From a virus, in IMG/VR virus record IMGVR_UViG_3300025280_000024, positions 38,046 through 102,045 of that record: 64,000 nucleotides of DNA. One strand, written 5' to 3'. The translations under genes and the position numbers were made by a program. The first letter of the stretch is position 1; each line of letters begins with the position of its first letter. Positions 1-64,000 of this stretch are shown piece after piece. The notes below the pieces were generated by a model. That model was not told the origin of the DNA, did no database searches, and saw only the letters and a program-made list of their open reading frames with translations.

Positions 1-997
1 TGCTAGGTTGAAACTTTACAGCCTCACCATTATCATATTCCAGAGTATACCAAGAACCAGCAGTCGTCACTCGATCAGAGTTTTTGATTGCATCAAGTAA
101 ACTTTCATCATCCATAATGCCAACGTCGGTACCACCCCACAAAATTTTGAAGTTACATGTACGCCCCTGTGAGCCAAACCTTGACTTCTCAAGTTTTGCT
201 TTGACTTCCGAACCAACACGGAATCCGTTATCATCAGTTACAAAAGATGATTTTGCCTTTCTGCCTGTGAGCCAGATACGCAGGGAATATGCATATGCTA
301 CTGCTTTTCCGCCAGGAGTTACATAAGGTGTCGTCATCGCCACAACATGAGCATTGATACCAGTCGGAATGTTGGTCTTCAACTGGTTCAAGATCAAAAG
401 CGCTGATCTTGAGTTTGCAATCGGGACTGTCAGTTTCGACATTCCCTTTGCCAAGATTCTTGCTTTCAACGCTACGCTTGATTGAGGATTGAAATCTCCT
501 TCAAGATCCGAGATAGCAGGGGTGTTTGCCAAGCTGTCCCAAATAAACAACATTTTGTTTTCATTGGATTCAAGCAGTGTTTCAATTGTCTCTAAAACAA
601 ATTCCACACTAGTTGCCTGAATATATAACAGTTTTGACAAATCACACCCTGCTGCCTCGATGAAGGTAGGATCCATGGCTGACTCTGAATCAAAGTAGAC
701 AACATCAATACCCATTTTTTGAGCATTGCTAGCAATTTGTACAGCCATGTACGATTTACCAGTTGACTCTAAACCAGCGATCTCCGTGATCTTTCCGACA
801 GGTATGCCGGCGAGCCGGCCTTTGGCTATGATACTATCAAGCCATCTTGAGCCGGTAGGAATCCATTCCTTAACTAAGGTGGGACAATCTTCATCCTTGA
901 GATCGTGGGCTACTTCCATACCTGCCTTTTTGTTGATGATCGAGCGTAGATCTTCTATCGATAGTTTGCCAACTTTGGTGCTCTTTCGTTTGGCCAT
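1..997 (-). CDS. uvsX: RecA/UvsX-like recombinase (3' end cut by window edge)
   Basis: Strand-exchange recombinase for phage recombination and recombination-dependent replication. The frame opens with ATG at 997 behind a strong Shine-Dalgarno (GGAGG) and stays open for about 332 codons to the window edge. A Walker A motif (GLESTGKS, residues 75-82) is followed by a RecA-like segment YFDSESAMD and a Walker B strand (MLFIWDS, around residue 147). This order is that of the RecA/UvsX core, and in this T4-like context UvsX is the natural name. It follows the ssDNA-binding protein gene by 20 bases, so partner proteins in filament formation are co-transcribed. The C-terminus is not seen. Confidence 0.88.
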   Translation of the reverse strand, partial: MAKRKSTKVGKLSIEDLRSIINKKAGMEVAHDLKDEDCPTLVKEWIPTGSRWLDSIIAKGRLAGIPVGKITEIAGLESTGKSYMAVQIASNAQKMGIDVVYFDSESAMDPTFIEAAGCDLSKLLYIQATSVEFVLETIETLLESNENKMLFIWDSLANTPAISDLEGDFNPQSSVALKARILAKGMSKLTVPIANSRSALLILNQLKTNIPTGINAHVVAMTTPYVTPGGKAVAYAYSLRIWLTGRKAKSSFVTDDNGFRVGSEVKAKLEKSRFGSQGRTCNFKILWGGTDVGIMDDESLLDAIKNSDRVTTAGSWYTLEYDNGEAVKFQPS

Positions 998-1017
998 TGG
1001 ATCCTCCTACAAGTGTG

Positions 1018-1752
1018 TTAAGCGTTAAGCAGTTCGTTGAATGAACTTTCGATTGAAGAATCTCCAGAATTCGAATCTGCAGCAGAATTAGCAGGATTGT
1101 CGACAATGAGGAATTGGTCGAGAGTTTCCTGAACTTCCGCAGAAGACTTGCGCTCAAAAAGCGCACCAAAGTCTGGAATGTTATCAATTGCAGCCTTGAT
1201 CTGGTCTTTATCATCGAAGAGTGCTGTCTTATGCGGACGGACTCGAATTTCTGTCATGGGGAATCGACGACCAGCAGGCTTGCTATAAATAAGTCGAATG
1301 TCGTTTCCTTCCATAACATCAGTGATATCACCATAATCTGGATCAAACACCAGGTTGAGCAACTGTTCATACACAGTTTTGCTATAACCCCAAACCTTCG
1401 GGGTATCATGTTGTTCACGGATAATTACAGGTGAGAAGAATCGTTGCTTTGCGAAAAGCTTTTTGGCTTCTTCGCCGGCATCTGCGTCTCCGTTGGTATG
1501 AGAATTCCACAGTTGTGAAGCAAAAGAACAAACAGGGCATTCATCCCCAAAGTTACGCTTCGGACAGAGAAATCCCCGAGCCTCTCCCACGCCATAGTGA
1601 AACCAGTAATCCTTAAAAGGATCACCGTCTTCCATGGGAACAATACGAATGACTTGTTCACCCTCTTCGGGTTTCCAAAAGTCATTGCCATTCCCGCCTC
1701 TGCCCTGTAGAGAAGCTTGTCGTTGTTTCATTTTTTCTAGGTCTAGTGCCAT
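1018..1752 (-). CDS. single-stranded DNA-binding protein, gp32-like
   Basis: Predicted ssDNA-binding protein (244 aa) covering exposed DNA in replication and recombination. Seen directly: a Cys cluster CPKRNFGDECPVC near residues 63-75 that could bind zinc, as in T4 gp32; aromatic and basic residues through the core; and a Ser/Asp/Glu-rich C-terminal tail of about 30 residues, typical of SSBs that recruit partners through an acidic tail. It sits directly upstream of the UvsX-like gene and behind a clear sigma70-type promoter (1779-1807), in line with early or middle expression. The start is supported by an AAGGAGGAA Shine-Dalgarno. Confidence 0.8.
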   Translation of the reverse strand: MALDLEKMKQRQASLQGRGGNGNDFWKPEEGEQVIRIVPMEDGDPFKDYWFHYGVGEARGFLCPKRNFGDECPVCSFASQLWNSHTNGDADAGEEAKKLFAKQRFFSPVIIREQHDTPKVWGYSKTVYEQLLNLVFDPDYGDITDVMEGNDIRLIYSKPAGRRFPMTEIRVRPHKTALFDDKDQIKAAIDNIPDFGALFERKSSAEVQETLDQFLIVDNPANSAADSNSGDSSIESSFNELLNA

Positions 1753-1778
1753 TGATTCCTCCTTAATTGGTAGTCACT

Positions 1779-1807
1779 ATTATAACAGTTCTCTTCACAA
1801 TTGTAAA
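1779..1807 (-). promoter_or_regulatory. sigma70-type promoter for the ssb-uvsX pair
   Basis: On the minus strand TTTACA (1807-1802) and TATAAT (1784-1779) are separated by exactly 17 bases. The -35 box lies inside the last codons of the tubulin-like gene. Transcription would start near 1772, leaving a short leader with the AAGGAGGAA ribosome site of the SSB gene. Good consensus match; not tested. Confidence 0.7.
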
Positions 1808-2640
1808 GCCTTTTTTTCTGTTTCTCGAAGTTGGATCAAAGAGGAATGCGCAACACAATACACATAATCTTCATCATATTTGGTCGAATATATACCATAT
1901 GACGTTTTGATATCGTGATTTTCGATGTTGTCAGTTATCATCTTGAACAATGCCGTATCTGTCTTGAGCCTTTCATCATTGATACCATAATAATACACCA
2001 TTTCACGCACGTTGTCAAGTAAAAAAAACATTTTTTGTTCGTTTTTTAGAGAAGAAATTCCAAAGGTCGATATTCTTGCTATTTCGTGCGGTTCAGAGAA
2101 ATTTCCTACAATAAAATCAGAATGATTGAAAACATTAATCATATGAATAGTGGAAACAATCAGTTCATTCAATTTATCATAGTATCCCATGACGGCGACA
2201 CCACCTAAAATTTCTTCAAGACAAGGGTTTGAAACCAAATACAATCGCTTAATCAGACCAGACCTAGCATATTCCTGCAATACATAATAAACCAGTCTTT
2301 CTTGCTGCCTCTTTTTCTCTCCCAAAAGCGCGATATTCGGCTGAATATACAGCACATTAGCCTGATGAGACCCGAGTTGCTCAAGCAGTCGTAAAGCCCC
2401 TCCACTGACGTTTCCTGACCCTCCCAGGATAAACAGTATATCAGTATCTATCTTATTGAAAACGTTTGTATAGTCGCTTAGATGGTCCTCGTACTCTTCC
2501 GGTGTTTCAAAACGAGGCAGAAAATAACAATTCTCTCCATAGATGTCGACGTCGAATTTTATGATTTTATACTGAGGGTGCTTTGCGAATCTGTCTGCTA
2601 TGTTGCAGCCGGCAGATCCCAGACCAATTATAGTTTCCAT
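1795..2640 (-). CDS. tubulin/FtsZ-like GTPase
   Basis: 281 aa with the two glycine signatures of the tubulin/FtsZ fold: an N-terminal GLGSAGCNIAD loop (residues 6-16) and a GGSGNVSGG loop (73-81) in the place and spacing of the FtsZ GGGTGTG box that holds GTP phosphates. The hydrophobic strand before the second loop (DILFILGG) also fits. It is shorter than FtsZ (about 380 aa) and I do not see a clear NxDxxD catalytic T7 loop, so polymerisation-coupled hydrolysis is uncertain. Known phage tubulins (PhuZ) centre replicating phage DNA; a similar spatial role is inference. It overlaps the DNA polymerase gene by 13 bases and so belongs to the replication block. Confidence 0.6.
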   Translation of the reverse strand: METIIGLGSAGCNIADRFAKHPQYKIIKFDVDIYGENCYFLPRFETPEEYEDHLSDYTNVFNKIDTDILFILGGSGNVSGGALRLLEQLGSHQANVLYIQPNIALLGEKKRQQERLVYYVLQEYARSGLIKRLYLVSNPCLEEILGGVAVMGYYDKLNELIVSTIHMINVFNHSDFIVGNFSEPHEIARISTFGISSLKNEQKMFFLLDNVREMVYYYGINDERLKTDTALFKMITDNIENHDIKTSYGIYSTKYDEDYVYCVAHSSLIQLRETEKKALQL

Positions 2641-3665
2641 TCTTTCATCTCTCCATAGTTTTTGCCGATCTTCACTAAGATCGGAAAATCTCCAAAAATT
2701 GTCTGAGAAAAATTTTCGCGAATCTCGTTTATTTGATTTAGATCTCGTTTGTCGAAATCAATGACCAAACTGTCATGTATTAAGAATGCTATATTTGATC
2801 TCTCAAGAAACTTATGAAGTTTGACTGCTTGTTGCATAAACAGGTCGCTGGCAGTGCTCTGTACGATATAATTGAAGGCATGGTAATCATCTGATTCTAT
2901 CTTTCTGTTGAAGATCGTCTTGACTTCGCCATTGGAATAAAAGCGTTCCTTTATTTTGCCTCGATCATAATAACGGTTCGTTAATTTGTCTTCTGAGTTG
3001 GGGTTATAGAGCCACGCAAACACTCTCTTCTTGGCCTCTTCTCTTGTCCCTAGGCCTCGGTATATATTCTCGACGTTCCACTCGTGTAGGTCCATTGAGG
3101 GCTGCTCCTGGCCCATTAGAGCCAGCAAAACCCGAAGCTCAAAAGCATTGAAATCCATTTCCAAGAAGCAGTCCTTTTGGGGCTGAATAATTGAACGATA
3201 TTCTTTGTTCAAAGTCAATATAGGAAAGCTGCCTGGTTTGGTCGTGAGTCTCCCTGTTTTGGTTCCGAACATATTATAATTGACAATTGGACTGGTTTTT
3301 CTAATCTTCTGCAAAAACTCACGATTGCTTGGTGTAAATTTTACGCGTGTTGCGTCAATTTGAAGCTCTTGCTGTTTTATATCACCGATAAGTCTGTCGA
3401 GATCACATAAAAAATCATAATTCTTTGGTTTTTCACAGTTTTTCAAAACGTGATCCTGAATTTGATCCTTTACTTCTTGATATTTAATGTATAACTTCTC
3501 TGGAAGGATATCTTGAATAGAAAATTCATTTAGAGACAGCTTTGCCTCTATGAATGCTCTCTGATGGGCAGAAATTTCATCAGAGAGGCTCTGCCATTTG
3601 TTTTTCAGTTCTTCCGGACAAAATTCCGTAGGTTGCCTGCCCCGACAATATAGATTAAGCTGCAT
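2628..3665 (-). CDS. short family-A DNA polymerase (polymerase domain only)
   Basis: 345 aa. Motif A is DFNAFELRVLL (171-181, compare DYSQIELR), motif B is REEAKKRVFAWLYN (208-221, compare RxxxKxxxFxxxYG), a helix with NYIVQSTASDLF follows, and motif C is HDSLV (297-301), where Ser replaces the usual Glu of HDE. Both catalytic Asp residues are present. There is no 3'-5' exonuclease domain, and only about 120 residues precede the TGRL segment, so the thumb is reduced. T4-like phages usually carry a family-B polymerase, so this may be the replacement replicase or an accessory enzyme. The start has an AGAGGGTGA ribosome site, 8 bases after the stop of a tail-region gene. Fidelity would depend on a separate exonuclease, not seen here. 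Confidence 0.8.
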   Translation of the reverse strand: MQLNLYCRGRQPTEFCPEELKNKWQSLSDEISAHQRAFIEAKLSLNEFSIQDILPEKLYIKYQEVKDQIQDHVLKNCEKPKNYDFLCDLDRLIGDIKQQELQIDATRVKFTPSNREFLQKIRKTSPIVNYNMFGTKTGRLTTKPGSFPILTLNKEYRSIIQPQKDCFLEMDFNAFELRVLLALMGQEQPSMDLHEWNVENIYRGLGTREEAKKRVFAWLYNPNSEDKLTNRYYDRGKIKERFYSNGEVKTIFNRKIESDDYHAFNYIVQSTASDLFMQQAVKLHKFLERSNIAFLIHDSLVIDFDKRDLNQINEIRENFSQTIFGDFPILVKIGKNYGEMKEWKL

Positions 3666-3673
3666 TCACCCTC

Positions 3674-4834
3674 TTACACAGTTGGAACCAGTTGTCCCAA
3701 AAACTTACTATTAATATACACTATTGCTCTGCGAATGTCAAGGTATTTCCGAATATTTTTTGCTCTTTCTACAACTCTGTCAAAATCCAGCTTATTTAGC
3801 TTGTCAACCACCTCACTTTGTCTAATTTTGGCATACAACCAGATCCAATAATCAGTATTGTATCTTCTTTCATATTCTGCATCAGTTAACACAGATCGAT
3901 TCAACGTTGTATCATCTTGAAACCTGATTGTAGGCCGAGAAGAAATAAAAGAATTATAAAACTGCCTAAAATAAATCCTCAAAGCTGGAATGTCGTATAA
4001 ATAAGATTTAATATAATATTGTCTATGTAAATTGTCTGGTGAGGCTCCATATCTACTCATATACTGTTGCATATATTGAGAATCCAAGTCTGCAACCAGT
4101 CGCCATGGCGCATTTTTATCAACAAAAAAACCATTCTTTTCTGCTGCATCTAAATAACCATAATAAAACTTACTTTTAAAAATATCGTTGTGCTTATTAA
4201 AATCAACAGAATAATCTTCAAGTGCAAACTCAACACAAAGCCCAGAAATATTTGGCGTACACCATAAGTTGGATATAATGCCGGTTCTAGTCATTGGAGA
4301 CATGGTACCAACCAGATCAAAAAATTCTAAAAACTTTTCTACAAAATCACCAAAAGACACCACTTGTTCCGATCGAGTTGAATTATTTCGAAGATACTGA
4401 TCAACAAACGCTTTATATGTGTTTGAAACTTGGTTGTGAAACATTACATTAACGCTGGTCCAACCTTTCTTTGGTATAAGCTCTGTAGGAGAAAGGTATT
4501 TTTCTTTCAAAAACTCAGGATCGTTTCGATATTTCAAAGTAAATGTATCAATAAAATTATCATATGCATCAACAACAAAATTTAATGCATAAACTCCTTC
4601 ACTACCTCTAAATTCTTTAAAGTTGGTTTCTGTGGGATATATAGAATTTCCCCGAGAATCAATTCTTCCATATAAAGTTTGTTTATACCAGAAATCAATT
4701 GTGTTCTTTTTCTCACTATGTGAAAGTTTATATAGACTTCGTTGTTTATATAGATCTTTAGATTTTAATTCATTTGTTCCTAATGGAATCTGCTGCCGTT
4801 TAAGCATTTGTAATATTGAATTTCGACTTGCCAT
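3674..4834 (-). CDS. tail-region protein of unknown function
   Basis: 386 aa, rich in Tyr, Phe, Asn and Arg, with no signal peptide, membrane segment or catalytic motif that I recognise. It lies between the 911-aa structural protein and the DNA polymerase gene, 19 bases after the former, and looks like the last gene of the tail/baseplate run. Position suggests a baseplate or tail component, but nothing in the sequence proves it. It could equally be a non-structural protein of the downstream replication block. Confidence 0.5.
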   Translation of the reverse strand: MASRNSILQMLKRQQIPLGTNELKSKDLYKQRSLYKLSHSEKKNTIDFWYKQTLYGRIDSRGNSIYPTETNFKEFRGSEGVYALNFVVDAYDNFIDTFTLKYRNDPEFLKEKYLSPTELIPKKGWTSVNVMFHNQVSNTYKAFVDQYLRNNSTRSEQVVSFGDFVEKFLEFFDLVGTMSPMTRTGIISNLWCTPNISGLCVEFALEDYSVDFNKHNDIFKSKFYYGYLDAAEKNGFFVDKNAPWRLVADLDSQYMQQYMSRYGASPDNLHRQYYIKSYLYDIPALRIYFRQFYNSFISSRPTIRFQDDTTLNRSVLTDAEYERRYNTDYWIWLYAKIRQSEVVDKLNKLDFDRVVERAKNIRKYLDIRRAIVYINSKFLGQLVPTV

Positions 4835-4853
4835 ATTAATGTATCATGGTTCC

Positions 4854-7589
4854 CTAACGATCGGTGCAGGGATTCGCTTGGTCATCAAAACAACCTGGCT
4901 CGCCGGCACCAACCCACAAAGTATTTAGTATTGTTTCATAAGTATTATCACTTATTGCACTATCAACAGTAATAATTTGATGATATCCACCTATTCCCAA
5001 GACAGATGACAAATGTGTTGCAAAGCCCGGAGATTGTAGTCCAACAACAGTGGGATTAAGATAAATTAATTGGCCGGGTTGAAAAAGGCCGTTTCCAAAC
5101 AGTGTTATGTCGGCATTATATTTATCTCGCAATTGTCCCAATCCAATCGATCCCTCTCTTTCCATTCTTGCTTCGCGCATTCCAGGTTGATCATCTTTTT
5201 TGAATTTGATACTTTTTACTATGCCCCGGGGGTTTCCGATGTTTAACCAATATATTCCTTCTTGTGCGTCCCATGTGGGGGATTCTGGATCCATAGCATT
5301 ACGACCAGCAGAATTAAAATTGTTCGCTTGTAGAATGAGATAGTGAAACAGTTTACGATCAGAAAGACGACCGTTATAAGTCGCTATTGGTACGATGTCT
5401 TGATCAAATACTCTCGGCATTCGGTTATCCCACCGACCCTGATCATCCCGGTCGACGTCGGGGCCCGATCCAGGACGAACACGATTTTCATTGTTTTCAT
5501 CTCCATAAGCACTAACGTGTAATATATCAATATTTGGTCGAACAACTCTAGAACGTTCAGCACATTCCGTGCCCATGGATGGGTATATCAAATAAGAAAA
5601 AAGTTCTTGTAAAAATGTTCTAAAGGTCCACTCAGTTCTATTTCTGGCAATAACCCTGTCAGTAAAAAACTGAAAAAATAAATTCAAAGATATTGGTAAA
5701 TCAGCCATATTCATCAACGCTGTTGGGGCTGCTAAGGCGAAGGCTTCTCGATCAGCCTCTCGGACTTCGGCGCCGAACCGCCATGGCCGTTCGGGTGCGG
5801 CCCGAAACTTTGGCAAGTGCAAAAAAATAGTACCAAGCAGCATATTAATATCTCCAAATTCTTGAGGATTGCCATCTCTTTTGAGAATATTTAAAGCAAC
5901 ATCTAACAAATCTCCCAAATAAAAATAATAAATTCTTTTTTGATCGTCACCAATTGTCGGCGTCTCGAAACCGGCGGGCTCTCCGGCGTCGTCATCAGCT
6001 AACGCCTCAGCCATGGCCGCGTTATAGGTAGCGGTGCGTTCGAACCCGGCAGCTGCGCCGCGCCCTCTTTGAATCTGGAATGTCTGATTATCTAAACCTC
6101 TTTGGTACCTAGAAAATGCGCTGCGGACGGTGCCGGGCTCGTCGGAGAAAATAGCGTCCGGTACATCAACATAAAAAATTCCGGTGCCGCCTCTCAGATT
6201 AATCAATCCCCTAAGAAATCTGGAGTATGTCTCAGACACTATTCTATTTCTTAAGCTGTTGACCGCGACTAGATCTGCTTCTACTAATTGTTCGATATCG
6301 AGCCCAATTCCGAACCAACCCCCAATACCGGTTTCTTCACTTACGCGTACGCGTTCGGGGTCTTCTTCACAGTCGGATTCTGTTGACATATCGGGCGTGG
6401 GGCCCGATTCGCCTGCAGCTGCAGCGTCTTCGTCGTCGATTCGAACGGCTTGTAGTTCGTTTTGTAAATTTATCAATTCGCTATCCAACAAAGCCAACAA
6501 ATCATTTGCGCTAAGTCTGGGAATATCGGTGGAGTCGAGACCGGCGTCGACGAGTATTCTGAAGACTGGGTGGGCCGGGTTCAGTATGCGGACGCCTCCG
6601 GAATATTCATCGGTGTCGGCTTGCAACAAATTACTGGCCGGCCCTGTTAACATACTTTCAACTGCAGCATGATATTCTAAATCTAATTCAATTGTTCCGT
6701 CTTCTCTAAAATCAATAGAATGACTCAACAAACTCAAAAGCAAAGTTGTGCCAACAGAATTAATTTTATCAGCCAACCGAGCAGTAAATAATTTACCAGG
6801 GCCTATTATGTTTTTATCAACAGTCCACCCAAGAACAACTTTGATTCGATAGTATCTCTCGTTAAAATCGCCGGTCTCGCCACCAAACTTTTGAGAACGA
6901 AAAATTAAATCTAAATAGTTTGCCTCATCATAAGGCAACGCGGCATCTAGATTCTGATTTCTTTGACACAGAGTAAAAGTTTCCAAAGATTCAGCACTAA
7001 TCAAATCTTTGAAATTTTGAAAATATAATTTTAAATTTGCTTTAATATTGTTATCAACTTCTGCAGTGTTTGTACCCAATAATTCCCACTCAAAACTTTT
7101 TAATGCGACACCGCTGCCGCGGCCGGCGCGATTCTGCGTCATCTCTTTAATATTCTCTGGATCATAAGATCCATCAAAAATAAATTCAACATCTTTAGAT
7201 GGACCGTCTTCACCTTCAAGGTATACCATTTTAAAAATTCTAATTTTTGGCATTACAGCCGACATTTGATCTGGTCGAAGATTAAAAAACTCGGCCAATC
7301 CCTCATCTGTAACCAACCGACCAATCAACGAACTTGGATTCGATGTCATGACACAAGTAAAATTCTCATACATTTTTGATCCGCTAGCAAGATTAAAATC
7401 CTCGATTTCGATATTCCGCACACGGCGGAATTCCTCGCGAATTCGCTTTAACATCACTTCTTCGGAATCAGGTTGATTCCACTCGCTTCCCGCTTCTTTG
7501 TTAGCTTCTGCAAAAAGATCGACAAACGAAGACAAAAAACACTGTTCCCGAGATCTTGCGTCGTTTCCACTTATAAAACTCCGAGCCAT
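4854..7589 (-). CDS. large baseplate or tail structural protein (911 aa)
   Basis: Soluble 911-aa protein between the gp53-like gene and the 386-aa gene. The C-terminal third has the mixed beta composition of a structural protein, with segments such as GNGLFQPGQLIYLNP and LGIGGYHQIITV that I associate with virion proteins of marine myoviruses. The middle (about residues 395-425) is an acidic, low-complexity linker. No enzyme motif was seen. The gene starts 1 base after the gp53-like stop, so it is co-expressed with the baseplate. Codon use is mosaic: GC-rich patches (about 5760-5830, 6040-6130, 6530-6610) alternate with AT-rich DNA. A baseplate wedge or hub role is inference. Confidence 0.6.
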   Translation of the reverse strand: MARSFISGNDARSREQCFLSSFVDLFAEANKEAGSEWNQPDSEEVMLKRIREEFRRVRNIEIEDFNLASGSKMYENFTCVMTSNPSSLIGRLVTDEGLAEFFNLRPDQMSAVMPKIRIFKMVYLEGEDGPSKDVEFIFDGSYDPENIKEMTQNRAGRGSGVALKSFEWELLGTNTAEVDNNIKANLKLYFQNFKDLISAESLETFTLCQRNQNLDAALPYDEANYLDLIFRSQKFGGETGDFNERYYRIKVVLGWTVDKNIIGPGKLFTARLADKINSVGTTLLLSLLSHSIDFREDGTIELDLEYHAAVESMLTGPASNLLQADTDEYSGGVRILNPAHPVFRILVDAGLDSTDIPRLSANDLLALLDSELINLQNELQAVRIDDEDAAAAGESGPTPDMSTESDCEEDPERVRVSEETGIGGWFGIGLDIEQLVEADLVAVNSLRNRIVSETYSRFLRGLINLRGGTGIFYVDVPDAIFSDEPGTVRSAFSRYQRGLDNQTFQIQRGRGAAAGFERTATYNAAMAEALADDDAGEPAGFETPTIGDDQKRIYYFYLGDLLDVALNILKRDGNPQEFGDINMLLGTIFLHLPKFRAAPERPWRFGAEVREADREAFALAAPTALMNMADLPISLNLFFQFFTDRVIARNRTEWTFRTFLQELFSYLIYPSMGTECAERSRVVRPNIDILHVSAYGDENNENRVRPGSGPDVDRDDQGRWDNRMPRVFDQDIVPIATYNGRLSDRKLFHYLILQANNFNSAGRNAMDPESPTWDAQEGIYWLNIGNPRGIVKSIKFKKDDQPGMREARMEREGSIGLGQLRDKYNADITLFGNGLFQPGQLIYLNPTVVGLQSPGFATHLSSVLGIGGYHQIITVDSAISDNTYETILNTLWVGAGEPGCFDDQANPCTDR

Positions 7590-7590
7590 A

Positions 7591-7923
7591 TTAAATTCCT
7601 AAATATCTCAGCATCATTTCTAAAGGTTGAGGAATGAAGATGATGTCTCCCAACAAAACATGAGATTCGGTTGGTCTTTTATTGTACCAAGCTATTGCCC
7701 ACCAATATTTCGAATCACCATAGTGTTCATGTGCTAATTTATAAAATCGATCTCCAATCTTCCAAACATGAGGAATTCTGCTTAACTTGCGAATTTGAGC
7801 AGGGTTAATGTGTTTTAGCCTAGGAGTACTGTATTGTTCTATTTTGTTTAAATCTCTTTTCTCCAAAACCTCTTTGTAGGTTTCAGAAGTATTAGTAAAA
7901 ACTGATCGTATTGAATATCTCAT
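7591..7923 (-). CDS. baseplate wedge protein, gp53-like with LysM-type domain
   Basis: 110 aa. The C-terminal half reads like a LysM-type domain: a tryptophan-containing start (HVWKIGDRFYKLAHEHYG), a central WWAIAWYN segment and an ending GDIIFIPQP, which matches the usual LysM close. T4 gp53, which joins baseplate wedges, contains a LysM-like fold, and the neighbours here (tube-initiator-like gene upstream, large structural gene downstream) are baseplate genes too. Length is shorter than T4 gp53 (about 196 aa). Binding to peptidoglycan is the alternative reading of a LysM domain. Confidence 0.65.
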   Translation of the reverse strand: MRYSIRSVFTNTSETYKEVLEKRDLNKIEQYSTPRLKHINPAQIRKLSRIPHVWKIGDRFYKLAHEHYGDSKYWWAIAWYNKRPTESHVLLGDIIFIPQPLEMMLRYLGI

Positions 7924-7963
7924 TTAAATTTCTTCCTTGTGTTATCAAGCACAACTGGTAGTC

Positions 7964-8842
7964 TTAATCCCCCCCGTATCCCTGCGCCGGCGAGTAGTAT
8001 CCATCCCCAAGAATTTCTGCGCTTTCAGCAAAGACTTCCTGTTGCACGTTTGGCGGGAGCTGCAGCAACAGATCCATCGACTGGCTATAAGCCACGTCTG
8101 CCGCTCGTTGGGCGGCCGGCGTGCCGTCGTCTGCGCTGACGATATCGACGAGGGGCAGAAGTTGGCGGTTTATGTAGGTCCCCAGTTGTGCATCCGTCAT
8201 AGTATTTTTATACGGATAATCACTCTCACTTAACCAAACCCCATGTTGATCCCATCCTATATCATGCGTATGCAAAACGGTAAAAGTACAAGACATTTGC
8301 ATTGCTTTGGGAAATATGCTTGAACTAGTTTCTATAAAACCTTCATCCAATATTGGAGCGTGTGTAAACCCATCAACGTATCCCAATAACCCACTATCAC
8401 TGACACTCGATCCCACGCCTCCACCACCTTTTGCATCCCTTATCAAATTCATGAACTTCAACTTTAACAATGGAGGACCAGATATATGAGTAGTGCTGGG
8501 ACGGGCTGGACCACTGGCGCGGGCACCGCCAGTATTATAAGAAGGATAAAGCATTCGAATCAACTTTGAAATATCCTCCAAATTTTTTGCAGCGCTAGTT
8601 GAATCTTCAGCTATGATTTCCCATCCCAAACTAATATTACGAGTTGTTCTTTTAAAAGTAGATATTGGATCCATTCGACCAAAAGCTTCTTCTGTGTTCC
8701 AATCAGAACTAAACTTGTCTTCAAATTGAGTAACGAAAGCACGAAACGCTACACTGGTTCCACTTACCAAATGAAAAAACTCAATATATTGGCCATTGTT
8801 CGATAAACCACTGGGTATTGAACCGTCGTTCCAAAAAGGCAT
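7964..8842 (-). CDS. baseplate/tail-tube-associated structural protein
   Basis: 292 aa, follows the tape measure gene by 15 bases and precedes the gp53-like gene. Segments such as TFKRTTRNISLGWEII, followed by a helix ending in a MLYPSY motif, and a long MSCTFTVLHTHDIGW strand resemble tube-like proteins that cap the baseplate. In T4 the tube-initiator genes 48 and 54 lie beside gene 53, so a gp54/gp48-type role is plausible by position. A Gly/Ser linker lies around residues 140-150. Assignment is inference from context and fold-like pattern. Confidence 0.5.
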   Translation of the reverse strand: MPFWNDGSIPSGLSNNGQYIEFFHLVSGTSVAFRAFVTQFEDKFSSDWNTEEAFGRMDPISTFKRTTRNISLGWEIIAEDSTSAAKNLEDISKLIRMLYPSYNTGGARASGPARPSTTHISGPPLLKLKFMNLIRDAKGGGGVGSSVSDSGLLGYVDGFTHAPILDEGFIETSSSIFPKAMQMSCTFTVLHTHDIGWDQHGVWLSESDYPYKNTMTDAQLGTYINRQLLPLVDIVSADDGTPAAQRAADVAYSQSMDLLLQLPPNVQQEVFAESAEILGDGYYSPAQGYGGD

Positions 8843-8857
8843 CTTTATTTTCTCCTA

Positions 8858-11848
8858 TTATGAGGCATTTAAATTATATCTCTCATTAACTAGATCAACA
8901 ACCGTTCTTCCCAATTGTCTTCTGTCTAATTCTAGTACTACGGTTGTGCCACCGCCGCCGGCTGCAGCGCCGGCAGTTGGGGCGGTGGCGCCCTTTAAGA
9001 CTCTTATCAAATTATCAATAGCTTTGTCCCACATTAACACACTAGCAAAACCTATTTTAATAGAAGCAACTTCTTTGATTACATCTGTCATTTTCTTTGC
9101 TGATTCTACTGCGGCTGGTGTGGCAATCGTTGCGACCTCTGCCATTTTTTCCATTGTGTGAGCCAGGGCAAGACTTTTAAATACAGGCACATCGTCTATT
9201 GAGCCGGCAATTTCTTCTATTCCTTCTCCGACCATCCACAAATTAACGCCCACGTTTTTATCCATATCTTTCATTTGACTTGTGAATCTTTCAAATGCAG
9301 CAATTTTTTCCAAAGACATATCTTTGAAAGCCGCACCAATAGCATAGAGGCCGGCAGCGAACACAGCCAAACCAACGCTGACAAAAGGCAGCATCATAAT
9401 AAAACCAATAGCTGCGAAAGCCAAAGCCAAGGCCACCAACGCTATAGCTAATGCAAACAATTGTGCCGGTTCAACTGATACCAAGCTATCAAGCATCGCT
9501 GCAATGCCCTGGGCGGCTATCCAAACTCCAAGACCCATCAGAGCTACGGCGGCACCAACCATAAGAGCGGCAAGACCAAATATTAACATTGGTGGGCCGG
9601 CCCCACTAGATGCAGCTGCAAGAGCCCACATACCAGCTGCAAGAATAAAAATACCAATATAGAGGGGCGGCGAATGCATGGATGCCATGATTGCTGCGCC
9701 TATGGCCAACAATATCGAAACTATTAATATGGCTTTACCCAGTGCCATCTTTTGGGCCATGGCATATAAGAGCCAAGCAGCGGCTAGGGTAGCAATTATT
9801 GCGGCGAGTTCTGGGCCCAATTTTTTAAACACCATAAAAACAGCAATTAGAACACCAGCAACTAATAAAGTTCTAGCCATGACTATCTGCAAGCGCGCGT
9901 GAGCGAATGTTAATTTAGTTGTTGACAACACCAGCTGAATATTTTGTAGGTTCCAGATCGCCAACGCAAAAGCCTGCAGCTTACTTAAAAATAAAGATAT
10001 TTTTGCTATCTTGGTGAAAGCATAGAAGACACCAATTAAACCAAACATAGTCGGTATAAGCATATTGCCTAAAACACCATTAACTTTTAAAAGACCCTTC
10101 ATTATTAAATTAAACCCATCGACAATCGGGCCAATCACAATTGCCAGTGATTCGAACATGATCTTCAAAGATTCTTGTGCTGAAGCATTGAGCAGAGCCC
10201 TTTCTTCCATATCTTCTTGACTCATTGCGCTGGCTTCAGCAGCGGCTTGTTGTTGATCATAAGCAGACAAACTTTGGCTAAACAATTGATTTGCTGCTGT
10301 CATATCTGTAATGCCGGCAGCACTGGCCACAGCTTGACGCTCAAACCTTCCCATAGCTTCCCAACTTCTACCAGAAAGTTCTATGGATTGGATCAACATT
10401 CGAATTCTTTCATCATCAGAAGCATTCAGAAGATCCACAGAGTTTAACAAATCCCCACCCAATATGGCATTTAAGCGACCAGCAGCTTCAGCAGCACCTT
10501 GGAATGTATCAAACTGACCAGTAATACCAAGCAGTTGACTAATTTCTAAACCAGTTACTTTGGCGGCCGCGGCGAGACCCTTGAAAACATCAATTGCTTG
10601 ATTGCCAAACTTGGCCAGTTGTGGCATTGCTTCATTAAACCCAGCCACCAACTCTTCGATCGGTCGACCCAAAGCTGCAGCCGTGGCAACTAGTTCTCTT
10701 TGTGCTGTCATGGCGCCGGCGGTGGTCATATTCAATGATTTTGTTGCAAGGTTCATGAACGTGGCCGTTGTTTGCGAAGCAACTCCCAAGCGACCCATGG
10801 AAGCTGAAAATCCGGCCAGTTCTGTTTGTGCTTCTTCACTCATGCCGGCAAAGTCGCGCATGCCGACATACAATTCTTGTGTTGCTTCCACAGCTTCAGC
10901 AAAAGAAACTCCCAACCCTGCTGTGTTGGTGCGAACATCTAACATGACATCATCCATCGTGCCCATGGCGCCGGTTGTTCGATTAAAAGAAGCAAAAGCA
11001 GAATCTGCAGCGAGAACCATGGCTATTGTTGATTCTTTAACTTTTAATAATGTCCCCTGAAACACATTGGCAGGATGAAACGATTTAGCAAATTGAGAAG
11101 CAATATCTCCCAAATAATTTGTAAAGCTGCCGGCTTCTTTAATGTTTTGCTGCATCTGACCGATCCAGCCCTCACTGAATTCACTGGCAAGACCGGTTAA
11201 TTTCGTTATTTTGGATGCTGTCTGTTCTTGAACCCTGTTAAACGCACGCTGGCGCTTAACTTTTTTTGCGTGAAGTTTTTCTGCGTCTCTTGCATACCCG
11301 TCGGCGCCCATGGCGACTATCTGGGCCTGGTTGTCAACGTTTTTAAGTGCATCAATTTCGGCCTCTAATTCAGCGCTGGGACCGGCGCCGTCAGGTGCTG
11401 ATAATTTTTTTTGTAATTTTTCTAATTTCTCCAGCGCTGCTTCTTTTTCTTTAGCTATAGCTAATGCTTCATCGGCAATTTTTCTCGCGGCAGAAGCTAG
11501 TGCTTCCTGTTCAACGACTTCATTAGCAATCGCCCTTGCTCTATCATCTAGGTTGGCAAGTAGTTTTTCGCCGGCAAGAGCGCGTCGATGTTCTTCATCA
11601 GCAATCGCTTTGGTTTTAATTGCTGTCGCCGCTACAAGATCCCCTATATCCTTTTGAAGACGTACTTCTTTTTCTTTTAGATCGTTTAAACGTTCCAGGG
11701 CCTTTTCTTGGGTGCGCGCAGCCGCAGCAGCGCGGGCGTCGGCGGCGGCGGCCTTCTCGGCGGGGGTCAGGGTCTTCGGCGCGCTTGCAAACGCAGGTAT
11801 ACCCAGAAGTGTCGCGAGAATTATAATTATAAGGACGGCTGCTAGCAT
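8858..11848 (-). CDS. tail tape measure protein
   Basis: 996 aa, a long helical protein in the position expected after the tail chaperones. The first ~20 residues (LAAVLIIIILATLLGIPAF) are hydrophobic and end in a signal-peptidase-like AxA. Residues 25-210 are Ala/Lys/Glu coiled coil. A tape-measure-like body follows (about 230-560). Residues about 580-840 contain many hydrophobic, probably membrane-spanning helices. The C-terminus is polar with a GGGG linker. Tape measures set tail length and can enter the host envelope during DNA injection, which fits the hydrophobic segments. The role is equivalent to T4 gp29 but the protein is much longer. The N-terminal hydrophobic stretch is odd for a cytoplasmic assembly scaffold. 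Confidence 0.8.
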   Translation of the reverse strand: MLAAVLIIIILATLLGIPAFASAPKTLTPAEKAAAADARAAAAARTQEKALERLNDLKEKEVRLQKDIGDLVAATAIKTKAIADEEHRRALAGEKLLANLDDRARAIANEVVEQEALASAARKIADEALAIAKEKEAALEKLEKLQKKLSAPDGAGPSAELEAEIDALKNVDNQAQIVAMGADGYARDAEKLHAKKVKRQRAFNRVQEQTASKITKLTGLASEFSEGWIGQMQQNIKEAGSFTNYLGDIASQFAKSFHPANVFQGTLLKVKESTIAMVLAADSAFASFNRTTGAMGTMDDVMLDVRTNTAGLGVSFAEAVEATQELYVGMRDFAGMSEEAQTELAGFSASMGRLGVASQTTATFMNLATKSLNMTTAGAMTAQRELVATAAALGRPIEELVAGFNEAMPQLAKFGNQAIDVFKGLAAAAKVTGLEISQLLGITGQFDTFQGAAEAAGRLNAILGGDLLNSVDLLNASDDERIRMLIQSIELSGRSWEAMGRFERQAVASAAGITDMTAANQLFSQSLSAYDQQQAAAEASAMSQEDMEERALLNASAQESLKIMFESLAIVIGPIVDGFNLIMKGLLKVNGVLGNMLIPTMFGLIGVFYAFTKIAKISLFLSKLQAFALAIWNLQNIQLVLSTTKLTFAHARLQIVMARTLLVAGVLIAVFMVFKKLGPELAAIIATLAAAWLLYAMAQKMALGKAILIVSILLAIGAAIMASMHSPPLYIGIFILAAGMWALAAASSGAGPPMLIFGLAALMVGAAVALMGLGVWIAAQGIAAMLDSLVSVEPAQLFALAIALVALALAFAAIGFIMMLPFVSVGLAVFAAGLYAIGAAFKDMSLEKIAAFERFTSQMKDMDKNVGVNLWMVGEGIEEIAGSIDDVPVFKSLALAHTMEKMAEVATIATPAAVESAKKMTDVIKEVASIKIGFASVLMWDKAIDNLIRVLKGATAPTAGAAAGGGGTTVVLELDRRQLGRTVVDLVNERYNLNAS

Positions 11849-11860
11849 TCTTTAGATTCC

Positions 11861-12196
11861 TTATTTAAAAGGCCATTTGATTCCTGTATCTCTTTCAAAC
11901 TGAGAAGTCGCTTTTGTCAATTCAGACTTGGAACGAAAAGTTCTGGGGTTGTCTAAACCATATTTCTCAAGAGCTGAGATATAGTTCCTTTCTCCTCCCA
12001 AAGCACGCGTAAAAGATCGAACATCAGACGAAGTGCCCTTTACTTGAACTGGAAATGAAACATTCCCAAACATTGCTTTGAGAATCCCTTTAATATTTTC
12101 TCCAAACATTCTCAACCAACTTTCATCAATGTTATTTTTCTGCGTTAAGTCAATAACGATTGGAGCTAACTTATCTTCTTGTATGGTGTTTTCCAC
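11861..12196 (-). CDS. small protein upstream of tape measure, unknown function
   Basis: I choose GTG at 12196, behind GGAGGG, giving 111 aa; the longer frame from 12247 would begin inside a terminator hairpin. The protein is mixed alpha/beta, with a GGERNYISALEKYGLDNPRTF segment, and no recognised motif. It lies between the terminator at 12246-12272 and the tape measure gene, so it is transcribed by readthrough or from a nearby weak promoter. A tail-assembly role is likely from position only. Confidence 0.6.
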   Translation of the reverse strand: MENTIQEDKLAPIVIDLTQKNNIDESWLRMFGENIKGILKAMFGNVSFPVQVKGTSSDVRSFTRALGGERNYISALEKYGLDNPRTFRSKSELTKATSQFERDTGIKWPFK

Positions 12197-12245
12197 AATC
12201 TTCCCTCCAGAACATACAGTTCTTTTATAATTAGTCGAATGACAC

Positions 12246-12272
12246 AAAAAAAGGCCGGGAATACTCCCAGCC
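12246..12272 (-). terminator. intrinsic terminator after the tail chaperone frame
   Basis: On the minus strand GGCTGGGA pairs with TCCCGGCC (one G-T pair) around a 4-base loop, followed by seven T residues. It falls just after the chaperone extension frame, so tube/chaperone transcripts can end here and tape measure expression is lowered. Confidence 0.75.
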
Positions 12273-12303
12273 TAATTTTGTGAATCAAGTGATTTACTAG
12301 TCT

Positions 12304-12528
12304 TTACTTTTTGTTTGCTTTTTTCATTTGTTCGTTTTCATCTTCGATCTGTTTTACCAATCGTTCAGTAAACCATGTTCTCAATCCAATCGGGAGATTG
12401 TATGCTTCTGTGAAACTCCAGCCGCCGTGATATTTTAAGAAGAAGAATTGTTCATAAACATTCTTCATATAGTCATTGCCTAGGCCAAAAAAACTCCGCT
12501 GAAAGCGGGACCTCCATTGCTGCTTCAT
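12304..12528 (-). CDS. tail/baseplate assembly chaperone extension frame (gp51-like), probably made by frameshift
   Basis: The open frame from ATG 12528 gives 74 aa, but no ribosome site precedes that ATG and its first ~12 codons overlap the gp26-like gene. The likely product is a frameshift fusion: ribosomes reading the gp26-like gene slip on seven T residues (12493-12487) near its end and continue in this frame (GLGNDYMKNVYEQFFF onward, about 61 residues). The segment FLKYHGGWSFTEAYNLPIGL and a following RTWF are the pattern of the downstream T part of tail chaperones. The frame ends at the terminator and lies upstream of the tape measure gene, as lambda gpG/gpGT does. Confidence 0.6.
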   Translation of the reverse strand: MKQQWRSRFQRSFFGLGNDYMKNVYEQFFFLKYHGGWSFTEAYNLPIGLRTWFTERLVKQIEDENEQMKKANKK

Positions 12529-13330
12529 AGTCGCAGCTGTTACAATAAAATTTCTGACTCATATCAACGTTTGGAACAACACTTTCGTAAACTGTTCTCA
12601 AATATCGAGAATCGCTTGCCGGCATATTGTTTACAAAGTCGTTAATCGCTTGTTTTTCTGTGTGTCCATTCAACGAAACAATAAAAATTCTAAACTGATC
12701 AGTCAAAGAAGAATCTGGTAAATTGTTTTTACGCTTCATTGATGTAGCGTCTGCAAGAAACTTTTCATCTTGGCCGTTTAACAATCGAACCTCAACGTGA
12801 ACTTTGGTTTTGGGAAGAGTGATAATAAAATTATTTCCTTCTTCCCTAATTCCCTCTTCGATGTCTTCAGCGTATTTAACTCCAAGCTCTTCGAGATTAA
12901 AACCATATTTAGAATTATTCATACAAGCAGGGCAAGTAACCTGAGTTTCATAATCCGCTCCATAAGCAGAAATACGCGCTGCAATAATGATTGCGTTTTT
13001 ATCTCCAATAAGAAGTGTGTCTACATTAACACTATTATCAACAATAATGTTCTGTAACATTCTGTTGATTGCTAGACCTTTCTTGAGAAGACTCCTAGAA
13101 GTAAGAATATCTTCTTCTTTTGCAGTCATGTGTCTAATTTCAATTGTTTCTTGGCCACACAAAGGGTGGCCCTTGTCGTAATATTTCCCTTTGGAGGGAA
13201 GCTCAACAAACTCTGTTGGTACTACATATGAAAAAATGGAAGTTGAAGTGTCCTGTTGGACTTGCGGGATAGGCGAAGAAACATCTGGGTTTGTTGCCCC
13301 CAAACGTTCTTCGTTATTTCGAATCGACAT
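12473..13330 (-). CDS. baseplate hub / tail assembly protein, gp26-like (T4_baseplate family)
   Basis: 285 aa. The segment VPTEFVELPSKGKYYDKGHPL is followed by IRHMTAKEEDIL, a pattern I recognise from the T4 gp26 baseplate family. Two Cys pairs, CPAC (about residue 141) and CNSC (about residue 266), probably form a zinc site. It follows the tail tube gene by 24 bases and precedes the chaperone extension frame and the tape measure gene, so it may act as the upstream part of a tail chaperone pair. The stop is 14 bases beyond a T7 run that allows frameshifting. T4 gp26 is shorter (about 208 aa). Confidence 0.7.
   Translation of the reverse strand: MSIRNNEERLGATNPDVSSPIPQVQQDTSTSIFSYVVPTEFVELPSKGKYYDKGHPLCGQETIEIRHMTAKEEDILTSRSLLKKGLAINRMLQNIIVDNSVNVDTLLIGDKNAIIIAARISAYGADYETQVTCPACMNNSKYGFNLEELGVKYAEDIEEGIREEGNNFIITLPKTKVHVEVRLLNGQDEKFLADATSMKRKNNLPDSSLTDQFRIFIVSLNGHTEKQAINDFVNNMPASDSRYLRTVYESVVPNVDMSQKFYCNSCDYEAAMEVPLSAEFFWPRQ
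12487..12493 (-). promoter_or_regulatory. candidate programmed frameshift site (T7 run)
   Basis: Zero-frame codons are GAG TTT TTT TGG CCT AGG CAA TGA. A +1 (or -2) slip on the T run gives GAG TTT TTT GGC CTA GGC AAT and enters the 12304 frame; a -1 slip meets TAG at once. Only this shift yields the conserved-looking extension. Confidence 0.55.
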
Positions 13331-13354
13331 TATTCCTCCGTGTCGTGTTGTGGT

Positions 13355-13951
13355 TTACCCTTCGGTTGAGAATACCGAACGTCCATCTGTAATGCGGCCT
13401 GGGCCCGTAGTGGTTTCGCCAACATAAGGCGTAGGATCGAAACCGCCGCGACCACCCTTAATTGGCATGGTAACGAAATCATATCTGATTTCTATAGATA
13501 TATCTAATAGATTATCGCTTTCATAATCAAGCTCACCAAAATCTGCTTTAGAGAGCCAAGCGTTCACAAATGTAAACTGATCTACTATATCTCCTTCAGC
13601 ACCAATTTGCGAAATTAAAACATTTCCCAAGGCTGCAGTGGCATTCTTCTTAGAAATAGTTTGCCTTGAATTAGCATCGGTAGGAATCATATATCCTGCA
13701 CCCTGTAAAATCCCCATCATGATAGCAGTAGCATCCGGATCAATAGGATCAACAAGAGTAATAGAACTCTTCTCATATTCTACCCTACCTGGATAATAGA
13801 AAGTGTGATTTAAATATTTATGAGTTGCTTCCGTAATATTATATCCGGGTTTCTTCACTTTTTTGATGAGCCATTGCGGAACACCACCCATGTTCATAAC
13901 CCATCGATATTGTCTCTTAGGAGATACTCCTGGTGACGACCAAAATGCCAT
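13355..13951 (-). CDS. tail tube protein, gp19-like
   Basis: 198 aa. It begins with a segment typical of T4-like tube proteins (RQYRWVMNMGG), continues with YNITEATHKYLNHTFYYPG, and has a beta-rich C-terminal half ending in ISIEIRYDFV. The position directly after the sheath gene matches the T4 order 18-19. Tube subunits stack as rings inside the contractile sheath and form the DNA channel. A strong GGAGG site precedes the ATG and an ACTAATTAGA motif lies 20-29 bases upstream of it. Length is close to T4 gp19 (163 aa) with a Gly-rich tail. Confidence 0.85.
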   Translation of the reverse strand: MAFWSSPGVSPKRQYRWVMNMGGVPQWLIKKVKKPGYNITEATHKYLNHTFYYPGRVEYEKSSITLVDPIDPDATAIMMGILQGAGYMIPTDANSRQTISKKNATAALGNVLISQIGAEGDIVDQFTFVNAWLSKADFGELDYESDNLLDISIEIRYDFVTMPIKGGRGGFDPTPYVGETTTGPGRITDGRSVFSTEG

Positions 13952-13970
13952 GTTTTCTTTTCCTCCGTAT

Positions 13971-13980
13971 TCTAATTAGT
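13971..13980 (-). promoter_or_regulatory. recurrent motif ACTAATTAGA upstream of tail tube gene
   Basis: One copy of the intergenic family ACTA[T/A]TTATA on the coding strand; candidate late-gene promoter element. The last A is inexact (AGA for ATA). Confidence 0.4.
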
Positions 13981-14009
13981 TATTACTTTAAAAAAAACTA
14001 TTAAACTTA

Positions 14010-16952
14010 TCAATCTTCAAACGATGCACCGGAATTTGTAATCGTGAAATCCAATGCGATAAACTCAATTGCTCTAGCTGGTTTCAAGAAAATTTTAGCA
14101 TACAAGATATTCCGATCAATCAGGTCTGGAGTTGTCGTTGTTTCATCCAACACAACCTTGAAGGCAGTTAAACCAAACCTAATTTTGATATCTCTCAAAA
14201 ATGGTTTAACCATACCCAAGAAACGATTCCAGGTAGCCTGAACGTTTTGGTCAAAAAGGACCCGGGTAGCCATTCTGGAAATTTCCTTCTTAACATGAAT
14301 CATCAATCGACGAACGTTGATTCTGTCAAGAGCAGACGGCGTTACCTGCAGTGTCTTCTGTCCAAAGATTACAATACCTTCTGCCGGAAATGTAGCAATA
14401 GGATTAATATTGACTGCATATAGCGTATCTCTATTATCTGCAGTCAATCTGTCAGCCACATTAACAACCGGAAGTCCCGCAGAACCTTCAGTTAAGCCAC
14501 CCCGATTAAAACCAGCCGGAGCAAACCACAATTCCGCTTTCTTCTCAGAACTCGCCATGGTTCCCAAGGCAACAACCGAGGGCGGCACCCAAACATAGTT
14601 GCCGGCCTGTGGATCACGTACCTGAACCCAAGGATAATAGCAACAACCATAACTTGTGTTGAGCGCTCTATTTTCGAGATTAGTAACTACATCGAGTACG
14701 GTTCCTTTTCTGTTTTCTGCAGTATTACTATTCTCTGTAAATGGTTTGTAATCACCTTTTAAATCAATAATAGCCATGGCATCGCCGCGATCTTCACAAA
14801 CGTTTATCATGTGTGATGTAAGACCTTCGTGGGTAATACCAGGTGCTAGCATTAAATTGTATTCTGCCACTTCCGGATCGGACACTGTATCGATAGCTCT
14901 TTTAATAGAGTTGTATGCATAGTTATTGTGTTCAACCGGTGTCAAACCACTCGATAAATCCAAAAACCTATTACTAAATGGCTCTTTCTCTCTAATGTCC
15001 AACCCATCAAATCCACCGTGTAAACTCATCGTAAATCTATCGACGCCGGTTTTTAACAATACGTCGAGTGAAGCAGATGTTGCACCAGTGGGAATACCAT
15101 CTCCTGTCGCAGTGCCTCTAAAAGAGGTTCCTAGGGCGCGAGAACCAGAAATGTAGTGCAAAACTCCACCGCCGGCGCTTGTAGGTAAACTAGCACTAAC
15201 ATTATCCAATGTAAACACATAAGAATCTTCAATTCCAGTTCCGCTTCTATCGCCACTACTAGGGGCGGCACCGCCTAAAATGCGAGTCATGTCGTAGTAA
15301 CTTGGATCAAAGGCCGAAGAGCCCGATCTGAAAGTTGCAATACCCCAATAACAATTCTTCAAACTTGGCGGGGTGCCCTCTGAAGAATCAACTCTTAACT
15401 GCGGAGCGGGAAACACATATTTATCAATAGTTCCAGATCCGGCACAAACTTCATAATTCGCGTGTAAGATTGAAGCCGATAAGGGAGCCGACGAGGCCGA
15501 AAGAACGAAGGTTGCATCGCTCGTTGGAGACACGTTTGTTTGCGTACTATAAACACTAACTTGCGCTTGACCAAATGTACCCGCAGCTGAACCGGTAGAT
15601 ACAACTGCAAATCTCTTAAATCTTGGCGCGCCAAAGAATCCAAACGGTACCCAGGATGAATTTCCTGCGCCATTATCTAGATCAACATTCATATCCATGC
15701 GAATGTATTTTGAAACACTAGGAAATTTACCATACCATCGGTGTCGACGATCGGTATCACTCCAAACAGAATATGTATCACCAATTCTTTTCGAAATATA
15801 ATCTGTAGAATTTGGATTCAAATTAACGTTTGAATATCTCTCAACTATTGCTGGAGCATTGTCACTATCATTAGCCATACGAATAACAACTGTAAACGTG
15901 CCATAGGGATTGTCTACAGAAGTTGATTTCTTGATATCCATAATTGAAATCTTAAGATTTTGCTGTTCCCATTCGCCATTCTCAAGAGCAATGAATCTAA
16001 AAAGTTTAGACATCGCCTCGGGATTATAGCTGGAAGTATCCTCTGTAGTTAAGTGTTGATGAATTACCCATCCAGTTCGAGAGGGATTCGCGCTGAATCT
16101 TTTGTTCGCAGCATTGACCGTTGATAATTGCAACGCTGCTATCCAAGCGTGCTGCGAAGAGGCGGCTGTACTAGTGACATACCTTTTTACGGCGCCCTCA
16201 TAACTTTCGCCAAGCCAATATGTTTCTGCTGTTCCCGCAGTAATATTGCTATTAGTCTTAGTCGGATTTGTATTCAAGACTTTTCTGATATAGAAAGGAG
16301 AAGTATCAGTAAAGTTAATACGATGATTTTTTGCACCAGAAGAATCTGAAACAACCAGGATAAACTCTTTATCTGCAACATTTTTAACATATGTTCCAGC
16401 TGCGGGAGTAGTGGCAGAACCACTTGCTCTCGTACCAGAAAGAGCAAAAGCGGTGCCCTGTACAGCATAAAGAATAGCCGCTAGAGTACCAGTTTGAGCG
16501 GACGTGCCGCTGTTGGCCATAAACAGGCCGTAAGCGCCACCGTTTGCAGCAACAGTCGCGGCTGCAGCAGTAGCTACACCGGTGTTCCAGCCGGCTTGTC
16601 CATAAAGGGTTGTAGATGTAGTCTTATTTGTATGTTCGTATCCCATAAGACGAACAATTGTTGCGGCATTATTGTTTTTCAACCACGCTTGTGCTGCATA
16701 TGCAGCATATGTTGGTGCAAGATAGTTACCATTTCTCCAAACATCAGTAGAATCTCCACCAGGAACGGGATTCCCAAAAACTTCAACAAATTCTGAAAAC
16801 GAATTAACCTTCACGGCTTGCATCGCTGGGCCGCGTTGTGTTCTACCTATAATAACCGGCCCAATATCTCCAGGAACTTTTGGTAATTGTGAATTGTCTA
16901 TCTCATCAATAAAAACTCCAGGTGAGACAAATTTAAACTTTCTTTCTGACAT
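14010..16952 (-). CDS. contractile tail sheath protein, gp18-like
   Basis: 980 aa. The N-terminus FVSPGVFIDEID is the standard start of T4-type sheath proteins, and the C-terminal domain has the sheath core pattern: INVRRLMIHVKKEI, then RVLFDQN, then a strand ending FIALDFTITNSG. It is longer than T4 gp18 (659 aa); the extra length lies in the middle (about residues 150-650), in Ser/Thr/Gly-rich beta segments that probably form surface domains. It contracts to drive the tube through the envelope. It is followed by the tube gene and preceded by the gp15-like gene. ATG 16952 has an AAGGAG site. Confidence 0.9.
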   Translation of the reverse strand: MSERKFKFVSPGVFIDEIDNSQLPKVPGDIGPVIIGRTQRGPAMQAVKVNSFSEFVEVFGNPVPGGDSTDVWRNGNYLAPTYAAYAAQAWLKNNNAATIVRLMGYEHTNKTTSTTLYGQAGWNTGVATAAAATVAANGGAYGLFMANSGTSAQTGTLAAILYAVQGTAFALSGTRASGSATTPAAGTYVKNVADKEFILVVSDSSGAKNHRINFTDTSPFYIRKVLNTNPTKTNSNITAGTAETYWLGESYEGAVKRYVTSTAASSQHAWIAALQLSTVNAANKRFSANPSRTGWVIHQHLTTEDTSSYNPEAMSKLFRFIALENGEWEQQNLKISIMDIKKSTSVDNPYGTFTVVIRMANDSDNAPAIVERYSNVNLNPNSTDYISKRIGDTYSVWSDTDRRHRWYGKFPSVSKYIRMDMNVDLDNGAGNSSWVPFGFFGAPRFKRFAVVSTGSAAGTFGQAQVSVYSTQTNVSPTSDATFVLSASSAPLSASILHANYEVCAGSGTIDKYVFPAPQLRVDSSEGTPPSLKNCYWGIATFRSGSSAFDPSYYDMTRILGGAAPSSGDRSGTGIEDSYVFTLDNVSASLPTSAGGGVLHYISGSRALGTSFRGTATGDGIPTGATSASLDVLLKTGVDRFTMSLHGGFDGLDIREKEPFSNRFLDLSSGLTPVEHNNYAYNSIKRAIDTVSDPEVAEYNLMLAPGITHEGLTSHMINVCEDRGDAMAIIDLKGDYKPFTENSNTAENRKGTVLDVVTNLENRALNTSYGCCYYPWVQVRDPQAGNYVWVPPSVVALGTMASSEKKAELWFAPAGFNRGGLTEGSAGLPVVNVADRLTADNRDTLYAVNINPIATFPAEGIVIFGQKTLQVTPSALDRINVRRLMIHVKKEISRMATRVLFDQNVQATWNRFLGMVKPFLRDIKIRFGLTAFKVVLDETTTTPDLIDRNILYAKIFLKPARAIEFIALDFTITNSGASFED

Positions 16953-16989
16953 TAGTTATTTCTCCTTGTAACAAAGAACTATTTTCTCT

Positions 16990-16999
16990 TATAAATAGT
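16990..16999 (-). promoter_or_regulatory. recurrent motif ACTATTTATA upstream of sheath gene
   Basis: Exact copy of the ACTATTTATA form, 38-47 bases before the sheath start, the only clear signal in the 72-base gap. Candidate late promoter element. Confidence 0.5.
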
Positions 17000-17024
17000 G
17001 TATTAAACACCCAAAGGGAAAAAA

Positions 17025-17966
17025 TCATTCTTTATAAAAACCTCGTTTATCGATATGTTCTGGGATATCTCCAAATACAACTCTTTCACGGGGAAATTTC
17101 ACTTCTACAGCGTTTTCTCTTATAACAATTTTTGGTTGTTCTGCGTTCTTGTCCTCGCCATTAATATATCCGAGAACTTTTACATCAATTTTTGATTCAT
17201 ATTTTCTATATTCAGTTTCCATAGAAGCAATGTTATTATCCAAGCCAACATCTCCTTGAATAAACGCTTCATACATATGATTTTCATTTTTCATAACAAA
17301 ATAATTTAATCCATCTGTTTTTGTCATAAAAGGTGTAACCAAATCATTCATTTGTTGCTGATATTCCGTTTTAATAATAATGCTATATGTAATATCCAAA
17401 TAAACTGGCAGGGGCATTGTTATCGTTTCATAAACAATCTTTTTATTCTCAATGAGACGCCCAAGAGAATCACGTTTTGGATAAGTTGATTGTTTGTTGC
17501 CGGCAACCCCTCCTCTTAACCTTCTGGAATCAGCATTGGCAAAATTTGAGGTTTTATCTTGTTTTATTCTTCTCGCAATTGTTATCGAGCCGCCTTTTTC
17601 GTCGTTGATCCTTTGTATGTTGCCCCAAACAGAGCCTTTTTTGGCCAGATCTTTCACCACACTGGTCCTATCTATTATAATACGTGGAAAAATAAGCGTA
17701 CCATCTTGATCTCTCAAGGTATTATCTTCTTTTGATTGAATAGCGCGTTCAGCTGTTGCCCAAATAATCGGAACCTTCTTCCAGCCTTTATTTGTTGTAG
17801 TGTGAATATCTAATTCTTCATTCAACCAATTATGTACAGCATAATCAATCGTCTCAAGTGTTGAAGGCATGAATGGTATTTCTCTTAGTTTAGCTACCAT
17901 CAAATAGTCCCTTACGTGCTCTAATACATTTTGCGGAAATTTCCATTTTGTGATCAACTTGGCCAA
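17025..17966 (-). CDS. tail sheath stabilizer / tail completion protein, gp15-like
   Basis: 313 aa. The order neck protein, this gene, sheath, tube matches T4 13-14-15-18-19. The segment PLPVYLDITYSIIIKTEYQQ, followed by a QMNDL continuation, is a pattern I associate with gp15-type proteins, which cap the tail end that joins the head. The N-terminal half is mixed, with a basic, poorly ordered region (about 120-150). Length is close to T4 gp15 (272 aa). It overlaps the gp14-like gene by 77 bases if the start at 17966 is used; a later start (for example Met-23) would shorten that overlap. Confidence 0.65.
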   Translation of the reverse strand: MAKLITKWKFPQNVLEHVRDYLMVAKLREIPFMPSTLETIDYAVHNWLNEELDIHTTTNKGWKKVPIIWATAERAIQSKEDNTLRDQDGTLIFPRIIIDRTSVVKDLAKKGSVWGNIQRINDEKGGSITIARRIKQDKTSNFANADSRRLRGGVAGNKQSTYPKRDSLGRLIENKKIVYETITMPLPVYLDITYSIIIKTEYQQQMNDLVTPFMTKTDGLNYFVMKNENHMYEAFIQGDVGLDNNIASMETEYRKYESKIDVKVLGYINGEDKNAEQPKIVIRENAVEVKFPRERVVFGDIPEHIDKRGFYKE

Positions 17967-18378
17967 AAATCTGTTTTGTCTCGTTCAATGTCACGATTTC
18001 ATAATAATGAGATCCATATAACACAAAATCACCCTCTCTGACGAACAAATCTTGATCTTCGGTCAATCTTCTTTTGTGAAAATGAACAGTGATGCTTGAC
18101 CTTCGATCAATTCCAGCACTAGTGTTCGTTGTTTCATGGCCTTCCCACTCAACTAGAGCATATACCCTAACCGGTGGCAGAAAGGTCTTCTCTATTGCCT
18201 CTCTATAAAGAGAATGAAAATCTGTATGATCTTTGCTTATTGGATAATACAGCACTTGTTGGCCAACAACTCGCTCAATGAGTTCATCATTGACCTGTTT
18301 AACTAGATTTCTCTCCTTCTCTCCTAAAAACAGAGGAGGTGGAGGATTTGCTGGTTGTGACCATTTGTTGTCAGCCAT
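17890..18378 (-). CDS. neck protein, gp14-like
   Basis: 162 aa, between the gp13-like and gp15-like genes. Beta-rich: VYALVEWEGHET, ITVHFHKRR and DFVLYGSHYYEIVTL suggest a small barrel as found in head-tail connector proteins. The N-terminus is Pro-rich. No enzymatic motif. A role in closing the filled head and giving the tail a docking site is inferred from gene order and size. Confidence 0.6.
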   Translation of the reverse strand: MADNKWSQPANPPPPLFLGEKERNLVKQVNDELIERVVGQQVLYYPISKDHTDFHSLYREAIEKTFLPPVRVYALVEWEGHETTNTSAGIDRRSSITVHFHKRRLTEDQDLFVREGDFVLYGSHYYEIVTLNETKQIFGQVDHKMEISAKCIRARKGLFDGS

Positions 18379-18384
18379 TGTCTA

Positions 18385-19665
18385 TTACCCCACAAATATT
18401 CCACCCGGAATTGAAGAGTTGACCTTATTGACATTTTCTGTTATTGTTGCCTCTTGTTCAGCTAGCTTGGCATAAACCATTTCATCGAGAACTGTTTTAA
18501 GTTCTTCCCTGAGTTTTTCTTGCTCTTCTTTTGCCTGCGAAAGCAGTTCAGAATGGTTTAATGTAACTGATTCTCCCGGTATTGGTATAGTGGAAAACTT
18601 TCCTCTAACTTGTCCCAACGTTTCCTTTGAAAGTGCCAGAGCAAACCTTCGAACCCACTGCTTACCAATAGAGTTGATATTCTTATATGGAAGATTCTCG
18701 AATGGAAGAGTGTTCATATTGTTGATGCCTTTGACACTATCACGATATGCTGCATTAGGCTCCCAAGGATCTTCATCAATTGTAAAATTTATCCACATCT
18801 TCTTTGGATGAGATATAGTAACATCTGGAAACAATCTTAGTTTATTGTTTTTGATCTCGAAAGAGTAATGTGAAGTCCTAGTCCACAAGTTTGATTCAAA
18901 AGCCATGGCTTGAAGTTTGTTCTGCCAAGCCGGCACCAGTTCAAAATTGGCATCATCGGCAAACTGACCATATTGGTGAAGATTTCCTACGGTATTTAAA
19001 CCTCCGTAATATCCATAAAACCTCCACATAGCGTGCGGAGTCTTATAAAATACTTTTCGAATTGTTATTCTTCGATCTGTCACATTTCCAAAATAAGGAA
19101 CGGCGCTGTCAGTAGCTGCAGAAGATGAAACTATTGACTGCAAATCATAATCCTGTGTACCAACCGAAGTATTAAAAGACGCCGAATATATAGTTTGTTG
19201 TCCACCAATACCGACTTCAGTAGAAGTAGCATCTCCTACGCGTTTGGCAAAACCAAATTGAAATTTAGGAAATGCAAGAGCAATGTTACTTCCGGATAAT
19301 CCATCTCCTGAGAGAAGTTGACCTTGGTGATCAAACGAACCAGTGGTTCTACCCAACAAAGTATCCAATACATTTTTAGATTGATGAGAATTGACTAGGT
19401 AACTATATTCCAACACTGACTCTTCATAAGAAGCATAAACGTTTTGTGTTGTTATCTCTATATCTAAAATGTCTCCACCAAGTTTCCTATATGTATAGGA
19501 TACTTGCTCAACTGCTCCAGAGACAAAGTTTGTGTCTGCTAGCGCACCATCGGTAGCATAATAACCAAATGGTAAATTTGCTAATGTAACGTCACCATGC
19601 GTACCTGTAGATGGCAACTTGATAGCGCTAGTTGTGCTTGATGGTGTTAAGGTTGGAACCGCCAT
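18385..19665 (-). CDS. neck / head completion structural protein, gp13-like
   Basis: 426 aa. Beta-rich first two thirds, then a conserved-looking helical C-terminus: KQWVRRFALALSKETLGQVR, then FSTIPIPGESVTLN, then a Glu/Lys-rich helix LLSQAKEEQEKLREELKTVL. I associate that C-terminal pattern with neck proteins of marine T4-like phages. It begins the neck block (this gene, 17890, 17025) after the small head proteins. Length exceeds T4 gp13 (309 aa) through the N-terminal beta domain. The ATG has a CGAGGAG site and an ACTAATTATA motif upstream. Confidence 0.6.
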   Translation of the reverse strand: MAVPTLTPSSTTSAIKLPSTGTHGDVTLANLPFGYYATDGALADTNFVSGAVEQVSYTYRKLGGDILDIEITTQNVYASYEESVLEYSYLVNSHQSKNVLDTLLGRTTGSFDHQGQLLSGDGLSGSNIALAFPKFQFGFAKRVGDATSTEVGIGGQQTIYSASFNTSVGTQDYDLQSIVSSSAATDSAVPYFGNVTDRRITIRKVFYKTPHAMWRFYGYYGGLNTVGNLHQYGQFADDANFELVPAWQNKLQAMAFESNLWTRTSHYSFEIKNNKLRLFPDVTISHPKKMWINFTIDEDPWEPNAAYRDSVKGINNMNTLPFENLPYKNINSIGKQWVRRFALALSKETLGQVRGKFSTIPIPGESVTLNHSELLSQAKEEQEKLREELKTVLDEMVYAKLAEQEATITENVNKVNSSIPGGIFVG

Positions 19666-19684
19666 TAAACTATATCTCCTCGGG

Positions 19685-19694
19685 TATAATTAGT
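19685..19694 (-). promoter_or_regulatory. recurrent motif ACTAATTATA upstream of gp13-like gene
   Basis: Exact copy 20-29 bases before ATG 19665, in the 45-base gap after the Lys-rich protein gene. Confidence 0.45.
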
Positions 19695-19710
19695 TGCCGG
19701 CGTTACAAAA

Positions 19711-20013
19711 CTACTTATCTTTCTTTATAGTAGTTCGTTTGGATCTTTTTCTGGTTTTACGAGTTGTGGATGTTTTCTTTGCGATCTTAGGAACGGGTTT
19801 TTCTGCCACTGGTTTTGACTCGACAATCGAAGCCTTTTCAACAATTGTGGATGTTTTCTTTGTGATCTTAGGAACGGGTTTTTCTGCCACTGGTTTTGAC
19901 TCGACAATTGATTCTACTTTTTCGTGGCTTTTCAACCTCGCAATTGTTGCTCTCAAACCGGCATACTTCTTAGCATACTTGGGGCTTGTCAGTTTTCTTC
20001 TTCTCTTTCCCAT
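19711..20013 (-). CDS. Lys/Pro-rich basic protein with internal duplication
   Basis: I choose ATG 20013 behind AGGAGGT (100 aa); the longer frame to 20097 lacks a ribosome site and would include a terminator and the ACTATTTATT motif. The N-terminus MGKRRRKLTSPKYAKKYAGL is strongly basic and helical. Two copies of a 27-residue unit containing SKPVAEKPVPK follow, and the C-terminus is again Arg/Lys-rich. Histone-like composition suggests nucleic acid binding, perhaps an internal head or DNA-condensing protein, but this is inference. It lies between decoration-like genes and the neck block. Confidence 0.6.
   Translation of the reverse strand: MGKRRRKLTSPKYAKKYAGLRATIARLKSHEKVESIVESKPVAEKPVPKITKKTSTIVEKASIVESKPVAEKPVPKIAKKTSTTRKTRKRSKRTTIKKDK
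19764..19910. repeat. imperfect 81-base duplication inside the Lys-rich gene
   Basis: Two ~66-base copies (19764-19829 and 19845-19910) are offset by 81 bases and differ at only a few positions. They encode the duplicated SKPVAEKPVPK unit in frame. Confidence 0.8.
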
Positions 20014-20032
20014 AATACCTCCTGGGTTGTAT

Positions 20033-20042
20033 AATAAATAGT
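20033..20042 (-). promoter_or_regulatory. recurrent motif ACTATTTATT upstream of Lys-rich gene
   Basis: Copy of the ACTATTTATA family 20-29 bases before ATG 20013 and just after the terminator at 20053-20087, so it could restart transcription there. Confidence 0.45.
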
Positions 20043-20052
20043 TGATTTTCAA

Positions 20053-20087
20053 TAAAAAACCCCACGCCGTTGAAAACGTGGGGTTTG
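20053..20087 (-). terminator. intrinsic terminator after decoration-like gene
   Basis: On the minus strand AACCCCACG pairs with CGTGGGGTT around a ten-base loop and is followed by a run of T residues. It follows the 20113 gene and precedes the Lys-rich gene. Confidence 0.8.
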
Positions 20088-20112
20088 ATATTAACAAGGT
20101 TTTTAATTATTA

Positions 20113-20556
20113 TTAAGCATTAGTGGCGGCGTCTGCAAATAATGTATCAGACGCATCGATTATGAAGCCGTGGGCAACATATCTGTCCCCCAGACAAACG
20201 ATTCTCACCAATTCACCAGAAGTACCGGCGGTCTTCCATCCAATAAAATTATTGCTCGTTCCATTGCCGATAGAGCCGCCCCCGCCGTCAGCAGCACAGA
20301 GAATTCCAGTAAAAAAAGTTCCATCTCCTACGGTTACATTAATATTATTGTCCATAGTATCGCCATCTTCTTCGTCTGCCATCACTTCGCACCACCAGCC
20401 TTTGCCAGCATCGGCGGCAGCTGGTAGTGTCAAAGTCACATCAGCTGCAGGATTCACGTTAAAAAGCGTTCCACAATCAGCTATTGTGATAGTCTTAGAC
20501 GCGGTTAATTCTTCAATCTTAATCCGGTTAGCTGCATATCTTCCTGATTTACTCAT
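20113..20556 (-). CDS. small head-decoration-like structural protein, copy 2
   Basis: 147 aa, paralogous to the next gene upstream (20608-21072): both begin MSK-x-GRY followed by R-x-KI-E/K and share a TKTV/ITIADCGTLF-type strand. The rest is small-residue and beta-rich (LTLPAAADAGKGWWCEVM), typical of small surface proteins of virions. It lies just downstream of the major capsid gene and ends at a terminator, as expected for an abundant accessory head protein. Decoration is inference; tail attachment is possible. Confidence 0.6.
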   Translation of the reverse strand: MSKSGRYAANRIKIEELTASKTITIADCGTLFNVNPAADVTLTLPAAADAGKGWWCEVMADEEDGDTMDNNINVTVGDGTFFTGILCAADGGGGSIGNGTSNNFIGWKTAGTSGELVRIVCLGDRYVAHGFIIDASDTLFADAATNA

Positions 20557-20607
20557 CTTTTTTAAATCTCCTTTTGATTTAGGCTATTCGCCTTAATTTG
20601 TTTCATA

Positions 20608-21072
20608 TTAACCGTCCGAACCAGTTATAGCTCCACTACCACTCACAACACCATTAGCGATCCACCCATCGAGGCCGCCATACTGGGAGTTTGGAATTGC
20701 CACCAATTCTAATGTATCCCCTAGGGCCCCTTTGGCAACAACAAACGAAGCAGTCGCGTTCCCCGGGAAGTTCTGTCCAGCCGGATTGCCTTCGAGAGCG
20801 GAGGCGGCAACCGAACCCAAAATATAATTAGTAGTAGCCTCCGGCGCAACGCGGATATTCACGTTCCCATAGGCGCTCTCAAAGGCCGTCAGGATAAATT
20901 TATACCAACAACCTTTTCCAGCAGTGTCGATGTCTGGCAAAATAACACTATATGCTGTAGAGGATGCTGAAAGTTCAAATATTGTTCCACATTCTGAAAC
21001 CTTAACAGTCTTTGCTGCGGAAATAGTTTTTATCTTTTTTCTATCTGCTGAATATCTTCCTAACTTGCTCAT
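20608..21072 (-). CDS. small head-decoration-like structural protein, copy 1
   Basis: 154 aa paralogue of 20113-20556 (MSKLGRYSADRKKI start, VKVSECGTIFEL strand, then AGKGCWYKFIL). No catalytic motifs or membrane segments. It is preceded by an ACTATTTAAT motif and the capsid-gene terminator, so it forms a separate short transcript with its paralogue. High expression as a capsid surface protein is likely but inferred. Confidence 0.6.
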   Translation of the reverse strand: MSKLGRYSADRKKIKTISAAKTVKVSECGTIFELSASSTAYSVILPDIDTAGKGCWYKFILTAFESAYGNVNIRVAPEATTNYILGSVAASALEGNPAGQNFPGNATASFVVAKGALGDTLELVAIPNSQYGGLDGWIANGVVSGSGAITGSDG

Positions 21073-21110
21073 CCTTTTAATTCCCCTTTTGATTTAGTTA
21101 TTCGTTTCAT

Positions 21111-21120
21111 ATTAAATAGT
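21111..21120 (-). promoter_or_regulatory. recurrent motif ACTATTTAAT upstream of decoration-like genes
   Basis: Family member 39-48 bases before ATG 21072, immediately after the capsid-gene terminator. A transcript that stops at 21152 could restart here. Confidence 0.45.
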
Positions 21121-21151
21121 CGTGACTTGTTTAAACTTCCAAAAGAAATAC

Positions 21152-21182
21152 AAAAAAAGCCCGCCCTGACGGGCGGGCTTTA
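21152..21182 (-). terminator. strong intrinsic terminator after major capsid gene
   Basis: On the minus strand GCCCGCCC pairs perfectly with GGGCGGGC around GTCA, followed by seven T residues. It lies 20-50 bases after the capsid stop codon. Confidence 0.92.
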
Positions 21183-21201
21183 ATTGTTAGTTAGCTATTG
21201 T

Positions 21202-23019
21202 TTAGCTAGCTCCACTCTCTCCGAGCAAGCCGCGAACAACAACCAGACCATACATATCAGGTCTGACCATCTTCTTAGCATAACGAGTCATCACGCCCTT
21301 GCGAGGCACGAAGTCTTCGATACCGAAGATCGTCGGAGTAACCTGCAGCGGTACATAAGGAGCATAAACATAGCCGCTCTCAAGGAACGAACCACCCTTA
21401 CGACCAACCAAGACGAGGTTACGAGGGAAATAGGGGTCAACATAGACGTCCCACTTCTTACTCATAGCGCCAACCTTGACAGTTCCGACAGTGCCACGAT
21501 CGTCATCAGCAGTCACACTAGCTCGAAAGCCAGAGGTAAACTCAAGGACGTTCGCAACTTCAGGAGAAGTAACAATAAAGTTAGCTCCACCACGAAGTGT
21601 CTTACGATGAATCTGTGCAGACACATCATTAATGGTCTCAGCAAGAGTCTCATACCACTCACTAACTGTACCCGTGAAATCGGGAGCAGCTGCTGTAGCA
21701 CCAAGCTCGGTGCCGGTTGCTCGATTAACGAACAGACCAGGCGAGCGCGACCAGTAATACGTTCCAGCAGTAGCCAGTCGTACAAGATCATTAAGAATCT
21801 CCCGGTCAATCTCAAGAGCAATCTGCTCAGAGAGAATACTCGTAAGTTCAACCTCTGCATCCAAGTTGTGATAAGCGTTGAGATCCTGGCCAAGTTCCGG
21901 AGTCCACTTCGCTTTCAGCTTCTTAGTTACAGCAGTGACACTCACCGAATCGACCTTGATGTCGATCTCGGGAATTTCTGTGTTATTCTCTAGACCCCAC
22001 GTAGTGGTTCCAGCAATAGCACCAATAGCATTGGCGTCACCAGCAGCTGCAGTACCATCAAAAGCATCCTTTTCCGGATAATGAACTGTAATTGCCACTG
22101 CTGTATCCGCAGCTGCAGCTGTTGAATCACCGTGCATAGTAAACTCAACGGTAGCTACATCAACACGTCTAGTCAATCGACGAACTGGGCGAATATCTTC
22201 ATTTGCATCCAGACCAAATGCAACGCCAGATCCGCTAGCCTGTGGGCGAATATCAAGGAGAATCATGTTTTCCATATTGATATTCGCCTGTTGAGCGGCA
22301 GTAAGAGTAACATGTACCTGTTGAACTTTATCAGTACTCTCGGCGTTCAAAAGATCCGGATCAAAACGCAAGTCTTTCTTCTGAGCTTCCGACAGCGCGC
22401 TGATTGCAGTAAAAGCTGCCAAGTTAGCGGTTGCACCCGGGAAGCCGTTTGCAGCAGTAACTGCGGCGGCAGGGGCAATTGCGCTAGCTGCAAGAGGAAG
22501 CGTTCCAGATGGCGAAGAATAACCTTGGTTAAGGTTGTAAAACCCCTTATCAGCATTATCTCCAGTAGAGGTAACACCCGCATCACGAGCTTCTTGACTA
22601 AGGTCCACACCACCAGTGATCTCCTGGCCAACCCTTCCACCACCGTATAATGAATCATTTGCACGATAATCATATCTCGCAGCCGTATACTGAAAATCAA
22701 GGAAGAAGATCAGTCCAGAGGGCAAACTCATGGGCTGAACACTTACAAGATCATTTGCAATAAGTCCACCGAACACTCGACGGACGATCGGAAACGCGAC
22801 GGCCGCGAAACCCTCGACGTCACCACCAGCCATAGACGAAGCTTCCTTCAGAAGCTGCTTGGCCTGGTTTTCAAGAAGGCGTGCCATAGTAGACTTCTTT
22901 CGATCTCCTCCGAGACCTTCAAGAAGGCCAGTTGCCTCCCACTTATTAAGAAGGGCATCGCCCTCCTTTTGAAGATCTCGATCAACGATACCTTCAGTTA
23001 ATTTTTCTAAAATACTCAT
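21202..23019 (-). CDS. major capsid protein, gp23-like precursor
   Basis: 605 aa. It follows the scaffold gene and precedes a strong terminator, as T4 gene 23 does. The N-terminal ~60 residues are helical and charged and end in QLLKE-ASSMAGGDVEGFAA; an L-x-E site there is where the gp21 protease would remove the propeptide (cleavage predicted after about residue 60). Downstream are segments typical of gp23: FPIVRRVFGGLIANDLVSVQ, SEQIALEIDREILNDL, and a C-terminal VPLQVTPTIFGIEDFVPRKG. A Thr/Ala-rich insertion lies around residues 150-230. Forms the hexamers of the head. The start has a clear AGGAGG site. Confidence 0.92.
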   Translation of the reverse strand: MSILEKLTEGIVDRDLQKEGDALLNKWEATGLLEGLGGDRKKSTMARLLENQAKQLLKEASSMAGGDVEGFAAVAFPIVRRVFGGLIANDLVSVQPMSLPSGLIFFLDFQYTAARYDYRANDSLYGGGRVGQEITGGVDLSQEARDAGVTSTGDNADKGFYNLNQGYSSPSGTLPLAASAIAPAAAVTAANGFPGATANLAAFTAISALSEAQKKDLRFDPDLLNAESTDKVQQVHVTLTAAQQANINMENMILLDIRPQASGSGVAFGLDANEDIRPVRRLTRRVDVATVEFTMHGDSTAAAADTAVAITVHYPEKDAFDGTAAAGDANAIGAIAGTTTWGLENNTEIPEIDIKVDSVSVTAVTKKLKAKWTPELGQDLNAYHNLDAEVELTSILSEQIALEIDREILNDLVRLATAGTYYWSRSPGLFVNRATGTELGATAAAPDFTGTVSEWYETLAETINDVSAQIHRKTLRGGANFIVTSPEVANVLEFTSGFRASVTADDDRGTVGTVKVGAMSKKWDVYVDPYFPRNLVLVGRKGGSFLESGYVYAPYVPLQVTPTIFGIEDFVPRKGVMTRYAKKMVRPDMYGLVVVRGLLGESGAS

Positions 23020-23052
23020 TTCTTTTAAACCTCCTATTGTTTTAAAAATAAA

Positions 23053-24051
23053 CTATTTAATTCCCGCAAGCTTTCGCATGCGATCTCGGACCGGATTTGG
23101 TAAGCCGGAATCACGCGTCTTTTGACGATTAACCCTAAGCACAGAATTCCTTCTTTCCAAAGCTTCGTTCAGTGATTTTGGTTCTTTTTTTCTTGAAAAG
23201 TTGGAACCCACTGCACTTTGAAGCGTTTCGTAAAGAACTCTAGCTTCTTCTACCGTATCCGCTTTTGAAATAGCTTCGACAATTTTTCTTTTTTGTCGCT
23301 CATTCAGGGAGGTGCTACTTAAAATCTTGTTTGAATAAAGCAATCTAGCGTTTGATGATACCATTTCTTCGAGCTTTTCTTTAAGCATCATCACTGCTTT
23401 CTTGTGTTGCTTCGTGTTACTAACTAGTTGTTTGTTTGTCTTAATTACTTTTTTAAGACTTTCTTTTAATTCTTCGTTTTCTTCTTTGTATTCAGAACTT
23501 TGCATTCGGGCGAGATCTAAATCTTTCTCAAACTCCAATTCTGCTTCGGGCCTGCCTGCCCACCCACTCATTTGAGGAGACATATCAACAAGAAGCTTTT
23601 CAATCAATTCTTCATCGATCTCGATATCTTCTTCTAATGCAAAAAGTTCTTCGTCTTCTTCTGGCATCTGCAACCCGGCAGTCACTTCAGCAGCTGCTTC
23701 TTCCTCTGTCTCTTCTGGTACACCCTCTTCTTCACTTATAGCTTTCTGAAGAGCGCTCAAATCCATGGTCACGATGGCTTCATCATCTGGACAAGGACAA
23801 AGATCTTCGCCGGCGGTGGCTGCATCGGCAACATCTACATCATCAAATGTTTCTCCTCCACCTTCTAATGGTGCTAATGGTGCTGCTTCTCCTCCCAACA
23901 ACTCTTCCTCTTCGGGTTGTTCTAGAAGAGATTCGACTGCCTCTTTAATATCGGCAGAATACTTTTCAATAATTGTTTGTTCTGCGTTTTTGACAGCGGC
24001 TTCTTTTAATGCACTAGCATCGACAATCGCCTGTTCTAACATTGATGACAT
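23053..24051 (-). CDS. prohead scaffold protein, gp22-like
   Basis: 332 aa, highly acidic and helical, directly upstream of the major capsid gene as in T4. Residues 45-165 are Glu/Asp/Ala-rich with EEEELLGGEAAPL and EEDEELFALEEDI. A coiled coil (about 190-240) follows, and the C-terminus is basic (RDRMRKLAGIK), likely the capsid-binding end. Several L-x-E triplets (for example ALKE-A near residue 17) fit destruction by the gp21 protease during head maturation, as is known for T4 gp22. Two copies of the ACTATTTAT-type motif precede the gene. Confidence 0.82.
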   Translation of the reverse strand: MSSMLEQAIVDASALKEAAVKNAEQTIIEKYSADIKEAVESLLEQPEEEELLGGEAAPLAPLEGGGETFDDVDVADAATAGEDLCPCPDDEAIVTMDLSALQKAISEEEGVPEETEEEAAAEVTAGLQMPEEDEELFALEEDIEIDEELIEKLLVDMSPQMSGWAGRPEAELEFEKDLDLARMQSSEYKEENEELKESLKKVIKTNKQLVSNTKQHKKAVMMLKEKLEEMVSSNARLLYSNKILSSTSLNERQKRKIVEAISKADTVEEARVLYETLQSAVGSNFSRKKEPKSLNEALERRNSVLRVNRQKTRDSGLPNPVRDRMRKLAGIK

Positions 24052-24074
24052 ATATAACTCCTTGAATACATTAT

Positions 24075-24084
24075 TAATAAATAG
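24075..24084 (-). promoter_or_regulatory. recurrent motif, proximal copy, upstream of scaffold gene
   Basis: TCTATTTATT on the minus strand, 24-33 bases before ATG 24051; last of two tandem copies, differing at the first base from the family consensus. Confidence 0.35.
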
Positions 24085-24093
24085 ATGTTCACA

Positions 24094-24103
24094 AATAAAT
24101 AGT
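24094..24103 (-). promoter_or_regulatory. recurrent motif, distal copy, upstream of scaffold gene
   Basis: ACTATTTATT, 43-52 bases before ATG 24051. Here the preceding bases TAAAT also match the T4 late promoter (TATAAATACTATT), the closest such match in the window. Confidence 0.45.
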
Positions 24104-24178
24104 ATTTAGTTCTTTAAAATGACTATATGTGTTGATTTTCTGTTATCTCCGACTTTCATATAGTTACTCTACTTTATC

Positions 24179-25387
24179 CTATAGCTCAATAAAATCTGGT
24201 GAAGGACTGAAAAATATCAAATCTACATCAATTGAATGTCCTATAACTCTGACAACTTCTCCAGAACCCGATGGTATTACAGTTGTATATTGACCGGCAA
24301 CAAAGCTGGCATATACTTGTCCTCCAATATCAAAGGCGCCTGGGCCAGCAGATCCAGTAATAAGAGAGCTTGTTAGTTGACACAACCCACGAGTAAGAAC
24401 TCCTTTGGAATGTGGTGGAGCAGTGTCACCGACAATTGCAATAAAAGCTGCATCGCCGGAACCAGTTGCAGCTGCATTAACTAAGCTCCATTGTTTTGTT
24501 GAATCTAAATAAACCAAATGGCCGGCGGCTACTCCAGCTGCGGAACCAGTGCCTGCAAATAGTATATCACCAGATTGATCGTATGCGCTAGTGAACGATG
24601 AAGAGTGAGTCTTAAGACCAACCCCGAAACCAGGCGAGAATATAGCTGCATTACCTATGGTCACATTGCCGCCACTCATTTCAACACTGCCAGTAAATTG
24701 ATAATTGGCACTTTCTCTAAAGATTATGCTTCCAGTTGCTCCAGTGCCGTCTCCGACACCGCCGATTAACACAATGTCTCCACCATCATCATTTGTTACA
24801 CTGGCTTCCGACCCTTGAATCTTAAATTCGCCAGTGGTCATGCCAAATAAAGCGGCAGGCTGAATTTTAGTCTCAGTGGGTCCAGCCTTAAGCTTGAGAA
24901 GATTCAGGCCTCCAGCAGTATTCCTCCCGCCTATTGCGATCTCGACTCGGTGATCAGCAGCAGGAAGTATTGAATTGTTTCCGAAAATATATATTTCTTC
25001 TGGATTGGCCGAAGAGGTCATTCTAAAATGAGCCCCTTCAAAGTCGGCATCGTATTCCAAACTGGTCTTGACTCCAGCTTTATCTATAGACAAAGTTGAA
25101 GCACTTATTTCAACACTGCCAGTAAATTGGTGAGTGTCGCCGGTGTCATTACCAAATTTTGTATCACCTAAATAAGTGGTTGTAGTGATCGTTTCGAACG
25201 CATATGATGTAATTGTTCCAGAAACATCTAAACCTCCAGAAAGTACAAGTTTATCGTTGGTATAATCATATGTAAAGTTGCTAGATCCACTAAGAGTAGA
25301 TCCTGAATTGAATTGAACGTGTGTGTCGGCGCCACCCACAGTTGCAGCCGCGGCACCCGATATATATGCCCATCCTAAATTTGGCAT
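24179..25387 (-). CDS. beta-rich structural protein, possible head or tail fibre
   Basis: 402 aa. Repetitive beta composition: GGADTHVQFNSGSTLSGSSN, a DKLVLSGGLDVSG strand, then twice a phrase QFTGSVE-x-S followed by a strand. Such Gly/Ser/Thr-rich repeats occur in fibre-like virion proteins. There is no chaperone or lyase motif. It is encoded within the head gene block, between the 149-aa protein and the scaffold gene, so a head fibre or surface protein is possible. A GGAG site and an ACTAATTATG motif precede the ATG. Function is inferred from composition and location. Confidence 0.55.
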   Translation of the reverse strand: MPNLGWAYISGAAAATVGGADTHVQFNSGSTLSGSSNFTYDYTNDKLVLSGGLDVSGTITSYAFETITTTTYLGDTKFGNDTGDTHQFTGSVEISASTLSIDKAGVKTSLEYDADFEGAHFRMTSSANPEEIYIFGNNSILPAADHRVEIAIGGRNTAGGLNLLKLKAGPTETKIQPAALFGMTTGEFKIQGSEASVTNDDGGDIVLIGGVGDGTGATGSIIFRESANYQFTGSVEMSGGNVTIGNAAIFSPGFGVGLKTHSSSFTSAYDQSGDILFAGTGSAAGVAAGHLVYLDSTKQWSLVNAAATGSGDAAFIAIVGDTAPPHSKGVLTRGLCQLTSSLITGSAGPGAFDIGGQVYASFVAGQYTTVIPSGSGEVVRVIGHSIDVDLIFFSPSPDFIEL

Positions 25388-25410
25388 TAGATATTATTCT
25401 CCTATAATAA

Positions 25411-25420
25411 CATAATTAGT
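25411..25420 (-). promoter_or_regulatory. recurrent motif ACTAATTATG upstream of fibre-like gene
   Basis: Copy 24-33 bases before ATG 25387. The rest of the 153-base gap (25388-25540) shows no gene or hairpin that I can support. Confidence 0.4.
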
Positions 25421-25540
25421 TCGTAATCAGTTATAAGCTATATCGATTGTCTAAAATTAGTTCCAAGTTGAAGATTGATGATTGGCAGAGTTCACAGAGG
25501 ATAGTGAATATCTGATTTGAATTATTGTTCATTCGTCATG

Positions 25541-25990
25541 TTAAAAAGTGGAGCATGCGGCAAAGATATTAACTTCACCAGAATCTTCGTGAACAAAAGC
25601 AACCCTATCTATTCCCACTATATGATAAACTCGATATTCTCTGGCGCTTGGAACTTGACTCGCCACAGCGACTTCGGAATCAGCCACTGTTATAGAAGCA
25701 GCTGTTGGATTGGTGTTGTCACCAACTGGAAAAGGAGCTGACTCTGGTATCTCAAACCACCTTAAAAAAGCATGACAATATCCAAATATAGTCAACGCAG
25801 CTGGCGTGGTATCATGCGCATCTTCAACAAGGACATGCAAATATCTTTGATTTTCTGTAGCATAACCCTCAGTTGATGCAGTAATACCTTGTAAGTTGTT
25901 TGTATTCGCCAAAGGTGTAACCGTCCCACCTTGACTGCCGGCTAAATTCTTGGGGCTTCTTGTTCTTCCCCAACTATTATATAGTGCCAT
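25541..25990 (-). CDS. small structural-type protein of unknown function
   Basis: 149 aa, beginning MALYNSWGRTRSPKNLAGSQ. Beta-rich with Ala/Thr/Val strands (YLHVLVEDAHDTTPAALTIF, EYRVYHIVGIDRVAF), no Cys pairs or catalytic motif. It lies between the bS21 gene and the fibre-like gene in the head block. Probably a minor virion protein; tail-fibre accessory is an alternative. Confidence 0.5.
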   Translation of the reverse strand: MALYNSWGRTRSPKNLAGSQGGTVTPLANTNNLQGITASTEGYATENQRYLHVLVEDAHDTTPAALTIFGYCHAFLRWFEIPESAPFPVGDNTNPTAASITVADSEVAVASQVPSAREYRVYHIVGIDRVAFVHEDSGEVNIFAACSTF

Positions 25991-26000
25991 TGTTTATCTC

Positions 26001-26219
26001 CTAATCTCTCATCTTTTCTTCATATTGTTTTCGAAGCTTTTGAAGAACTTTTTCTCTTTTCTTTTTCTTCATTCTTCTTTTTTCAGAAGACTTCTTAAAC
26101 CTTTGTTTTTCTATAACTTCTCTTAAAAAACCTTCTCTTTTGCATTTTTTAACGAAGCGCTTAATTGTTTTTTTTGGATCTTCTCCTCTTCTTGAAAAGA
26201 TCTCAACGTTAATCCCCAT
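26001..26219 (-). CDS. rpsU: ribosomal protein bS21 homologue
   Basis: 72 aa, the size of bacterial bS21, with its order of features: a short N-terminal strand, a helix with GEDPKKTIKRFVKKCKREG (compare the bacterial E/D-x-x-x-x-ALRRFKK-x-x-x-xAG segment), LREV, then a helix with F-x-K-x-SEKRR and a Lys/Arg-rich end. bS21 sits on the 30S platform near the anti-Shine-Dalgarno. Marine phages have been reported to carry bS21, probably to bias host ribosomes toward phage messages. It is expressed within the head block, so late. The start has an AGAGGAAG site. Confidence 0.82.
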   Translation of the reverse strand: MGINVEIFSRRGEDPKKTIKRFVKKCKREGFLREVIEKQRFKKSSEKRRMKKKKREKVLQKLRKQYEEKMRD

Positions 26220-26229
26220 ATCTTCCTCT

Positions 26230-26239
26230 AATAATTAGT
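26230..26239 (-). promoter_or_regulatory. recurrent motif ACTAATTATT upstream of bS21 gene
   Basis: Copy only 11-20 bases before ATG 26219, almost touching the ribosome site. That spacing is too short for an ordinary promoter leader and argues for another or additional role. Confidence 0.35.
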
Positions 26240-26240
26240 C

Positions 26241-26624
26241 CTAAATTAACTTACTCCAATTGGAATTAAACATTCCACTAATATCTACGCCGGCATCTCC
26301 AGGTTCAATATTTGCCAATGGAGATTGCTGATTACTTTCTGTCAATGGTTTTGTTCCCTCAAATATGTCTATACCATTAAAAGAGCCTCTCCCAACCGCA
26401 TCCAACATTTTCTTTTTTTGTTCTTGCAATTGTTTTTTGGCATGCCCATTGGTTGGTTTACTGGCAACCTTTTGTTCTCTCTGTTCTCTAACAACCGGCG
26501 CAGCATTGACGCCTTTCATTACTTCACTAATAATTCCGGAAAGAACACCTTCTTCAAAGATGACTTCTTTGATACATTGTTTGATTAGTGGTTTGAGAAT
26601 CTTTTTGAATTCGTTTGTTTTCAT
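26241..26624 (-). CDS. small helical prohead-core-like protein
   Basis: 127 aa. The N-terminus (MKTNEFKKILKPLIKQCIKE, continuing VIFEEG) is an amphipathic helix ending in acidic residues, similar in style to the two capsid-targeting tags in this window, with an I-K-E triplet near residue 20. The rest is Lys/Gln-rich and low in structure (REQREQKVASKPTNGHAKKQ) with a C-terminal NIEPGDAGVDISGMFNSNW. It lies between the gp21-region core protein and bS21. Probably an internal core protein processed by gp21, by analogy to T4 gp67/gp68; not proven. Confidence 0.5.
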   Translation of the reverse strand: MKTNEFKKILKPLIKQCIKEVIFEEGVLSGIISEVMKGVNAAPVVREQREQKVASKPTNGHAKKQLQEQKKKMLDAVGRGSFNGIDIFEGTKPLTESNQQSPLANIEPGDAGVDISGMFNSNWSKLI

Positions 26625-26666
26625 TTATCTCTCATTTTTGTTTTCTCTTTAAGCTTTCTACCGCAA

Positions 26667-27107
26667 CTAAACCTCTGGTTCTGGTTTTGGAGCGTGAGGG
26701 CTTGCATAATTTGGATCTAAAATTCTACCTATGCGAGTAACGACACTTTTAGCTGCACTAAGTGCTTTTTTCATTTCTGGATCTGCTAGTAAATTAAGCT
26801 TTTTAGCATCATTAATCATATTTCCAACAATTCTGTCAACCTTTTTATGGTGTGAACGCATTAACGATTTTGCTTCTTCAGTGGCGCCGGTTGCTTTCCG
26901 TTCAGCAGCCTTTTTAGTCAATTCACCGGCAGCAGTTTCAGCACCTAATGCGCCAGCAGCCTTCGCTCCCAGGCCACTTGCAGCACCTTTGAGGCGGCTT
27001 TTAACACCCTTTCCCCGGGCTTTTAGTCGATCCAACCAACCTTCTTCAATTGCTTGATCAATCTCTTCCTGGATAATTTGATTTAATTGCTTTTCAGTTA
27101 TTTTCAT
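26667..27107 (-). CDS. prohead-core-like protein with MKIT-type N-terminal tag
   Basis: 146 aa. Begins MKITEKQLNQIIQEEIDQ, a variant of the MKITKTQLKQIIKEE tag found on five other proteins, with I-x-E at residues 12-14. The body is helical and basic: RLKARGKGVKSRLKGAASGL, an Ala/Gly-rich stretch, then helices with KKLNLLADPEMKKALSAAK. It lies directly downstream of the gp21 protease gene, 12 bases away, with AGGAGG before the ATG. By position it is equivalent to small T4 core proteins and is a likely gp21 substrate (inference). Confidence 0.6.
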   Translation of the reverse strand: MKITEKQLNQIIQEEIDQAIEEGWLDRLKARGKGVKSRLKGAASGLGAKAAGALGAETAAGELTKKAAERKATGATEEAKSLMRSHHKKVDRIVGNMINDAKKLNLLADPEMKKALSAAKSVVTRIGRILDPNYASPHAPKPEPEV

Positions 27108-27119
27108 TTTATTCCTCCT

Positions 27120-27731
27120 TTATGTTAACACATGTAATATGCTATATAGCGCTCGATTAATTCGATCTGCTTTTGTCCACAATGTTTTTTGTCTGCTCTC
27201 CGAAAGATTCAAATATGCATTTGTCGTCGAGGGCTCAGACACAATATCAAAACAGATTAACTGAAAATCGTCTTCAACAATCGTTCCATCTTGACCTTCT
27301 GTGACAGAACCCAACCCTCGTGAAGAAATACCCAGTGAAACACCAGAATTGGCAAGCGATATCAGAATGTTACCAGATGGAGTGTTCAAACACTGAATCT
27401 TTCCCATGACGTTACTGCCATCCCACCACAATCTCTTCATCATGTGTGAGGCATTGCGAAGATTAACAACTGAATCTTCTGGATGATCTAATTCTCCCAG
27501 TGCTCTGTTCTCGTTTATGATCTTTTGATAGTTATTGACTTCTCGTTTTAGAATGTTTTCAGAATATATTCGGCCGTTGCCGTTCTTTTTGCCGGCACAC
27601 TGTACAATACCGGTAAGAAAGACAGTACCATCGTTATTAACCATTCGCTTTTCAGCTTCAGTTAAATAATCTTGGCAAATACCACCTTCGCATAATTCAT
27701 AATATTCTCTGAGTAATACTTTCTTGTTCAT
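27120..27731 (-). CDS. prohead maturation protease, gp21-like
   Basis: 203 aa serine protease of the herpesvirus-assemblin/gp21 type. Catalytic His is in GELDHPED (His-83) and the nucleophile Ser in GISSRGLGS (134-142), the usual spacing of about 53 residues. It cleaves core proteins, scaffold and major capsid precursor after [L/I]-x-E (known for T4), and probably itself. Upstream are portal and core genes, downstream a tagged core protein, then scaffold and capsid, the T4 order. Length matches T4 gp21 (about 212 aa). It starts one base after a 27-codon small frame, behind AAGGA. Confidence 0.88.
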   Translation of the reverse strand: MNKKVLLREYYELCEGGICQDYLTEAEKRMVNNDGTVFLTGIVQCAGKKNGNGRIYSENILKREVNNYQKIINENRALGELDHPEDSVVNLRNASHMMKRLWWDGSNVMGKIQCLNTPSGNILISLANSGVSLGISSRGLGSVTEGQDGTIVEDDFQLICFDIVSEPSTTNAYLNLSESRQKTLWTKADRINRALYSILHVLT

Positions 27732-27732
27732 C

Positions 27733-27816
27733 TCAAATCCTTAATGCAGGCGCAACCTGCACGAATATGCTTCCTCGGCAGCAATTAGCAACTCTTGGAA
27801 TCATGTAACGTTTCAT
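27733..27816 (-). CDS. 27-aa small protein upstream of gp21
   Basis: ATG 27816 follows a near-ideal GGAGG site with 7-base spacing and overlaps the stop of the membrane protein gene by ATGA; its TGA ends one base before the gp21 start. The peptide begins MKRYMIPRVANCC and ends VQVAPALRI. It is too short for database-style recognition. Either a real small protein or a translational coupler setting gp21 levels. Confidence 0.5.
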   Translation of the reverse strand: MKRYMIPRVANCCRGSIFVQVAPALRI

Positions 27817-28109
27817 TCTTGTCCTCCGAAATCAACTTTTAATCCATTATCATTAAACAACATTGATAATACATAGCTTGTTCCAGAACTCAACCATCCC
27901 AGAAGCAAAGCATTGATCAAATTATAATCAAATGTAAATAGTTCTGTATATCCATTTACGCAGAACAAAAATACACCAACCCAAAACCCCATACAAGCAG
28001 GGCAGTGAAAGAAACAATGCTTTGGTCTGATGTGATCAAGAATCTTTCCATAAACCAGTATTGATGTTAAACCGAAAGAACAGAGAATAAAGTATAATAG
28101 CCCTAGCAT
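27813..28109 (-). CDS. DUF1360-like small membrane protein
   Basis: 98 aa from ATG 28109 (the longer frame to 28133 begins with TTG and overlaps the previous gene). Three hydrophobic segments: residues 1-22, about 38-55 around HCPACMGFWVGVFLF, and about 66-88. The C-x-x-C-x-G-F/W pattern resembles DUF1360 membrane proteins seen in phages and bacteria. Location between core protein and gp21 genes is odd for a membrane protein; it might serve in membrane-associated prohead assembly, as T4 proheads form on the inner membrane (gp40 helps there). That role is inference. Confidence 0.55.
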   Translation of the reverse strand: MLGLLYFILCSFGLTSILVYGKILDHIRPKHCFFHCPACMGFWVGVFLFCVNGYTELFTFDYNLINALLLGWLSSGTSYVLSMLFNDNGLKVDFGGQE

Positions 28110-28110
28110 A

Positions 28111-28659
28111 CTACTCTCTATATCCATAAGCAAAGTTTAGTCCATAGGGACTTCTAATATACATTGGTCTGAGAACGCCTTTCTTTTCGGCATGTCGAGT
28201 TGGATCGAAATCAGTAGATTCTTCATCAGATGGTTCTGTAAACCGATCTTCTTCTATCTGCTCAAACTTCTCTAAGTATTCAAAGTATGGTTTTTCAACT
28301 TCAAGCCACTTGGCGATACCCAAAAGAACATATTTGGATGAATTGTTTTCTTCAGTCACAGGAATCTTTGCTTCCATAGAACCAAAAACGTTCCCACCTT
28401 GAATGCTGTCTCTGTCGACGACACCGCGCTTAACTAAAAAGTCAAATAGCTTATCTTGTGTTTGATATGTTTCTTCTGTCAAAGAATCTTTTGAAAACGC
28501 AACAACTTTCATTTTCTCAGGCATCACAACAACATCGATATCTGGATGATCTCGAATAACAATGTCGCCTTCAAGAGTTTTTCTTGCGTTTAACTCGAAA
28601 GTTAATCTATTTTCTTCCTCTTCTCCTTCATCGCCTATTGTAATTGTGATATCAGCCAT
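28111..28659 (-). CDS. head-block protein of unknown function
   Basis: 182 aa, acidic. N-terminal strand DITITIGDEGEEEENRLTFE, a DPDIDVVVMPEKMKVVAFSKD-like region, and a C-terminal segment PMYIRSPYGLNFAYGYRE. No catalytic motif. The start overlaps the stop of the upstream gene (TAATG), so translation is coupled with the 271-aa core-like gene. A prohead core or portal-associated role is likely from position only. Confidence 0.5.
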   Translation of the reverse strand: MADITITIGDEGEEEENRLTFELNARKTLEGDIVIRDHPDIDVVVMPEKMKVVAFSKDSLTEETYQTQDKLFDFLVKRGVVDRDSIQGGNVFGSMEAKIPVTEENNSSKYVLLGIAKWLEVEKPYFEYLEKFEQIEEDRFTEPSDEESTDFDPTRHAEKKGVLRPMYIRSPYGLNFAYGYRE

Positions 28660-29474
28660 TAGCTCTGAATCTCCCGGGCAAGACCTTGTATTTTCAAAAC
28701 CTGTCTTATCGTGCTTTCATTAATCGGTTTAAGTTTGATGCCGGCAATGAGATTCAACACTTTCTTTGTTGAATCAGTCATATTTGTATCTTCTTTAATC
28801 TCGTCCAATTCTAATGAAGAGTCCACAATCTCTATTAATCTTGTTATTTCTTCATTTAAATAAATTTTCAAATCGATGCTATCGTTGGAAAACGAAATAA
28901 TATAATGGTTTAGTAATTGCTTCTGTTCTTCTAACAATCCTTCATACTGTGAATTAAACTTCTCAATAAAAGTCTTATAGGCCAGATTTCCTATTGACTT
29001 CATTACTTTCTTCTCTTTTGAAGTTGAAATGAGATCAGCAATAATTTTCTTTTCCAATAAAACCCTATTTTTAACCGTTACATCTTCATCAAACAATTGC
29101 GACAGTGTAGCCAAATCTTTATAATTGGGAACAAAATTGGAAAAAACAGATTTTGATAAAAACTTGTTTATCTTCGATATGACTTCACTTTGTTCTCTAA
29201 AGACTTCTCCTTTATCAAGTCTTTGATGGGCTGCTTTTGTTTCAAAAATGTATTTCTCGGCAGTGTGAGGGTCCATTTCTTCGCTGGTTAAGGTGTCTTT
29301 GTATAATTGTAACTCTTTTTGGAGAATTGTCCCTTTCTTAAAATGTTCTTTAAGAATAGAAAGAACGTTGGATTTTCTTTTTTTATTCTTCTTTATTATA
29401 CTTTTGGTCAATTCTCTAACCAAAATTTCGTATAAAAACACCGTATTGCGTTTTTTATTGTGTTTCTTCGACAT
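28659..29474 (-). CDS. helical head-block protein, prohead-core-like
   Basis: 271 aa from ATG 29474 behind GGAG; the frame extends to a TTG at 29498 without a better signal. Almost entirely helical and charged: Lys-rich N-terminus (MSKKHNKKRNTVFLYEILVR), long Glu/Lys helices, C-terminal LNLIAGIKLKPINESTIRQV. It overlaps the portal gene by 20 bases. Composition and place fit a scaffold/core protein that assembles on the portal, but homology is not recognised. Confidence 0.5.
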   Translation of the reverse strand: MSKKHNKKRNTVFLYEILVRELTKSIIKKNKKRKSNVLSILKEHFKKGTILQKELQLYKDTLTSEEMDPHTAEKYIFETKAAHQRLDKGEVFREQSEVISKINKFLSKSVFSNFVPNYKDLATLSQLFDEDVTVKNRVLLEKKIIADLISTSKEKKVMKSIGNLAYKTFIEKFNSQYEGLLEEQKQLLNHYIISFSNDSIDLKIYLNEEITRLIEIVDSSLELDEIKEDTNMTDSTKKVLNLIAGIKLKPINESTIRQVLKIQGLAREIQS

Positions 29475-31389
29475 TATCTTTTTTCTCCAATTCTGCAATC
29501 AAATCTCTAATACCTTGATTTACTTCAATTAGAAGCTGTTCTTCATTATTATAATTAGATTCGTTGTCCCCAGAAAGACTTTCGCTTAGATTAATTAAAC
29601 TCGGAGCTTTCCAAACGTTTCTTGTAGTAGGACGAGCAGTCTCGTCTGACCAAGAACCTTTTGTTCGCCTGTGGTTTGCTCCTATACCCCTTTTATCACT
29701 TTTAACCGGAAAATATACTTTTCCTTTTGAACCCGGAGTTACATAACCAGTACCACTATCTCGATGGCCTGGAGCGGCCAAGAGTGTTTCTTCTTCGCCG
29801 GCAAGCTCTTCCTCACCGCCAAGCTCTTCCTCACCGCCAAGTTCTTCTTCTCCGAACTCTTCTCCACCGAATTCTTCTCCTCCGAAGTCATCGCCTAATT
29901 CGCCCATTTCGCCGGCGCCGAGACCACCTTCCATCTCCTCTTCGCCGGCAGCTGCAGCTTCAAGAGCAGCAGCATATTTACGATCATAAAACTGTTCTCT
30001 CTGGTTGCGCAGGAATTCTTCTTCTGAAAGACTAAATATGTGTTCTGAAACCCAACGCTTGCTGAAATAACCTTCAGTGGCTGACCCAGCCGTATCAAAC
30101 TTTGTTTTCCAATGCTCTAATTCTTGAATCTCAGCAATTCTCGAAGGATTGTTCAACTTAAGTTTAAAAGATATTAAATCGTTTGTTCGATATCCCAACG
30201 AATATAAGTGAACAATGCCGATCTTCTCAAGCTCTGACACAACTGATCTTTGCAATCTCTGAATAGTTCTGGCAAAGCGAATATCTTTTTGAGCCAACGT
30301 TGTTTTGTCTTCTTCTGCTCCTTCTCCACGAAACAAATACGATTGAGGAATCTTCAAAGCAGCAAACAATTTGTCCTTTAAATATTTGACATCATCAATA
30401 TCTCCAGTATAAGAACCACCTGGAAGAGTTTCAACTCTAGAATTGATGCCGGCTCTCACCGGAATGAAATAATCTTCTTCAACAGAAAGAGGATTATATC
30501 GCAAATCCACACGACCAGTAGTGGGATCAACCAATTGGTTTCTCTTCATATTGGTGATTGTTTTTTGCATAAACTGTTCAATATCTTGAGGAGGAACATT
30601 GCCGGTGTCAATGTAAAACACACGACGTTCTGGCGAACGAACAATACGATAAGCCATCATTGCATCTTCTAGAAGAACCAGTTGGCGCCAGATACGCCGG
30701 GCACCTTCCAAAACTGATGTTCCATATGGAGCATACTTATCATTTCCCAAAATACGAATGTGCGCAACTTGCCAGTTCTCAAAAGTCAACCCACCGGAAT
30801 TCCACTGAAATTGAACATAGTTTGGATTCGTCTTATCTTCTCCTTCGATCCTTTCTACTTGATCATAGGGTAAAGCAATGACATTTTTGACGCCATAATC
30901 TTCATTGACGTCAATATAAAGAAACATGTCACCATATTTGCACATCGTTCGACACCAACCAAAAAGATTGAATTCAATGTTCATTATATTATGATACAGA
31001 GAGTGCAGCACAGCTTTGATTTCTTCATTGGGACAATCGATTTTCAACAAAGGCTGTAAATCAGAAGACGTGGTCATTTCATCTGCATATATGTCCATTG
31101 CCGAATTAATAATCGGTTCATATTCCATTTGATCAAAATCAGCATATCGCTCCACGCGATTCTGATTTGCAATCATGCTTGTTTGAAGATTCTCAAATGG
31201 ATTGTGAGCGGTCCGCTTAAAAGGTTGACCACTCAACGATTTAAACGTATTCGCAAACTTATCTAATTGATGCCGGCGATACTTTCGAATCGTTTGAGCA
31301 CGATAGTCAATAATAGGCCCAGAAAAAACCCTTGTTAATTTTTTAAATAACCTAGAATCTGGGTTTTTGGGATTATTTATACTTGCCAT
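29455..31389 (-). CDS. portal protein, gp20-like
   Basis: 644 aa, follows the large terminase gene by two bases. Typical gp20 segments: FGWCRTMCKYGDMFLYIDVN, RIWRQLVLLEDAMMAYRIVR, SPERRVFYIDTGNVPPQDIE, and IPQSYLFRGEGAEEDKTTLA. Twelve copies form the DNA channel that seeds prohead assembly and receives the packaging motor. T4 gp20 is 524 aa; the excess is C-terminal and includes a run of GGEE/LGGEEE repeats (about residues 490-540), unusual for portals. The DNA there is a short direct repeat (29800-29900). Confidence 0.9.
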   Translation of the reverse strand: MASINNPKNPDSRLFKKLTRVFSGPIIDYRAQTIRKYRRHQLDKFANTFKSLSGQPFKRTAHNPFENLQTSMIANQNRVERYADFDQMEYEPIINSAMDIYADEMTTSSDLQPLLKIDCPNEEIKAVLHSLYHNIMNIEFNLFGWCRTMCKYGDMFLYIDVNEDYGVKNVIALPYDQVERIEGEDKTNPNYVQFQWNSGGLTFENWQVAHIRILGNDKYAPYGTSVLEGARRIWRQLVLLEDAMMAYRIVRSPERRVFYIDTGNVPPQDIEQFMQKTITNMKRNQLVDPTTGRVDLRYNPLSVEEDYFIPVRAGINSRVETLPGGSYTGDIDDVKYLKDKLFAALKIPQSYLFRGEGAEEDKTTLAQKDIRFARTIQRLQRSVVSELEKIGIVHLYSLGYRTNDLISFKLKLNNPSRIAEIQELEHWKTKFDTAGSATEGYFSKRWVSEHIFSLSEEEFLRNQREQFYDRKYAAALEAAAAGEEEMEGGLGAGEMGELGDDFGGEEFGGEEFGEEELGGEEELGGEEELAGEEETLLAAPGHRDSGTGYVTPGSKGKVYFPVKSDKRGIGANHRRTKGSWSDETARPTTRNVWKAPSLINLSESLSGDNESNYNNEEQLLIEVNQGIRDLIAELEKKDNVEETQ

Positions 31390-31391
31390 AT

Positions 31392-32966
31392 CTATCCTTT
31401 ATATATCCATGCATATTGCTGTGTTTCTTTTTGTTTTTCTTTGTTGTGATGTGGCACATACCCTTTCATTCCCGGGATTGTCGTATTCATAGTATAGTCG
31501 ACTTTTTTCATTGAATTCAAAAAAACCTTAGAATACTCTATACCTTTCTGATTAACAATTAGCGCAGTGTCTCTCACCCAGCAGGCGATTGCCAAGGCCA
31601 TCATGAGGTCATCGTTATATCCTCGCATTGCTTCTGGTTTATTGTTGTTCCATACAAAGGTCTTTATTTCGTTGAGAAGGCGAGGAGAATATATCTTAAT
31701 TATCTTGTTTCTAATAAATTCTTCCAATTTTGCAATAATCATTGGGCGAGTTTTTCCAGAAGTCGTGAATCCTGGAACACAATCGTTCCTGCCTTCTGTC
31801 GCAAATTGTTCAATATATTCGTGTGTTGACTTGATTGAATGATATACGTTTGTATATCCCAAATCTTTTATTTTCTCTACGACTGTGTATCCAATATTGT
31901 TGTTCTCGACAACAATCATGCAGTTTCCATATTCTTTGCCGACGTTATATACATATTCTGCATATATATCGGGCGTCGGTTTTCCTTGATACTCAGCAAC
32001 AATTTCCATTGTGTTGAGATTTAATATGTGAAAAACGGAATAGTCCTTTCCATCTCCTCGGGCAACATCAGCAGACAAAAGATAGGTGCAGGCAGAATCG
32101 TATTCTTTCCAAATCCAAAAATTTCTATCAAACCCTGTCTTATATTTGGGCTCACAGATTTCTTCATTGATTCTTTTAATATCATCGGGATGAATGACGG
32201 TTTCACCGGAAGCATTAAAGTTGCACATATATTCTTGTGCAATTTGTCTCTTAGACATGTTCTTTGTTTCTGAATCAAACCATTTTTGATCACGATCGGG
32301 GTGGCGATCCCACATTAGTTTAACATTGCTGAATGAATTTAGTCCTAAGTTAGACTCAGTGTATGTCTGATGGAACCAGTTTCCAACACCGTTTGGTGTG
32401 GAAGCTACAATACAACGACCACCAGTTGAAATGGTTGGTGACAAACCTGTCCACAATTCATCTAGTCCTTCAACGTGTGCAGCTTCATCAATAATGAGAA
32501 GAGATAACGCTTCTGAACGGCCGGCATCAAACGCGGTAGAAGCGGCTTTTATTTGAGATCCATTTCCCAATTCGAAAGATGTCCTGTTATCAACTGAAAT
32601 ATTTGTTAGTCGTATCCAGCTTGGCAATGCTTTAATAATCGCTTTCACTTTTTTGACCAGCGTTGAAGCCGTCTGAAACTTGGTTGCCATCACGAGAATG
32701 TTTTTATCTCGATGAAATAGCATCATCCAAGAAATATAACCCGCCATTATTGTCGTAATGCCCATTTGACGAGCCTTAAGTATAACATTAAATCTGTGAT
32801 CATTAAAACTTTCTAAAAGCTCTTCTTGATAATCATATGTTTTAAAGGGAATTAAACCGCGTACAGGGTGAGATATTCTAACATAATTGTTAATAAAATA
32901 GTTTGGATCTTTCCCAGATTTTACAATCTCTTGAACTAATTCCTTTTTGGATAATTGATAACTCAT
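31392..32966 (-). CDS. large terminase subunit, gp17-like
   Basis: 524 aa. ATPase domain with Walker A-like LKARQMGITT (about residues 63-72), Walker B LLIIDEAAHVE (about 155-165), and coupling motif VASTPNG. A nuclease domain follows with SADVARGDGKDYSVFHIL (acidic cleft residue) and GYNDDLMMALAIACW near the C-terminus. It pumps DNA into the prohead and cuts the concatemer. Length is close to T4 gp17 (610 aa). It stands upstream of the portal gene. No small terminase was identified among its neighbours. Confidence 0.93.
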   Translation of the reverse strand: MSYQLSKKELVQEIVKSGKDPNYFINNYVRISHPVRGLIPFKTYDYQEELLESFNDHRFNVILKARQMGITTIMAGYISWMMLFHRDKNILVMATKFQTASTLVKKVKAIIKALPSWIRLTNISVDNRTSFELGNGSQIKAASTAFDAGRSEALSLLIIDEAAHVEGLDELWTGLSPTISTGGRCIVASTPNGVGNWFHQTYTESNLGLNSFSNVKLMWDRHPDRDQKWFDSETKNMSKRQIAQEYMCNFNASGETVIHPDDIKRINEEICEPKYKTGFDRNFWIWKEYDSACTYLLSADVARGDGKDYSVFHILNLNTMEIVAEYQGKPTPDIYAEYVYNVGKEYGNCMIVVENNNIGYTVVEKIKDLGYTNVYHSIKSTHEYIEQFATEGRNDCVPGFTTSGKTRPMIIAKLEEFIRNKIIKIYSPRLLNEIKTFVWNNNKPEAMRGYNDDLMMALAIACWVRDTALIVNQKGIEYSKVFLNSMKKVDYTMNTTIPGMKGYVPHHNKEKQKETQQYAWIYKG

Positions 32967-32978
32967 TCATTTCCAAAT

Positions 32979-33524
32979 TTAGTCTTTCTTTCTTGTTACG
33001 TTTTTAGGTTTGGGAGACTTCTTGCCAAGTTCCAACCACTTCTTAAAAGACTTCTCCAGCCGTTCTTCACTTGCTTCAGCAACAGGCTCAACGTCTCCAA
33101 TTCCACCAATCTTATACCATTTATAAGCTTGAACCCAAGAACGAACCCTGGAAGTATTTTGAACAATAGCTTCCATTTCTCCTTCAGCAGTCAAAGTCAG
33201 GGCATCGCCGGTTACTTTCTTGTATTCTTTCTTAAGAAACTTTGCGATATCGTTAATCATGCTTTCTGTATCTGATTCGAAGTTCTTGTCGTGAACGTCT
33301 TTTAGCTTTACTTCAGAATGATAGTGGATACACAACAAATTTCCTGAAAACTTGACCTTAAAGCCATCCATCACACGAGAATCAAGAATTGAATCTCCTT
33401 CTTCTCTCTTCAAGCCAAAGGTATGTGCTTCGCCGTCATCCGTATAGCGAGCGTCGTGCCCTCCGTCATACGCATAAGTCAAAGCTTGCGATATTCCTCT
33501 GATAATCTCTAATGTTGTAGCCAT
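32979..33524 (-). CDS. protein of unknown function next to terminase
   Basis: 181 aa, mixed alpha/beta with a Lys/Pro-rich C-terminus (KSPKPKNVTRKKD). Segments VKFSGNLLCIHYHSEVKLKD and SMINDIAKFLKKEYKKVTGD suggest a compact globular N-terminal domain. No motifs recognised. It sits one base after the 129-aa zinc-ribbon gene and 12 bases before terminase; a small-terminase or packaging-accessory role is possible by position, unproven. Confidence 0.5.
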   Translation of the reverse strand: MATTLEIIRGISQALTYAYDGGHDARYTDDGEAHTFGLKREEGDSILDSRVMDGFKVKFSGNLLCIHYHSEVKLKDVHDKNFESDTESMINDIAKFLKKEYKKVTGDALTLTAEGEMEAIVQNTSRVRSWVQAYKWYKIGGIGDVEPVAEASEERLEKSFKKWLELGKKSPKPKNVTRKKD

Positions 33525-33525
33525 T

Positions 33526-33915
33526 TTATTCTCCTTGTGGTCTCCAGCCAGAACGCCAGCGTTCTTCCCGGTTTTCTACATACTGTATATAGCACTTAAA
33601 ACAACAATTATATTTATTCATATAAACATCATCCTGTGTTTTAAACGAATAAGTTTCACAAACCGGGCAAGTTCGTTCTTTTCCCTTAATAAGTAGTTTC
33701 TTGGGAATGAAAACTCCACTCACTTCTACTTTCTCGGATTTGTCTCTGATCTTGTCTCGCTTTTTATAAAACTCTTCAATTTGTTCTTGATATTCTTTTT
33801 CTTTTTCTTCATTCCAATCTTTTTTTGGATTTTGAATTGCCTCTTCGCCATACTTCTTTGCTATGGCTTTTTCGACTTTGACGATGTAGTGTGGATCTTT
33901 GTGTTCTTTAATCAT
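33526..33915 (-). CDS. small zinc-ribbon protein
   Basis: 129 aa. Charged helical N-terminal half (KDWNEEKEKEYQEQIEEFYK) and a C-terminal zinc ribbon with CPVC (about residue 79) and CCFKC (about residue 99). Such ribbons bind DNA, RNA or partners. It lies between the last gene of the tagged cassette and the terminase block and lacks the cassette's N-terminal tag. A packaging or regulatory function is inference. Confidence 0.5.
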   Translation of the reverse strand: MIKEHKDPHYIVKVEKAIAKKYGEEAIQNPKKDWNEEKEKEYQEQIEEFYKKRDKIRDKSEKVEVSGVFIPKKLLIKGKERTCPVCETYSFKTQDDVYMNKYNCCFKCYIQYVENREERWRSGWRPQGE

Positions 33916-33919
33916 AATC

Positions 33920-34780
33920 CTACCTTGGTTGAGAAACTAGTTGTACTGGACCTTCATAAAATTCATCAGGCGCGCCGAGAATTGTTCGTGTAAATCGACC
34001 AGATTCAACACTAATCCGTTCGCCAATTTCAGCAAGCTCGCGGAGGTCCGACCGCCCCATCTCTCCACTGTCTATCATCTCATTTATGGATTCATAGGCC
34101 CACCGAATTATGTCAGCGCCTTCTTCTGATGAGTTTTTCAAGTCAACAAGTTCGTCCATTCCTTGAGCGTGTTCCAACCACTCAACTGCTTGAGCGAACA
34201 TTCGCGACTCCCGGGAGCCTCCTATTTCAGATGGGAATTCATCTTGCGCAACAGACAAAAACCCTTTGATCGCATCAAGTCCAGTATCATTTAAAGTAGT
34301 TTCTTCACCGGTGTATCCCCCAGTGCTAATAGCAGCTTCTACTTCACCAGCCAAACCAGCCATTACTGCCGTCACTGCCAACATAACTAAAATAGTTGTG
34401 ATAATCTTACAAAGTGTTTTGTGGGCTGAACAAAACTTTGCAACCTTTTGCATGATGCTCTTTAACACTCCAGCAATCTTATCCAATTGAACGTTTGCCG
34501 TTAACATCATTTTTAAGGCTTGGAATACAAGTTTTTTGAAAAAAGATGCTACTTTCTCAACTGCTTTCGTAAATAACTCTTTTCCCTTCTCGTATCCTCC
34601 CCTGAGAATGTCCAATAAACCTTCATTTAAAACCTGAGAGGCTTCAAATATAACCATTTGTTCCCATTTATTATAGAGTTGTTCTTCCGTTATTAAACCT
34701 TGCTTGTGGTTTTCACAAAGAACTGTAAAGTTGTTTGCTTCCTTCAGAAACTTTCTCCAGTTTTCAAATAACAATTTCAT
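33920..34780 (-). CDS. tagged cassette protein 14: helical membrane protein
   Basis: 286 aa, N-terminal tag MKLLFENWRKFLKE-A (L-K-E at 12-14). The body has amphipathic helices (LLDILRGGYEKGKELFTKAV, KLVFQALKMMLTANVQLDKI) and one clear hydrophobic segment (IITTILVMLAVTAVMAGL, about 127-144). The C-terminal half is soluble and acidic. A head-packaged protein with a membrane segment could enter the host envelope during DNA ejection, as pilot proteins do; this is inference. Its ATG overlaps the TGA of the CCA-adding enzyme gene by ATGA. Last gene of the cassette. Confidence 0.6.
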   Translation of the reverse strand: MKLLFENWRKFLKEANNFTVLCENHKQGLITEEQLYNKWEQMVIFEASQVLNEGLLDILRGGYEKGKELFTKAVEKVASFFKKLVFQALKMMLTANVQLDKIAGVLKSIMQKVAKFCSAHKTLCKIITTILVMLAVTAVMAGLAGEVEAAISTGGYTGEETTLNDTGLDAIKGFLSVAQDEFPSEIGGSRESRMFAQAVEWLEHAQGMDELVDLKNSSEEGADIIRWAYESINEMIDSGEMGRSDLRELAEIGERISVESGRFTRTILGAPDEFYEGPVQLVSQPR

Positions 34781-35973
34781 TTTAAATACCCCACTATCTC
34801 ATCATAAGTATTTCCAAGCTCACCTCTGTGAATGGCAGACAAAACATCTTTTTCTGCCCGCCCTATCTCTTTGCCCTTAAAGCCCATTTGCATAAGTTCT
34901 TGTCCACCAATCTCCAACTCAGATCCTTTTAATGGGAGATCAATAGCGGACATTATTTTCTCTGCTTGCTGATAATAGCCAAGTTGTCTCAGAACGTTCG
35001 CAATCAATGGCATCTTTTCTTTCTGATCGACGGCATATTCATAGACCTCGCCGGCATCTCGTGAAGCTGCTATGGAAATGTCCAAGTACTTGATCATGGC
35101 GTTTGTTGGCCGCATAGAATTAAAATCACCGCCGTTTAGAAAGAAGGCAACAAAGTTTCCATTTATTTTGTCCTCGGGAGTTCCCTCGATCCTGACTATT
35201 TGTGGATCAAAATCATCACCAAACAACCTTCTTCCAATGCCAGTCTCCTCAAGAAGTGAAACAAGCTTGTCACTATTAACAGAACCCTTTGTCCAGGCCT
35301 TATTGAACTCCATAAAAACCCTTTCAGCAGCAACGGTGTCGATTTTATCGATATTGTTTCTAATCGCTGCGAGCGCAGCGGATTCAATGTCAAAGTCAAA
35401 ACGAACAGCAAACTGAAGCGCTCTCATCATTCTCAGCGGATCTTCTGAGAACCTTTCATTTGGATCACCAACGGCCCTAATGGTTTTGTTTTGTAAATCT
35501 TTTTGTCCTCCGAACACATCTATGATATTGCCGGCAGAATCTTTGGCAAGGGCGTTGATTGTAAAATCTCTTCTTCCTAAGTCGTCTTCTATTGTGGCGT
35601 TGGGATCTGTCGTGACATCGACATCTGTGTGCTTTTCTCCTGTCTTTTCTTCGCCAATTCTTGGAATAGCAAAGTCAAATTCTTCTCCATCAATTATAGC
35701 AGTAATAACACCAAAAGATTTGCCTACCAAGCTAACTTTTCCCAAAGGAGTCAGGGCAGTCGCAATCTGATCTAGTGGCAGCTTCCTTATCAAGAAGTCA
35801 ATATCTTTGGATGGAGGGGTATCCGGTAACAACTCGTCTCTCACAGCGCCGCCGACTATATAACTCTCTCCTCCGGCTTGTTCAATAGTAGATTGGATTT
35901 TCTCTATTGTAGCTGGATCAATCGCTTCGTGAAGTCTTGTGAACTTCCACCAATTTTCAAGTAGAAGCTTCAT
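34777..35973 (-). CDS. tagged cassette protein 13: CCA-adding enzyme / poly(A) polymerase family
   Basis: 398 aa. After a diverged tag (MKLLLENWWKFTRLHE-A) come all class II tRNA nucleotidyltransferase signatures: GGAVRD (41-46), D-I-D (57-59), RRDFTIN (134-140), and RFSEDPLRMMRA (174-185). It would repair or build the 3' CCA of tRNAs; a poly(A) polymerase activity cannot be excluded from sequence. The tag suggests packaging in the head and delivery with the genome, where it could restore tRNAs damaged by host defence nucleases. It overlaps both neighbours by 4 bases, beside a 2H phosphoesterase. Confidence 0.85.
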   Translation of the reverse strand: MKLLLENWWKFTRLHEAIDPATIEKIQSTIEQAGGESYIVGGAVRDELLPDTPPSKDIDFLIRKLPLDQIATALTPLGKVSLVGKSFGVITAIIDGEEFDFAIPRIGEEKTGEKHTDVDVTTDPNATIEDDLGRRDFTINALAKDSAGNIIDVFGGQKDLQNKTIRAVGDPNERFSEDPLRMMRALQFAVRFDFDIESAALAAIRNNIDKIDTVAAERVFMEFNKAWTKGSVNSDKLVSLLEETGIGRRLFGDDFDPQIVRIEGTPEDKINGNFVAFFLNGGDFNSMRPTNAMIKYLDISIAASRDAGEVYEYAVDQKEKMPLIANVLRQLGYYQQAEKIMSAIDLPLKGSELEIGGQELMQMGFKGKEIGRAEKDVLSAIHRGELGNTYDEIVGYLK

Positions 35974-36416
35974 CTAAAAATCTCTTGCACTTTCCCACAC
36001 ACTTCAAAAGAACCAATTGGTTGAAAATCTTCTTCCACTAGTTCGTTTGACATTTGCGGTTCGCCGCCCGTTTCTGGGTTTGTCGCTATGGTAATGTGTG
36101 GTAGGCCTAATATTTTCATTGGCATTGGCAAGTCTCCCAAATCAACACGAGCGGTCACGACCATATCATTTTGAGCAAGGCCAACAACTTTCAAACAGCC
36201 GTTATAATCCAGCCAACGAGAAGGCAGACGACGCTTCATTTCTGCTGGTGGTAAAATTGTCATATGGTGTGCGAGAGTTTTCCATCCTTCTGGAACATAT
36301 TCTAAAAGTTTTGAATTATCATCTAGTACGAAAGCCGTGTATGAAACATCTTTGGTTGGTGTCCCAAGGGATATTTCATTCAAGAACTTTCTCCAGTTTT
36401 CAAATAGAAGTTTCAT
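35970..36416 (-). CDS. tagged cassette protein 12: 2H phosphoesterase-like
   Basis: 148 aa, tag MKLLFENWRKFLNE-I. Two H-x-T motifs (HMT at 51-53 in AHHMTILPP, HIT at 107-109 in LPHITIA) are 56 residues apart, the hallmark of 2H phosphoesterases, which open 2',3'-cyclic phosphates or 2'-5' links in RNA or cyclic nucleotides. Phage 2H enzymes include the anti-CBASS protein Acb1, and others act in tRNA repair; either would suit a protein injected at infection. Next to the CCA-adding enzyme gene, with 4-base overlaps on both sides. Confidence 0.65.
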   Translation of the reverse strand: MKLLFENWRKFLNEISLGTPTKDVSYTAFVLDDNSKLLEYVPEGWKTLAHHMTILPPAEMKRRLPSRWLDYNGCLKVVGLAQNDMVVTARVDLGDLPMPMKILGLPHITIATNPETGGEPQMSNELVEEDFQPIGSFEVCGKVQEIFR

Positions 36417-37279
36417 TTATGTCTCTCCAAAACGGGAGTCGGGTTCTGCCTTTTCCATTGTCTCTTCAAATTAGCAAATATCCCGTTCTCTGTGTCGAGT
36501 GCTCTCTTGTATATTCTCTGTCTTAATTTGGGCGAAGTTCTTTCCCAACTGCCCGGGCCGTAAAAGTAGATGAACCATTCCATAAATTCTTCAGGGCTCA
36601 TTGCAACAAATTCGCCATCTTTATAAACAGCACTATCCTTAAACGATTTAATGGCTGCAATGACCCTTGCTTGTATTTCTTCAGTGGAGTCAATATATTC
36701 CTGAGTGTCTGGGTTGAATTGTTTTTGTCCTCCAGGGGCTCTATATGGTTTATGTCCCGACCTAATCGCATTCAAATAATGAGTAAGTTCGTGATCAAGA
36801 ATTTCTGAAACTTCAGAAATCGCTTGTTGAATCTGTGCATGTATCTGTTTCGTTGTGAACTCATCAAACTGTTGTTCTTTTAAGCCAATATGGGGAGCAC
36901 TTAACCGCATGCGGCCTCCGGTGCTCATGTCTGCGGCCGCATCGCCGCCTCGAAGATCCCAAACAACCATTACCTCGAATCTTGTTAATGCCTCCTTAAA
37001 TGTCTCAAAATCAGACATAATGGTCTCATCCTGCGTCATCGCTTGATATTCTTCGAACAATTCCTCATCCACAGATTCTGGTCTTGTTTTAAACAAGTAA
37101 GCGAACGTGCCTCCAGCATCTTCATCAGTCAGGTCCAGGGCCCACTTATAATCTTTAATATCATAAAAATTTGACAGTTCTCTAATGAACTTTAAGAAAA
37201 ATTCAGTAATGTTTTCATAAAGAACATCTGTTTTTCTCTCTTTCAAATACTTCCGCCAGTTTTCAAATAGGAGTTTCAT
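36413..37279 (-). CDS. tagged cassette protein 11: HExxH metallopeptidase-like
   Basis: 288 aa, tag MKLLFENWRKYLKE-R. Zinc peptidase motif HELTH (163-167) in a helix ISEVSEILDHELTHYLN, with a possible third ligand Glu in DSTEEIQARVIAAI about 35-40 residues later. There is no signal peptide, so it acts inside the capsid or in the host after ejection. N-terminal region helical, no other motif. A second, different HExxH protein lies at 43833-44552. Substrate unknown. 4-base overlaps with both neighbours. Confidence 0.6.
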   Translation of the reverse strand: MKLLFENWRKYLKERKTDVLYENITEFFLKFIRELSNFYDIKDYKWALDLTDEDAGGTFAYLFKTRPESVDEELFEEYQAMTQDETIMSDFETFKEALTRFEVMVVWDLRGGDAAADMSTGGRMRLSAPHIGLKEQQFDEFTTKQIHAQIQQAISEVSEILDHELTHYLNAIRSGHKPYRAPGGQKQFNPDTQEYIDSTEEIQARVIAAIKSFKDSAVYKDGEFVAMSPEEFMEWFIYFYGPGSWERTSPKLRQRIYKRALDTENGIFANLKRQWKRQNPTPVLERHK

Positions 37280-38073
37280 CCAATCCTTATCCTAATGGCC
37301 GATGAACGAACCCCATCCAGAGACATCATTAAATCATAAGCATCGTTCTTTAGTTCAGAAAGTTTTGCCAGGTATCCATTTCTTCTTAGCACCTTGAACG
37401 CAAGATTCTCAGCCGAGAACTCACCTCCATCGGTCAGGCCGCATCTTCTCATGTTGCGAATCTTTTCCTTGATTTCGACTGCAGTTTCGTGAGCTTCTTG
37501 ATATTGGCCGGCAGCATACATTTTTTCAGCAGCATCAACCTTCTCCATCATCACTTCTGCTTTCCTGCTGATCGCTTCTTTGTCGAGTTGCACCTTTGTC
37601 TTGGATGGTTTGACCGTCCAATAACCATTCAACACTGAATACATTCCTGTTGAAGCATGTATCTCATTGGCATCTTGAACATAGATTTCAACTTCATGAC
37701 CTTTGATCATAATCTTGTGCATGCGATTCCAACTAGAAGACATATACCTAAAGAACCGATTAACCAAACCAACGTTGTCATCTACTTGAGCCAAATTAAT
37801 AATAATATGCAAATCTATATCTGAATATTTTGTCCAATTGTAGTTTGCTATTGAACCGGTTACTATTATATCAATAATATCAATATTTTTTAACTCTGTT
37901 TTTTCCCAAAAATCTAATGCTATTTCTTTTAACTTCTCTCTAATCTGCGAATTCAATTCGTCGTTCTGCCAAAGGTTTGGTTCAAGAGTGTCTTTTAGTT
38001 GAAGAGTCGAGAAATCAAAATCCTGCAATTCTGTTATATATTTCTTCCAATTTTCAAACAACAGCTTCATCAT
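37276..38073 (-). CDS. tagged cassette protein 10: Pol-beta-type nucleotidyltransferase
   Basis: 265 aa (ATG 38073 or the adjacent ATG 38070). Tag MKLLFENWKKYITE-L (I-T-E). The nucleotidyltransferase signature is GSIANYNWTKYSDIDLHIII: GS at 72-73 and D-I-D at 84-86, with a third acidic strand in HEVEIYVQD. A C-terminal helical domain follows. The pattern is that of MNT-type or 2'-5' oligo/aminoglycoside transferases. Substrate may be RNA, protein or nucleotide. Overlaps the 837-aa gene stop (ATGA). Confidence 0.7.
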   Translation of the reverse strand: MMKLLFENWKKYITELQDFDFSTLQLKDTLEPNLWQNDELNSQIREKLKEIALDFWEKTELKNIDIIDIIVTGSIANYNWTKYSDIDLHIIINLAQVDDNVGLVNRFFRYMSSSWNRMHKIMIKGHEVEIYVQDANEIHASTGMYSVLNGYWTVKPSKTKVQLDKEAISRKAEVMMEKVDAAEKMYAAGQYQEAHETAVEIKEKIRNMRRCGLTDGGEFSAENLAFKVLRRNGYLAKLSELKNDAYDLMMSLDGVRSSAIRIRIG

Positions 38074-40583
38074 GATGTCCTTCTTTTCCTCAACATCTGT
38101 CGCAACTCCTGTTGTTCTGAAGAGGGCGGCGATGACAGCACTATATCGGCATATTTCTCAGCCAATTTTTCATCCTCTGCACTTACCGCCCATGAGTAAC
38201 CCTGTTCTAAATTGAATTTTATTGTTTTAAGCTTATCTCTGAGATCCCAAATATCATGAGATTCTTTTATATATTCGTCTACTTCCTCGAAGGATATTTG
38301 CCCTTTTTTACGAAGAACATCGTGCATACCCAAAATAAGCTTTTCCACTGCTGCGTTTTTTATTCCTAAGCCAGTTTTTGTTTGTTCTTGCATTTGTCTC
38401 TCGAAAAAGATCATTGGTTTTTCCACTTCGGCAATCACATAATGTGGATTTTGTCCCGGCGTCCAAGTTATGTGTTCTAATATAACAGATTTTGCCTTAG
38501 TGTTTATACCTTTATAAACAAAATACGACGGCCAAAGATCACGTTGATCAATTCTTGCATCATAACCCGATGGCGTTGGCCAATGTATTTCTCTTTCTGC
38601 TTCGGAAGTCAAATATTTATAAAGTTCAAATAAACGCTCGCGGCTGTCCATTACGTCGATGGCATCGTGCGTAACAGGAAGTGTAAGCAACGTCCCTCGT
38701 TTGAGAGCCTTAATTTCATCATAACTGGTTATTTTTTCATACTCAACATATTTTAGATTATTGATAAATCCAATCAATTTTTTTATATATTCATTTTTTT
38801 TGTATTCTGGATCCGTCGCGACTTTAATAATATGAGCATAATATAATGTAGCGTTTTTCATTATTTCATAATCCAAGTTATCGTGACCCGGATATCGAAA
38901 CTCGACATATCCCCTACTGTCAATATACTTGATATTAAATCCAAGATTCTTTCCGCCAGAATGCCTCGTTGAATATTCAACAACATCGGAAAGAGTTTTG
39001 TCAAGTATGTCAAAGTTCTTTTCAATAAAATTCCCTAATATTGATTCTCTATTGGGTCTGGAGGAGGGTTTATAACGAGCAACCTCTTTGCTTATCTGTG
39101 TTGTGATTGCTTCAATAACTGTCTGTTTGATGGGGCCGGCCCAACTACTTCCTTGGCGTGTCTCGAAGCCTTTTGTCGCAAAATCACGATTCAAAAACAA
39201 CAATGCTTTCATTAAGTTGTAATCTTTGTTTGATCTTCCTTCATCATCCAAATAACCAACGTTGGTGTGAAGGCCGGTTCTTCGATCCATATAAAAATTG
39301 TCTTGATTATCATAATCTTCAAAAAATAATTCCAAGAAATCCAAAGATTCTTGCAGGCCTTCGATATATGGTGGATTTGACATTGAAAACTCAACATGAG
39401 GATCTGGGCTCAACGTAGGATCCGGTGTATAATCCAATTGATGAGCATATTTGTTCATAAAATTTGGAAGATATCTTTGCATAAGCCCTATCATGCTGCT
39501 CTCGTCGAACTCTTCATCGCCATACTCGTCATAAATATGGCCATATTCCTCCTCATACCGATGTTCAATTTCAAAACCCATATCAGCTAGATAGCTGATG
39601 GGATCTCTGCGATATTCCTCCCACTGGCTTTGGGCTTCTTCTTCCATATATGTTTCGGCTTTGCGCTCAACCATGCTAGCAATCTCTTTTAAATGTTCGG
39701 AATCAGACTCTTTAAAATTGCTTGACAAATTCCAAGCATCGTTCATCACGCCCCACCTCGTGTCTAATTCCAAAATCTCTCCTTCAAGCAGTGAATCGAC
39801 ATCAAATAGCGCATCAGAGAACTCATCTCCCATTTCGATCCATCCGAAAAAGTCTTCCAAAGAAATCAGCATATCTTCGCGCTGTCGCCACAGTGGAAAT
39901 CCCGAAATATCAGATTTAAGATCAAAAACATATCTTCTAAACAGTTCAGCATTATCAATTCCTGATAATATATGAACAATCTTATCAGTTTCCTCTTCAG
40001 GATCCAAATCCAATCCAAGTTGAACTGCTTTCACTTCCGTAAATTCTGCCAGTTCTTCTTTAATCGCAGGGATGCTTAACAACAGCTCAATAAAAGCATT
40101 TGCTTCTGGAGAACCATCTCTTGAAATACTCTCAATCGCCGTATCATATAACTTCCGGCCGTCATCTGAATTCCTAACAGAGATTTCAAATTTTACAATC
40201 TGGTTACTTGCTGCTTCATCGGGCGGATATCCCATATTCGGAGCAATCTCGTCGGCAATATATCGATCAACCAAACCATCACCAGTGGCATCATACTCGT
40301 CAAGAAGAGAGTCCTCCACAAAACTTTCGAAATCTCTTTGTCCTGCGTCTTCAGAAAAATGATCAAAACTTATATAATTGCTAGCATATTCTTCCAAACT
40401 CGGACGTTCAGATTCGGCGCCGCCGAGCACTGCTGATTTATTAGAAAGAAGCTCAATCTCATATGAAATGGTAAACCGATCACTATCAGCCATCAGAACT
40501 TCTTTGTCTGCTTGTTTGAACTCTTGTATTAGTTCTTTTTCTTCTGCGATATACTTTCGCCAATTTTCAAATAATAGCTTCAT
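38070..40583 (-). CDS. tagged cassette protein 9: large amidoligase-like protein
   Basis: 837 aa, tag MKLLFENWRKYIAE-E. After the tag, FTISYEIELLSN resembles the opening G/E-x-E-x-E strand of amidoligases of the glutamine synthetase-like COOH-amine ligase group; TGLHTNVGYLD in the middle matches their GLHxHV motif, followed by a helix with ALLFLNRDFA and the strand SRGYVEFRYPGHD. A long acidic helical region separates the first and second parts (about 60-380). The family makes or trims peptide-like amide bonds; a peptidoglycan or protein target is possible. Assignment rests on three short motifs. Overlaps both neighbours by 4 bases. Confidence 0.5.
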   Translation of the reverse strand: MKLLFENWRKYIAEEKELIQEFKQADKEVLMADSDRFTISYEIELLSNKSAVLGGAESERPSLEEYASNYISFDHFSEDAGQRDFESFVEDSLLDEYDATGDGLVDRYIADEIAPNMGYPPDEAASNQIVKFEISVRNSDDGRKLYDTAIESISRDGSPEANAFIELLLSIPAIKEELAEFTEVKAVQLGLDLDPEEETDKIVHILSGIDNAELFRRYVFDLKSDISGFPLWRQREDMLISLEDFFGWIEMGDEFSDALFDVDSLLEGEILELDTRWGVMNDAWNLSSNFKESDSEHLKEIASMVERKAETYMEEEAQSQWEEYRRDPISYLADMGFEIEHRYEEEYGHIYDEYGDEEFDESSMIGLMQRYLPNFMNKYAHQLDYTPDPTLSPDPHVEFSMSNPPYIEGLQESLDFLELFFEDYDNQDNFYMDRRTGLHTNVGYLDDEGRSNKDYNLMKALLFLNRDFATKGFETRQGSSWAGPIKQTVIEAITTQISKEVARYKPSSRPNRESILGNFIEKNFDILDKTLSDVVEYSTRHSGGKNLGFNIKYIDSRGYVEFRYPGHDNLDYEIMKNATLYYAHIIKVATDPEYKKNEYIKKLIGFINNLKYVEYEKITSYDEIKALKRGTLLTLPVTHDAIDVMDSRERLFELYKYLTSEAEREIHWPTPSGYDARIDQRDLWPSYFVYKGINTKAKSVILEHITWTPGQNPHYVIAEVEKPMIFFERQMQEQTKTGLGIKNAAVEKLILGMHDVLRKKGQISFEEVDEYIKESHDIWDLRDKLKTIKFNLEQGYSWAVSAEDEKLAEKYADIVLSSPPSSEQQELRQMLRKRRTS

Positions 40584-42820
40584 TGCCTTCTTCCCAAAAG
40601 TATTTTTATTCCTTTTTTTCTCTTCTTGTTTTCATCGAGGCCTAGGGCTCGGGCGCGCTCGGGGAGTTCTTCTTTTTTTGATTCAAGTGTTTTCACAACT
40701 GCCTTGTTAAGTAGTTCGTCTATTGCCTCTTTGACTGCCTCAGAAAGAATATCATAGTTCTCATCAAAGTACTCAACAAACTCTGCTATGACTGCCGACT
40801 GAGTTTCATCCAATTCACCAGTTACTTCAACACTCATCTGAGTTTTGATTTTCTTTTCTTTGAGCGAAGCAGAGGTCATGTATGGATTAAATGTGAATGC
40901 TGTTGCTGGAAGCATCCTTTTTATTTCTGGTGCTTCAATACCTGGAATTTGCAGCTGTTTCTCTGCTTCGGCATAGGCTCGGACCATAAGAGCGTCCAAT
41001 TTATCATAAAGAAGGTCGTCCGCCCTACTGATGAGTTTAATCTTGAAGAAGTATACGATCTTTCTCTGTATATCCTTGTAATGCTCCATAACACGATCGA
41101 TCCAATCCGGGTTCCACTCGCCGGTGTCTTCAGTACCAGACTTCGCAAGATGCTCTAACCCCATCAACTCTATTATTTCTTTAGCTGCCTCATCGAAAAT
41201 AGTAATATTTTCATAAACAAATTGTACAGAAATTTCTACGCGTCTTCCTTCGGCGCTAACCACGAAATGCTTAAACTCTTTCTCTGCGAGTTTTGCTTTA
41301 AGTTGTCCAATAGGTTCGTCTGATATATCTAAAGCCCCTTCTTCAATGAATAACTTGATTAAATCTTCGCGAATATTATCATATTCCGAATCAATTTTAG
41401 ACATGGAATCCACAAAATTTCGAAAACCTTCGATACCCACTGACTCGTACTCGTCTGGATTTATGTCTATTCTCACTTCGTTTTGATAAACCTCCAAGTA
41501 ATCCGGATAAATGTAATAAGCATCCAGCAGCGATCTCATTTCATCTTCTAAATCAAAATCCTCTAAATCCTCAGGTTGGAACTTGGGGCCAAAATCTAAA
41601 TCTCCAAAGTCAAACCCAAAACCACCACTCCAGTATTCATTCTCATCATAATCGCGGTGAATATAGACGTGTTGTAATCCAGCCTCATCCTCAATCCTTT
41701 GGTACTCTTCTTCCGATGGGCCGGCAGGATTCATCTCAAAGTGGTGTTGTGCTTCAGTATCAATAGTGTTCCATATGTCTAATACTTCGTTATCCCAAAC
41801 TTCTTCCAGATCGTCGTCGGGTTCTAATCCAAGTTTATCGAGTGTGGCCAATATCTCTGCCTGCTGTTCTGGATATTCTTCGCGAAAATCATCTTCCAAG
41901 TGTGGTGTCTGAACGTCTCGGTCTTTTTCATACCTTTGAATATACTCAGTATAATTAATAGCAAGTTTATAGGCGTCAACAAAGTCTTCTCCAAGAAGGT
42001 TCATTGCAATAATCTCTGTGACCTCCTCGTTGTCCATTGAATTATCTGCAGCATCATAAGCTTCCTCAAATTCACCATGATCACCATAAACCAAAGCTAA
42101 CTTATGATATTGGCGATAAGAACTGGTCCAAAAATTCTTTTTGTTCTTCATAAAAAGGAAATAGAATCCTTTGCCTTCGGCGGTAATACTGTTGAAATAG
42201 TTCTCTGACTGTGTCGCTGAAATACACCACTTTGTTCCCATGCCCCAATAGCAGGATGCGCCGGTAGTAAGTGGGCGAACCAACAAGAAATTGTCGTCTT
42301 TCATTATTATTTCGGAGTTTTGTATTGCTTCTTGTTTTTGTTGTTCTTTTTTCGCCTTCTCTTCATCTTTTTCCTTTTTTCGGCTTTCGCCATAACGAAC
42401 AACAGCGTTCAAAGTATCTAAATTTGGTACTTTTTGGAGATCTTTGAACTCAGCATTGGCACCTTCGAGGTATTTGCTATACAAATGATACTTCTCAATT
42501 TGATTCGCGACTTTCATCGCGATACCTTCCGAACTAAATTCATTATCTTGTTGTGTCATTATCGGCAGGTTTTCCAACTTGCCAACATCTTTCGCACCTC
42601 CGCTGCGTCTCTCGCTGATTTCTTTGTCCAGGATAAGTGCAGCCGGTATAAGATACTTTTGATTTCCAGAAGGATCCTTTTCAATGAGAATATCAAGCAG
42701 GCCTTTCTTGGTTAACCAGGGATACTTCTTCTTTGCGTCTTGTATTCTGCCTTCTATAAGCAGTTGTTCTTCGTTGAGAAGGTTTATGTATTTTCGCCAG
42801 TTTTCAAATAGGAGTTTCAT
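40580..42820 (-). CDS. tagged cassette protein 8: large protein with G-x-GT-x-WC domain
   Basis: 746 aa. Tag MKLLFENWRKYINLLNE-E, with L-N-E three residues later than usual. Around residues 180-200, CYWGMGTKWCIS is followed by YFNSITAEGKGFYFLFMKN; the same G-x-GT-x-WC domain occurs in the two repeat proteins at 44638 and 46470, where it also follows ~180 residues. The rest is acidic and helical. The conserved Cys, Trp and Gly suggest an enzyme or binding fold that I cannot name. The C-terminus is Lys/Arg-rich. Function unknown. Confidence 0.55.
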   Translation of the reverse strand: MKLLFENWRKYINLLNEEQLLIEGRIQDAKKKYPWLTKKGLLDILIEKDPSGNQKYLIPAALILDKEISERRSGGAKDVGKLENLPIMTQQDNEFSSEGIAMKVANQIEKYHLYSKYLEGANAEFKDLQKVPNLDTLNAVVRYGESRKKEKDEEKAKKEQQKQEAIQNSEIIMKDDNFLLVRPLTTGASCYWGMGTKWCISATQSENYFNSITAEGKGFYFLFMKNKKNFWTSSYRQYHKLALVYGDHGEFEEAYDAADNSMDNEEVTEIIAMNLLGEDFVDAYKLAINYTEYIQRYEKDRDVQTPHLEDDFREEYPEQQAEILATLDKLGLEPDDDLEEVWDNEVLDIWNTIDTEAQHHFEMNPAGPSEEEYQRIEDEAGLQHVYIHRDYDENEYWSGGFGFDFGDLDFGPKFQPEDLEDFDLEDEMRSLLDAYYIYPDYLEVYQNEVRIDINPDEYESVGIEGFRNFVDSMSKIDSEYDNIREDLIKLFIEEGALDISDEPIGQLKAKLAEKEFKHFVVSAEGRRVEISVQFVYENITIFDEAAKEIIELMGLEHLAKSGTEDTGEWNPDWIDRVMEHYKDIQRKIVYFFKIKLISRADDLLYDKLDALMVRAYAEAEKQLQIPGIEAPEIKRMLPATAFTFNPYMTSASLKEKKIKTQMSVEVTGELDETQSAVIAEFVEYFDENYDILSEAVKEAIDELLNKAVVKTLESKKEELPERARALGLDENKKRKKGIKILLGRRQ

Positions 42821-42821
42821 C

Positions 42822-43163
42822 TTATTTCCTCACCAATTTAGGATTCAACACAACAATCGAAGGCTCTTCTCCGTTGGGTTCTATAACTTTAACAATATCA
42901 TATCCTTTAAACATTTCCTGTGGTTGCCAAATTTCTTGAAACTCTTGCCACCAAAAAACTTTGGGATAAACGCTTGCTTCAGACAAATCAATTTCAACTT
43001 CAGATACTTGCCCATCTTTATGTTGTGCTGCATATTTTTCAGCGTATACTCTGTCTTTTGAATAGAATGTTCCAATACGAGTAGATAAAAAGTCTTTTCC
43101 GCCTCCGTGATAATATGTTTCTTCTTTCAAGAACTCTCGCCAATTTTCAAATAGGAGTTTCAT
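42822..43163 (-). CDS. tagged cassette protein 7: small ADP-ribosyltransferase-like protein
   Basis: 113 aa, tag MKLLFENWREFLKE-E. Immediately after comes TYYHGGGKDF, then GTFYSKDRVYAEKYA and VSEVEIDLSEASVYP, the order of a short ART-type core (YHG ... F-x-S/T ... A-x-x-YA ... strand). T4 packages the ADP-ribosyltransferase Alt, so an injected ART is plausible by analogy. The final strand (EPSIVVLNPKLV) would hold the third motif, but I see no certain catalytic Glu. Weak assignment. Confidence 0.45.
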   Translation of the reverse strand: MKLLFENWREFLKEETYYHGGGKDFLSTRIGTFYSKDRVYAEKYAAQHKDGQVSEVEIDLSEASVYPKVFWWQEFQEIWQPQEMFKGYDIVKVIEPNGEEPSIVVLNPKLVRK

Positions 43164-43831
43164 ATATTTTCCTCTTTGGGCGAATTGTCGTCCGGACCTG
43201 TTAGTTTCGTAATGAAATCAAGTAAGGCATTATCAATGTCATCTGATAAATTATTATCCATCATATCAAACATCATTTGACTAGCCTGTATATATGTTAT
43301 GTCTGATGCTCTATAAAGATTCCAAAGTTTACTATCAAAATCCTCTCTATTTTGGAAGTTTTTAATTAAATCACCAACGCCTGTTTCAAATATTTCCCAA
43401 GCGCCAGGAATAGATTGAAGACTAGCTGGTCGTGGATGGCCTGATCCGACAGCGTCGGACGCTTCGGCCACCGGGTGTCCTTTTTGAGAAGAAATCATAA
43501 TCACAGGCACATCCAGATTACACTTGAGAGCCGCCGTCAATCTGTGCCTACCTTCAACGGTATAATCTGCGTCAAGATCAATTATGATTGGTTTTTTTAT
43601 CTCGCCATCAGCACAAATCTGGTCAATCTGTTCTTGATCGGTCGGTTCACCTTCTCGTCTTACTTTGTCTTTAAGCCAAAATTTTATATCTTCTTTGTTA
43701 GAAGCCAGTATTGTGTCTCGCTCCAATTTAACATCTTCTATGTTTCTACCGAGTTCGTTCAAGTAAGCGCGAACTTCGTCCATTGCATTCTCTCTTAGAA
43801 ATTTTCGCCAGCTTTCAAACAACAACTTCAT
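43160..43831 (-). CDS. tagged cassette protein 6: ParB/Srx-like nuclease-fold protein
   Basis: From ATG 43831 (the frame continues upstream without a better start), 223 aa. Tag MKLLFESWRKFLRE-N. A ParB-type core follows: a strand PIIIDLDADYTV leads into EGRHRLTAAL (Gly-Arg-His-Arg at 94-97), as in the GRHR/GGHRR motif of ParB-N domains, which act as CTPases, DNA-nicking enzymes or sulfiredoxins. The C-terminal part is helical. Overlaps the ART-like gene by 4 bases and starts one base after the previous stop. Confidence 0.65.
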   Translation of the reverse strand: MKLLFESWRKFLRENAMDEVRAYLNELGRNIEDVKLERDTILASNKEDIKFWLKDKVRREGEPTDQEQIDQICADGEIKKPIIIDLDADYTVEGRHRLTAALKCNLDVPVIMISSQKGHPVAEASDAVGSGHPRPASLQSIPGAWEIFETGVGDLIKNFQNREDFDSKLWNLYRASDITYIQASQMMFDMMDNNLSDDIDNALLDFITKLTGPDDNSPKEENI

Positions 43832-43832
43832 A

Positions 43833-44552
43833 TTATCTGTCCCAGTCAATCTCTGCGTGAGGAAAGCGAGACTGCATATAGTAGCGCCAATATTCTCTAA
43901 TCTTACTCATTATCGGACCCAGTTCCTCTTCGGTGTATCCATAATGTAATCCCGTACTATAAATATTCATCAACTCTTGATCTAATACTTCGCCGGCGGG
44001 TTCCTTAAACATCTTTGCTTTCTTATAAATACCAACGACATGAGCTTTTGTTTCTGATTCGTTGGTAAAATATGCTTCTGCGCTTTCAAGAGTGTTCCAA
44101 ACATCTCCCGTAGGAATCTTTTTTTGAATCTTCATCAACATTTCAGTGGGTTGCGTGCTGTGTTCCAGTTCGTGTCTCAATGATTCTTTAATCTCTGGAA
44201 TCAATTCGGAAAATATTGAGTTTTCATAACCTATCGGCAAGATAACATCCACAACAATTTCTGAATTTTTTCTTTGTTCTTCTGTTGCGTCCAAGTCAAA
44301 CTCGTATTTTGCATGAGCATAAACTAGATCTCCTTCCAACATATTAACATAGACATCTTTGACATATTCTAAATTATCCAAAATATGTTCAATATCTAAT
44401 TTAAAATAAGCTTGTTTGGCTTGATTGAAAGCATCTTTGACATCTGAATCTTTCAAAGCGTTTACTATTTCTCTGGAGATTAGGGTCGTATATTGTTCTA
44501 GTTCTCGGCCTTCTTTCAAATATCGTCGCCAACTTTCAAACAGCAGCTTCAT
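43833..44552 (-). CDS. tagged cassette protein 5: second HExxH metallopeptidase-like
   Basis: From ATG 44552 with a GAGGAAAG site, 239 aa; the longer frame to 44690 only reads through repeat remnants. Tag MKLLFESWRRYLKE-G. HELEH (127-131) lies in a helix IKESLRHELEHSTQP, and a later helix SAEAYFTNESETKAHVVGIY could supply a Glu ligand. Weak similarity of layout to cassette protein 11, but the sequences differ. Likely a soluble zinc peptidase delivered with the DNA; substrate unknown. Confidence 0.6.
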   Translation of the reverse strand: MKLLFESWRRYLKEGRELEQYTTLISREIVNALKDSDVKDAFNQAKQAYFKLDIEHILDNLEYVKDVYVNMLEGDLVYAHAKYEFDLDATEEQRKNSEIVVDVILPIGYENSIFSELIPEIKESLRHELEHSTQPTEMLMKIQKKIPTGDVWNTLESAEAYFTNESETKAHVVGIYKKAKMFKEPAGEVLDQELMNIYSTGLHYGYTEEELGPIMSKIREYWRYYMQSRFPHAEIDWDR

Positions 44553-44637
44553 ATTCTTTCCTCGATCGATACGGTTTTCCGTTGAGAAACCACTGTTGTG
44601 ATCCCTTCGGCTGCATCGTAGGTGGTTTTGTTGTGTT
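44536..44637 (-). pseudogene. in-frame 3' remnant of the repeat gene beyond its stop
   Basis: Reading on in the frame of the 44638-45894 gene past its TGA gives a last repeat-like unit (QQWFLNGKPYRSRKEYEAAV) ending at TGA 44538-44536. The paralogue at 46470 ends with a similar segment (WYLNGKRLSRKEYEAAI) that overlaps its next gene in the same way. The ancestral end has therefore been cut off by an in-frame stop after a degenerate unit. Confidence 0.65.
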
Positions 44638-45894
44638 TCATTGTTGCTGCAGTTTCCCGTTGAGATACCACTGTTTTTTTCCATTGGCACGTATCACAGC
44701 AGGACCATCTTCACGATGTCGTTTCCCGTTGAGCCACCACTGTTTTGTTCCATCGGGCCCTATCTCAGCAGGCCCATCCTCGCGATGTAGTTCCCCGTTG
44801 AGATACCAGAACTTTGATCCATCAGTATATATCACAGCAGGCCCATCCTCGCGATGTAGTTCCCCGTTGAGATACCAACCTTTTGTTCCATCAGCATGTA
44901 TCAAAGCAGGACCATCTTCGCGATGCCGTTCTCCGTTGAGATACCACCATTTTGATCCATTAGCATGTATCAAAGCAGGTCCATCCTCGCGATGTAGTTC
45001 CCCGTTGAGCCACCACACTTTTTGGGCACTAGTGGACACATACACTCTTCCATCATCATATTCTCTATAATCGTACTGTTCAACTTTTTTCAAAATAGGT
45101 TTGGGCAGGTGCTTATTTCCTCTGAGTCTTGAAACCAGTTTGGCTAATAGTTCACCGTCGATGGCGAGGTCGTCTACGTTCATGTATTGTCTTGAACCAA
45201 AGTGTATCTGAACATCTTCTGAAGAATCTGTTTTGTGTTTGAAGATAATCAGTGGATCTTCTGCAGAGTGGTATTGTTCATAGAAATCTAAACCAGGAGC
45301 AGCAGTACACCATTGTGTTCCTTTTCCAAGCTCGCAAGCAGCACCTTTGTTGGTTGGAATATAGACAACGTATTCTTCATCTTCATGAATCTTGTGTTTT
45401 CCCTGTCCAGCATCTAAATACCGTTTTTTTGCAAGGTGTTTTCCGTAGGGTTCTCTAGCATCGTCGACAATTGATTGAAGTTGATCGATTGAATCAATCT
45501 TTGCCAGTTGTTTAACAGAAAGAAGCCTGTCTAAGTTTTGTTTCTTTATTTGAAAGAAGGTTTCAAGAGCAGCGCGATCATCGGGCGTCAACACTATAAG
45601 GATTTGATAATCGCGAATAAACAACGAAACGAGCCAATTAAGTGCTTCTGCTTTGTCTTTTTCATCAATATCTCTAGGGATAAAAGCTAATAGAGTAACG
45701 GCGGCGGATCCAACTGTTTCTTTTGAGGCGATATCGAAGAGGCGCTCATCTTCAATAACTTGGTTATAGTTTTCCACTGCTCTCTTGAATTTCTTTGATT
45801 CGAAGCGTTTTTTAACATCTTCCATTCGAACTTCTTGAATAAGTTCTGATTGTTCATTCAAGAACTTTCGCCAGTTTTCAAATATCAGCTTCAT
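44638..45894 (-). CDS. tagged cassette protein 4: repeat protein with G-x-GT-x-WC domain (shortened copy)
   Basis: 418 aa, tag MKLIFENWRKFLNE-Q. Residues 20-180 helical; a domain with CELGKGTQWCTAAP near residue 190 shared with two other cassette proteins; then five 23-residue repeats of the type WYLNGELHREDGPA (MORN-variant/YwqK-like pattern) and a broken sixth. Such repeats form a beta sheet stack and usually bind partners. Close paralogue of 46470-47855 (seven full repeats). The stop is premature compared with the paralogue. The tag suggests packaging; role unknown. Confidence 0.65.
   Translation of the reverse strand: MKLIFENWRKFLNEQSELIQEVRMEDVKKRFESKKFKRAVENYNQVIEDERLFDIASKETVGSAAVTLLAFIPRDIDEKDKAEALNWLVSLFIRDYQILIVLTPDDRAALETFFQIKKQNLDRLLSVKQLAKIDSIDQLQSIVDDAREPYGKHLAKKRYLDAGQGKHKIHEDEEYVVYIPTNKGAACELGKGTQWCTAAPGLDFYEQYHSAEDPLIIFKHKTDSSEDVQIHFGSRQYMNVDDLAIDGELLAKLVSRLRGNKHLPKPILKKVEQYDYREYDDGRVYVSTSAQKVWWLNGELHREDGPALIHANGSKWWYLNGERHREDGPALIHADGTKGWYLNGELHREDGPAVIYTDGSKFWYLNGELHREDGPAEIGPDGTKQWWLNGKRHREDGPAVIRANGKKQWYLNGKLQQQ
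44641..45015. repeat. 69-base tandem repeats, five full units
   Basis: Five 69-base units plus a partial one encode the 23-residue WYLNG...HREDGPA repeats. Units differ at scattered positions, mostly third bases. In-frame and coding, so not a CRISPR array. Confidence 0.9.
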
Positions 45895-46486
45895 TTAATA
45901 TATTCTCCAATTCTTGAATGGTCTTAGCCGTGTCTGTATGCAATATAGCAATTCCTCCTGCTTCAGTCCATGGAACTGTATTCTTTGAGAAATCGTCAAT
46001 TAAAATGTTTGGTTTCCCATTTGTGACTGCCCAACGATATTTGTCGTGTGACATATAAATTTTCTCAGGTGGAGGAGGGTTTAAATTATTATCTATCCAT
46101 TCTTGTTTGCCAATCTCTGACCCATAACCCATTGGAGCAGTCAAAACGTATGGATTGTATGGTGCAATATGATTCCACAACTGTTTGCCATCGGGCATCC
46201 ACTCTAAATCTCTCCAAAAGTTTGCATGATGTTGTAATTCTTTGTACATAAACCTTTTGACAACTTTGTTACCACCAATGTCTTCACCATCAACATAGTC
46301 ACGATCGATTTCTGCTTTTAACTCTTCGGCTTCGCCACTTTGTAGTTTATTGGTTATATAATTTACGGCACCCCCAATAAAATCAACAAGCACACCGTCC
46401 ATATCACAATAAATTTGATATGTCTGAGTTCGTTCAGAGGGCACATAGTTCAGATATTTGCGCCAATTTTCAAATAGCAGCTTCAT
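45878..46486 (-). CDS. tagged cassette protein 3: HAD phosphatase, 5'-nucleotidase-like
   Basis: From ATG 46486 (203 aa); the upstream frame only reads repeat DNA. Tag MKLLFENWRKYLN; the usual L-x-E is absent here, the only such case in the cassette. HAD motifs: DMDGVLVDF (28-36; nucleophile and acid Asp), LTAPMG (motif II), and NILIDDFSKN (motif III/IV acidic pair). This layout is that of 5'(3')-deoxyribonucleotidases. It could recycle nucleotides or remove phosphates from RNA ends. Overlaps the repeat gene by 17 bases. Confidence 0.7.
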   Translation of the reverse strand: MKLLFENWRKYLNYVPSERTQTYQIYCDMDGVLVDFIGGAVNYITNKLQSGEAEELKAEIDRDYVDGEDIGGNKVVKRFMYKELQHHANFWRDLEWMPDGKQLWNHIAPYNPYVLTAPMGYGSEIGKQEWIDNNLNPPPPEKIYMSHDKYRWAVTNGKPNILIDDFSKNTVPWTEAGGIAILHTDTAKTIQELENILNEADI

Positions 46487-47855
46487 ATTCTTTCCTCGAT
46501 AGACGTTTCCCGTTGAGATACCACACTTTTGATCCATCAGCACCTATCAAAGCAGGTCCATCTTCACGATGCAGTTTCCCGTTGAGATACCACACTTTTG
46601 ATCCATCAGCATATATCACAGCAGGTCCATCTTCACGATGCTGTTTCCCGTTGAGAAACCACTCTTTTGTTCCATTAGTATATATCACAGCAGGTCCATC
46701 TTCACGATGTCGTTTCCCGTTGAGATACCAGCGTTTTGATCCATTGGCAACTATCACAGCAGGTCCATCTTCGCGATGTCGTTCCCCGTTGAGCCACCAC
46801 TCTTTTGTTCCATCAGCACCTATCAAAGCAGGTCCATCTTCACGATGCAGTTTCCCGTTGAGATACCAGTGTTTTGTTCCATTGGCACGTATCACAGCAG
46901 GTCCATTTTCACGATGTCGTTTCCCGTTGAGATACCACGATTTTGTTCCATTAGCATATATCACAGCAGGTCCATCTTCACGATGCAGTTTCCCGTTGAG
47001 ATACCACTGTTTTTTTCCATCAATGGACAAGTATACTCTTCCATCATCATATTCTCTATAATCGTACTGTTCAACTTTTTTCAAAATAGGTTTGGGCAGG
47101 TGCTTATTTCCTCTGAGTCTTGAAACCAGTTTGGCTAATAGTTCACCGTCGATGGCGTAGTCGTCTACGTTCATGTATTGCTCAGAACCAAAGTGTATTT
47201 GAACGTCTTTTGAAGAATCTGTTTTGTGTTTGAAGATGATCAGTGGATCTTCTGCAGAGTGGTATTGTTTATAGTAATCTAAACCAGGAGCAGCAGTACA
47301 CCATTGTGTTCCTTTTCCAAGCTCGCAAGCAGCGCCTTTGTTGGTTGGGATGTAGACAACGTATTCACTATCTTCGTGAATCTTGTGTTTCCCTTGTCCA
47401 GCATCTAAATATCGTTTTTTTGCAAGGTGTTTTCTGTAGGGTTCCCTAGCATCATCGACAATTGATTGAAGTTGATCGATTGAATCAATCTTTGCCAGTT
47501 GCTTAACAGAAAGAAACCTGTCTAAGTTTTGTTTCTTTATCTGAAAGAAGGTTTCAAGGGCAGCGCGATGGAGGGGAGCGAATATTTCCGCAGAGATGGA
47601 TAGGGATCCACGAATAAACAGTGAAATGATCCAGTTAAGTGCTTCTGCTTTGTCTTTTTCATCAATGTCCTCGGGGACGCAACTTAATAAAGTGTCAATG
47701 ATGAATTCAATTGAGAAATCAGTGTTTTGTTCCGCTGCTGCTCTCTTGAATTTCTTTGATTCGAAGCGTTTTTTAACATCTTCCATTTGAACTTCATGAA
47801 TAAGCTCTGTCTGTTCATTCAAGAACTTTCGCCAGTTTTCAAATATCAGCTTCAT
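46470..47855 (-). CDS. tagged cassette protein 2: repeat protein with G-x-GT-x-WC domain (full copy)
   Basis: 461 aa, tag MKLIFENWRKFLNE-Q. Same layout as 44638-45894: helical N-terminal region, CELGKGTQWCTAAP domain, then seven full 23-residue repeats (WYLNGKLHREDGPA type) and a terminal half unit ending SRKEYEAAI. N-terminal ~280 residues are nearly identical to the paralogue in long stretches, so the duplication is recent. The repeat count differs (seven against five), which suggests expansion/contraction. Overlaps both neighbours by 17 bases. Function unknown; likely a partner-binding protein carried in the head. Confidence 0.65.
   Translation of the reverse strand: MKLIFENWRKFLNEQTELIHEVQMEDVKKRFESKKFKRAAAEQNTDFSIEFIIDTLLSCVPEDIDEKDKAEALNWIISLFIRGSLSISAEIFAPLHRAALETFFQIKKQNLDRFLSVKQLAKIDSIDQLQSIVDDAREPYRKHLAKKRYLDAGQGKHKIHEDSEYVVYIPTNKGAACELGKGTQWCTAAPGLDYYKQYHSAEDPLIIFKHKTDSSKDVQIHFGSEQYMNVDDYAIDGELLAKLVSRLRGNKHLPKPILKKVEQYDYREYDDGRVYLSIDGKKQWYLNGKLHREDGPAVIYANGTKSWYLNGKRHRENGPAVIRANGTKHWYLNGKLHREDGPALIGADGTKEWWLNGERHREDGPAVIVANGSKRWYLNGKRHREDGPAVIYTNGTKEWFLNGKQHREDGPAVIYADGSKVWYLNGKLHREDGPALIGADGSKVWYLNGKRLSRKEYEAAI
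46473..47006. repeat. 69-base tandem repeats, seven full units
   Basis: Seven 69-base coding units plus a partial terminal unit, homologous to the array at 44641-45015. Blocks of near-identity between non-adjacent units suggest recombination between repeats. Confidence 0.9.
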
Positions 47856-48384
47856 ATGAACCTTCCTTTTCTGCTAATAGAACGACATCTTGTATGCTGG
47901 AAGAATCCCAAATACACCCCGAAGCCACGTCCCAACCATAATACCAATCCGACTTCATTCTTCGGTTCCAGTTATAGGGGCATATTTCTATTCCTCCATA
48001 ACCTTCCTTTTGTACCAGTTCCCAATCAATCAATCGACCAAACGGTGATTGAATACCGAACCCGGCTTCAAGTTCCTCGAAACCAGCATCATCTGATATT
48101 TTAAGAATCTTACCATCTGTTTTAACCTCGTATAGATAACTTGACTCTTCAAGCCAATTCGGCATTTCGCTGCGAACCCACTTGACCCAAGCATCGCCGC
48201 AGCCATACCATAGCCCTTGTGGTTTCATCATAGGGTGTGGGGGCTTTTTCTGTTGAACGTTGCGAAACTCTGTATAAGGTGTCTTAGAAATGAATACTTT
48301 TTGTTCCGGAGTAATGTGATGCCCCCAGAGTTCTGACTGCTCCTTTATCAAGAACTTTCGCCAGTTTTCAAATATCAGCTTCAT
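47839..48384 (-). CDS. tagged cassette protein 1: ADP-ribosyltransferase-like
   Basis: 181 aa, first gene of the cassette. Tag MKLIFENWRKFLIKE-Q (I-K-E one residue late). The body has KPQGLWYGCGDAWVKW, then YEVKTDGKILKISDD, YGGIEICPY and WYYGWDVASGCIWDSSSI, which resemble the conserved pieces of a group of ART-like phage and bacterial proteins (K-P-x-GLW start and a Trp/Asp-rich end). No firm catalytic triad can be assigned. Head-packaged ARTs are known in T4 (Alt). A repeated motif ACTATTTATA lies 21-30 bases upstream, so the whole cassette may be driven from here. Confidence 0.5.
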   Translation of the reverse strand: MKLIFENWRKFLIKEQSELWGHHITPEQKVFISKTPYTEFRNVQQKKPPHPMMKPQGLWYGCGDAWVKWVRSEMPNWLEESSYLYEVKTDGKILKISDDAGFEELEAGFGIQSPFGRLIDWELVQKEGYGGIEICPYNWNRRMKSDWYYGWDVASGCIWDSSSIQDVVLLAEKEGSYEADI

Positions 48385-48404
48385 CCAGATACACTACTCC
48401 CTTG

Positions 48405-48414
48405 TATAAATAGT
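48405..48414 (-). promoter_or_regulatory. recurrent motif ACTATTTATA upstream of the tagged cassette
   Basis: Exact copy, 21-30 bases before the first cassette ATG. No other copy interrupts the 14-gene cassette, so all 14 genes probably share this control. Confidence 0.5.
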
Positions 48415-48436
48415 TATGTTTTTTAGTTGTGGGAGT

Positions 48437-48841
48437 TTAAAAAGAAAGAAGGGACTTTTTGATTACGGCTAGTTCATCTGGTTGAAGTGTTGTGTCCCAT
48501 TCTCCTATCCTATCTATATCGACCCAGGTAAAACCTGTGTGTTCATGACTCAGTTTAACCTGTTCGCCAGAAAACTTATCTGTGGTATAAAAATATACCA
48601 TTCCATAGCTGTGATTGGTTTTTTGTATCAGTGGTGTTAAATCATCTGGATCTACTTTCAATCCGGTTTCTTCGAAAGTTTCTCTAGCAGCTGCTTGTTC
48701 TGGAGTTTCGCCTTTCTCAACGTGGCCACCAGGAGGACCCCACGTTTCTGGCTTCCAGCTGGATTCCCTGCTTCTCAATAGAATAAGAATCTTGCCATCT
48801 TTGACAAGAATGACGTTTGCACCTTTTTTAATTTCTGACAT
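48437..48841 (-). CDS. NUDIX hydrolase
   Basis: 134 aa from ATG 48841 with an AAGGAT site; ATG 48862 overlaps the previous stop but has no ribosome site. The NUDIX box GGHVEKGETPEQAAARETFE, completed by ETGL, is complete (G-x5-E-x7-RE-x2-EE-x-G). It hydrolyses nucleoside diphosphates linked to another group: damaged nucleotides, caps, ADP-ribose or dinucleotides. It lacks the capsid tags of its neighbours, so acts in the infected cell. An NAD- or nucleotide-metabolic role is a guess. Confidence 0.88.
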   Translation of the reverse strand: MSEIKKGANVILVKDGKILILLRSRESSWKPETWGPPGGHVEKGETPEQAAARETFEETGLKVDPDDLTPLIQKTNHSYGMVYFYTTDKFSGEQVKLSHEHTGFTWVDIDRIGEWDTTLQPDELAVIKKSLLSF

Positions 48842-48858
48842 ATCGATCCTTATTTTGA

Positions 48859-49305
48859 TCATCTGATTTCGCTAATTGCAAATGCGATACCAATTGTCGT
48901 CGCAACGCCAATAATAACACCGCCAGCAAACCACCAACTACTATAATCTCCATCGTCTGCCTCCAAAGCTATTTCTGTAAGTCTCTCGATCTCGTCATCT
49001 TTGATTTCCATTATGGAATTATATCGTTCTTGTAGTGCCTGCAGGCTCGCAACGGTGGAATCAAGCGATAAGCTGCACATCGCCTGTTGTCGGTCTTCTG
49101 CGTATTGAATGCGAAGTTCACACTCTATTTGATTTGCTTCTTGTTCAGCGAGCATCTGTGCGACTGCTGCTGGATTTAGGAGGGTTCCTGTGAATGGTGC
49201 CGGCTCTCCCTCTCTAATGTCTGTTATGACTGGCTCTTCGTCTTGTGCCCAGACAAGGGGTTGGAAGGCCATCAAACAGATAAGGAAGGGAATTAGTAGT
49301 CTCAT
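48859..49305 (-). CDS. signal-peptide protein with C-terminal membrane segment
   Basis: 148 aa. N-terminal signal peptide (MRLLIPFLICLMAFQPLVWA) ending AQ, a central helical region with two Cys (QIECELRIQYAEDRQQAMCS) and coiled-coil character, and a C-terminal hydrophobic helix (WWFAGGVIIGVATTIGIAFA) about residues 122-141. Envelope-located. Together with the holin-like and membrane-anchored coiled-coil proteins downstream in this gene group it could belong to a lysis or envelope module, for example a spanin-like protein; that is inference. Confidence 0.55.
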   Translation of the reverse strand: MRLLIPFLICLMAFQPLVWAQDEEPVITDIREGEPAPFTGTLLNPAAVAQMLAEQEANQIECELRIQYAEDRQQAMCSLSLDSTVASLQALQERYNSIMEIKDDEIERLTEIALEADDGDYSSWWFAGGVIIGVATTIGIAFAISEIR

Positions 49306-49704
49306 TTATTGACCTAGTTCTTGCTGCAGCAGTTCTTGTGAATATAAATTGGTCAATCGTCCCTCTGCTTTTTTAAGCTCCAATCTTTGAAAAATTCCTT
49401 GCAATTTCTTAATACTATCAGGAAATCTCAGGTTAAAATCAACTTCAAATTCTTCAAGTGCTTGATCAAAATCACCAGAATTAAAATTATCTGCAGATAG
49501 TAGTTTGATAATTTTATCAAAATATGCTAATTCCAGTCGTCTTCGCCAGGCTGATGGTGCTGTTCCTGCAGCCTTAATTGCATCCACTAGTTTTTGTCGT
49601 GATCGAGAGCGCGTGTCATAGTTCACCTCGGTCAGATCCGGATCAAATATTTTCTCAAGTTCTTCTTTGATAATCTGTTTTAGTTGTGTTTTTGTGATCT
49701 TCAT
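49306..49704 (-). CDS. protein with MKIT-type capsid-targeting tag
   Basis: 132 aa beginning MKITKTQLKQIIKEE (I-K-E at 12-14). Body helical with YDTRSRSRQKLVDAIKAAG and FNSGDFDQALEEFEVDFNLR; no motif recognised. The ATG overlaps the TGA of the previous gene by 4 bases. The tag predicts packaging and cleavage by the gp21-like protease; body function unknown. Confidence 0.55.
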   Translation of the reverse strand: MKITKTQLKQIIKEELEKIFDPDLTEVNYDTRSRSRQKLVDAIKAAGTAPSAWRRRLELAYFDKIIKLLSADNFNSGDFDQALEEFEVDFNLRFPDSIKKLQGIFQRLELKKAEGRLTNLYSQELLQQELGQ

Positions 49705-50117
49705 TGTTCATCCCTAGGAACATATTGGATCCCAAACGCATCTCCCAAAGCTCTTGATAGTGCTTCGGGATTGTCGTGATTTTCCTCAATAAGTTCCTTT
49801 ATTCTTTTCTCTTTTCTTCGATCAACTTCTTGTAAATCGCTTTCTAACTGCTCATCAAGTTGTCCCATAACTTCCTGATGGATACGAATAATCTCATCTC
49901 GCCTGGCAATTTCGCCGGCGTGAGATTCATTGAGAACACCGATTTGTTCTTTATAGGATTCAGATCGAGTTTTCAATAATTTGGTGGCTACGTCCGATTT
50001 CCTGGCAAGGAAAACGGCCAGAACAAAAGCAACGATGACGAGGAGAGGCACATACCAGTGATGCTTGATCCAAGTCCAAGCTTTCTGTAGAAAGTGTTTA
50101 GTTGCCAACCAAGTCAT
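49701..50117 (-). CDS. membrane-anchored coiled-coil protein
   Basis: From ATG 50117 with AGGAG at 8-base spacing (138 aa); the frame to 50183 has no ribosome site. A short N-terminal cytoplasmic stretch, one membrane helix (YVPLLVIVAFVLAVFLA, about 22-38), then a long Glu/Lys/Arg coiled coil to the end. This is the layout of inner-membrane spanins (i-spanins), and it sits next to a holin-like gene. It could also be an unrelated envelope protein. No other motif. Confidence 0.5.
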   Translation of the reverse strand: MTWLATKHFLQKAWTWIKHHWYVPLLVIVAFVLAVFLARKSDVATKLLKTRSESYKEQIGVLNESHAGEIARRDEIIRIHQEVMGQLDEQLESDLQEVDRRKEKRIKELIEENHDNPEALSRALGDAFGIQYVPRDEQ

Positions 50118-50186
50118 TTCTTCATCTCCTTTTGATAAATTAGCATAGCGGCCCATCCAAATAAGTACAGGATCTTCATACATGTC

Positions 50187-50381
50187 TCAATTAGGGCCGT
50201 GCTTCCATGCTACTGCTGCGTCAATAAATCCTTGTAGACCAACATATCCAAGTGAAATGCTTGCCCATATATCGGCTGTGATAAGCTCACCTAGGAGAAA
50301 CGCCGAAGCCGTAACCCAAACCAACAGTTTACGACTGATAATTTTATTCAGTCCTTTGTCTAATACTTGTCTCATACTCAT
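50187..50381 (-). CDS. holin-like small membrane protein
   Basis: 64 aa with AAGGAGGGATT before the ATG. A basic N-terminus (MRQVLDKGLNKIISRK), a hydrophobic helix (LLVWVTASAFLLGELI), a turn and a second weakly hydrophobic helix (SISLGYVGLQGFIDAAVAW). Size and layout fit holins that form lesions in the inner membrane at lysis. No endolysin was identified in this window, so the lysis assignment rests on size and layout alone. Confidence 0.5.
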   Translation of the reverse strand: MSMRQVLDKGLNKIISRKLLVWVTASAFLLGELITADIWASISLGYVGLQGFIDAAVAWKHGPN

Positions 50382-50442
50382 AATCCCTCCTTAATAAAGT
50401 TGTGGATTTTCGTCCATCTCTGCTTGTAAAGCACCAAGCAAC

Positions 50443-50694
50443 TCACTCAAAAATGGTTTGATCAAAAAAAAGAGCGCGTGGATCCATCAAGGCATCTGCC
50501 AAATAAGCTTCGGGTTTTGATCCCAGGTCAAGTTCCCGATCAAGAACCGTATATACAAAATCGTCAAGAGGGTTCCCCGAGTCGAGGCCCAGGGCAGCGG
50601 CCTCTGCTCGTTCCATGGAACGGGCAGAGGCATCAAGCGAGCCCCCAAGCTCTTCCTTAATGATCTGTTTTAGTTGTGTTTTTGTGATCTTCAT
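50443..50694 (-). CDS. small protein with MKIT-type capsid-targeting tag
   Basis: 83 aa: MKITKTQLKQIIKEE-LGG, then an Ala/Glu/Asp-rich helical body (RSMERAEAAALGLDSG, YLADALMDPRALFF). Apart from the tag it is unrelated to its neighbours. The ATG follows the previous stop by three bases. Probably an internal head protein; function unknown. The tag DNA is nearly identical in the adjacent tagged genes. Confidence 0.5.
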   Translation of the reverse strand: MKITKTQLKQIIKEELGGSLDASARSMERAEAAALGLDSGNPLDDFVYTVLDRELDLGSKPEAYLADALMDPRALFFDQTIFE

Positions 50695-50697
50695 TGT

Positions 50698-51297
50698 TCA
50701 TCTCTTTCGCCTCGCGAGTCTTGTTGTTTCGGGATCAAGAACGACCTTCCTTGCTGGTCCTCGCAGGTGAGGAGATACCAAATCAGGAATATTCTGAAGA
50801 AGTTCCTCTACGTGTATTCGCAGTTTTTCGCCAGCTAGTTTGCGTCTGTCGCGGATTGCTTTATATTCTGGACCTCTTTTGCCTTTGATTCTTTCAACTT
50901 CTAGCACTAGTCTATGATACTCATTGACCAGCTCCTCCAACTGATAATCGTTTGCGAGAAGATCGCGGATTTCTTCTCTAGCCTCTCCGCGGACCTGGCG
51001 CGCGTTCTCCCTTGCCTTCCTTGCCAACGCCTTGCCCAACTTACGGTCTATAGTTTTAAAAAGCTTCCAGGTTTTTCGGCCCAGGGTGACGCCTCCATAA
51101 GCACCCAAAATACCGAGAGCAGTTCCCAGCGCGATGGTGCCAATACCAACAGCTTCTTCCAATCCGGGCGGAAACCATTCATCTTCCAGTTCATCTTCTT
51201 CGCCCATTATTGCTTCAAGCTCTTCCTCGTCTTCGCGGATTACTTTTCCAAGCTCTTCCTTAATAATCTGTTTTAGTTGTGTCTTTGTGATCTTCAT
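50698..51297 (-). CDS. protein with MKIT-type tag and glycine-rich hydrophobic segment
   Basis: 199 aa. MKITKTQLKQIIKEE-LGKVIRED, then an acidic stretch, a hydrophobic Gly/Ala segment (EAVGIGTIALGTALGILGAY, continuing GGVTLG; about 48-73) that may enter a membrane, and a long basic helical region (RKARENARQVRGEAREEIRD). The layout (tag, membrane-active segment, basic helices) would suit a protein released with DNA. Its tag region is part of an exact 87-base duplication with the next gene. Confidence 0.55.
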   Translation of the reverse strand: MKITKTQLKQIIKEELGKVIREDEEELEAIMGEEDELEDEWFPPGLEEAVGIGTIALGTALGILGAYGGVTLGRKTWKLFKTIDRKLGKALARKARENARQVRGEAREEIRDLLANDYQLEELVNEYHRLVLEVERIKGKRGPEYKAIRDRRKLAGEKLRIHVEELLQNIPDLVSPHLRGPARKVVLDPETTRLARRKR

Positions 51298-51302
51298 TTT
51301 AG
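51216..51302. repeat. exact 87-base direct repeat, copy 1
   Basis: Identical to 51531-51617. Covers the ribosome-site side and the first ~25 codons of the 50698-51297 gene. Confidence 0.93.
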
Positions 51303-51309
51303 CTTCTCC

Positions 51310-51612
51310 TTAATGGGGTCTCATCATATTATCAATAACTATCTTCATTTGTTCTTTGGCGCCATATATACCACGGTTACGAAGATTTGCTGTTTCTCTG
51401 TGCATATGCTTTACCAGAGCGTCGTGGTTGTCAATGTTGAAAGATGCTGCCGCCTGAACCACTCGGGCTGGATCATAGGATAATTCAAGAAAGTTGAGAA
51501 GATCGACGACCGATTTTTCAAATCCGCCTCCAAGCTCTTCCTCGTCTTCGCGGATTACTTTTCCAAGCTCTTCCTTAATAATCTGTTTTAGTTGTGTCTT
51601 TGTGATCTTCAT
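51310..51612 (-). CDS. small protein with MKIT-type tag
   Basis: 100 aa: MKITKTQLKQIIKEE-LGKVIREDEEELG, then a short helical body (FEKSVVDLLNFLELSYDPAR, HMHRETANLRNRGIYGAKEQ). The first 25 codons are identical in DNA to the next gene downstream, so the tag was copied recently. First gene of the MKIT group; an ACTATTTACA motif and a GGAGG site lie upstream. Function unknown. Confidence 0.5.
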   Translation of the reverse strand: MKITKTQLKQIIKEELGKVIREDEEELGGGFEKSVVDLLNFLELSYDPARVVQAAASFNIDNHDALVKHMHRETANLRNRGIYGAKEQMKIVIDNMMRPH

Positions 51613-51617
51613 TTTAG
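51531..51617. repeat. exact 87-base direct repeat, copy 2
   Basis: Identical to 51216-51302 at a distance of 315 bases; covers the tag-coding start of the 51310-51612 gene. Confidence 0.93.
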
Positions 51618-51641
51618 TTTCCTCCTTATAAAAGATGCATC

Positions 51642-51651
51642 TGTAAATAGT
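51642..51651 (-). promoter_or_regulatory. recurrent motif ACTATTTACA upstream of MKIT-tagged genes
   Basis: Family member 30-39 bases before ATG 51612, just after the gp47-gp46 stop. Confidence 0.4.
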
Positions 51652-54600
51652 CTACTGATTTACAAATGCAAACCCTTTTCTTTTCTCAATCGTTATTTGT
51701 TGATCGACGCAATCTTTGAGAGAATCCAAGTGAGAAATAAGGATAACTGTTTTGAAGTAAGATTTGATGAGATCGAGGATCTGAATGAAGTTTTCCATAT
51801 TCTCTTCGTCAAGTTCTGTGCCTGGTTCATCAAGGATGAAAATGTCTGATTTTGGCAGTGACGAAACAGTCAGCAGCGCCAATCTGATAGCAATCGCAGC
51901 GATTGACTTTTCGCTTCCGCTGCCCATCGCGATTGGTCGCGGATCAAATCTTGGATGTTTGATGAAGATATTGAGCTTATTTCCATCATTCTCGAAATAT
52001 ACCTCAAACTCGACAATGTTCGCAAGGATCTTTGCAATCTCGTTGTTGATTACTGGAAGTCTCTTCTTGATAATGTCGTAGGCAATCCCGTTGCTGTGTG
52101 TACACCGCAGAAACAAATCATATGCTGCGTATTCTTCACGAATGTCGTGGAGTTCCTGCTTCTGTTCTCTTGTGGAAGTGAGCTTTTGATCCAGAGATCC
52201 ATGAAGTTTGTAGAGTTCCAGAATTTCTTTCTCGCAGATTTCCAATTGTTCCTCTGATTCTTGAACTAGATTGTTTCCCTGCTCTTTCTCTGCGATTAGT
52301 TCTTCGAGATTCTCAATTGCTTCTTTGTTGTTTTCATATTCCTCAATCTTTTCTTCATAAGAACCAATACTCTCTTCCAGCTTTGAGATCTCCTGCTTTC
52401 TCTTTTCTAATGAAAGCTCTGTTGTGATAATCTGATTCTTTATTTCATCTCTTTCTGTTCCCAGTTGATTGTATTTGTTTATGTAATCCTGAATCTGTAT
52501 GGGATCTATTTCTTCGATCAAAGATTCTGTCTTGGTCTTCTTGGACAAAAAAGTCTCCACTTGTTCGTGAATGTCATCCTTTTTGTTCACAGCCTTATAA
52601 GCATCTTTGATGAACTTGCAGTGACTATATTCTGAACCACACGGAACCTCTTTGAGAAGACGAGACTTGCTTTGAATGTCTTTCTGTTCTCGCTCAACAA
52701 TCTCCAGCTTGTTTGTTACTTCATCCAATTCTTCCATCAACACTTGGAATTCTTCTTCTTTCTCATTATACAAACCAATATCATATCCATCAAGAAATTT
52801 CCCAACTTCAACCAGCACTTCCTCTTTGTTGGATAAATCTTTGGCTTCTTGTTCTTGAGTGGAAAAGAGTTCCCTGTATTCTCGCTCAACTTTCTTTAAA
52901 GATTTGTTCGTGCCGGCAATATCAATGATTTCTGCTGGAATTGTGCCTATTGTTTCCTCGACTTCTTGAACACTTGATTGAAGGGCGATAATATCATCTT
53001 TGATCTGTTCACATTCTTGTTCTTTGTTTTTGGTTATTAGTTCGTTGCCGGCAAGGTTTTGTCTTGCCTCTTCTATTTCTTCGTCAAACTCTTTGCCTTC
53101 AAGTCGCTTGAGTGCTCCTCGCAGATCTGTTGCGTCTTCCTTGGCGAGCTTGAATTTCTTATCAAAAATATGAAGATCAAGAAACTTCGCCAAGATTTCC
53201 TTTCGTCTCGTTGAACCTTCATTGATGAACTGCAAAGATTCTAACTGCGAAGACATAGAAGTCAACAAGAAATCTTCTAATGATCCAAAAACACGACGAA
53301 TATTCTTATCCGTATCGTTTCTTGTGAGACCATTGAGAGATGTAGTTTCTCCTGAATTCTTGTTATATTTGAGGAAATCTACATTTGTTCTCGCCTCTGT
53401 TGTCACAGCGCCTTTAAGTTTCTTGGTATACTTTTCCAGATCTCGCTGAATTATGTAAGTATTGCCGGCAATCTCAATCTCTACGAGACCACTTGCTGCA
53501 TTTTTGTTTTGATTAATGACATTAACATTTTTCCGCTCATTCTTAGAAGTTGAGTTGAAAAGTGTAAAAAGCAGTGAATCAACGACAGAACTTTTTCCAG
53601 AATAGTTTTTACCAAAAATTCCAACAGTTCCACGTAAATCGTCAAAATCGATAACATTGTCTTCTCCATAGTTAAAAAGGTTGTTCCAAGAAAGCTTCTT
53701 CAATTTCCAGTTGATATTTCTGGAAACATCTTCATCTTGCTCGGCTAAAGTGTTATATTTTTCATTTAATTTGAAAACTTTTTTGAGTAGCTCATCGTTT
53801 ATCTCATAGTCCCTAAGATACTCTTCGATCAGTTCTTCCTGAACTTCGAGATCACGAAGATCTTCTGTCTCCAAAGAAGCAGCCAAACCTTCGTCAATAT
53901 TACCTTTTATGCCTCTTGCTCTATTTAAAAACGAAATAGATTCTGGTTTAAAGCGAGATTTCGCAACATCGACTGCTTTGCGCAGCCTGTCGAGAGATAA
54001 ATTATTGTTTGAAACAAGACGAAGGCGGGCACCATCAGGAACTCGTGTTCCCCGGGGCATCCTGCCTTTTGGTGTGAGTACGATAGTGATGAAGGGCTTT
54101 GGATTAGTTAGACGAATGTGCCGGCAAGAATATTCATTTTTATCTTCAATATCCCATAATAAATATCCTTTATCATTTGACTCACCAAAGTTCTGCTGAA
54201 TCATCGAACCTGGATATCTCACTTTGCCGTCATCATCTATGGCTTGATTTGTTTTGTGAATATCTCCAAGAAAAATGTAATCATGACCCTCAAAACATTC
54301 CAGTGGATCATCGTTGTGACTGATTACCCACCCAACATCTGTTTTGGATCCGGCCAAAGCCCCGTGATATAAAGCAATATTGATGGCTTCTGGATCAATT
54401 GGTGCCGACCAGTTTTTCTTATCAAAAATAGAGATTACATTGACCTTCACGGAGAGGCCACTAGCTTCGCCTATAACGGCCTCCTGCGATCTCTTGAGGT
54501 AGTGTAGGTTTGGGTGTGATAAAGCTCTTGCGATTGGCGTTATTGCGTCTTGGCGAGAACTATTTTTGAGGTTTCCGTCGTGGTTTCCTGGAATCAAATA

Positions 54601-54819
54601 TAAAGGTGCTATGTCTGCTAAGTTTTTGAGAAACCCTGCGGCCATTTCGACTGCTTCTGGACTTAGATTTGTTTTATTGTGGAATAGATCTCCACAATGA
54701 ACAATGCAATCCACCTTTTCTTCTTTCAAAGTAGCATATAATTGTTTAAATATCACTCCATATTCGTAGTGATATTTTTTGAGCCGAATATGCGTGTCGG
54801 CCAAATGTGCTATTTTCAT
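51652..54819 (-). CDS. fused gp47-gp46 (Mre11-Rad50 / SbcD-SbcC) recombination nuclease
   Basis: A single 1055-aa frame. Residues 1-~345 are the Mre11/gp47 nuclease: LADTHIR (motif I), GDLFHNK (II), GNHDG (III), YHGAL and GDIHKTN. Residues ~380-1055 are the Rad50/gp46 ATPase: Walker A GKNYSGKSSVVDSL, a long coiled coil, a possible hook CGSEYSHC, signature MGSGSEKSIAAIA and Walker B FILDEPGTELDEEN. The complex processes DNA ends for recombination-dependent replication and host DNA breakdown. In T4 these are two genes (339 and 560 aa); the fusion forces 1:1 stoichiometry. Behind a sigma70-type promoter at 54850-54878. Confidence 0.9.
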   Translation of the reverse strand: MKIAHLADTHIRLKKYHYEYGVIFKQLYATLKEEKVDCIVHCGDLFHNKTNLSPEAVEMAAGFLKNLADIAPLYLIPGNHDGNLKNSSRQDAITPIARALSHPNLHYLKRSQEAVIGEASGLSVKVNVISIFDKKNWSAPIDPEAINIALYHGALAGSKTDVGWVISHNDDPLECFEGHDYIFLGDIHKTNQAIDDDGKVRYPGSMIQQNFGESNDKGYLLWDIEDKNEYSCRHIRLTNPKPFITIVLTPKGRMPRGTRVPDGARLRLVSNNNLSLDRLRKAVDVAKSRFKPESISFLNRARGIKGNIDEGLAASLETEDLRDLEVQEELIEEYLRDYEINDELLKKVFKLNEKYNTLAEQDEDVSRNINWKLKKLSWNNLFNYGEDNVIDFDDLRGTVGIFGKNYSGKSSVVDSLLFTLFNSTSKNERKNVNVINQNKNAASGLVEIEIAGNTYIIQRDLEKYTKKLKGAVTTEARTNVDFLKYNKNSGETTSLNGLTRNDTDKNIRRVFGSLEDFLLTSMSSQLESLQFINEGSTRRKEILAKFLDLHIFDKKFKLAKEDATDLRGALKRLEGKEFDEEIEEARQNLAGNELITKNKEQECEQIKDDIIALQSSVQEVEETIGTIPAEIIDIAGTNKSLKKVEREYRELFSTQEQEAKDLSNKEEVLVEVGKFLDGYDIGLYNEKEEEFQVLMEELDEVTNKLEIVEREQKDIQSKSRLLKEVPCGSEYSHCKFIKDAYKAVNKKDDIHEQVETFLSKKTKTESLIEEIDPIQIQDYINKYNQLGTERDEIKNQIITTELSLEKRKQEISKLEESIGSYEEKIEEYENNKEAIENLEELIAEKEQGNNLVQESEEQLEICEKEILELYKLHGSLDQKLTSTREQKQELHDIREEYAAYDLFLRCTHSNGIAYDIIKKRLPVINNEIAKILANIVEFEVYFENDGNKLNIFIKHPRFDPRPIAMGSGSEKSIAAIAIRLALLTVSSLPKSDIFILDEPGTELDEENMENFIQILDLIKSYFKTVILISHLDSLKDCVDQQITIEKRKGFAFVNQ

Positions 54820-54849
54820 CTATACCTGTTCAATAATACTACAGTATAT

Positions 54850-54878
54850 ATTATATTCTATATGTCTCGAAAGATCAA
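54850..54878 (-). promoter_or_regulatory. sigma70-type promoter for gp47-gp46 fusion
   Basis: On the minus strand TTGATC (54878-54873) and TATAAT (54855-54850) have an exact 17-base spacer. Transcription would start near 54843, about 24 bases before ATG 54819. Overlaps the end of the 81-aa frame. Early expression is suggested. Confidence 0.65.
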
Positions 54879-55120
54879 GACTTTTTTTGTTTTTTTTGTA
54901 AATATTCGCGGAGTTGTCGAAGTTTTTCTTTCTTTTCTTTTCGCTTTTGCGCCGGCGAATTGTTGTGAGCGTCCAATAGTCGTTCTGCAGTTTCTAACAA
55001 TAGTTTTTCGACTTTATGGCGAGTGCTCTCCCATTCCCATCGGGACGTAGGAAACAGTATTGTTGCGAAAATTCTGGCAGCCATTCTAGCTGCTTTATGT
55101 TTCCTGTCGTTTGGAGGCAT
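54875..55120 (-). CDS. small basic protein of unknown function
   Basis: 81 aa, Arg/Lys-rich and helical (KHKAARMAARIFATILFPTS, then RKEKKEKLRQLREYLQKK). No ribosome site is visible before ATG 55120, so the start is doubtful. It lies between the 108-aa tagged gene and the gp47-gp46 promoter. Might bind nucleic acid by composition; may also be a chance frame. Bases 55121-55173 hold nothing that I can name. Confidence 0.4.
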   Translation of the reverse strand: MPPNDRKHKAARMAARIFATILFPTSRWEWESTRHKVEKLLLETAERLLDAHNNSPAQKRKEKKEKLRQLREYLQKKQKKS

Positions 55121-55173
55121 GTTTGAAACATTTTGCTACCGGTAGTGTCGGGGGCCCAACCTAATAAAGTGTT

Positions 55174-55500
55174 TCATCCTTCAGAATCGATGGCGCGCGC
55201 CGCGTCGTAGGCCCAATTGAGATCAGCGATCTCTGCGTCGTGTTCTTCACTACTTTTGGGGATATTCGCTTGGAAAATCTTTTTTGTTTCTTCCGGTCCT
55301 AGTTCTTTTGCAGCTGCCTTCACTTGTTCTGCAAACTCGGCCGCACTTGGCGCGCCTGGGTCGACCTCTCGAAACCGAGTGAGACCGCTCTCTGGGCTAG
55401 CAGAACCAGGCACCAGACTAGTACCAGGCTCCCATTCTTGAAGAGTTGTTGCAATTTCTTCCTTGATGATCTGCTTGAGTTGTGTTTTTGTTAGTTTCAT
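55174..55500 (-). CDS. small protein with MKLT-type variant of the second tag
   Basis: 108 aa: MKLTKTQLKQIIKEE-IATTLQEWE, then a Pro/Ser/Gly-rich linker and a helical C-terminus (AEQVKAAAKELGPEETKKIF). Same tag class as the 49306-51612 genes but with L at position 3. It stands apart, after the primase gene, with GGAG and an ACTATTTATT motif upstream. Probably a head-internal protein. Confidence 0.5.
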   Translation of the reverse strand: MKLTKTQLKQIIKEEIATTLQEWEPGTSLVPGSASPESGLTRFREVDPGAPSAAEFAEQVKAAAKELGPEETKKIFQANIPKSSEEHDAEIADLNWAYDAARAIDSEG

Positions 55501-55512
55501 TCTTTATCTCCT

Positions 55513-56439
55513 TCATGAACTCAAAGTTCGATACAATAAATAGTTATCTGAATTTATAAGGGTTGCTTTTTTCTTTAAATCCAAAAAGTCAGACTTTGTC
55601 ATGGCGCCGACATCTTCATATGACGCTGTGTCAACTTTAAAAACCTCGATACCATATTGCAATAGTTTCTCAATCAATCTGTTTTCTTTTTTCTTTGCAT
55701 CGCGATCAAGTGCAATATATACTGGTGTTTGATGTTTTACAATCTCGCCAAATAATACAGAGTTCTCACTCAAATTTGAACCAAGAATGGGAATAGAGTT
55801 ATCGCCGGCAACAATTGCATCAAATATTCCCTCAACAATTGTCACAGGTTCTTCCCAATCAATTATCAAGTGATTAAACACAATGTCTTTGTTTGCCGAC
55901 GGATTGAGATATTTTCTCCAACTATTATCATAAGCTCTCGCAACAAAATAGTTCACATATCCGCTCAAACCAAACGAAGGAACGATTACACGTTTTGCAT
56001 ATTGACCGTTGGCACAATATCCAATCTTCCATTTAAGAATATCAGACTTTGTGATATCCCTTTTTTGCAAATATCTTATTGGAATGCCGGCAACCAAAGA
56101 TAAGTTTTTGCCGGCAAGAGGCACAAATTCTGCCGGCAACTTAATGATCTGCTCTTCTGGCTCTTCTTTAGCCGAGAACAAATCATCAAATTCTGTTATA
56201 TCAACACGTCCAGTTAGCTCATTCCATGCATGAAGTTGTTCCAAAGTTCCAAACTTCTTAATCAACCGGGCAATCCACCCTTTGCGATCACAAACCCAAC
56301 ATTTGTAATAACCTTTCTTTATATTAACACTTAGCTTTCTCTTGTGATGATTGCAAAAAGAGCAATGAAAAAGATATTCGTTGCCCGTGTGATAACAAGA
56401 ACCTAATACGTTCTTTAAAATTGTAAGCTTTTTTTCCAC
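55513..56439 (-). CDS. DNA primase with zinc-binding and TOPRIM domains
   Basis: 308 aa. An N-terminal zinc motif of the CHC2 type (CYHTG, then HCSFC and KCWVC, residues ~15-50) is followed by a TOPRIM core: IVEGIFDAI (catalytic Glu) and YIALDRDAKKK (D-x-D) about 50 residues later. It lays RNA primers for lagging-strand synthesis, as T4 gp61 does; the helicase partner is not in this window. The start is GTG 56439, inside the end of the RuvC-like gene with no clear ribosome site, suggesting translational coupling. GC/AT composition resembles neighbours. Confidence 0.82.
   Translation of the reverse strand: MEKKLTILKNVLGSCYHTGNEYLFHCSFCNHHKRKLSVNIKKGYYKCWVCDRKGWIARLIKKFGTLEQLHAWNELTGRVDITEFDDLFSAKEEPEEQIIKLPAEFVPLAGKNLSLVAGIPIRYLQKRDITKSDILKWKIGYCANGQYAKRVIVPSFGLSGYVNYFVARAYDNSWRKYLNPSANKDIVFNHLIIDWEEPVTIVEGIFDAIVAGDNSIPILGSNLSENSVLFGEIVKHQTPVYIALDRDAKKKENRLIEKLLQYGIEVFKVDTASYEDVGAMTKSDFLDLKKKATLINSDNYLLYRTLSS
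55535..55544 (-). promoter_or_regulatory. recurrent motif ACTATTTATT upstream of the 55174 gene
   Basis: Copy 35-44 bases before ATG 55500, within the primase C-terminal codons, so its retention there is notable. Confidence 0.4.
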
Positions 56440-56942
56440 AGTTTATAGCCTGCATGTGCAACAATCCAACTGTCGGCCCTATCATATGAGCCTGGCTTTG
56501 GATTTCCATGTCTAGTATACTTTATTTCATTGCCGTTGTCAAGGAAATATTGTAAGGCTACTTCTTTTGCCTTTTGTCCTCGGGGAACTTTTATCCCACA
56601 GAACTTTCTCGCTGTTGTAGCAGCGATATATTCAGGCTCTCTGTTGAGATCGTGAAAGCAAATCCACGATATTATGCCGTTGAACCTGGCCAGTGTTGAA
56701 AGTGTTTGTGCTGACGAGAAGCCAGAACGGAAGGATTGTAGTGACTGTTCAACGAAAACCCTCTTTACCGGCCAACCAAGATCTAGAATCTTGTTGCGAA
56801 TAAAACGTGCCTTGTGAAAAATTGTTGGGAAATATTTTTTATTTCTTGTGTCCCAAGCTTCACAAAGAATGGTGTCACCTTTTTCATTTAACAGGGTTGC
56901 CCCTGTGATACTTGTTGAGAGGTCTAATCCGAGTATAATCAT
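56415..56942 (-). CDS. RuvC-like Holliday junction resolvase
   Basis: 175 aa with the RNase H-like RuvC layout: GLDLSTSITG (first catalytic Asp, about residue 6), RVFVEQSLQSF (catalytic Glu, about residue 62), and a C-terminal SYDRADSWIVAHAG (catalytic Asp pair). Cuts branched DNA before packaging or in recombination; T4 uses endonuclease VII instead. A TATAAT box ends 6 bases before its ATG, so the message may be leaderless. It overlaps the primase gene by 25 bases. No ribosome site is visible. Confidence 0.8.
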   Translation of the reverse strand: MIILGLDLSTSITGATLLNEKGDTILCEAWDTRNKKYFPTIFHKARFIRNKILDLGWPVKRVFVEQSLQSFRSGFSSAQTLSTLARFNGIISWICFHDLNREPEYIAATTARKFCGIKVPRGQKAKEVALQYFLDNGNEIKYTRHGNPKPGSYDRADSWIVAHAGYKLWKKSLQF

Positions 56943-56948
56943 ATCACT

Positions 56949-56977
56949 ATTATACTAGAAATCTAACTTTAATTTAA
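56949..56977 (-). promoter_or_regulatory. possible promoter directly before the RuvC-like gene
   Basis: TATAAT (56954-56949) with a weak -35 (TTAAAT, 56977-56972) at a 17-base spacer; the start point would fall on or next to ATG 56942, giving a leaderless transcript. Only the -10 is strong. Confidence 0.3.
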
Positions 56978-58115
56978 ATGTAAAATCTCTATTTTCTGTT
57001 TTTTTGACTGGTTTTGCAACTTTGGCAATAGCAATGAGGTTTTTCTTTTCATCAAAAATACCTATCTTGCTGATGAATGTCTGTTTTTTAAAAGATCCAG
57101 TAGGATCTGGATATGAAGATGAAACAGTATTTTTGATATTTAATTCTCTGTTCTCGATATAGTGTACTGAACTAGTCAACGGAGTAATGTTTTGTCCATG
57201 TTCAACATATGTCGGATTAGCAGAGTAATTGAGTTCAGCGGTTGGAGCATGAGCCAACATAGTGAGAACGGGAACATAATTTGTTCCTTTAAACTCCATT
57301 TCAAAACTAGAATATGGAACATCAACCGAACTACTTATTGATTGACCATAATAAATCCATTTCGGATTATCGTTACCAGAACCGTCATACTGTTCTTGGT
57401 AACTGGAATCTAAATCCCAACTTCCAGTTAATAGAATAAAACCTTCATTGTATAAAACAACGCCGGCAATATTGCCCGTATTAGATCCTGAAACTTCAAC
57501 CAATTCTCCATTTCTTTCTTTATCTTGTAATTCACCAATTAACGTACCAGTGAGATAATATCTCAAATTCACCGAACCCTTCTTAATCGAGGAACCATAA
57601 AATATTGACGGAATACTAATCAATCCCACTGCTTGAGTAGATTTGTCTCCAAAACTAGAAGAATATGCATAGTGCCTGCTTGAAGGCGTGTAATAATTTA
57701 AAGCGTTTCTAAGAGCATCAACCCTGCTCCTGGTTGCGCCGGCAGCATATAAATCCTTTGATATTGAAGCAGACAAAGGATAACTGCCAGTCATTGCATC
57801 CCCATATGAAAACTTTCCGGAATTGTTAAAATCCCCGACAGAAATCGTTTTAAATGAAGCCAGTGTACCGCCTTTCGTCACAAATGGATAAATTAATTCT
57901 CCAGAAGGTCGATCAACGTTTATTTCATACAAACTTATATGACCAATTGGAACATGGGGCACATTTGATGCAAAAATACCAGGTATATAAGGCTTATTGT
58001 TATAAAAAACACTGCCGGCGCCGTGGCTCCCGCTATAAATGAGAAATTTACACTGTGGATGTGTTTTTACAACATTGTTGAATATGTCGTTTGAGCCAAA
58101 TTTATAGAAAGGCAT
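56955..58115 (-). CDS. tail/baseplate structural protein, paralogue pair member 2
   Basis: 386 aa, beta-rich. The C-terminus (KIGIFDEKKNLIAIAKVAKP, then FTFKLKLDF) is homologous in pattern to the next gene upstream (58152-59282: VGLYSADNELLAVAKLSEPL and RVRLDY). The N-terminal parts differ. Ser/Gly/Tyr-rich throughout. No enzyme motif. The ending is a common feature of virion proteins in marine myoviruses. Baseplate or fibre-connector role is inference. GAGG site before the ATG; ACTAATTATA upstream. Confidence 0.55.
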   Translation of the reverse strand: MPFYKFGSNDIFNNVVKTHPQCKFLIYSGSHGAGSVFYNNKPYIPGIFASNVPHVPIGHISLYEINVDRPSGELIYPFVTKGGTLASFKTISVGDFNNSGKFSYGDAMTGSYPLSASISKDLYAAGATRSRVDALRNALNYYTPSSRHYAYSSSFGDKSTQAVGLISIPSIFYGSSIKKGSVNLRYYLTGTLIGELQDKERNGELVEVSGSNTGNIAGVVLYNEGFILLTGSWDLDSSYQEQYDGSGNDNPKWIYYGQSISSSVDVPYSSFEMEFKGTNYVPVLTMLAHAPTAELNYSANPTYVEHGQNITPLTSSVHYIENRELNIKNTVSSSYPDPTGSFKKQTFISKIGIFDEKKNLIAIAKVAKPVKKTENRDFTFKLKLDF

Positions 58116-58130
58116 GATTAATCCTCTTTC

Positions 58131-58140
58131 TATAATTAGT
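58131..58140 (-). promoter_or_regulatory. recurrent motif ACTAATTATA upstream of structural gene
   Basis: Exact copy 16-25 bases before ATG 58115, close to the AAAGAGG ribosome site; spacing is short for a promoter. Confidence 0.4.
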
Positions 58141-58151
58141 CAACCAGTAGA

Positions 58152-59282
58152 TTAATAGTCGAGACGAACTCTAAGAGTAATTTCGTTTGTTGGATCTTTT
58201 TTGAGTGGCTCTGAAAGTTTTGCGACGGCCAGAAGCTCATTGTCTGCGGAGTATAACCCAACTGTAGTGATATATGATACAGGAGTATCAGTCGGATTAT
58301 TCTTCACTTGAATCCTACTACCAGAAATATAAGTCGGGTTCGAACTATAGTTAAATTCATTATGATTGGCTCTACAAAAATAAACAGTTGAGTTGAGTTC
58401 AACAGTATTATTGAATGAGACATTATAGATACGATTTCTAATTTGATCTGCAACAACGGCGATAGTAGATCCGGTAACAAATTGAAAACCGGTAGCCGCA
58501 GAGGTCGAAGTCATGACACTGGTGCCGGCGTTGGAATTGTGCAAAATGCCGCCCTCGGCCGCATCATTAAAAACAGATCCCGAGATAACAGCAACGCCGG
58601 CCTGATAATATATTAAGCCACAAGCGGGGTTTGTTTCTGGGTTTCCAAGGGTCTCTCCATCAATTAGAGCTGTTCCTGTGGAAGAAGAGGCAAATAAAAC
58701 ACCATATTCGCCGGCCGGCGAATTAACAAAATATCCATTAGATCCACTAGTATCAGTTAACTTGATTCTTTTAGTAAAGACGGCGCCGGCTTGTTCGTAT
58801 GCACTGTTTACTCCCAGTTCCAAAGAAAAAGATCCTTTCTTGATTTCATCTTTAACAAGAAGTCTTGAAAAATTAAGGAAAAAACATTCGAGTGATTTAG
58901 TTCCACCAGTTAAATTGCCATCCTTATCAAACTGTCTAATGGAACCAGTCTGATCATATCCGGCCAGCACTTGAGCCATTTGATTGTAAATGTTGATCTT
59001 TTTAGTATTCTGTGAATTAGAGGATGCAGATAAAGCGGAATCAGAAGCATAGCCGGTAGTAATATCAAAAATATGATTTGCCGATGAGCTTAAATACGGA
59101 TAATCATAAACCGATTCAAACATACCATGTGAATAAGTTTTAATATTTGGTTCACTACCTAATGCGCCGGCTGCGCCATATGTCCCAGAAACAATTGTTC
59201 CAGTAATTGGAATAGCTTCGTTTAAAAGCGTTCTAGTTGAAGTCGTATCATTATTTGTAAGTGTTTTATATACTGTTGCCAT
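58152..59282 (-). CDS. tail/baseplate structural protein, paralogue pair member 1
   Basis: 376 aa paralogue of 56955-58115 through the C-terminal ~50 residues. The N-terminal half contains NDTTSTRTLLNEAIPITGTI and long Ser/Ala/Gly strands, the middle has KKGSFSLELGVNSAYEQ. No catalytic residues. Follows the 59298 gene by 15 bases. Part of a five-gene structural run at the right end. Length and repeated C-terminal module suggest products of a duplication in the baseplate. Confidence 0.55.
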   Translation of the reverse strand: MATVYKTLTNNDTTSTRTLLNEAIPITGTIVSGTYGAAGALGSEPNIKTYSHGMFESVYDYPYLSSSANHIFDITTGYASDSALSASSNSQNTKKINIYNQMAQVLAGYDQTGSIRQFDKDGNLTGGTKSLECFFLNFSRLLVKDEIKKGSFSLELGVNSAYEQAGAVFTKRIKLTDTSGSNGYFVNSPAGEYGVLFASSSTGTALIDGETLGNPETNPACGLIYYQAGVAVISGSVFNDAAEGGILHNSNAGTSVMTSTSAATGFQFVTGSTIAVVADQIRNRIYNVSFNNTVELNSTVYFCRANHNEFNYSSNPTYISGSRIQVKNNPTDTPVSYITTVGLYSADNELLAVAKLSEPLKKDPTNEITLRVRLDY

Positions 59283-59297
59283 GTTCTTATCCTTTTA

Positions 59298-60239
59298 TTA
59301 TACTTGCTTCACAAACCTTAATGGAACGTCAACTCTGTATCCAGTAGTAGCACCAGTTACTCTTACAACAGAATCCAAATATCGATAAGTTCCTGCGGCT
59401 GCACTGGTGCCAGTAATAGTTAAACCACTTGCACCCAGTTTATCAAACAAATAATTATTAGTGCTTAATTCGATTGAAGCCTTAATTGTAAATCGCAATC
59501 TAGTGCCCCGGGGTCCAGCGATTACTTGTGGCAATTCTGTACCATCTTGGTTCGGCGGCGAAAGATCTCGAATAAAAGTCGGTTTATCAGTATTATAAGA
59601 TAAATAATAGCTGGCTATATTATCGTCATCGATAAAAGAAACTTTTGCAGAGGTTTTACCGTTTCTGTCCCATATAGAACCGAACCGATTATCTATTTCA
59701 ATAATATATTGAGTTTCAATTAAATCTCCATCAAGCCGTTCGTTGGCTGAAATTTCTGTTGTATTTAGTCCTTGATCAAGTCTTACCCAGTGATCGGTAT
59801 CTTTTGAAACGGAAAAACCATTTATAACGCCGTCGACAACAGCTCTCGACAGTGCCTTTTCCGTATCAACATCAACCGCAACAAGAAAAGTGTTTTGGCT
59901 GGGCGCGGTTGTGTGCATTTTAGAAGAAGCTCTTAATGTATTTAATACAATTTCCGGTAGATACATGAGAGAAGTTCTCGGAATTGAAATCAGCTTCGAA
60001 TTCATTAAACTAGTGTTGTTTGTAAAAGCTTCCAAAACAGGAGTTTGCAGAATGTCCAAATCGTAATATGCAGAACCGCTAGCGTGATTCTTATCATACG
60101 ATCCATAATTAATTTCATCATCGCCTAAACAAAATTTAGCAATGCGAAAACTACCATCACCCCTGGCCAATCTCATTCTTCCCGTGTCTGTTAGCACTGC
60201 ATCGAGAATTATATCACCAGAATTATCTAAAAAAGCCAT
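59298..60239 (-). CDS. tail/baseplate structural protein (MAFLDNSGDIILDAVLTDTG type)
   Basis: 313 aa. The N-terminus (DNSGDIILDAVLTDTGRMRL, GDGSFRIAKFCLGDDEINYG) is a pattern I have seen commonly in virion proteins of marine myoviruses. The C-terminal third is a beta domain (GPRGTRLRFTIKASIELS ... VDVPLRFVKQ). No motif suggests enzyme activity. Sits between the 887-aa and the paralogous structural genes; an ACTATTTACA motif and a GAGGGG ribosome site precede it. Confidence 0.6.
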   Translation of the reverse strand: MAFLDNSGDIILDAVLTDTGRMRLARGDGSFRIAKFCLGDDEINYGSYDKNHASGSAYYDLDILQTPVLEAFTNNTSLMNSKLISIPRTSLMYLPEIVLNTLRASSKMHTTAPSQNTFLVAVDVDTEKALSRAVVDGVINGFSVSKDTDHWVRLDQGLNTTEISANERLDGDLIETQYIIEIDNRFGSIWDRNGKTSAKVSFIDDDNIASYYLSYNTDKPTFIRDLSPPNQDGTELPQVIAGPRGTRLRFTIKASIELSTNNYLFDKLGASGLTITGTSAAAGTYRYLDSVVRVTGATTGYRVDVPLRFVKQV

Positions 60240-60267
60240 GTTTACCCCTCTTCATAAAACGTATTAT

Positions 60268-60277
60268 TGTAAATAGT
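60268..60277 (-). promoter_or_regulatory. recurrent motif ACTATTTACA upstream of structural gene
   Basis: Copy 29-38 bases before ATG 60239, in the 63-base gap after the 887-aa gene. Confidence 0.4.
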
Positions 60278-60302
60278 GTCTTATTTCGTTTTACTTCTTG
60301 TA

Positions 60303-62966
60303 TTATTTTTCACCATATTGAGAATCGTCGACACATACTGTGCCGATGGGGCAATCATCGTCCGTTGTTTCACTAAAATCCCCGGGGACACTCTTTTTGG
60401 ATTTTTGTAGTGCAAAAGCTCCTGGATCAAAAAAAGCAGACGGCGCCGAGGTTCCAGCAATTGCGCCGGCAGCATATTTAGTCATAAACCTATCATAATC
60501 ATATGCATATTTAAACTTCACGTTCACATCAAACTTTCTTCCTGTGTTTTTAGATATAAACCTAAATTTAAAATTTTTATCCCATACACTGCCTTCTTCA
60601 GTCAACCCTAAAACAATTTCATCTCTGCCTATTTTCGTAGCACTTTTTAAATTCCTGCCGGCATCTGTTTTATCCATATCAATAATACGATGTGGAAAAG
60701 AAGGAATAATGTAAATGTTTTTATTTATAGTTTTTGTTGGAACTTTGTGACTCGGTTCTTTCAGTTCGGGTGTATCCACTAATAAATAGACTGCTCCATC
60801 TTCTTCTACCATCTCCACTTCAAAAACTGGTGAAGGATAAGACAAATGACCATGTACGTCTGTCGTTCGAAATGTATAATAATATTTTTTATTTGACTCA
60901 ATGTCATCAACGTAAGATACTGCTGATAAATTAGTGCCATTAAATTCTGTAGGAATTTGTTTAATTATGTTACCAGAAAAGTCTCTATAAGATTTGGGCA
61001 TCTTTTCTAGTCGATATATTTCAAAAAGTCGCGGAGGATCATCTGAAGCATAGTTGATTGGATCGCCGCGTGAAACTTTTTGAATTTTTTCCATTTCACT
61101 TATCAGTGCCTCTTCTCCAGGTTCGATTACTTGTGGAACTAATTTATAATCACCCACATTTGCGTTTAAATTAAAAAGTATTCGATCACTCATTCCTCGA
61201 TATGGAATAATATTAACATCGGGTGCCACCGGGGGCCTATCAAGAATTTTGTTGACGCCACTTTCAAAATAAGGAACTTTGACAAGTTTTAAATATGGTT
61301 CCAAAAAAACTTTGAATCGAGGTAGGTCATATATTATGGCCGGGTCGTCATACTTTCCTCTAAGAGTGTCGTCGAAAACATGTCCTGGTTCTTCTTTCTC
61401 ATATCTATATTTTGTTCCAAAAACTAATCGATATGCATAAATCTTGTATCTATACTCAGTATTGTATTTAACCTGTGTGTCAATAAAATTACATATTCCC
61501 AATTCATCAGAATTTGGAATGAAAAAACTTTGAATTGGTTCTACAGATCCTCTTGTAAACTTATCTATTTGATAAAAAACCGATTCCGAATAAGTGGTTT
61601 TGCCTTCTTCAAAAATTTCTTTGAGGTTTCTATTGTTTTGCCTTATTAACGTGCGTATTCGACCCAACAAAACAATTTTTAACAAATTTGCTATTTGAGG
61701 CCGGCATTCATCTAAAATTTTGGTTTCATTGCACTTGTTTCTACCAAATACCACTGTATTCTTTAAACTTGATTCCTCGGCTATCCCGCGCCACCATTCA
61801 GTTATATCCCACGTTTTATATGATTGGTTAGGGAGTATCTTTGAACCTAATAACCTTGTTCCACTTTTTCCTTTTTTTTCCGTTAAAAACTCACGTTGTT
61901 CAACAAATTTAATCTCGCCCCTTCCACTAGAAGCTTGTACGTGGTTAATAAGATTGGCACTTAGTTCCGCTTCTCTTAACATTCCAGCAGCCTGAGTGCC
62001 GGCGCCTGTAGAAAACTTTATATCCATGTGCATCGGAAATAGTTCTTTTTTAGCGCTAAACTTAGTTAAAAAATCAACATCAACTTGAGAAAAAATAAAA
62101 TTTCTGAATTTCTCATTAAGTTTTGCCATTTTTTGTGGGTCATTCTTTAGTTTGTCATAGCCACTCTGCCATGATTTAAAATAATCGGCTATTTGAGTAC
62201 TTCTTTCACCAACTTTTTCACCTTTTTCATTAAGTATATCTTTGTAAACACCAATAATATTACCCATAAGAGATATATGCTTATTGTACCATGAATTATT
62301 TTCATCTAGATATCCACTTTCCTTTTCTGACAAAAAAGAATACAAACAGGGCAATAATTTTTCTTCCACGTTGTCTATCTTATTTTCATACCCATTGACA
62401 TAAAAATTATATTCTGAATCAACATCGGCTACTAAAGTTAGAATATTACTAATTGCAAGATCTAGTGTTTCTTTGTATAAATACGGTACGCTGTATTCAA
62501 AAGGACAATCCTGCCAACTCTTCGAAGGGTTGGCAAGTTCAAGCTCATTATCAACGAACTCAAACCATTTTTCTAAATCGAACACCATGTCTGAGGTGTG
62601 CGCTTCTGCTCCTGTGTACCCAGGCGGGATACTTAATAAAAATCTGTGATTTTCTTTCGGTATTAGTTTTATATATTGCGATATAACTGGAAACAAATCT
62701 CCCCCTTCTTCAATCGGTGGATCTCCATACTCAATTGAAAATGGTGAGTCTCCGGGAATATTATATCCAAAAACGATATTATCATTATGAGATGTCCATA
62801 ATTTTCCAGTATACCACCTTATTGGATCTATTTGATCCGGCGGGGGCCCCATGACCTCGCTGAAGCGGTGGGGGAGCATGAGTGTTGGCTCTCCACTGCT
62901 TTCGTCGAGCGTTGTGGTGGCGTGTAATCCAAAATCTACAGCTGTTCTTTTTTTCCCTATACTCAT
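60303..62966 (-). CDS. large structural protein with fibronectin-III-like segments
   Basis: 887 aa. The middle and C-terminal regions show FnIII/Ig-like strands: VKYNTEYRYKIYAYRLVFG, and SNKKYYYTFRTTDVHGHLSY followed by PSPVFEV. Long helical N-terminal region (SGYDKLKNDPQKMAKLNEKF). The acidic C-terminal end has DDDCPIGTVCVD. No catalytic motif. Probably a baseplate wedge or tail-fibre-bearing protein; the paired FnIII-like arrangement supports an exposed role. Its stop is followed by a 63-base gap and its start overlaps the previous stop by 1 base. Confidence 0.55.
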   Translation of the reverse strand: MSIGKKRTAVDFGLHATTTLDESSGEPTLMLPHRFSEVMGPPPDQIDPIRWYTGKLWTSHNDNIVFGYNIPGDSPFSIEYGDPPIEEGGDLFPVISQYIKLIPKENHRFLLSIPPGYTGAEAHTSDMVFDLEKWFEFVDNELELANPSKSWQDCPFEYSVPYLYKETLDLAISNILTLVADVDSEYNFYVNGYENKIDNVEEKLLPCLYSFLSEKESGYLDENNSWYNKHISLMGNIIGVYKDILNEKGEKVGERSTQIADYFKSWQSGYDKLKNDPQKMAKLNEKFRNFIFSQVDVDFLTKFSAKKELFPMHMDIKFSTGAGTQAAGMLREAELSANLINHVQASSGRGEIKFVEQREFLTEKKGKSGTRLLGSKILPNQSYKTWDITEWWRGIAEESSLKNTVVFGRNKCNETKILDECRPQIANLLKIVLLGRIRTLIRQNNRNLKEIFEEGKTTYSESVFYQIDKFTRGSVEPIQSFFIPNSDELGICNFIDTQVKYNTEYRYKIYAYRLVFGTKYRYEKEEPGHVFDDTLRGKYDDPAIIYDLPRFKVFLEPYLKLVKVPYFESGVNKILDRPPVAPDVNIIPYRGMSDRILFNLNANVGDYKLVPQVIEPGEEALISEMEKIQKVSRGDPINYASDDPPRLFEIYRLEKMPKSYRDFSGNIIKQIPTEFNGTNLSAVSYVDDIESNKKYYYTFRTTDVHGHLSYPSPVFEVEMVEEDGAVYLLVDTPELKEPSHKVPTKTINKNIYIIPSFPHRIIDMDKTDAGRNLKSATKIGRDEIVLGLTEEGSVWDKNFKFRFISKNTGRKFDVNVKFKYAYDYDRFMTKYAAGAIAGTSAPSAFFDPGAFALQKSKKSVPGDFSETTDDDCPIGTVCVDDSQYGEK

Positions 62967-64000
62967 TAATATGTTCCCATTGATCCCATCGAGCCGGCTG
63001 AACCGCCACCGCCTAGGGCACCACCTGTTGTGCCACCGACACCTTCAGTTAAATCGCCAACAGATTGCGGGGCCGCGAACTCTTCAACTATTGGAAGTTC
63101 GTCAGAGCCTGGAGGTATGAGACGATCTCTTTCTCGTGTTGCTGTTCCTGCTTCTTCTAAAGCCTGAGTTTTTTGTATTATAAAATAGTTATCATACGAT
63201 GGTATATCTAGACCCTCACCAGCCCTAACGCTTGGTAAGTTCTGATGTTCAAATCTCCTAAGCCTACAAAGAATTTCTGTGTTTTTAAAATCTCTTAATT
63301 GTTGCATTGTAGCAGTTCGCCAAACTGGTCGTTTTATTAAAACCCCGTCCTCTGTAGACTTAACATATCCAGACAAAAATTCAACCTTCTGCAACAACAA
63401 ATAATTGAATATGAAAGCATTTTCAGTTGCGAGATTTGTTGATAAATTTTGAAAATTGTGATTCACTTTGTCATTGTATCCAGCAGCGTCGGCAAGAATC
63501 GATTTAAGTTGCAGTGGCATAGCCTCAATAATCCGTTCGTTGATTGCTCTCGTGCGAGCCTTTTTCGGATCCGTCGCAACGCCGGCAAGCTCAAGAAGCT
63601 TCTCTATGGTAAACCTCTCTGCATTTCCTAGACGCTGTTGTGGATTTGGTATCGATTCACCTTGATCGCCAATAAAAACCCGGGACATTGGTGCCGGCGG
63701 AATTGTCAACGCAAACCCGGAAACCAATTTTGCCAAAAATAAATTAGGATTTTGAGACTCGTTTGGATCCATTATTTCTTCTTTATATGGTTTGGTTTGA
63801 ACTTCTGCCGGCGCCGTCGCAGCCTTTAATACATCTCCGGTGTTTATAAACCTATCCTCTTCTTTATCTTTTTTTTCGTAAATTAATGATGGTTCAACCA
63901 TGGTAAGATTAAAAGCTTCAAGAGTCTTCAATAAATTATATTTTATTTTTTGTTTGGCCGGCTTAAGTTTAGAAGTTGTTTTTGTTTCATACTTAGAATT
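62966..64000 (-). CDS. structural protein, 5' end beyond the window
   Basis: At least 345 codons: no start is forced at 63931, where the codon is TTG, and the frame remains open to the window edge (SKYETKTTSKLKPAKQKIKY precedes it). Helical with a Gly/Ser-rich C-terminal tail (GGTTGGALGGGGSAGSMG). Segments include RVFIGDQGESIPNPQQRLGN and FNYLLLQKVEFLSGYVK. No recognised motif. Shares a one-base overlap with the downstream 887-aa gene. Likely a baseplate or tail component from its neighbours. Confidence 0.55.
   Translation of the reverse strand, partial: NSKYETKTTSKLKPAKQKIKYNLLKTLEAFNLTMVEPSLIYEKKDKEEDRFINTGDVLKAATAPAEVQTKPYKEEIMDPNESQNPNLFLAKLVSGFALTIPPAPMSRVFIGDQGESIPNPQQRLGNAERFTIEKLLELAGVATDPKKARTRAINERIIEAMPLQLKSILADAAGYNDKVNHNFQNLSTNLATENAFIFNYLLLQKVEFLSGYVKSTEDGVLIKRPVWRTATMQQLRDFKNTEILCRLRRFEHQNLPSVRAGEGLDIPSYDNYFIIQKTQALEEAGTATRERDRLIPPGSDELPIVEEFAAPQSVGDLTEGVGGTTGGALGGGGSAGSMGSMGTY

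Follow-up and report, generated by a model that had tools for sequence, protein, structure and literature searches.

Why would a run of consecutive phage genes encoding largely dissimilar proteins begin with the same short peptide? The question is raised by a cassette of 14 consecutive minus-strand genes (33920-48384) in a window of 64,000 nucleotides, the whole stretch of DNA that was analysed, which lies inside a 102,045-base record of an uncultured marine virus of bacteria. The N-termini are all of the type MKL[LI][FL]E[NS]W..., and the tags, which are variants of MKLLFENWRKFL, stand at the start of the open reading frame or a few codons inside it. The tag, of the type MKLLFENWRKFLxE, is short and amphipathic, with a mean hydrophobic moment of 0.60 over tags vs 0.29 in body segments. 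In order of transcription, the genes and the [LI]xE-type site of each are:

47839..48384, minus strand: tagged gene 1, 181 aa; MKLIFENWRKFLIKE; body unknown; phrog_8582 relative
46470..47855, minus strand: tagged gene 2, 461 aa; LNE; GTQWC-type domain and MORN/DUF6745-like repeats
45878..46486, minus strand: tagged gene 3, 202 aa; LNYVPSE in place of the site; NT5C-type deoxynucleotidase (Pfam NT5C, E 7e-6)
44638..45894, minus strand: tagged gene 4, 418 aa; LNE; paralogue of gene 2
43833..44552, minus strand: tagged gene 5, 239 aa; LKE; HELEH, zincin-like by motif only
43160..43831, minus strand: tagged gene 6, 223 aa; LRE; ParB-like EGRHRLTAA, by motif only; phrog_7527 (E 0.0016)
42822..43163, minus strand: tagged gene 7, 113 aa; LKE; module recurring at 91% DNA identity in two phages that are only distantly related
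40580..42820, minus strand: tagged gene 8, 746 aa; LNE at 15-17; GTKWC-type domain common to genes 2 and 4
38070..40583, minus strand: tagged gene 9, 837 aa; IAE; body of unknown function
37276..38070, minus strand: tagged gene 10, 264 aa; ITE; pol-beta-type nucleotidyltransferase
36413..37279, minus strand: tagged gene 11, 288 aa; LKE; HELTH, zincin-like by motif only
35970..36416, minus strand: tagged gene 12, 148 aa; LNE; 2H phosphoesterase-like, inferred from motif
34777..35973, minus strand: tagged gene 13, 398 aa; LHE; tRNA nucleotidyltransferase (CCA-adding enzyme) family
33920..34780, minus strand: tagged gene 14, 286 aa; LKE; hydrophobic segment, function unknown

The tag methionine was taken as the real start of 43160-43831, 43833-44552, and 45878-46486 because a ribosome-binding-like sequence adjoins it, and gene 37276 likely starts at 38070. 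With all starts set in this way, the overlaps at successive junctions along transcription are 17, 17, 17, -85, -1, 4, -1, 4, 1, 4, 4, 4, and 4 bases, i.e., 10 of the 13 junctions overlap. An independent record (G046) holds the whole cassette, with 14 tags and identical spacing, hence it is not an assembly artefact. A chance origin of the tags can also be excluded, since the strict pattern matches 14 times and the reversed pattern never in the same record. The first-pass annotation had described 14 consecutive tagged genes joined mostly by overlaps, with [LI]xE in 13 of them and usually at residues 12-14, and all of this held. The site lies downstream of the tag in 13 of the 14 proteins, at residues 12-14 in ten and displaced in three, to 13-15 (gene 47839), 14-16 (gene 34777), and 15-17 (gene 40580). 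The sole exception is gene 45878, whose homologues in other contigs have [LI]xE. The claim that the bodies are unrelated held only in part, as three of them (40580, 44638, and 46470) have a GTxWC domain in common. The promoter-like motif, noted only before the first gene, is not unique to the cassette:

48405..48414, minus strand: promoter-like motif ACTATTTATA before the cassette; also at 16990-16999, before a tail sheath candidate

There are four copies of ACTATTTATA in the 102-kb record, all on the minus strand and about 20-46 nt before a same-strand gene. A search for ACTATTTATAA that tolerated one mismatch gave 10 matches across the window vs 2.2 expected. This suggests that the cassette, which we read as an operon, is probably expressed late, alongside the structural genes. 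Read in this orientation, ACTATTTATA is not the late promoter sequence of T4.

We scanned IMG/VR with a degenerate DNA pattern for tag residues 1-11, which left positions 12 and 14 unconstrained. The tag was found in at least 119 uncultured viral stretches, and these yielded 194 non-redundant tagged proteins, window included. Single-linkage clustering of the 191 bodies that were long enough for comparison gave 100 families, of which 68 have only one member. This met the expectation, set out beforehand, that metagenomes would hold many other bodies with the tag in gp21-bearing phages. A tblastn search of cultured phages did not recover the tag, as only unrelated replication proteins of Streptococcus phages matched, and neither did a scan of GTDB genomes with a pattern additionally demanding E14; the letters of the tag appeared in no paper found in the literature searched. 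In seven further large tagged records there are 1-5 strict tags and 4-11 core motifs (0-2 in reversed-pattern controls), so that, among the arrays of this common system found here, the 14-gene cassette is the largest. In several relatives, cassettes with other bodies occupy the same place, upstream of the terminase and 7-9 kb upstream of gp21. Both the location of the cassette beside head genes and the turnover of its bodies are shown. Tag DNA is 80.3% identical within contigs and 77.7% between them (permutation mean 77.8%, sd 0.6). We did not retain the idea of genome-specific tag dialects, as the difference is weak and may reflect composition.

The end of the tag resembles a prohead protease site. 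Among the 194 tagged proteins, 144 (74%) have [LI]xE exactly at residues 12-14, against a background of 1.1% per position in bodies, and the looser [LIVMF]-x-E is found there in 84.5%. Of the remaining 50 proteins without [LI]xE at 12-14, 46% have it shortly downstream vs 13% in the background, and T4 IPI has its site likewise displaced downstream. Mutagenesis of the T4 IPIII leader, MKTYQEFIAE, assigned residues 4 and 7 to targeting and residues 8 and 10 to processing (PMC9026906). When the two peptides are aligned on the glutamate, these four residues correspond to W8, F/Y11, L/I12, and E14 of the tag. The layout is hence the same: the Glu of the cleavage site is preceded by one aromatic at a distance of six residues and another at three, as with Y4, F7, and E10 in T4. 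Since the DNA search required W8 and F/Y11 in its seed matches, the fair test of the core is on homologues of the bodies that lack the strict tag. Of these, 41 of 79 have an N-terminal [WF]..[FYLM][LIVM].E, compared with 3.8% of 477 other ORFs. One of their leaders, MKAFKEYLEE, is nearly T4-like, while MNKWNKFLTE and MTPNWKEFLTE differ before the core. A cultured relative, Flavobacterium phage vB_FspM_immuto, has related leaders of the form F..F-L-x-E on genes immuto26A_194 and _195, and a leader with W and ...KFLKE on _202.

A protease of the type that cuts at such sites in T4 is encoded nearby. After the cassette in transcription come two small genes, followed by T4-type gp17, gp20, gp21, and gp23:

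31392..32966, minus strand: gp17 large terminase (Pfam Terminase_6N, E 3e-14)
29455..31389, minus strand: gp20 portal (Pfam Portal_T4, E 1e-76)
27120..27731, minus strand: gp21-type prohead protease, S77 (Pfam Peptidase_S77, E 3e-28); LTE in its own N-terminal propeptide
21202..23019, minus strand: gp23 major capsid protein; LKE|AS (bases 22843-22851) at the T4 cleavage-site position

The gp21 homologue had been proposed at 27120-27731 before any family search and is confirmed by the Pfam match. A gp21-type protease scores above the Pfam cut-off in 9 of 9 tagged contigs of at least 180 kb; in tagged fragments below 180 kb, the gp21 region is often absent. The case that would have refuted the first reading, a tag found mainly without such a protease, was not seen. 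The gp21 propeptide carries L-[TSN]-E in 76 of 76 relatives, and gp23 has LRE or LKE at the T4 cleavage position in all 35 captured relatives. One tagged relative has an insertion at the gp23 site and still shows LTE before AS. We take L-x-E at the expected gp21 and gp23 processing sites as a readable preference of the protease, an inference from sequence alone, as cleavage itself is unobserved. What is shown is that the tag exists and is conserved, that it has a cleavage-like site, and that the protease is present, with L-x-E in its other expected substrates. The gp21 and gp23 of this lineage are less than 60% identical to those of any cultured phage. Tag-like N-termini were also found on genes directly adjoining gp21, in 7 gp21 loci. 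These genes sit in the neighbourhood of T4 core genes 67, 68, and 22.

The bodies are chemically diverse. In the cassette, gene 10 matches Pfam NTP_transf_2 (E 6e-5) and phrog_36119 (E 4e-48), gene 13 matches Pfam PolyA_pol (E 2e-25) and CCA-adding enzymes of the PDB (E 6e-36), and the H-x-T ... H-x-T pair of gene 12 is retained in most homologues in the alignment. The other bodies include two HExxH proteins, one ParB-like motif, and several unknowns. Family searches with gene 9 (38070..40583) gave no match, those for an Alt-type family gave none among the cassette proteins, and an NCBIfam search of ten cassette proteins was also without matches. Motifs had hinted at ADP-ribosyltransferases in genes 7 and 1. 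We did not assign this function, because the predicted structures have low mean pLDDT (57 for gene 7 and 40 for gene 1) and the PDB fold search gave no match below E 0.001. In G048, the tagged gene beside module 7 is ART-PolyVal-like with E 1.7e-4, below the cut-off. Elsewhere, body families include NUDIX, protein kinase, SAM lyase, HNH, HD, DEDDh nuclease, nucleotide kinase, DnaJ, transglutaminase-like, GDSL, and HAD, with weak matches to ART-PolyVal and GNAT. Some families also occur untagged (NT5C, and NUDIX, as at 48437-48862), and some domains are found behind a second kind of leader. The claim that the number and enzymatic variety of the bodies exceed those of T4 internal proteins held, the bodies being larger, more numerous, and often enzymatic. 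They are acidic, with a median pI of 5.0 and 17% above 7.5, whereas the T4 internal proteins are basic (pI 9.0-9.7) and Alt has a pI of 6.3. Retention in the head would therefore work differently from that of the T4 internal proteins, perhaps as for Alt.

We consider it likely that the cassette is an internal-protein locus of the T4 type, greatly enlarged and often enzymatic, carrying counter-defence and takeover cargo. In this view, the 14 genes would form an operon of precursor proteins, each headed by a propeptide that targets the prohead and would bind its core during head assembly. The gp21 protease would then cut after [LI]xE and free the body inside the head. The bodies would enter the next host with the DNA and act before phage gene expression, countering host defences and aiding takeover through nucleotide, RNA, and protein chemistry. 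The earlier proposal of a capsid-packaged, injected arsenal is thus supported by the sequence tests, but packaging, cleavage, injection, and counter-defence are all inferences, and virion presence, processing, and injection are untested. It is known that T4 Alt (682 aa) and P1 DarB (250 kDa) pass the portal. The cassette bodies of 746-837 aa would need portal passage. As for function, other phages use SAM lyases and protein kinases as early weapons, and T4 injects Ip1-3, which all inhibit type IV restriction enzymes and have the leader alone in common (PMC12373910). On these grounds, counter-defence and takeover are our best guess for the set of bodies and not for single ones, as no function of any body has been shown. 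For most bodies it remains a guess, because the majority have no curated-family match.

The DNA of the tag deserves separate attention. Gene 7 is 91% identical in DNA to a gene of G047 and of G048, and the match begins at the tag ATG in both; in G048, it ends within the tag of the next gene. The backbone genes in common with G047 have only 26-51% protein identity and 64-71% DNA identity. More generally, 92 of the 132 matching blocks with a tag begin at the tag ATG. This alone is no proof of crossover, since it is expected wherever the upstream neighbours differ. Crossovers within tag DNA are possible, being consistent with the block data, and unproven. An overlap with the upstream gene is present in 147 of 278 tags, and its length is only ever 4 nt (99), 17 nt (30), or 1 nt (18). 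The stop is the TGA of ATGA in the 4-nt overlaps and a TGA at bases 15-17 in the 17-nt ones, and the use of the latter requires that codon 5 end in T. When this codon encodes Leu, it is CTT in 70 of 72 cases (vs 24% in bodies and 23% before Glu), and when it encodes Phe, it is TTT in 162 of 168 (vs 75% in bodies). The bias towards T persists where that stop is not in use, in 87 of 88 tags with 4-nt overlaps, although P-values for codon bias are inflated by shared ancestry. Synonymous codons vary at positions 3 and 12, and they match at about 60% between unrelated tags while the protein sequence is conserved. Avoidance of TCGA was tested as a cause of the codon-5 bias and its effect is too weak. 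Since the bias outlasts the use of the stop and codons 3 and 12 vary, the tag DNA is likely under a constraint of its own, as far as can be judged from sequence alone. Possible causes are a built-in stop for the upstream module, recombination homology, or an effect at the RNA level. A bolder reading, which we lean against, is that the tag is a double-purpose seam: a peptide that sends proteins to the head and, as DNA, a joint for exchange. The tag would provide the start codon and, in each of the two remaining frames, a TGA stop, making nearly any module joinable upstream, and recombination between tag copies would swap effector modules among distantly related phages.

Three other explanations of the tag were considered, and all seem very unlikely. 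In the first, the tag serves as a leader that secures the translation or expression of operon modules and has no targeting role. The restricted overlaps with the upstream gene (147 of 278 tags, of 4, 17, or 1 nt only) and the DNA-level constraint at codon 5 speak for it. However, unrelated tags keep the peptide even though their synonymous codons match at only about 60%. Residues 12 and 14 are fixed and, in tags where they are shifted, can often be found a little further on, and homologues retain W..[FY][LIV].E behind quite different starts. A leader would also have no need for a gp21-type site. In the second, the tag is a signal for binding the prohead core or scaffold, and the proteins are assembly or core factors that end up degraded or expelled without being injected. 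Tag-like genes do adjoin gp21 among core genes, but about 100 unrelated, often enzymatic body families with fast turnover are unlike assembly factors, and the T4 proteins with such a leader (IPI-III and Alt) are injected. In the third, the short, amphipathic tag (hydrophobic moment 0.60 vs 0.29) sends proteins to another place in the producing cell, either the host membrane or a compartment of phage replication, which accounts neither for [LI]xE, nor for the co-occurrence with gp21, nor for the fit to the residues mapped in T4.

The internal-protein reading, which we prefer, places the cassette among known systems. It is likely related to the internal-protein loci of T-even phages, as a divergent relative. 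Like IPI-III, it has a short leader common to unrelated bodies, aromatic-x-x-aromatic-[LI]-x-E, a gp21-type protease, and a variable locus; at least 10 Ips are reported in the variable T-even loci (PMC12373910, citing Repoila et al. 1994). In contrast, the T-even capsid-targeting sequence (CTS) has 10 residues rather than 14 and another sequence, and the cassette has 14 genes in one operon. The T-even proteins are small and basic, whereas the tagged bodies are acidic, many are enzymatic, and they come from an uncultured lineage. We thus regard the cassette as a variant and not as a classical internal-protein locus, because its bodies are not small and basic, although Alt (pI 6.3) is not basic either. 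Alt, too, is large, non-basic, and enzymatic, and gp21 cuts its short N-terminal propeptide, but its leader is MELITELFDE and no Alt homologue was found in the cassette. The Dar proteins of P1 (DarA and DarB; PMC9024508) are antirestriction proteins packaged in the head, with another protease and head system and no short tag family across many genes. The ejection proteins of phiKZ and SPN3US (PMC5694885) are many and head-packaged, and a protease related to gp21 cuts their N-terminal propeptides after Glu; however, these propeptides mostly exceed 100 residues and have no single short tag in common. Polyvalent proteins (Iyer et al. 2017, via PMC7824862) bring sets of injected enzymatic domains, e.g., ART and GNAT, in large multidomain proteins, whereas the cassette has many separately tagged small ones. 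Hence, the principle is already known from the T-even loci, while the tag, the lineage, the number of bodies, and their enzymatic nature are new, as would be the possible role of the tag DNA as a seam.

Injected phage proteins are known for very few phages, nearly all of them isolates. A tag together with a protease whose cut site is readable opens the search for injected effectors in uncultured phages by sequence. Since the tag recurs on about 100 families in related viruses, phage weapons that are likely to be injected can be picked out with it by sequence alone. The body families, about 100 and most of unknown function, are candidate inhibitors of unknown bacterial defences. The tag would be a second capsid-targeting tag, besides that of T4, for loading proteins into phage heads and, if the reading is true, the locus would be a natural case of effector cassette exchange.

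Across all tags, bases 10-18 of the tag DNA mostly follow the pattern NTA-YTT-GAA: the usual last base is A for codon 4 and T for codon 5, as exemplified by the start of tagged gene 7 (window 42822-43163). This codon choice differs strongly from that in the bodies, and the pattern preserves an out-of-frame TGA.

The paralogous tagged proteins at window 44638-45894 and 46470-47855 carry, at the C-terminus, tandem copies of a unit roughly 23 residues long (WYLNGK.HREDGPA.I). In a distantly related phage (G047, L148 1501-2181), the gene-7 body runs on in frame into a candidate second copy of itself, which is 25% identical to it, lacks a tag of its own, and may represent a diverged duplicate.

A looser version of the tag occurs outside the cassette, in a 701-residue gene (G000 13927-16032, or -24118 to -22013 in window coordinates) that starts with MLMNFSTRKWNKFLIGE. 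Its distant homologues (family of L032 1913) have W..FLxE leaders.

Flavobacterium phage immuto (L258) is a cultured relative, and its layout is a related one. Two adjacent genes upstream of its terminase (7132-8432) share the leader NF[ND]L[RK]xFLxENKLT, and a gene located after gp21 (14742-14969) has ...WQAKFLKE.

Several window genes adjoining the cassette and gp21 share a leader distinct from the cassette tag, MK[IL]TKxQLKQIIKEEL:

26667-27107, second-leader gene
49306-49704, second-leader gene
50443-50694, second-leader gene
50698-51297, second-leader gene
51310-51612, second-leader gene
55174-55500, second-leader gene

In related gp21 loci, 36 genes with this leader flank gp21. Certain domains are found with either leader, as in the pair L008 3060 and L033 4502 (73% identical) and the pair L086 11580 and L033 2449. 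It is possible that MK[IL]TKxQLKQIIKEEL constitutes a second head-directed signal.
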